From an uncultured Microbacteriaceae bacterium (GTDB lineage Bacteria; Actinomycetota; Actinomycetes; Actinomycetales; Microbacteriaceae), in assembly GCA_903882245.1 (NCBI GenBank), contig CAIRWJ010000254.1, positions 1 to 16,222 on the forward strand: a DNA stretch of 16,222 nucleotides, in the 5' to 3' direction. This document shows, piece by piece, positions 1-16,222 of the stretch. Every line of letters begins with the position of its first letter. Position 1 is the first letter of the stretch. The notes under the pieces were generated by a model, which saw nothing but the letters and a program-made list of their open reading frames with translations, searched no databases and was not told the DNA's origin. Made by a program: the position numbers and the translations under genes.

Positions 1-498
1 CCTCTCGACACCGTTTCGGCGCTCATCGTTAGCCCGCTTCAGCGTGCGCGTGAATCGATGGCACCGTGGGAAACCGCAACCGGCTTGACCGCAACCGTCG
101 ACGATCGAGTGATCGAGCCGTGGAACGAATTCCGAGGTTTGCGACTTGACGGCGGGCGATCCCTTGTGTCGCGGCCGGACCTCTGGAAATTCCTGGTGAA
201 CCCGTTCCGACCGTCGTGGGGCGAACCGTATCGAGAAATCGCCCAGCGGATGCTGGCGGCGATGAGGGATGCGGTCGACTCGGTAGACGGCGGTGACGTG
301 GTCATCGTGTCTCACCAATTACCCATTTGGATGGTTCAGCGGGCAATGGCAGACAAGCCGTTGGCACATTGGCCCGGCACCCGACGCTGTTCGCTGTCAT
401 CGGTGACCTCTTTCCAGGTGCACCCTGCTGATTTCGTCGAGTACGACTATCGCGAGGCGATCGACGTCGACCGCGCGTTGGATTCGGGGGCGGTGTGA
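1..498 (+). CDS. Histidine phosphatase family protein (phosphoglycerate mutase-like), 5' end missing
   Basis: The reading frame is open from base 1 to the TGA at 496-498, so the gene begins upstream of the window. An ATG at base 58 is internal. The visible part starts with the conserved stretch SPLQRARESM (codons 11-20), the second substrate-phosphate arginine block of the histidine phosphatase family. It ends with VVIVSHQLPIW, whose His (bases 313-315) is the second active-site histidine. The N-terminal RHG motif with the phospho-accepting His must lie upstream. The substrate cannot be told from sequence; these proteins are usually cytoplasmic phosphatases rather than glycolytic mutases. The gene overlaps the next one by 4 bp (GTGA). 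A phosphatase of this kind heads the cytochrome c biogenesis operon in many actinobacteria, including Mycobacterium tuberculosis (Rv0525 before Rv0526-Rv0529). Its role in cytochrome maturation, if any, is unknown. Confidence 0.9.
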   Translation, partial: PLDTVSALIVSPLQRARESMAPWETATGLTATVDDRVIEPWNEFRGLRLDGGRSLVSRPDLWKFLVNPFRPSWGEPYREIAQRMLAAMRDAVDSVDGGDVVIVSHQLPIWMVQRAMADKPLAHWPGTRRCSLSSVTSFQVHPADFVEYDYREAIDVDRALDSGAV

Positions 499-1085
499 AT
501 CGCATGATTGTCGCGGCGAGCCTCGCCGCTTCTCTCGTTCTCCTCGGCGGATGCGTCTCGAATGATCCGCTCGCCGTCGACGCGAACAACGAGAATTTCA
601 CCTCGGCCGATGGAAGCGTGACCGAAGTCGCACCCGCCAATCGGGGCGACGCGGTGTCGTTCGAATCGAGCGACACGACGGATGGCTCGACCCTACGTTC
701 CGAGGATTTCCGTGGATCGGTGCTCGTCGTCAATTTTTGGTATGCGGCCTGCCCGCCGTGCCGAGCGGAAGCCCCTGACCTCGCCGAGTTGGCCACCGGG
801 TACGCCGACCAGGGCGTCCTGTTTCTCGGGGTGAACGTCTTTGACAACGCGTCGGGCGCGCAATCGTTCGAGAAGGCGTTCGACATTCCGTACCCCAGTA
901 TTCTCGACGCGGACACCGGCGAATTGCGACTCGCGTTCGCGAGTGAGCTCCCTCCGAGCGGAATCCCCACCACCTTCATCGTCGATCGCGACGGCCGAGT
1001 CGCGGCTCGGGTTCTCGGGTTCCTCGCAGACCGTTCGATGTTTGAAGACATGCTCGAACGTGTGGTGGCCGAGGCTGCCCCGTGA
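495..1085 (+). CDS. resA: ResA/TlpA-type thiol-disulfide lipoprotein for cytochrome c maturation
   Basis: This 196-residue protein is predicted to be a membrane-anchored thioredoxin-fold reductant. It would keep the CXXCH cysteines of apocytochrome c reduced on the outer face of the membrane. Residues 1-20 form a lipoprotein signal peptide ending in the lipobox LLGGC, with C20 as the lipidation site. A low-complexity linker follows to about residue 50, then the TlpA/AhpC-TSA-like domain. The active site is C86-P-P-C89 in NFWYAACPPCRAE, and the cis-proline loop is in GIPTTFIVD near residue 158. The GTG start at 495 overlaps the previous stop (GTGA); an ATG three codons later (504) is an alternative, and both leave an intact signal peptide. 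The gene is translationally coupled to the next gene by another GTGA overlap. CcdA immediately downstream is the expected electron donor. The family and localisation are clear; the apocytochrome role comes from context. Confidence 0.92.
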   Translation: MNRMIVAASLAASLVLLGGCVSNDPLAVDANNENFTSADGSVTEVAPANRGDAVSFESSDTTDGSTLRSEDFRGSVLVVNFWYAACPPCRAEAPDLAELATGYADQGVLFLGVNVFDNASGAQSFEKAFDIPYPSILDADTGELRLAFASELPPSGIPTTFIVDRDGRVAARVLGFLADRSMFEDMLERVVAEAAP

Positions 1086-1831
1086 TTGACAACGTCGGCG
1101 AAATCGTTTATTCGGGTGACCTTGTCCTCGCGCTACCCATCGCGTTCCTCGCGGGGTTGCTCGCGTTTCTCTCGCCGTGCGTCATCCCGCTCGTGCCCGG
1201 CTACATCGCCTACGTCTCGGGTTTTGCTCTCTCCGCCGAGCCGACGCCGGCCGATCGCCGCCGTGCCCTTTTGGGAATTCTCGGCTTTGTTGCGGGGATG
1301 GGACTCGTTTTCATTTCGTTGTCGGTAATGTTCGGGACTCTCGGGCTTCTCTTGATTCCCTATCTCGACATCGTGTTGCGGGTGTCGGGCGTTCTTCTCA
1401 TTCTTTTGGGCATCATCTTCGCCGGAGGGATCCCGGCACTGCAGCGGGATTTCCTTCCACAGTGGAAGACGAGCGCCGGGGTGTGGGGTTCGCCATTCCT
1501 CGGAATCGTCTTCGCCATCGGGTGGGTCCCTTGTGTCGGCCCGACACTCGTCGCGGTGCAAACCCTCGCCGTCGGCGCACACGACCCCGCGCGCGCGGCG
1601 GTTCTGGGCGTCGCTTACTGGCTTGGGCTTGCGTTTCCGTTCGTGGTTGCCGCGCTTCTCCTTGGTCGAATCCTTCCCGCGCTCGCCTGGGTTCGCCGGC
1701 ACATCGAGGCCATCAATGTGGCGGGGGGCTCTCTGCTCGTCATCATTGGGGTGCTGATGGTCGTCGGCATCTGGCGCGAATTCCTATCGTGGGCGGGGGT
1801 GTTCCTGAGTGGCTTCACGTCGACCCTCTGA
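1082..1831 (+). CDS. ccdA: Cytochrome c biogenesis protein CcdA (transmembrane thiol-disulfide carrier)
   Basis: This is a 249-residue polytopic membrane protein of the CcdA/DsbD-beta family. It passes electrons from cytoplasmic thioredoxin to extracytoplasmic thioredoxin-like proteins such as ResA. Both halves of the internal repeat carry the hallmark Pro-Cys: C33 in FLSPCVIPLVPGY and C151 in IGWVPCVGPTL. These cysteines form the redox-active pair across the membrane. About six hydrophobic segments are visible, near residues 14-38, 64-90, 97-116, 137-160, 170-195 and 211-232. The length is typical of stand-alone CcdA. The GTG start at 1082 overlaps the resA stop by 4 bp, so the genes are translationally coupled. 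Its 3' end overlaps the ResB start by 23 bp. No periplasmic DsbD-like domains are fused, as expected when ResA is a separate protein. Confidence 0.95.
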   Translation: MIDNVGEIVYSGDLVLALPIAFLAGLLAFLSPCVIPLVPGYIAYVSGFALSAEPTPADRRRALLGILGFVAGMGLVFISLSVMFGTLGLLLIPYLDIVLRVSGVLLILLGIIFAGGIPALQRDFLPQWKTSAGVWGSPFLGIVFAIGWVPCVGPTLVAVQTLAVGAHDPARAAVLGVAYWLGLAFPFVVAALLLGRILPALAWVRRHIEAINVAGGSLLVIIGVLMVVGIWREFLSWAGVFLSGFTSTL

Positions 1832-3458
1832 CCCGGCGTCTCTGCAACCCGTCGACCTCGCCGATGTGACGAGTGACTTCGATTCGCCAGACGCCCCGCG
1901 CAAGAACCGTCTCGATGATCCGATTCGTGGGCCCAAACTCGGGCCGCTGGAGTTTCTGCGCTGGGTGTGGCGGGTCCTTACGTCGATGCGCACCGCAATC
2001 ATCTTGCTTGTCCTGGTGGCGTTCGCGTCAATCCCCGGTTCGCTCGTTCCGCAGCGCTCGTCCGATCCGAACGGTGTGAGCATCTTTCGCGACACCAACC
2101 CAGAACTCTTTAAGTTCTACGAGTCGATTCAACTTTTTGACACCTTCACATCGGTCTGGTTCTCGTCGATCTATTTGGTGTTGTTCATTTCCTTGATTGG
2201 ATGCATTGTGCCGCGCACGATGTATCACTGGCGTATCCTGCGGGCCGAACCGGCTGCCGAACCGGCATCGTGGGCTCGACTTCCTTATCGTCGCAGCGAG
2301 CGAGCAACCCAGGGAGCGGCGGTGGCTCTTGATCGTGCCGAGACCGTGTTGCGGAAGGCTCACTATCGTGTCGTCCGCGATGACACGTCGATTCGCGCTG
2401 AGTTCGGGTATTTGCGCGAGACGGGGAACCTCGTTTTCCACATTGCCCTGGTTGGGATACTCACGACTCTGGCGGCCACCGGTGGATTTGGTTGGAGCGG
2501 ACAACGCGTCATCATCGAAGGACAGACGTTTACGAACCAACTCGCCTCCTACGATTCGTTTCACCCCGGTTCGTGGTTCGCCGAACAGCAACTCGATCCC
2601 TATGGTGTGACGTTGGAATCGTTTACGCCCGAATACACGAAAGACCCCGTCAAAGACGTCTGGATGCCGATTGACTTCACCGCAACAGTCACCGTCACCG
2701 AGGGGGATGCTACGCACGAGGTGATACTGAAGGTTAACGAGCCCCTGGTCGCTGGTAATTCACAGATGTACCTGCTGGGAAACGGATTTGCGCCCGTCAT
2801 CACGGTTCGGGATCCGCAAGGAACGGTCGTGTTTGATCAACCTGTCGTTTTCCTCAGTCAAGACTCCAACCTCACGAGCGTCGGTGTCGTCAAAGTTCCT
2901 GACGGTCTGTCTGAACAACTCGGATTGCAGGGGTTCTTCTACCCGTCCGCAGTCGACCTTGAATCGGGCGCGCTGTCGTCAAACAACCCCGAACCCACCA
3001 ACCCGACAGTTACCTTCAACGTCTACACCGGCGACCTCGGGCTCGATTCGGGGGTTACCGCTAACGTATTCCAACTCCCCGTCGAGTCACTAACCCAGAT
3101 CGCGGGGCGGCACACGGGCACCGATGTTGTGTTGAGCCCCGGCGAGGTGTTCGAACTACCAGGTGGTCTCGGTTCAATTGAATTCACGTCGCTCCGCCGA
3201 TTTATTGGTGTCGAAATCCGTCATGACCCAACCCAGATGGGCGTCGCGGTGAGCACCTTCTTTATCGTCGCGGGGTTGCTCGCGTCGCTGGGGACCCGCC
3301 GCCGCCGCGTCTGGGTGCGCGTCCGCGGCACCGCCCGCATTCCCGAACTCGAATGGGGTGGGATGTCGCGCGGGGACGACCCCCGCCTCGATGCCGCCCT
3401 CGACCGTCTCGTCGAAAAAACACGCCAAACTTCGACCGATAAGGTAACGGGAGAATGA
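1809..3458 (+). CDS. resB: Cytochrome c biogenesis protein ResB (Ccs1)
   Basis: ResB forms the System II cytochrome c synthase with CcsA, presenting haem and apocytochrome outside the membrane. The 549-residue protein has the family's layout. A hydrophilic N-terminus (1-60) is followed by TM1 about 62-80 (ending in the conserved IPGSLVPQ), TM2 about 117-134 and TM3 about 207-224. A large extracytoplasmic domain follows, then TM4 about 478-496 before an Arg-rich cytoplasmic tail (RRRRVWVR). H211 in NLVFHIALVG of TM3 matches the position of the conserved transmembrane histidine linked to haem handling. The GTG start at 1809 lies inside ccdA and is preceded by a G-rich stretch. A GTG at 1866 (codon 20) is an alternative that would remove the overlap. 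The gene couples to ccsA through an ATGA overlap. The length is normal for the family. Confidence 0.94.
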   Translation: MASRRPSDPASLQPVDLADVTSDFDSPDAPRKNRLDDPIRGPKLGPLEFLRWVWRVLTSMRTAIILLVLVAFASIPGSLVPQRSSDPNGVSIFRDTNPELFKFYESIQLFDTFTSVWFSSIYLVLFISLIGCIVPRTMYHWRILRAEPAAEPASWARLPYRRSERATQGAAVALDRAETVLRKAHYRVVRDDTSIRAEFGYLRETGNLVFHIALVGILTTLAATGGFGWSGQRVIIEGQTFTNQLASYDSFHPGSWFAEQQLDPYGVTLESFTPEYTKDPVKDVWMPIDFTATVTVTEGDATHEVILKVNEPLVAGNSQMYLLGNGFAPVITVRDPQGTVVFDQPVVFLSQDSNLTSVGVVKVPDGLSEQLGLQGFFYPSAVDLESGALSSNNPEPTNPTVTFNVYTGDLGLDSGVTANVFQLPVESLTQIAGRHTGTDVVLSPGEVFELPGGLGSIEFTSLRRFIGVEIRHDPTQMGVAVSTFFIVAGLLASLGTRRRRVWVRVRGTARIPELEWGGMSRGDDPRLDAALDRLVEKTRQTSTDKVTGE

Positions 3459-4333
3459 CGAACAGTCTCGAATCCATTTCCCTCATCGCCACCTACTCCG
3501 CGATGGCGGTTTATACCCTTGCGTTTATCCTATTCACGGTCGACCTCGCCGGTCGCGCCGCGACTGACGGGCAGTCCACACCGACCCGATGGCTTCGCAG
3601 TGCGATGGCGGTTCTTGTCCTTGGATTTGTCATTCACTTCGGCGCGGACGTCACTCGGGCAATTTCAGCCCATCGCGTGCCGTGGGCGAACATGTACGAA
3701 TTCGGTTTGACCGCGACCCTCGTTTTGGTCGGGGTGTTTCTCGGCATCAACCTCTGGCGTGACGTGCGTTTCGTCGGCGCATTCGTGTCCGGGTTCGCAA
3801 TCCTCGCGCTCGGTATCGTCACCGTCAACTTTTACGTTGCCGTGTCACCGTTGCCACCCGCGCTACAGAACTATTGGCTTGTCATCCACGTGTGCGTCGC
3901 TGTTCTCGGCACGGGATTTTTTGCTACGGGAGCAGCGCTCTCGGCGTCGCAACTGTTCCAGCAATCACGTGAAGAGGGCAAACTTCAGACTCGCTCGTGG
4001 CGGTTCCTGTCGGCGTTCCCATCGTCTGAATCCCTCGAGGCGCTGGCCTATCGAATTCTCGTGATCGGATTCGTCTTCTGGACCTTCACGGTCATCGCCG
4101 GCGCAATCTGGGCAGAGCGCGCATGGGGGCGTTACTGGGGCTGGGACACGAAAGAAGTCTGGTCGTTCATTATTTGGACGCTTTTCGCTGGGTATATCCA
4201 TGCCCGTGCAACGCGTGGCTGGCGTGGTCGTCCCGCAGCGATTTTGAGCCTCATTGGTTTCGGCGCGGTGCTGTTCAATTATGGAATCGTCAATATCTTC
4301 TTTAAGGGCTTGCACGTCTATTCGGGGCTCTAA
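3455..4333 (+). CDS. ccsA: Cytochrome c biogenesis protein CcsA (ResC), WWD-domain haem handling protein
   Basis: CcsA is the multi-spanning partner of ResB that carries haem to the outer face and supports its thioether attachment to apocytochrome c. The 292-residue protein has about eight hydrophobic segments. It holds the tryptophan-rich WWD signature WGRYWGWDTKEVWSF (residues 224-238). Candidate haem-ligand histidines are H145 (YWLVIHVCV) and H287 (KGLHVYSGL), which flank the WWD domain. H61 and H249 sit within membrane segments, as in the family. The ATG at 3455 overlaps the ResB stop (ATGA), and a purine-rich AACGGGAGA precedes it. It is the last gene of the operon. Its TAA (4331-4333) overlaps the stop of the convergent menC by 3 bp, leaving no room for a terminator between the two genes. 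Confidence 0.95.
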   Translation: MTNSLESISLIATYSAMAVYTLAFILFTVDLAGRAATDGQSTPTRWLRSAMAVLVLGFVIHFGADVTRAISAHRVPWANMYEFGLTATLVLVGVFLGINLWRDVRFVGAFVSGFAILALGIVTVNFYVAVSPLPPALQNYWLVIHVCVAVLGTGFFATGAALSASQLFQQSREEGKLQTRSWRFLSAFPSSESLEALAYRILVIGFVFWTFTVIAGAIWAERAWGRYWGWDTKEVWSFIIWTLFAGYIHARATRGWRGRPAAILSLIGFGAVLFNYGIVNIFFKGLHVYSGL

Positions 4334-5319
4334 AGCAACGCGAGGCAACGTACTGCCCGGTCGCGCCACCATTGTTCGCGCTCAGGGCTGACCCGCAGTT
4401 CCTCGGCGGTCTTTTCGTCGACAATTCCGGGAGTAGCCGTGAATATGGCGAAATTCGCCGGTTCGGGGGTGATGTCCTGTTCGAAGAGCACGTTCGTCGC
4501 GATTCCGCAGTCATAGTCGAGGTGTTCGATTCGCATCGCCAGGTCGAACGATGCGCCCAGACCGATGGACGATTCCAACGCACTCGAGACGACGACGGGA
4601 AGGCCCGCCTCGTCGATGATGTTTAGTGCGCGCCTTACCCCACCGAGCGGCGCGACCTTGATGACGAGGATGTCCGCTGCCCCGGCACGGGCGACCGCGA
4701 CCGGGTCCGCTGCTTTGCGAACGCTCTCGTCCGCGGCGATCGAAATCCCCAATCCGTGAACTCGAGTGCGAATCTCATAGAGCTCGTCGACGCTCGTGCA
4801 GGGCTGTTCAACGTATTCGATGTCAAACTGCTCGAGGGCACGAATGGCATGTTCCGCCTCATCGACGTTCCAACCACCGTTCGCGTCGATGCGGACTCGC
4901 CCAGCCGCCCCGACGAACTCGCGAGCTGCGCGAACCCGTCCGATGTCATCCGCCAGGACTTGCCCTGGCTCAGCGACCTTCACCTTGACCGTTCGGAAAT
5001 CACCGAACCGTTCCAGAACCAGTGCGACATCGGCCGCGTCAACCGCCGGCAGAGTGGCGTTGGTTCGAACAACGTCACGAAACACGGGCCGCTCCTCGAT
5101 GCTCGGAAGTTGGTTCCAGGCCTGCTCGATAGCGCACGACAACCACGAGGCTGACTCGGCGTCGTCGTATTCGGGGAACGAGGCGAACTCGCCCCATCTG
5201 CCCAATGGCGAAGCGATGAGCATCGTCTCGCGCACGTCGAGACCGCGAAACCGCGTCCGCATCGGAAGCGCCACAACCCTTACGTTGGCGAGCAGCTCGT
5301 CGACGGTGGGAAGCCTCAT
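4330..5319 (-). CDS. menC: o-Succinylbenzoate synthase MenC
   Basis: MenC dehydrates SHCHC to o-succinylbenzoate in menaquinone synthesis; it is a cytoplasmic enolase-superfamily enzyme. The 329-residue protein has the expected residues in order. The KxK motif is K112/K114 in TVKVKVAEPG. The metal ligands are D145 (RIDANGGW), E171 (YVEQPC) and D197 (IAADES). The C-terminal catalytic lysine is K221 (ILVIKVAPLGG). This MenC-type set separates it from a generic dipeptide epimerase, and the menB-menE-menA neighbourhood agrees. It is transcribed away from menB across a 36-bp gap. There is no Shine-Dalgarno sequence before the ATG. Instead TATGTT sits 6 nt upstream, which fits a leaderless transcript. 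A second in-frame ATG at codon 20 is less likely because the N-terminal strand would be lost. The TAG stop overlaps the ccsA stop codon. Confidence 0.94.
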   Translation of the reverse strand: MRLPTVDELLANVRVVALPMRTRFRGLDVRETMLIASPLGRWGEFASFPEYDDAESASWLSCAIEQAWNQLPSIEERPVFRDVVRTNATLPAVDAADVALVLERFGDFRTVKVKVAEPGQVLADDIGRVRAAREFVGAAGRVRIDANGGWNVDEAEHAIRALEQFDIEYVEQPCTSVDELYEIRTRVHGLGISIAADESVRKAADPVAVARAGAADILVIKVAPLGGVRRALNIIDEAGLPVVVSSALESSIGLGASFDLAMRIEHLDYDCGIATNVLFEQDITPEPANFAIFTATPGIVDEKTAEELRVSPEREQWWRDRAVRCLALL

Positions 5320-5355
5320 GACTCAAACATATCCGTGAAGTTATAGCCTGAACAT
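5320..5355. promoter_or_regulatory. Divergent menC/menB promoter region, apparently leaderless in both directions
   Basis: Only 36 bp separate the two divergent start codons. On the plus strand, TAGCCT at 5344-5349 is followed by 6 nt and the menB ATG; an overlapping TATAGC at 5342-5347 is an alternative -10. On the minus strand, TATGTT (5331 down to 5326) is followed by 6 nt and the menC ATG. Neither gene has a Shine-Dalgarno sequence. The heptamer AACATAT occurs twice (5326-5332 and 5351-5357), once near each end. No strong -35 box is visible; ATGACT at 5318-5323 is a weak candidate for menB. Transcription probably begins at or next to each start codon. This is inferred from spacing only. 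Confidence 0.55.
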
Positions 5356-6267
5356 ATGACAAATGCCGTCAGTGACCTCTTTGATTCGACCCAGTGGACT
5401 GTCGTGCCCGGATTCGATGGTCTGACGGACGTGACGTATCACCAGTCCGCCGATCAGAGCATCGCGCGAATCGCGTTCAACCGACCAGAGGTGCGTAACG
5501 CGTTCCGGCCACACACTGTCGATGAGTTGTATCGCGCTCTCGATGATGCACGCCTCAACCCTCGTCTCGGTGTCGTGTTATTGACCGGGAACGGTCCGAG
5601 TTCGAAGGACGGCGGCTGGGCGTTCTGTTCTGGCGGCGACCAGCGAGTTCGCGGCGCGGACGGCTACAAGTACGCCGACGGTGAAACCGCCGACTCGATC
5701 GATTCTGCTCGCGGAGGTCGACTCCACATCCTTGAAGTGCAGCGACTCATTCGGTTCATGCCCAAGGTCGTCATCGCCCTCATTCCGGGTTGGGCCGCTG
5801 GTGGAGGACACTCGCTCCATGTCGTGTGCGACTTGTCGATCGCTAGCCGTGAACACGCCCGCTTCAAACAGACTGATGCGACGGTCGGTTCGTTCGACGC
5901 CGGCTACGGCAGCGCGTATTTCGCTCGCCAGGTCGGTCAAAAGTTTGCGCGCGAAGTGTTCTTCCTCGCGGACGAGTACGACGCCCAGCGGGCTCACGAC
6001 ATCGGTTCGGTGAACGCGGTCGTCGCGCACGGAGAACTCGAATCGACGGGAATCGCGTGGGCGCGCAAGGTCCTCGCCCAGAGTCCCACGGCGATTCGCA
6101 TGCTCAAGTTCGCGTTCAACGCGGTCGATGACGGACTCGTCGGTCAGCAGGTGTTCGCGGGGGAAGCTACCCGCCTCGCCTACGGGACCGCCGAGGCGGT
6201 CGAAGGCCGTGACGCCTTCCTCGAGAAGCGTGACCCCGACTGGGGCGCCTTCCCCTGGCAGATCTGA
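5356..6267 (+). CDS. menB: 1,4-Dihydroxy-2-naphthoyl-CoA synthase MenB
   Basis: MenB closes the second ring of menaquinone by converting o-succinylbenzoyl-CoA to 1,4-dihydroxy-2-naphthoyl-CoA. The 303-residue protein is a crotonase-fold enzyme. Its oxyanion-hole loops are CSGGDQRVRG (91-100) and GWAAGGGHSLH (145-155). The catalytic segment is KQTDATVGSFDAGYGSAYF (171-189), with D181 and Y184. D174 in the QTDA motif marks the type II enzymes (as in M. tuberculosis), in which this Asp carboxylate replaces the bicarbonate cofactor used by E. coli-type enzymes with QTGP. The N-terminus and length match actinobacterial MenB. It is the first gene of menB-menE-menA, 2 bp before menE. The ATG has no Shine-Dalgarno sequence and lies 6 nt after TAGCCT. 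Confidence 0.97.
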   Translation: MTNAVSDLFDSTQWTVVPGFDGLTDVTYHQSADQSIARIAFNRPEVRNAFRPHTVDELYRALDDARLNPRLGVVLLTGNGPSSKDGGWAFCSGGDQRVRGADGYKYADGETADSIDSARGGRLHILEVQRLIRFMPKVVIALIPGWAAGGGHSLHVVCDLSIASREHARFKQTDATVGSFDAGYGSAYFARQVGQKFAREVFFLADEYDAQRAHDIGSVNAVVAHGELESTGIAWARKVLAQSPTAIRMLKFAFNAVDDGLVGQQVFAGEATRLAYGTAEAVEGRDAFLEKRDPDWGAFPWQI

Positions 6268-6269
6268 CC

Positions 6270-7307
6270 GTGACTCTTTCGGATCTCCCCGAACACGAAC
6301 GCGAACCAATTCGAGACGCGTTGACCAACGGCCTCACGGTCGAAACGAGCGGTTCGACAGCGCGACCGAAGCGAGTGCGCTTGTCGGGCTCGGCTCTGGT
6401 CGCCTCGGCCCGAGCCACCGCGGGTGAAATCGGAAAGGGCGGATGGGTTCTCGCCCTTCCGCTCTCGTACATCGCGGGAATCATGGTGGTCGTTCGGTCG
6501 CTCGTCGCCGAAACCCCACTTGTCGATGCCCGCCGCGAGCCGTTCGATGCCCGCGAATTCGCCCGATTGGCGGCCAGCCTGCCGGACGGGACCTGGTTCA
6601 CCGCACTGGTCCCGGCGCAGCTGATTCGACTGGTGGATTTCGCCGAAGGCGACGCCGACGCCCGCGACGCTCTCCGACGCTTTTCTCGAATTCTGGTGGG
6701 TGGTCAAGCCATCCCCAGCGGGCTCATCGACCGTGCAACAGCGATGGGTATTCGCGTGACGAAAACCTACGGGTCAGCCGAGACCGCGGGCGGCGTCGTC
6801 TACGACGGTCGACCCATCGGGGACACGCGCGTTCGTATCGCGGAGGACGGTCGCGTGATCATCGCAACGTCGAGCCTCGCTGACGAGTATCACGGTGATA
6901 TTGAACTGACCGCGACGAGTTTCCGGGTCGACGACGGAACACGGTGGTGGCACACCACCGATGTCGGAGAGTTGACGGACGGCGAACTGGCGATTCTCGG
7001 GCGAATGGACGACATCATCATCACAGGCGGAATCAAGGTTTCGCTCGGAGACATCGACCGTGTACTCGAGTCCGCAGGTGTGGACGCCGTCGCGAGTTGG
7101 TTTGCCGACGAAAAGTGGGGCCAGGTTCCCGCGCTCGTGTCGACGTCTGACCTCGACCGCGATGTCGTGCGCGACCTTATCGAATTGAAGTTATCAAAAG
7201 CAGCCCGCCCGTATCGATTCGTCACGGTACCGGAATTACCGAGATTGTCATCGGGGAAAATCGATCGACGCGGGCTACAGGAACTCGTCGCGAACGTCGA
7301 ATCATAG
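6270..7307 (+). CDS. menE: o-Succinylbenzoate-CoA ligase MenE (short actinobacterial form)
   Basis: MenE activates o-succinylbenzoate with ATP and CoA to give the substrate of MenB. The 345-residue protein is an ANL-superfamily adenylating enzyme. Its motifs in order are the phosphate loop TSGSTARPKRVRLS (26-39), KTYGSAETAGG (165-175), TDVGEL (230-235), the hinge GRMDDIIITGGIKVS (244-258), and SSGKIDRRGL with the adenylation lysine K330. It is about 100 residues shorter than E. coli MenE, mostly before the phosphate loop, which starts at residue 26. This shortness is usual for actinobacterial MenE and not a truncation, since all motifs are present. The GTG start at 6270 follows the menB stop by 2 bp, implying coupled translation. 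A start further downstream would cut into the phosphate loop. Confidence 0.93.
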   Translation: MTLSDLPEHEREPIRDALTNGLTVETSGSTARPKRVRLSGSALVASARATAGEIGKGGWVLALPLSYIAGIMVVVRSLVAETPLVDARREPFDAREFARLAASLPDGTWFTALVPAQLIRLVDFAEGDADARDALRRFSRILVGGQAIPSGLIDRATAMGIRVTKTYGSAETAGGVVYDGRPIGDTRVRIAEDGRVIIATSSLADEYHGDIELTATSFRVDDGTRWWHTTDVGELTDGELAILGRMDDIIITGGIKVSLGDIDRVLESAGVDAVASWFADEKWGQVPALVSTSDLDRDVVRDLIELKLSKAARPYRFVTVPELPRLSSGKIDRRGLQELVANVES

Positions 7308-7316
7308 AATTAGCAC
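7305..7316 (+). promoter_or_regulatory. Candidate leaderless menA promoter (-10 box)
   Basis: TAGAAT at 7305-7310 matches the -10 consensus in five of six positions. It overlaps the menE stop codon, and six nucleotides later comes the menA ATG at 7317. There is no Shine-Dalgarno sequence in the gap. This is the spacing expected when transcription starts at the A of the start codon. A convincing -35 box is not visible. menA may therefore have its own leaderless transcript as well as read-through from menB-menE. Confidence 0.5.
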
Positions 7317-8321
7317 ATGGCAACTCGTAGCTCGAAAAAGAAGCGTCCGTCCGGTAACCGCAGCGGTCGACCCGGAACCGTGAAAATTGTCGCGCACGGC
7401 GCACAAGCTCAGGCGACGGTTCGCCCCGCGAAGTTCGGGGACTGGGTTTCCGCCGCACGACCCTCGACGCTGGGTCTCGGGGTCGCGCCGGTGCTGTTGG
7501 GCTGGGGCGTTGCCATCCTGCAGTTCCTTCTCGACGACATCAACCCGTGGGACGCACTTCCACTCTCGGTCGTCGCACTCTGTTTCGTCGTCGCTCTCGC
7601 CCTGCAAATCGGTGTCAACTTCGCCAACGACTACTCGGACGGCATTCGCGGAACAGATACCCACCGGGTCGGGCCCACCCGGCTCACGGCATCGGGCGCC
7701 GCCCCCGCGAAACACGTCCGCTTCGTCGCCTTCGTCTTCTTTGGAGTTGCTGCCCTCGCTGGGCTTGGTATCACCGTGCTCACGCAGATCTGGTGGCTCC
7801 CCGCCGTCGGTGCTGCCGCCATCGCCGCCGCGTGGTTCTACACCGGCGGAAAAAAGCCCTACGGTTACGCCGGGCTGGGCGAAATCATGGTTTTTATCTT
7901 CTTCGGACTCGTCGCGACCTCGGGTACAGCATTCCTGCTCGTGCAGGCGGTTTGGATTGACAGCATTCTCGCTGGCGTTGCGATGGGGCTGTTCTCGATG
8001 GCGGTTTTACACATCAACAACGTGCGCGACCGTGCCACCGATATCACCGCGGGCAAGCGGACCCTCGCTACCCGGATGCCGCTGTGGCTGGGACGAGCCT
8101 TCTACACGTTCCTACTGCTTGCGCCGTTCGGAATCCTTGTCTATTTCTCGCTGATTCTGATCTCAGCGTTTTGGGGATTCTTTGCCCTGTTCATTGCCGC
8201 GCCTGCACTACTCATCACCTGGACCGCGCAGCACCCCCGCGAATACGTGCTGGTGCTAAAACTGACGGTGTGGACGAGCGTCGCCTACGCGGCATTGCTT
8301 GGTTACGCGTTTGCCTTTTAG
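7317..8321 (+). CDS. menA: 1,4-Dihydroxy-2-naphthoate polyprenyltransferase MenA, with basic N-terminal extension
   Basis: MenA attaches the polyprenyl tail to 1,4-dihydroxy-2-naphthoate in the membrane, giving demethylmenaquinone. The 334-residue protein is a UbiA-family enzyme with about eight to nine hydrophobic segments. The first Asp-rich motif is NFANDYSDGIRGTD (101-114), with D105 and D108 expected to bind Mg-diphosphate. The second is NNVRDRATDITAGKRTLA (234-251). The conserved block FYTGGKKPYGYAGLGE (174-189) is also present. The UbiA core starts near residue 40 (FGDWVSAARPSTLG). Residues 1-36 are a Lys/Arg-rich extension that the M. tuberculosis protein lacks. An internal GTG at 7380 would remove part of it, but the leaderless promoter spacing favours ATG 7317. 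The TAG stop directly abuts the sdaA stop on the other strand. Confidence 0.94.
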   Translation: MATRSSKKKRPSGNRSGRPGTVKIVAHGAQAQATVRPAKFGDWVSAARPSTLGLGVAPVLLGWGVAILQFLLDDINPWDALPLSVVALCFVVALALQIGVNFANDYSDGIRGTDTHRVGPTRLTASGAAPAKHVRFVAFVFFGVAALAGLGITVLTQIWWLPAVGAAAIAAAWFYTGGKKPYGYAGLGEIMVFIFFGLVATSGTAFLLVQAVWIDSILAGVAMGLFSMAVLHINNVRDRATDITAGKRTLATRMPLWLGRAFYTFLLLAPFGILVYFSLILISAFWGFFALFIAAPALLITWTAQHPREYVLVLKLTVWTSVAYAALLGYAFAF

Positions 8322-9692
8322 CTAGCACTCGACAACATTGACGGCGAGACCGCCCGTCGAGGTTTCCTTGTACTTGTTCGACATATCAAGGCCCGTTTGG
8401 CGCATCGTTTCGATCACCGTGTCGAGTGAGATCTTGTGCGAGCCATCACCGGCGAGCGCAAGGCGCACCGAGGCAACCGCCGTTCCCGCCGCAATCGCGT
8501 TGCGCTCGATGCACGGCATCTGAACGAGCCCGCCGACCGGGTCGCAGGTCAATCCGAGGTTGTGTTCCATCGCAATCTCGGCGGCGTTTTCAATTTGACG
8601 TGGAGTTCCACCGAGAACCGCGGCGAGCCCAGCGGCGGCCATGGAACAGGCTGAGCCGACCTCGCCCTGACAACCGGCTTCTGCACCCGAGATGCTCGCG
8701 TTGCGCTTGTACAGCGTTCCGATTGCCCCCGCGGTGAGCAGGTAATCACGCGCGATGCGCTCGCGCGGTACCTTCTTGAACCGCACTGCGAAGTACCCGA
8801 CGGCGGGGATGATGCCCGCTGCGCCGTTGGTGGGGGCCGTGACGACACGCATTCCGGCAGCGTTCTCCTCATTCACGGCAATCGCGAATGCTTGTAGCCA
8901 CTCGTTGCTGAGCGAACCAGGCTCTTCCGCCTCTTCTTGTGATTGGAGGTGTCGTGCAAGACCAGCTGCACGGCGCGTTACATTGAGCGACCCGGGCAGG
9001 GTTCCCTCGTGTTGGAGACCTGCCTCGATGCACGACGACATGGCTGACCAGATGTCGGTGAGGCGTGCGTCCACCACCTCAACGCCATATATCGCGACCG
9101 CATTGGCGTGCGCCATGTCGGCGATGCTCATGCCCGTTGAATCGCACAACTCGATGAGTTCATCGCCGTTGTCGAAGGGGTAGGGCAGTGTCGTGTCGGT
9201 GAGCGGCGCAGGTTGCCCGATTTCGTCATCGGCTTCGACGAAGCCACCGCCGACCGAGAAATAGGTTCGTGAGAATAATTCGTTCCCAACCGAGTCGAGT
9301 GCGTCATATTTCATGGCGTTCGAATGTTGTGGAAGTCGCGTCATAGGACGCAATTCGATGTCGGATTCGCTGAACGGAATCGTTCGACCTCCCACGGTGA
9401 CGACACCCGTCATTACCGCGCGTTCCATCGCAGTGATAACTGATTCGGGGTCGCAGGTCTCTGGGGCGGCACCTTCGAGTCCAGCGATGATGGCGTTTGT
9501 CGTGCCGTGCCCAACACCGGTGGCACCAAGCGACCCAAAGAGCGACACGCGAATCCGCGCGGTCGAATCGAGTTGGCGGGCTTCGACCAGTTCACGGACG
9601 AATCGCCGGGCGGCGCGCATCGGTCCGACGGTGTGCGAACTCGACGGGCCAACGCCGACAGTGAAGAGGTCAAGTGCAGTAAGGATACTCAC
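8322..9692 (-). CDS. sdaA: L-serine ammonia-lyase, iron-sulfur dependent, single chain (type 2 L-serine dehydratase)
   Basis: This enzyme deaminates L-serine to pyruvate and ammonia with a [4Fe-4S] cluster. The 456-residue protein carries beta and alpha domains in one chain. The beta domain includes GVGPSSSHTVGPMRAA (13-28) and LFGSLGATGVGHGT (51-64). The alpha domain includes APTNGAAGIIPAVG (286-299), GCQGEVGSACSMAAAG (340-355) and LTCDPVGGLVQMPCIERNA (381-399). C341, C383 and C394 are the three cluster cysteines. The chain ends in Cys (C456, NVVEC), the residue that in type 2 enzymes folds into the active site as the fourth cluster ligand. The GTG start has no Shine-Dalgarno sequence and lies 6 nt after TAGAAA. 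It is downstream of eat on the same strand but separated from it by a terminator, so it is probably a separate transcript. It may drain serine made from glycine. Confidence 0.96.
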   Translation of the reverse strand: MSILTALDLFTVGVGPSSSHTVGPMRAARRFVRELVEARQLDSTARIRVSLFGSLGATGVGHGTTNAIIAGLEGAAPETCDPESVITAMERAVMTGVVTVGGRTIPFSESDIELRPMTRLPQHSNAMKYDALDSVGNELFSRTYFSVGGGFVEADDEIGQPAPLTDTTLPYPFDNGDELIELCDSTGMSIADMAHANAVAIYGVEVVDARLTDIWSAMSSCIEAGLQHEGTLPGSLNVTRRAAGLARHLQSQEEAEEPGSLSNEWLQAFAIAVNEENAAGMRVVTAPTNGAAGIIPAVGYFAVRFKKVPRERIARDYLLTAGAIGTLYKRNASISGAEAGCQGEVGSACSMAAAGLAAVLGGTPRQIENAAEIAMEHNLGLTCDPVGGLVQMPCIERNAIAAGTAVASVRLALAGDGSHKISLDTVIETMRQTGLDMSNKYKETSTGGLAVNVVEC

Positions 9693-9704
9693 GATGTGTT
9701 TCTA
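9693..9704 (-). promoter_or_regulatory. Candidate leaderless sdaA promoter (-10 box)
   Basis: Read on the minus strand, TAGAAA (9704 down to 9699) is followed by CACATC and then the sdaA GTG start (9692-9690). This TAnnn box with 6-nt spacing resembles the menA arrangement. No Shine-Dalgarno sequence precedes the GTG. The short gap between the eat terminator and this box leaves little room for other control elements, and no good -35 box is seen. Confidence 0.45.
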
Positions 9705-9712
9705 CTAACTAT

Positions 9713-9757
9713 GAGAGAAAAGGCGCCTGTGAGCCGACGAATCGACCCACAGGCGCC
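9713..9757 (-). terminator. Intrinsic terminator after the eat permease gene
   Basis: A perfect 10-bp stem is formed by GGCGCCTGTG (9722-9731) and CACAGGCGCC (9748-9757), with a 16-nt loop. Read on the minus strand, the hairpin begins 8 nt after the eat stop codon and is followed by TTTTCTCTC (9721 down to 9713). A GC-rich stem followed by a U-rich tract is the standard rho-independent form. On the plus strand there is no T-tract, so it should act only on the eat transcript. Confidence 0.88.
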
Positions 9758-9765
9758 CGAGGGTA

Positions 9766-11256
9766 TTACTTGTGTTCGCCGTGAACCGCGTAGCGCTCTT
9801 CAGGAGACATTACGAGGTTGTTGCGACCGATGACAGCGAAGTACAACAAGAACACCGCGTAGACGATGATGATGGCGTAAATCGCGGGAAGGAACGCAGG
9901 GTTCAGCAGGAATCCAACGAACGCCAATGCGGCGATCAACCCGGACACCGTTGCTCCGCCGACGCCCCACGGCGAGCGATATGGACGCTCGAGTTCGGGG
10001 TGCTTGACGCGCAGAATGATGAACGAAATCATCTGCATGAGGTAGGCCAACATGGCGCCCCACACGGCGATGTTCAGGATGATGGCTCCAGCCACACCAC
10101 TGATGGCGCCGGTCGTGTCGGTTGCGGTCAAGTAGTCGAGCAACACAAGTGCAGCGAGACCGATGAGTCCACCAACGAGAAGTGCGAGCCACGGGGTCTT
10201 GTTCTTACCCGTCACGGACAGTCCCTTGAAGTAGTAGCCAGCGCGCGAGAGCGAGTACATGTTGCGACCGTAGGCGAACATGATTCCCTGAAGCGATGCG
10301 AGCAAACCGATCAGCGCGAAGATTCCGAGCACGGCAGCCCAACCATCACCGACGACGGCGCGGAAGCCATCGAGGAGCGGTTCACCCGCCGCACCCGTTG
10401 CCTCAGCACCGAGAATTCCGGTGTTGATGAACATGACGAGAAGACCGGTGACGATAAGGGTTCCACGAGCCCAGAAACCGGCGCGAGGGATGTCCTTCGA
10501 TGGGTTGTGTGCTTCTTCTGCGGCGAGGGGGAGTTCTTCGATTCCGAGGAACAACCAGACGCCGAACGGAATCGCAAAGAGGATGCCCATGATGCCGTGA
10601 GGGAGGAACCAGCTCGAACCAGCCGAACCATCTGCGGGGATGTTCCACAGCATTGCCCAGTCAATCTTGCCCGAGAGGAGGACCATCACCGAGAACAGCA
10701 CGATGATCGCCAGCGAGATGATTGACACAACAATCGAGAACTTGAACGAGATGGCCGAACCGAGCGAGTTGAGTCCGATGAACACGGCGTACAAGACGAC
10801 GTACCAGATCCACATGTTTCCGGTGAGGTCGAGCCCGAGGAGTTCCGAGGTCACACCGTTCGCGTACGCCGCCGAGAAGAACACAACGACCGCGGTCGTC
10901 GCGACGTACTCGACTGTCTCAGCGAGACCCGTGACGAATCCACCCCATGGCCCCATCGCTTTTCGAGCGAATGAGTAAGCACCACCCGAGTGGGGCATTG
11001 CCGACGACATTTCACCGATGGCGAACATGAGTCCGTAGTACATGACCACGAGGATGAGGAAGGCAACGAGCAGGCCACCGAAACCGCCGGCTGCAACACC
11101 GAAGTTCCAACCCGAGAAGTCACCCGAGATAACCGCGGCGATGGCGAGGCCCCAGAGGCCCCAGACGCCGGCAGATCGAGTGAGCTGGCGCTTCTCGAAA
11201 TAATCCTTGCTTTGCTCGGTGTAGGAAACTCCCGAGACTTTTAATTTGTCAGACAT
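9766..11256 (-). CDS. eat: Ethanolamine permease-like APC transporter
   Basis: This 496-residue membrane protein belongs to the amino acid-polyamine-organocation superfamily and most resembles the ethanolamine permease (Eat) branch. It would import ethanolamine or a related amine across the cytoplasmic membrane. About twelve hydrophobic segments are visible. The first, unwound substrate helix carries VISGDFSGWNFG (42-53), the form typical of Eat proteins. Other landmarks are GEMSSAMPHSGGAYSFARKAMG (81-102, given in part), GIEELPLAAEEAHNP (238-252) and FAYGRNMYSLSRAG (327-340). A GGAAAGGA purine stretch lies 12 nt before the ATG, so the start is plausible though its spacing is long. The gene is divergent from the gamma-glutamyl ligase operon across a 254-bp regulatory gap and ends in an intrinsic terminator. 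Another amine or amino-acid substrate cannot be excluded from sequence alone. Confidence 0.87.
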   Translation of the reverse strand: MSDKLKVSGVSYTEQSKDYFEKRQLTRSAGVWGLWGLAIAAVISGDFSGWNFGVAAGGFGGLLVAFLILVVMYYGLMFAIGEMSSAMPHSGGAYSFARKAMGPWGGFVTGLAETVEYVATTAVVVFFSAAYANGVTSELLGLDLTGNMWIWYVVLYAVFIGLNSLGSAISFKFSIVVSIISLAIIVLFSVMVLLSGKIDWAMLWNIPADGSAGSSWFLPHGIMGILFAIPFGVWLFLGIEELPLAAEEAHNPSKDIPRAGFWARGTLIVTGLLVMFINTGILGAEATGAAGEPLLDGFRAVVGDGWAAVLGIFALIGLLASLQGIMFAYGRNMYSLSRAGYYFKGLSVTGKNKTPWLALLVGGLIGLAALVLLDYLTATDTTGAISGVAGAIILNIAVWGAMLAYLMQMISFIILRVKHPELERPYRSPWGVGGATVSGLIAALAFVGFLLNPAFLPAIYAIIIVYAVFLLYFAVIGRNNLVMSPEERYAVHGEHK

Positions 11257-11349
11257 ACGACTTTGTAGTCCTTTCCCGTCGCGGGAACTTTCGCACCCAC
11301 GACATTGTGTTGGCTAGGTAGTTGTGAGCATAGACGAGATAGCACTCGA

Positions 11350-11360
11350 AAATCCAACCT
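11350..11360 (+). repeat. Direct repeat copy 1 of AAATCCAACCT
   Basis: The 11-mer AAATCCAACCT occurs here and again at 11480-11490, exactly 130 bp apart. Both copies are followed shortly by GAGGAAA, after 3 nt here and after 7 nt in the second copy. In the second copy GAGGAAA serves as the Shine-Dalgarno of the ligase gene. The pair could be two binding sites or the remnant of a local duplication. Confidence 0.6.
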
Positions 11361-11375
11361 TTAGAGGAAAAATTA

Positions 11376-11397
11376 TTGTGTTGTTAATACACGACAA
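11376..11397. promoter_or_regulatory. Imperfect palindrome, candidate operator
   Basis: This 22-bp element has half-sites TTGTgtTGT and ACAcgACAA separated by TAAT. Capital letters mark the seven positions in each arm that are mirror images. The GT...AC pattern resembles operators of the FadR branch of GntR regulators, although those usually have a smaller centre. It sits roughly midway between eat and the ligase gene. The match is by eye and the binding protein is unknown. Confidence 0.4.
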
Positions 11398-11440
11398 CGA
11401 TGCCGATGGGTTCGCGTGTCCGCGAAGATTCGCAGGTAAG

Positions 11441-11470
11441 TTGACAAACACCCCTCACCTGGTGTTTTCT
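11441..11470 (+). promoter_or_regulatory. Candidate promoter of the gamma-glutamyl ligase operon with overlapping inverted repeat
   Basis: TTGACA at 11441-11446 matches the -35 consensus exactly. The -10 is unclear; TTTTCT at 11465-11470 (18-bp spacer) is the best-placed but is poor. An inverted repeat fills the spacer: AAACACC (11446-11452) and GGTGTTT (11461-11467) with an 8-nt centre, continuing into TCT. Its place between -35 and -10 would suit a repressor site. As RNA it could also form a weak hairpin followed by U residues. Confidence 0.4.
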
Positions 11471-11510
11471 AAAGGTGACAAATCCAACCTCAACGAAGAG
11501 GAAACACACC

Positions 11511-12878
11511 ATGGCTCAACGCACCGGCATGCTCACTGTCCCCGAATTGCAGAAACTTGTTGACAGTGGTGAAATCGACACGGTCATCATCTCGTTCACC
11601 GACATGCAGGGCCGACTCGTCGGCAAGCGAATGTCGGCGCGCCTATTCGTCGAAGATGCGATTGAACACGGCGCAGAATGCTGCAACTATCTGCTCGCCG
11701 TCGATGTCGAGAACAACACCGTTCCCGGATACGAGTTTTCGTCGTGGGAAAAGGGATACAACGACATGGCGATGATTCCGGACATGTCGACGCTGCGACT
11801 CGCTCCCTGGATTCCGCACACCGCAATGGTGATGGCCGACCTCCAAACGACCGACCACGAGCCTGTGCCGATTGCTCCCCGCTCGTTGCTCAAGGCACAG
11901 ATCGATCGCCTCGCGAAGATGGACCTTGTCCCCTACGTCGGCACCGAGCTCGAATTCATTGTTTTTGACGATTCATTCCGTGACGCGTGGGCAAAGGGAT
12001 ATGACAACCTGCGGCCGTCCACTGACTACAACGTCGACTATGACCTCCTCGCGAGCAACCGAGTTGAGCCGTTGTTGCACGATATTCGCGTGAGCATGGA
12101 CAAGGCGGGAATGTACTGCGAGGGCGTCAAGGGCGAATGCAACTTGGGGCAGCAAGAAATCGCGTTCCGCTACGACACCGCTTTGATCACCTGCGACAAC
12201 CACTCTGTCTATAAGAGCGGCGCCAAGATGATTGCCGATAACCACGGTAAGTCGCTGACCTTCATGGCCAAGTTCAACGAGCGCGAGGGCAACTCGTGCC
12301 ACATCCACATCTCGTTCCGCGACTCGAAAGGCAACGCCGTATTTGCCGACAAGAACGCCGAGAACGGAATGTCGGACATGTTCCGCCACTTCCTCGCCGG
12401 TCAAATTGCACTCATGCGCGAGTTCACCCTGTTGTTCGCTCCCAACATCAACTCGTACAAGCGTTTTGCTTTCGGCTCGTTTGCACCGACCGCCATTGCG
12501 TGGGGACACGACAATCGAACCCTCTCGCTACGGGTTGTCGGTCACGGTCACGGAATGCGCGTCGAGCACCGCGTCCCGGGTGGAGACGTGAACCAGTACC
12601 TCGCTGTCGCCGGACTCATTGCCGCGGGTATCCACGGAATCGAGAACAAGTTGGAGCTCGAAGACCAAACGCGGGGAAACGGCTACGAGGCCGACAAGCC
12701 GCATGTGCCGACCTCACTCCGTGAAGCCGCCGACCTTTTTGAGAACAGCAAGGCTGCCCGGGCGATCTTCGGCGACGACGTTGTCAACCACCTCGTCAAC
12801 GCCGCTCGCATCGAAATTCGCGCGTTCGATAGCGCCATTACCGATTGGGAGCGTGTTCGCGGTTTTGAGCGCCTCTAA
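11511..12878 (+). CDS. Glutamine synthetase-like gamma-glutamyl-amine ligase (GlnA4-type, predicted gamma-glutamylethanolamide synthetase)
   Basis: This is a 455-residue cytoplasmic member of the glutamine synthetase superfamily, predicted to join glutamate to an amine using ATP. Metal and glutamate-site motifs are present: E146/E148 (GTELEFIVF), E209 and E216 (KGECNLGQQEIAF), H264/H266 (GNSCHIHISF), NINSYKRF (312-319), DNRTLSLRV (334-342) and RVEHRVPGGD (350-359). The Glu flap that covers ammonium in true GlnA (YEAP context) is replaced by GSFAP (322-326). The adenylylation context NLYxLPPEE is also missing. Both changes fit an amine ligase rather than nitrogen-assimilating GlnA. AGAGGA 8 nt before ATG 11511 fixes the start; a GTG at 11475 in the same frame has no support. 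The neighbouring Eat permease, gamma-glutamyl hydrolase and dehydrogenases point to ethanolamine, as shown for Streptomyces coelicolor GlnA4. A polyamine or other amino alcohol remains possible. Confidence 0.88.
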   Translation: MAQRTGMLTVPELQKLVDSGEIDTVIISFTDMQGRLVGKRMSARLFVEDAIEHGAECCNYLLAVDVENNTVPGYEFSSWEKGYNDMAMIPDMSTLRLAPWIPHTAMVMADLQTTDHEPVPIAPRSLLKAQIDRLAKMDLVPYVGTELEFIVFDDSFRDAWAKGYDNLRPSTDYNVDYDLLASNRVEPLLHDIRVSMDKAGMYCEGVKGECNLGQQEIAFRYDTALITCDNHSVYKSGAKMIADNHGKSLTFMAKFNEREGNSCHIHISFRDSKGNAVFADKNAENGMSDMFRHFLAGQIALMREFTLLFAPNINSYKRFAFGSFAPTAIAWGHDNRTLSLRVVGHGHGMRVEHRVPGGDVNQYLAVAGLIAAGIHGIENKLELEDQTRGNGYEADKPHVPTSLREAADLFENSKAARAIFGDDVVNHLVNAARIEIRAFDSAITDWERVRGFERL

Positions 12879-13599
12879 TCAACCCGTCATCGGCATCACG
12901 ACATACCGTCAACAAGCGAAGACGGGCGTGTGGGATGTCGATGCGGCGTTCCTGCATTCGGGTTACATCGAAAGCGTGGCGCGTGCGGGTGGCATTGCGG
13001 TCTTGCTGCCCCCGCAGCCCGCCTCGATGGACATCGCGGACCGCGTTCTCGACGGCATTGACGGACTCGTGTTCGCGGGAGGGCGGGATATCAACCCCGA
13101 GCGCTACAGCCAACAACCGGGTCAACACACAGACCAACCTGATCTTCGGCGCGACGACTGGGAGTTCACTCTCGTGAACGCGGCCCTTCGGCGCGAGCTT
13201 CCAGTCCTATTCATTTGTCGAGGCGCGCAGGTCCTCAATGTGTATCGCGGAGGCACGCTCTTCCAGCACCTTCCGGATGTCGTGGGAAAAACCGACTACC
13301 AGCGGGGAGAAGCCCTCCTGACCGAAATGGAGATGACGGTATCACCGGGTTCGACGCTCGAGTCCATCGTCGGATCCTCGGTCACTGGGATGGTCTATCA
13401 CCACCAAGCAATCGATGAAGTTGGCTCGGGCTTGACAGTCACCGCTCGCACCGCGGACGACGTCGTCGAAGCGATCGAGATCGATGATTACCCCTTTGGG
13501 GTCGCAGTCCAGTGGCACCCCGAGGTCACGTCGGAAAAAGATGGACGACTTTTTGACGCGCTCACGTCCGCAGCGCGCACACAGAGGAGCACGGCATGA
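12853..13599 (+). CDS. Gamma-glutamyl-gamma-aminobutyrate hydrolase family protein (PuuD-like)
   Basis: This is a class I glutamine amidotransferase-like hydrolase of about 248 residues. It would cleave a gamma-glutamyl amide and release glutamate plus the carboxylated amine, the last step of gamma-glutamylation pathways. The catalytic triad is visible: C122 in LFICRGAQVLNV (nucleophile), with H222 and E224 in AVQWHPEVTSE. Other family blocks are PVIGITTY near the N-terminus and DGLVFAGGRDINPERY (70-85). The start is uncertain. GTG 12853 overlaps the ligase gene by 26 bp, and TTG 12865 by 14 bp with GGGAG 13 nt upstream; both keep the whole domain. Upstream sequence open in this frame is ligase coding sequence in another frame. 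The gene couples to the aldehyde dehydrogenase by an ATGA overlap. With ethanolamine as the starting amine, its substrate would be gamma-glutamylglycine. That substrate is inferred. Confidence 0.9.
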   Translation: MFAVLSASNQPVIGITTYRQQAKTGVWDVDAAFLHSGYIESVARAGGIAVLLPPQPASMDIADRVLDGIDGLVFAGGRDINPERYSQQPGQHTDQPDLRRDDWEFTLVNAALRRELPVLFICRGAQVLNVYRGGTLFQHLPDVVGKTDYQRGEALLTEMEMTVSPGSTLESIVGSSVTGMVYHHQAIDEVGSGLTVTARTADDVVEAIEIDDYPFGVAVQWHPEVTSEKDGRLFDALTSAARTQRSTA

Positions 13600-14951
13600 G
13601 CTACACGATTATCAATCCCGCCACCGGGAAAGAGATGGAGACTGTCGAACACGCGACAGTAGAAGAGACCGACGATGCGATTGCGCGCGCTGGTCACGCT
13701 CAGAGACAGTGGGCGGCTATGGCGCCAGCCGAGCGCGCAGAGGCACTTCGTTCATTCGCTCGAACAGTCGAAGCCGACATCGAGAATCTCGCTCAAATTG
13801 AGGTTCGTAATTCGGGACACCCTGTCGGACAGGCGCGCTGGGAAGCCACGCACGTTCGCAACGTGCTCGACTATTATTCGGCCGCACCCGAGCGCATGCT
13901 GGGCAAGCAGATTCCCGTTGCCGGCGGAATCGACATCACCTTTAACGAGCCGCTCGGTGTCATCGGAATCATTACCCCGTGGAACTTCCCGATGACAATC
14001 GCGTCATGGGGGTTCGTTCCGGCGCTCGCCGCGGGAAATGCCGTCGTCCTCAAGCCGGCCGAATGGACGCCGCTGTCGAGCCTCCGACTCGCCGAGCTCG
14101 GTCGTGAAGCTGGCTTGCCCGACGGGCTGTTCCAGGTTCTCGCCGGAAAGGGAAGCGTTGTCGGTGAACGGTTCATCACGAACCCGAATGTTCGCAAGAT
14201 CGTATTCACGGGCTCGACCGAGGTGGGCAAGAGCGTCATGCGAGGGGCAGCCGACCAAATCAAACGTGTGACACTCGAACTCGGAGGCAAGAGCGCGAAT
14301 ATCGTTTTTGCGGATGCCGACGTTGACAAGGCCGCAGCGACAGCCCCCTATTCGGTGTTTGAAAACGCCGGCCAGGACTGCTGTGCACGCAGTCGAATCC
14401 TTGTCCAGAAGTCGGTCCTCGATGAATTCATGGAAAAGTTCGAAACCGCGGTCAAGGGCGTCGTCGTCGGCGACCCGACAAAGGATGCGACCGAGGTTGG
14501 TCCACTTGTTCACGCGAAGCACCTCGAATCAGTGAGCGCATACTTAGACAAAGCCGACATCGCCTTCCGTGGAACCGCGCCGGACGGGCCGGGCAACTGG
14601 TTCGCTCCGACCGTTGCGCTGTCCCGCGGACTCGATGACCCGTGCATGACGGACGAGATTTTCGGACCGATTGTCACCGTGCACGCGTTCGAGGACGAGG
14701 CCGACGCGATTGCCATCTCGAACGCGACGGAATTCGGGCTCTCGGGCTCGATTTGGACCCGTGATGTGGGGCGTGCCATCCGCGTTTCTCGTGCGGTCGA
14801 AAGTGGCAATCTCTCGGTCAATTCGCACTCCTCCGTTCGCTACAACACCCCGTTCGGTGGGTTCAAGCAGTCGGGACTCGGCCGCGAACTTGGTCCCGAC
14901 GCGCCACTGCACTTCACGGAAGAAAAAAACGTTTTCATCCCAGCGGACTAA
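13596..14951 (+). CDS. NAD(P)-dependent aldehyde dehydrogenase (PuuC/betaine-aldehyde type)
   Basis: This 451-residue cytoplasmic aldehyde dehydrogenase is predicted to oxidise a gamma-glutamylated aminoaldehyde to the acid. Family residues are all present: N130 in TPWNFP, K153 in VLKPAEWTPL, the Rossmann motif FTGSTEVGK (204-212), general base E228 in LELGGK, and catalytic C262 in NAGQDCCARSR. E354 lies in DEIFGP, and the C-terminal NTPFGGFKQSGLGRELG block (417-433) is intact. The NAGQDC form of the nucleophile motif is common in betaine- and aminobutyraldehyde-type enzymes. At 451 residues it is a little shorter than many relatives (about 480), the difference being at the N-terminus. AGAGGAG lies 6 nt before the ATG, and the ATG overlaps the previous stop (ATGA). 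Its place between the hydrolase and an SDR suggests it acts on the aldehyde the SDR makes. The exact substrate is inferred. Confidence 0.93.
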   Translation: MSYTIINPATGKEMETVEHATVEETDDAIARAGHAQRQWAAMAPAERAEALRSFARTVEADIENLAQIEVRNSGHPVGQARWEATHVRNVLDYYSAAPERMLGKQIPVAGGIDITFNEPLGVIGIITPWNFPMTIASWGFVPALAAGNAVVLKPAEWTPLSSLRLAELGREAGLPDGLFQVLAGKGSVVGERFITNPNVRKIVFTGSTEVGKSVMRGAADQIKRVTLELGGKSANIVFADADVDKAAATAPYSVFENAGQDCCARSRILVQKSVLDEFMEKFETAVKGVVVGDPTKDATEVGPLVHAKHLESVSAYLDKADIAFRGTAPDGPGNWFAPTVALSRGLDDPCMTDEIFGPIVTVHAFEDEADAIAISNATEFGLSGSIWTRDVGRAIRVSRAVESGNLSVNSHSSVRYNTPFGGFKQSGLGRELGPDAPLHFTEEKNVFIPAD

Positions 14952-14970
14952 TCCCCAGAAAGGAACCACC

Positions 14971-15759
14971 ATGTCCATTGAACAAATCGATCTAACCCAA
15001 CGCCTGAAAGGCAAAGTCGCGGTCATCACGGGCGGTGCGAGCGGAATTGGTCTTGCGACCGCGAAGCGCATGCGCGCCGAAGGAGCGACCATCGTCATCG
15101 GTGACATGGACCCAAAATCGGGCACTGCGGCGGCCGAGGAACTCGAGGGCACGTTTATTCAGGTGAACGTGGCGGACGAGGACCAGGTCAACCACCTATT
15201 CGATGAGACGGTTCGTTTGCACGGTCGTGTCGACATCGCGTTCAACAACGCCGGCATCTCGCCGCCCGATGATGACTCGATCGAAACAACCGAACTTCCC
15301 GCGTGGCAAAAGGTTCAAGACGTGAACCTCAAGAGCGTGTATCTGTGCTGTCGCGCGGTACTCCGGCACATGACCAAGCAGGGAAGCGGATCGATCATCA
15401 ACACGGCGTCCTTCGTTGCCGTCTTGGGAAGCGCCACGAGCCAGATTTCGTACACGGCGAGTAAGGGTGGTGTTCTCGCCATGAGTCGCGAACTCGGTGT
15501 GCAGTTTGCGCGTCAGGGAATCCGCGTAAACGCGCTCTGCCCCGGACCGGTCAACACGCCGTTGTTGCAAGAGTTGTTTGCCAAGGACCCCGAGCGTGCT
15601 CAGCGTCGACTCGTCCACATTCCCATCGGGCGCTTCGCTCGGCCGGAAGAACTCGCTGCCGCAGTCGCCTTCCTTGCGAGTGACGACGCGTCGTTCATCA
15701 CCGGATCGACGTTCCTCGTCGATGGCGGAATATCGGGCGCGTACGTCACTCCGGTCTAA
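14971..15759 (+). CDS. Short-chain dehydrogenase/reductase, predicted to oxidise the gamma-glutamyl amino alcohol
   Basis: This 262-residue protein is a classical SDR. It has the nucleotide motif TGGASGIG (20-27), an acidic residue after the second strand (D45 in VIGDMD, suggesting NAD(H)), NNAG (92-95), N119, S147 and the catalytic Y161/K165 in SYTASKGG. CPGPVNTPL (190-198) and the C-terminal VDGGISG are also typical. Annotation by similarity alone would call it a 3-oxoacyl-ACP reductase, but no fatty-acid genes are nearby. In this operon the missing step is conversion of the gamma-glutamylated alcohol to aldehyde, which suits an SDR. AAAGGA lies 6 nt before ATG 14971, fixing the start; the frame is open far upstream only because it runs through the aldehyde dehydrogenase gene. 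The FadR gene follows after 5 bp. The family is certain, the substrate is not. Confidence 0.92.
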   Translation: MSIEQIDLTQRLKGKVAVITGGASGIGLATAKRMRAEGATIVIGDMDPKSGTAAAEELEGTFIQVNVADEDQVNHLFDETVRLHGRVDIAFNNAGISPPDDDSIETTELPAWQKVQDVNLKSVYLCCRAVLRHMTKQGSGSIINTASFVAVLGSATSQISYTASKGGVLAMSRELGVQFARQGIRVNALCPGPVNTPLLQELFAKDPERAQRRLVHIPIGRFARPEELAAAVAFLASDDASFITGSTFLVDGGISGAYVTPV

Positions 15760-15764
15760 CCACC

Positions 15765-16222
15765 ATGGACTTCGACGTCTCGGAGGGTGAGTCTGCAGGG
15801 GCAACGGTCGGCTTCGACCGATCGTTGCTTCTCACACCAATTCGCGGCGGAAACACCTACGAAGAGACGGTCGAACGAATCCTGCAGACGATTCGCCTTG
15901 GCCTGATTCACCCCGGCGAACAACTACCGCCTGAGCGCGAACTCGCCACGATGCTCGAAATCTCCCGCGACACCGTTCGGGACGCAATTGCGTCGTTGTC
16001 GGAAGCGGGATATTTGTCGATTCGGCGCGGACGATACGGCGGCACGTTCGCCGCCGAGACGATTCCCGCTGGCCCCATCGTCATCGGGCGGGACGGTGAC
16101 GTCATTGAACGCCAACACTTCACCGTGTCGGATATTCATGACGTTCTCGTACTGCGGTCCGTACTCGAACCGGGAGCGGCGTATCACGCGGCGATGAGGG
16201 ATCTCACCGGAGAACTCCGGGA
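15765..16222 (+). CDS. GntR-family transcriptional regulator, FadR subfamily, 3' end missing
   Basis: The frame opens at ATG 15765, 5 bp after the SDR stop, and runs off the window after 152 codons. After a short acidic N-terminus comes a winged helix. Recognisable parts are HPGEQLPPERELATML, ISRDTVRDAIASLSEAGYLS and the wing RRGRYGGTF (about residues 48-95). This is the standard GntR pattern with a PxERELA helix and R-x-x-V-R-x-A recognition helix. The segment VLVLRSVLEPGAAYHAA near the end is the start of an FCD effector domain, which places it in the FadR branch. There is no clear Shine-Dalgarno, so translation may depend on coupling to the SDR gene. As the apparent last member of the operon it probably responds to a pathway metabolite and regulates the eat/ligase intergenic region, but no binding data can be read from sequence. 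Confidence 0.9.
   Translation, partial: MDFDVSEGESAGATVGFDRSLLLTPIRGGNTYEETVERILQTIRLGLIHPGEQLPPERELATMLEISRDTVRDAIASLSEAGYLSIRRGRYGGTFAAETIPAGPIVIGRDGDVIERQHFTVSDIHDVLVLRSVLEPGAAYHAAMRDLTGELR

Follow-up and report, generated by a model that had tools for sequence, protein, structure and literature searches.

Organization of the locus

This locus raises the question of how a member of the Microbacteriaceae could use ethanolamine, or another amino alcohol, by means of a permease and a glutamine synthetase (GS)-like ligase encoded side by side. We analysed a stretch of 16,222 nt (hereafter the window), and in our view it probably carries a GlnA4-type ethanolamine catabolic cluster, providing uptake, four chemical steps, entry of the product through glycine and serine, and repression by a FadR-type regulator. 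The preliminary description had placed a permease gene divergent from genes for a ligase, a PuuD-type hydrolase, an aldehyde dehydrogenase (ALDH), an SDR and a FadR-type regulator, and profile matches bore out both the order and the strands. The features are as follows.

8322–9692, minus strand: sdaA, L-serine ammonia-lyase, 3' of the permease gene on the same strand (TIGR00720)
9693–9765, minus strand: gap between eat and sdaA with a terminator-like hairpin (folding against shuffles)
9766–11256, minus strand: Eat-type APC permease, putatively for ethanolamine uptake (TIGR00908, PF00324/PF13520)
11257–11510, no strand: control region between the divergent genes, TTGACA lying near 11441 (sequence and window-clade alignment)
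11472–11491, no strand: probable operator for the FadR-type regulator, AAGGT-N10-ACCTC (motif counts)
11511–12878, plus strand: GlnA4-type ligase of 455 aa, putative gamma-glutamylethanolamide synthetase (GlnA4 identity, residues, tree)
about 12865–13599, plus strand: PuuD-type Peptidase_C26 hydrolase, putative gamma-glutamylglycine hydrolase (PF07722; predicted TTG start at 12865)
13596–14951, plus strand: ALDH, predicted to convert the gamma-glutamyl aldehyde to gamma-glutamylglycine (PF00171; ELGGK, GQDC)
about 14971–15759, plus strand: SDR, putative gamma-glutamylethanolamide dehydrogenase (NF004713; predicted ATG start at 14971)
15765–16222, plus strand: FadR-type (GntR/FCD) regulator, truncated by the window end (GntR domain; relative in locus L142)

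In the proposed pathway, ethanolamine would be imported by the permease and joined to glutamate by the ligase with consumption of ATP, and the alcohol of the resulting gamma-glutamylethanolamide would be oxidized by the SDR to the aldehyde, which ALDH would convert to gamma-glutamylglycine and the PuuD-type hydrolase would split into glutamate and glycine, a route that would need no vitamin B12. Glycine would then reach central metabolism via glycine cleavage together with serine hydroxymethyltransferase; the serine formed would be converted to pyruvate by serine ammonia-lyase, for which the adjoining sdaA may be the source. As long as no inducer is present, the FadR-type protein would keep the ligase operon repressed via the dyad located 5' of the ligase, and it might act on the divergent permease as well. 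All these functions are predictions for the window locus; the ligase reaction of GlnA4 and the repression of glnA4 by EpuRI are known from experiments in Streptomyces coelicolor, and the later steps have been proposed rather than shown in the literature on the actinobacterial route.

The ligase and its substrate

The window ligase shows 61% identity across 452 aa to the characterised GlnA4 of S. coelicolor and, by the residue list of PMC6529630, keeps 6/6 metal, 5/5 glutamate and 2/2 ADP residues (12 distinct residues) together with F331, the non-acidic flap residue of non-ammonium type. A point against the ethanolamine reading is the substrate-pocket position, where it has L191/D188, compared with V189/D186 given in the GlnA4 paper. 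The protein matches PF00120 (321 bits) and stays under the curated cut-offs of GS types I and III (TIGR00653, 221.6 vs 429.15; TIGR03105, 227.2 vs 469.6), and in the tree the GlnA4-like set is separated from two other GS-family proteins of the same genome with support of 100/99. Protein searches scored the 8000 candidates sharing most words, and relatives here mean the best 120 listed; because 107 of these are 455 aa long, the gene likely starts at ATG 11511 and not at GTG 11475. GlnA4 has been reported to be specific for ethanolamine among the compounds tested, and ethanolamine is the best-supported candidate substrate of the window ligase as judged from its sequence.

The hydrolase, ALDH and SDR

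The hydrolase matches PF07722 Peptidase_C26 (209.6 bits) and contains FICRG, HHQA and WHPE, the ALDH matches PF00171 (504 bits) and contains ELGGK and GQDC, and the SDR, which passes NF004713 (500 bits vs a cut-off of 404), contains YTASK; we take these to be the catalytic motifs of the respective enzymes. No amine-oxidase family was found among the cluster proteins scanned with Pfam, and because an SDR and an ALDH are present instead, the amine should bear an alcohol group. The cluster offers a possible functional reading for the SDR family, named 3-oxoacyl-ACP reductase by NCBI. A review table pairs the actinobacterial route with the PF05013 hydrolase family; the hydrolase of this route looks like a Peptidase_C26 protein and not a PF05013 protein, which puts the assumed family in question.

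Distribution in Microbacteriaceae and absence of EutB

The ligase was found in 69 of the 150 sampled Microbacteriaceae genomes and the SDR in all 69 of these, so that their pairing is not due to chance; in 67 of the 69 the two genes share a contig and are at most 3.7 kb apart, and in G022 and G038 they are on different contigs. Gene sets were counted in loci of at least 21 kb (55 of an 80-locus set that comprises the best 80 of 112 relatives), presence in the locus being sufficient: SDR, PuuD-type hydrolase and ALDH were all present in 54 of the 55, with FadR in addition in 48, and with both FadR and the Eat permease in 35. Forty further loci were hand-picked, six of them (L162, L167–L171) as distant or second-copy ligases, so counts including them are no survey; L142 and L006, and likewise L152 and L012, are the same records, and the distinct loci number 118.

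EutBC and microcompartment genes had been described as absent from the window, and no such family, nor any other Eut family, was found among its 16 Pfam-scanned proteins, short ORFs being left out. Beyond the window, EutB of the B12-dependent Eut route, which shares the substrate, had no match in the organism's own assembly or in any of the 150 family genomes. Absence from the own genome is weak evidence because this assembly, at 75% completeness, has no glyA or gcvP either, both present in 5/5 relatives searched; the 150 family genomes give the stronger support. Gamma-glutamyl chemistry without EutBC is the best-supported reading, because the ligase resembles GlnA4, because ligase and SDR strictly occur together, and because of the glycine or serine genes beside some clusters.

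Glycine and serine genes beside the cluster

The best NCBIfam match of the permease is the ethanolamine permease TIGR00908 (336.7 bits, under the cut-off of 381.75), and the adjoining sdaA, not mentioned in the preliminary description, passes TIGR00720 (608.9 bits vs 345.1). Within the 80-locus set, sdaA adjoins eat in seven window-clade loci, namely those whose stretch reaches the sdaA position; it also adjoins the cluster in G003, and in L149 it sits in the permease position. In Leucobacter, gcvP-gcvT-gcvH-glyA-sdaA adjoins the cluster in L038, from L. luti, and gcvP-gcvT-gcvH-sdaA in L013 and L024, and two full-length loci of this genus (L027, L039) have no glycine or serine genes beside it. 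Such genes for the way from glycine to pyruvate, found patchily beside the cluster in some lineages, fit glycine as the end product.

Glycine cleavage genes were rejected as a general neighbour: gcvP matches near the cluster occur in the 80-locus set only in Leucobacter (L013, L018, L024, L038), and 2 of the 68 family genomes having both carry gcvP no more than 20 kb from the ligase, with about 0.9 expected, which is no excess. For sdaA the corresponding count is 5 of 40, with about 0.55 expected, where three of the five genomes are from one genus, one of the five is the window itself, and the expectations take 3 Mb as the genome size in every case, more than the window genus has (1.1–1.6 Mb). 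Long ORF families beside many loci were dismissed as GcvP, their sequences resembling by eye a transporter of the MmpL kind and an AfsR-like regulator, and GcvT-like matches of 26–32% in L033, L034, L037, L047, L059 and L172 were not taken for glycine cleavage genes.

Alternative readings

The same chemistry could act on another amino alcohol, such as serinol (giving serine, and pyruvate by SdaA), alaninol (giving alanine) or 3-aminopropanol (giving beta-alanine), since any primary amino alcohol suits an SDR and an ALDH, and a serine product would also fit the window, where sdaA adjoins the cluster and gcv genes do not. We consider this unlikely, because the ligase resembles the reportedly ethanolamine-specific GlnA4 and the gcvPTH genes (once with glyA) beside the Leucobacter cluster point to glycine. 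Less probable still is a gamma-glutamyl polyamine pathway. The Puu putrescine pathway of Escherichia coli likewise has a GS-like ligase, an ALDH and a PuuD-type hydrolase, and the ligase does match the gamma-glutamylputrescine synthetase model NF045547, but weakly and far under its cut-off (190.4 vs 650 bits). An SDR stands in place of the amine-oxidising step, no PuuB-type oxidase being found in the scanned cluster proteins. The characterised GlnA4 reportedly is no gamma-glutamylpolyamine synthetase (PMC6529630).

Compatible with the ethanolamine pathway, and affecting only its last step, is the view that sdaA is incidental and part of general serine catabolism. A terminator-like hairpin lies between eat and sdaA, with a 17-bp stem and only a short T run (-34.6 kcal/mol, z -5.7; 0/200 shuffles equally stable), and strong hairpins were found at this place in the window and the six relatives folded, with the T run missing in some; because of it, we have dropped co-transcription of the two genes as a settled fact. 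The rarity of the linkage in the family agrees with this view, and its recurrence in the window clade, Leucobacter and G003, above the number expected, speaks against it; on balance we hold an incidental sdaA to be a real possibility, though the less probable one.

Control region and regulator

The regulator has a GntR domain (Pfam), and we assign it to the FadR type because its full-length relative (L142:13202-13975) carries FCD in addition to GntR. A GntR/FCD protein is also present in L156, which has a ligase with 94% identity to S. coelicolor GlnA4, and the window protein is, as judged by domains, a putative repressor like EpuRI (SCO1614). The motif AWGGT-N10-ACCWT located 5' of the ligase is probably the operator for this regulator. 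It is about 150-fold denser upstream of the ligase than elsewhere in the same loci (118 distinct loci), where the regions used for the count are also those in which the motif was found. The window copy departs from the motif at one position. The motif, allowing one mismatch, is absent from 31 of the 86 distinct FadR-bearing loci; the underlying table covers the 109 of 118 loci of at least 11.5 kb, and its Fisher values ignore relatedness. A consensus promoter scan of the control region found no promoter; in the window-clade alignment (10 rows, two from the same record), TTGACA, TCTAA-GGT and the leader before the ligase ATG are conserved.

More tentatively, and with slightly less than even confidence, we propose that Leucobacter, and in part the window clade, have an ethanolamine-to-pyruvate locus by which ethanolamine would serve as a carbon, nitrogen and one-carbon source, under a FadR-type repressor acting at this motif, and that small-genome freshwater actinobacteria keep it. 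If so, phosphatidylethanolamine headgroups would be a nutrient for them. The locus hints that small-genome, probably freshwater, actinobacteria use ethanolamine, and its compactness, conserved gene order, operator candidate and glycine-catabolic neighbours in some relatives open both the end product and the regulator to direct tests.

Comparison with known systems

The novelty implied by the preliminary description is not supported, given the published Streptomyces cluster, the frequency of the ligase in the family, and the related route published for Chromohalobacter with a related operon in Phaeobacter. The ethanolamine operon of these bacteria likewise has a GS-like ligase, an ALDH, an alcohol dehydrogenase and an amidohydrolase acting via gamma-glutamylglycine, but a TRAP transporter where the window has an APC permease (PMC10132767, PMC9397018); C. 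salexigens has an iron-type dehydrogenase (PF00465) and a PF05013 amidohydrolase in place of the SDR and Peptidase_C26. For Streptomyces, the same gene set is listed in the 2019 paper on GlnA4, where the same four steps are proposed: its cluster (SCO1610-SCO1615) has the ligase, ALDH, SDR, regulator and a glutamine-amidotransferase-type gene, and a putative ethanolamine permease that is missing in S. coelicolor itself (PMC6529630). The gene set is thus already described, and what the analysis adds is the neighbouring glycine and serine genes, the probable operator and the hydrolase family. The arrangement also differs: the six Streptomyces-type loci examined have two sides, one with the regulator, permease (5/6) and hydrolase, one with ligase-ALDH-SDR, whereas in the window ligase-PuuD-ALDH-SDR-FadR form one unit, with the permease alone divergent and followed by sdaA.

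Gene organization of the cluster

The source assembly comprises 1.1 Mb in 272 contigs with an estimated completeness of 75%, and the window corresponds to bases 1–16222 of its contig C254. Searches against NCBIfam and Pfam confirmed in the right half of the window all the genes that the preliminary description had named there; the sdaA gene beside the permease was absent from that description.

Left of the permease (73-bp gap), same strand as the permease: L-serine ammonia-lyase (sdaA), 608.9 bits against a cut-off of 345.1
9766–11256, minus strand: Eat-type permease; top NCBIfam match TIGR00908 (ethanolamine permease), 336.7 bits, under the cut-off of 381.75
From 11511, strand opposite to the permease: GlnA4-like ligase
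From 12865, same strand as the ligase: PuuD-type hydrolase
After the hydrolase, same strand: aldehyde dehydrogenase (ALDH)
14971–15759, same strand: SDR
After the SDR, same strand, truncated at the window end: GntR-family regulator

The starts of the ligase, hydrolase and SDR are those preferred on reading the sequence, and with the preferred starts two of the junctions between successive genes are overlaps (14 and 4 bp) and two are gaps (19 and 5 bp). The counterpart of the truncated regulator in a close relative (locus L142) is 257 aa long and contains both a GntR and an FCD domain. Among the best 80 of 112 relatives, the closest named ones are Microbacteriaceae or actinobacterial MAGs, and the window's named relatives appear to be mostly from freshwater, judging from isolate names.

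Identity of the ligase and relation to known systems

The cluster is probably best read as one for ethanolamine breakdown via gamma-glutamylation. The window ligase is 61% identical across 452 aa to GlnA4 of Streptomyces coelicolor A3(2), and both proteins score far too low to pass the curated thresholds of type I and type III glutamine synthetases or of gamma-glutamylputrescine synthetase. The closest solved structures are 11zs (398 bits) and 5dm3 (378 bits), the latter of which we take to be a Chromohalobacter salexigens protein, and the next one has 164 bits. In a tree of 48 sequences, 46 GlnA4-like proteins were separated from two other GS-family proteins of the window genome with support of 100/99, while numerous deep forks within the GlnA4-like group are unsupported and the branches leading to the outgroup are very long. 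The metal (6), glutamate (5) and ADP (2) residues listed for GlnA4 (12 distinct positions; PMC6529630) are all kept in the window ligase, as is the flap residue F331, which substitutes for the ammonium-site glutamate. Positions D81/D69 of that paper, where the numbering is ambiguous, are V81/N69 in the A3(2) sequence and V83/N71 in the window, and V189/D186 correspond to L191/D188.

According to the available text of PMC6529630, GlnA4 makes gamma-glutamylethanolamide, the mutant is unable to use ethanolamine, and EpuRI represses glnA4. The Figure 2 legend of the same paper lists SDR, ALDH, GlnA4, regulator, putative ethanolamine transporter and glutamine amidotransferase in five Streptomyces clusters, and its discussion has already put forward identical later steps, ending in glycine and glutamate; the novelty of the route implied in the preliminary description is therefore not supported. 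A related operon is induced in Phaeobacter grown on phosphorylethanolamine, and closely related genes function in Chromohalobacter and Agrobacterium, as stated in the available part of PMC10132767. In view of these published clusters and operons, the window adds one more example to an already described kind of cluster, although its gene order differs from that of the Streptomyces type. What may be new here, all predicted from sequence, is the gene arrangement, the operator, the glycine-gene neighbours and a doubt on the hydrolase family.

As to this last point, SCO1615 is placed among the formylglutamate amidohydrolases in the discussion of PMC6529630 and matched with PF05013 in Table 2 of PMC9397018, while the Figure 2 legend of PMC6529630 labels orf5 glutamine amidotransferase. 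In L156, a locus with a ligase sharing 94% identity with S. coelicolor GlnA4 and, as in S. coelicolor, with no permease in the cluster, the hydrolase adjoining the regulator is a Peptidase_C26 protein (PF07722, 231 bits), and the window hydrolase belongs to the same family. Arguing from gene position in L156, we regard the formylglutamate amidohydrolase/PF05013 assignment of SCO1615 as doubtful.

No EutB match was found in 150 Microbacteriaceae genomes. The wider-genome search suggested in the preliminary description likewise gave no EutB match in the window's own 75% complete assembly, an absence that is weak alone because glyA and gcvP, present in 5/5 relatives searched, are also missing there.

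Constancy of the gene set

A scan of genome contigs gave 80 named loci, the best 80 of 112 relatives, from Microbacteriaceae, mycobacteria, Mumia, Dermabacter and MAGs. Among the 55 of these with a length of at least 21 kb, SDR and PuuD were present in 55 each, ALDH in 54, FadR in 48, the Eat permease in 36 and the full set in 35. In some loci that lack the Eat permease, a different APC permease is present (e.g., L160:10645–12288), and the best permease match among 120 loci was Eat in 74, the other APC permease in 23, weak Eat in 2 and neither in 21.

The ligase was found in 69/150 Microbacteriaceae genomes (E <= 1e-100) and the SDR in 70/150 (E <= 1e-90). All 69 ligase-bearing genomes have the SDR, at most 3.7 kb apart in 67, and G090 is the sole genome with the SDR and without the ligase at these thresholds. 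The cluster SDR falls in NCBIfam NF004713, labelled 3-oxoacyl-ACP reductase; because 69 of the 70 genomes with a close match to it have the ligase, this label may be wrong for the cluster SDR group. At the class level, ligase matches occurred in 151/296 genomes (E <= 1e-60), distant paralogs included.

L160 and L161, which we infer to belong to Nanopelagicaceae, come from genomes of 1.4 and 1.3 Mb, with 48% and 45% G+C in the stretch. They carry ligase, ALDH, SDR and the other APC permease, with no PuuD or FadR match in either locus. A class-I glutamine amidotransferase of non-PuuD kind, convergent with and adjoining the SDR (L160:6355–7086), may replace PuuD in L160. In a limited literature search, no paper on ethanolamine and Planktophila was found, and none on ethanolamine in freshwater actinobacteria or Nanopelagicales was among the matches listed.

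Predicted operator upstream of the ligase

Prominent in the region before the ligase are inverted repeats whose two halves lie a constant 10 bases apart. Exact copies of AAGGT-N10-ACCTT occur in 14/120 upstream regions (maximum over 50 shuffles, 1), and 35/120 have it when one mismatch is allowed (shuffle mean 0.6, maximum 3). Since the 120 loci include two duplicates, we recounted on 118 distinct loci: AWGGT-N10-ACCWT, a motif chosen on the same upstream regions as those counted, has 36 copies in 38.5 kb of upstream sequence (32/118 loci) and 13 in the remaining 2175 kb of these loci (37 vs 13 with duplicates), across Streptomyces-type, mycobacterial and Microbacteriaceae loci.

Allowing one mismatch at most, the motif is present in 55/86 distinct FadR-bearing loci vs 2/23 without FadR (p ~2e-6), or vs 1/17 after removal of six distant or second-copy ligases (p ~8e-6), and the exact motif in 30/86 vs 1/23 (p 0.003), kinship being ignored in all three comparisons. 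The window copy (11472–11491, one mismatch) lies immediately downstream of a conserved TTGACA. AWGGT-N10-ACCWT is a probable operator in front of the ligase. Band shifts have shown binding of EpuRI to the glnA4 promoter (PMC8998196, available text); the main text of that paper makes no mention of a binding motif, palindrome or operator, and the available sections of PMC6529630 name no operator.

Glycine and serine gene neighbours

Neighbouring glycine and serine genes speak for glycine as the product; their linkage to the cluster is real in some lineages, yet patchy. On the permease strand, Leucobacter luti (L038) has eat, gcvP, gcvT, gcvH, glyA and sdaA, and L. celer (L013) and Leucobacter sp. 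(L024) have eat, gcvP, gcvT, gcvH and sdaA (domains Pfam-checked in L038 and L013); in L. soli (L018) gcvP is 10 kb away at the stretch edge, and none of these genes was seen in L027 and L039, two other Leucobacter loci of full length. All 7 named window-clade loci reaching that far (L004, L006–L011) have sdaA next after the permease, and in L149 sdaA occupies the position held elsewhere by the permease.

Any of the glycine/serine queries matched in 21/120 loci, six of which have weak GcvT-like matches, alone or beside others. Of 40 Microbacteriaceae genomes with both genes, 5 have sdaA at most 20 kb from the ligase (~0.55 expected at a 3-Mb genome), three of the five being of the window genus, including the window and one with a distance of 18 kb; for gcvP, 2/68 (~0.93 expected at 3 Mb) is no excess. 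In the window, a hairpin with a 17-bp stem (-34.6 kcal/mol, z -5.7) and, after it, a short T run lie in the permease–sdaA gap, and a strong hairpin was found there in the window and 6/6 relatives folded, the T run missing in some; because it separates the two genes, sdaA is not necessarily on the permease transcript.

Distant or second-copy ligases lie 6–7 kb from gcvP-like (L162) and glyA-like (L171) genes, in loci without SDR or ALDH matches. A second ALDH-family gene, 30–35% identical to the cluster ALDH, lies downstream of the permease in L146, L147, L148, L150, L151 and L153, followed in L147 by an aspartase/fumarase-family gene. An apparent menaquinone locus, with gene names read from Pfam matches, encloses the cluster and sdaA: menC-like (enolase-like), menB-like (enoyl-CoA hydratase), menE-like (AMP-binding) and menA-like (UbiA) genes on the left (window 4330–8321), and, in the close relative, a menD-like TPP-enzyme gene to the right of the cluster (L142:14617–16299). 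Further left (58–4333), Pfam matches to histidine phosphatase, redoxin, DsbD-like, ResB-like and cytochrome c assembly genes indicate an ordinary group for cytochrome c maturation.
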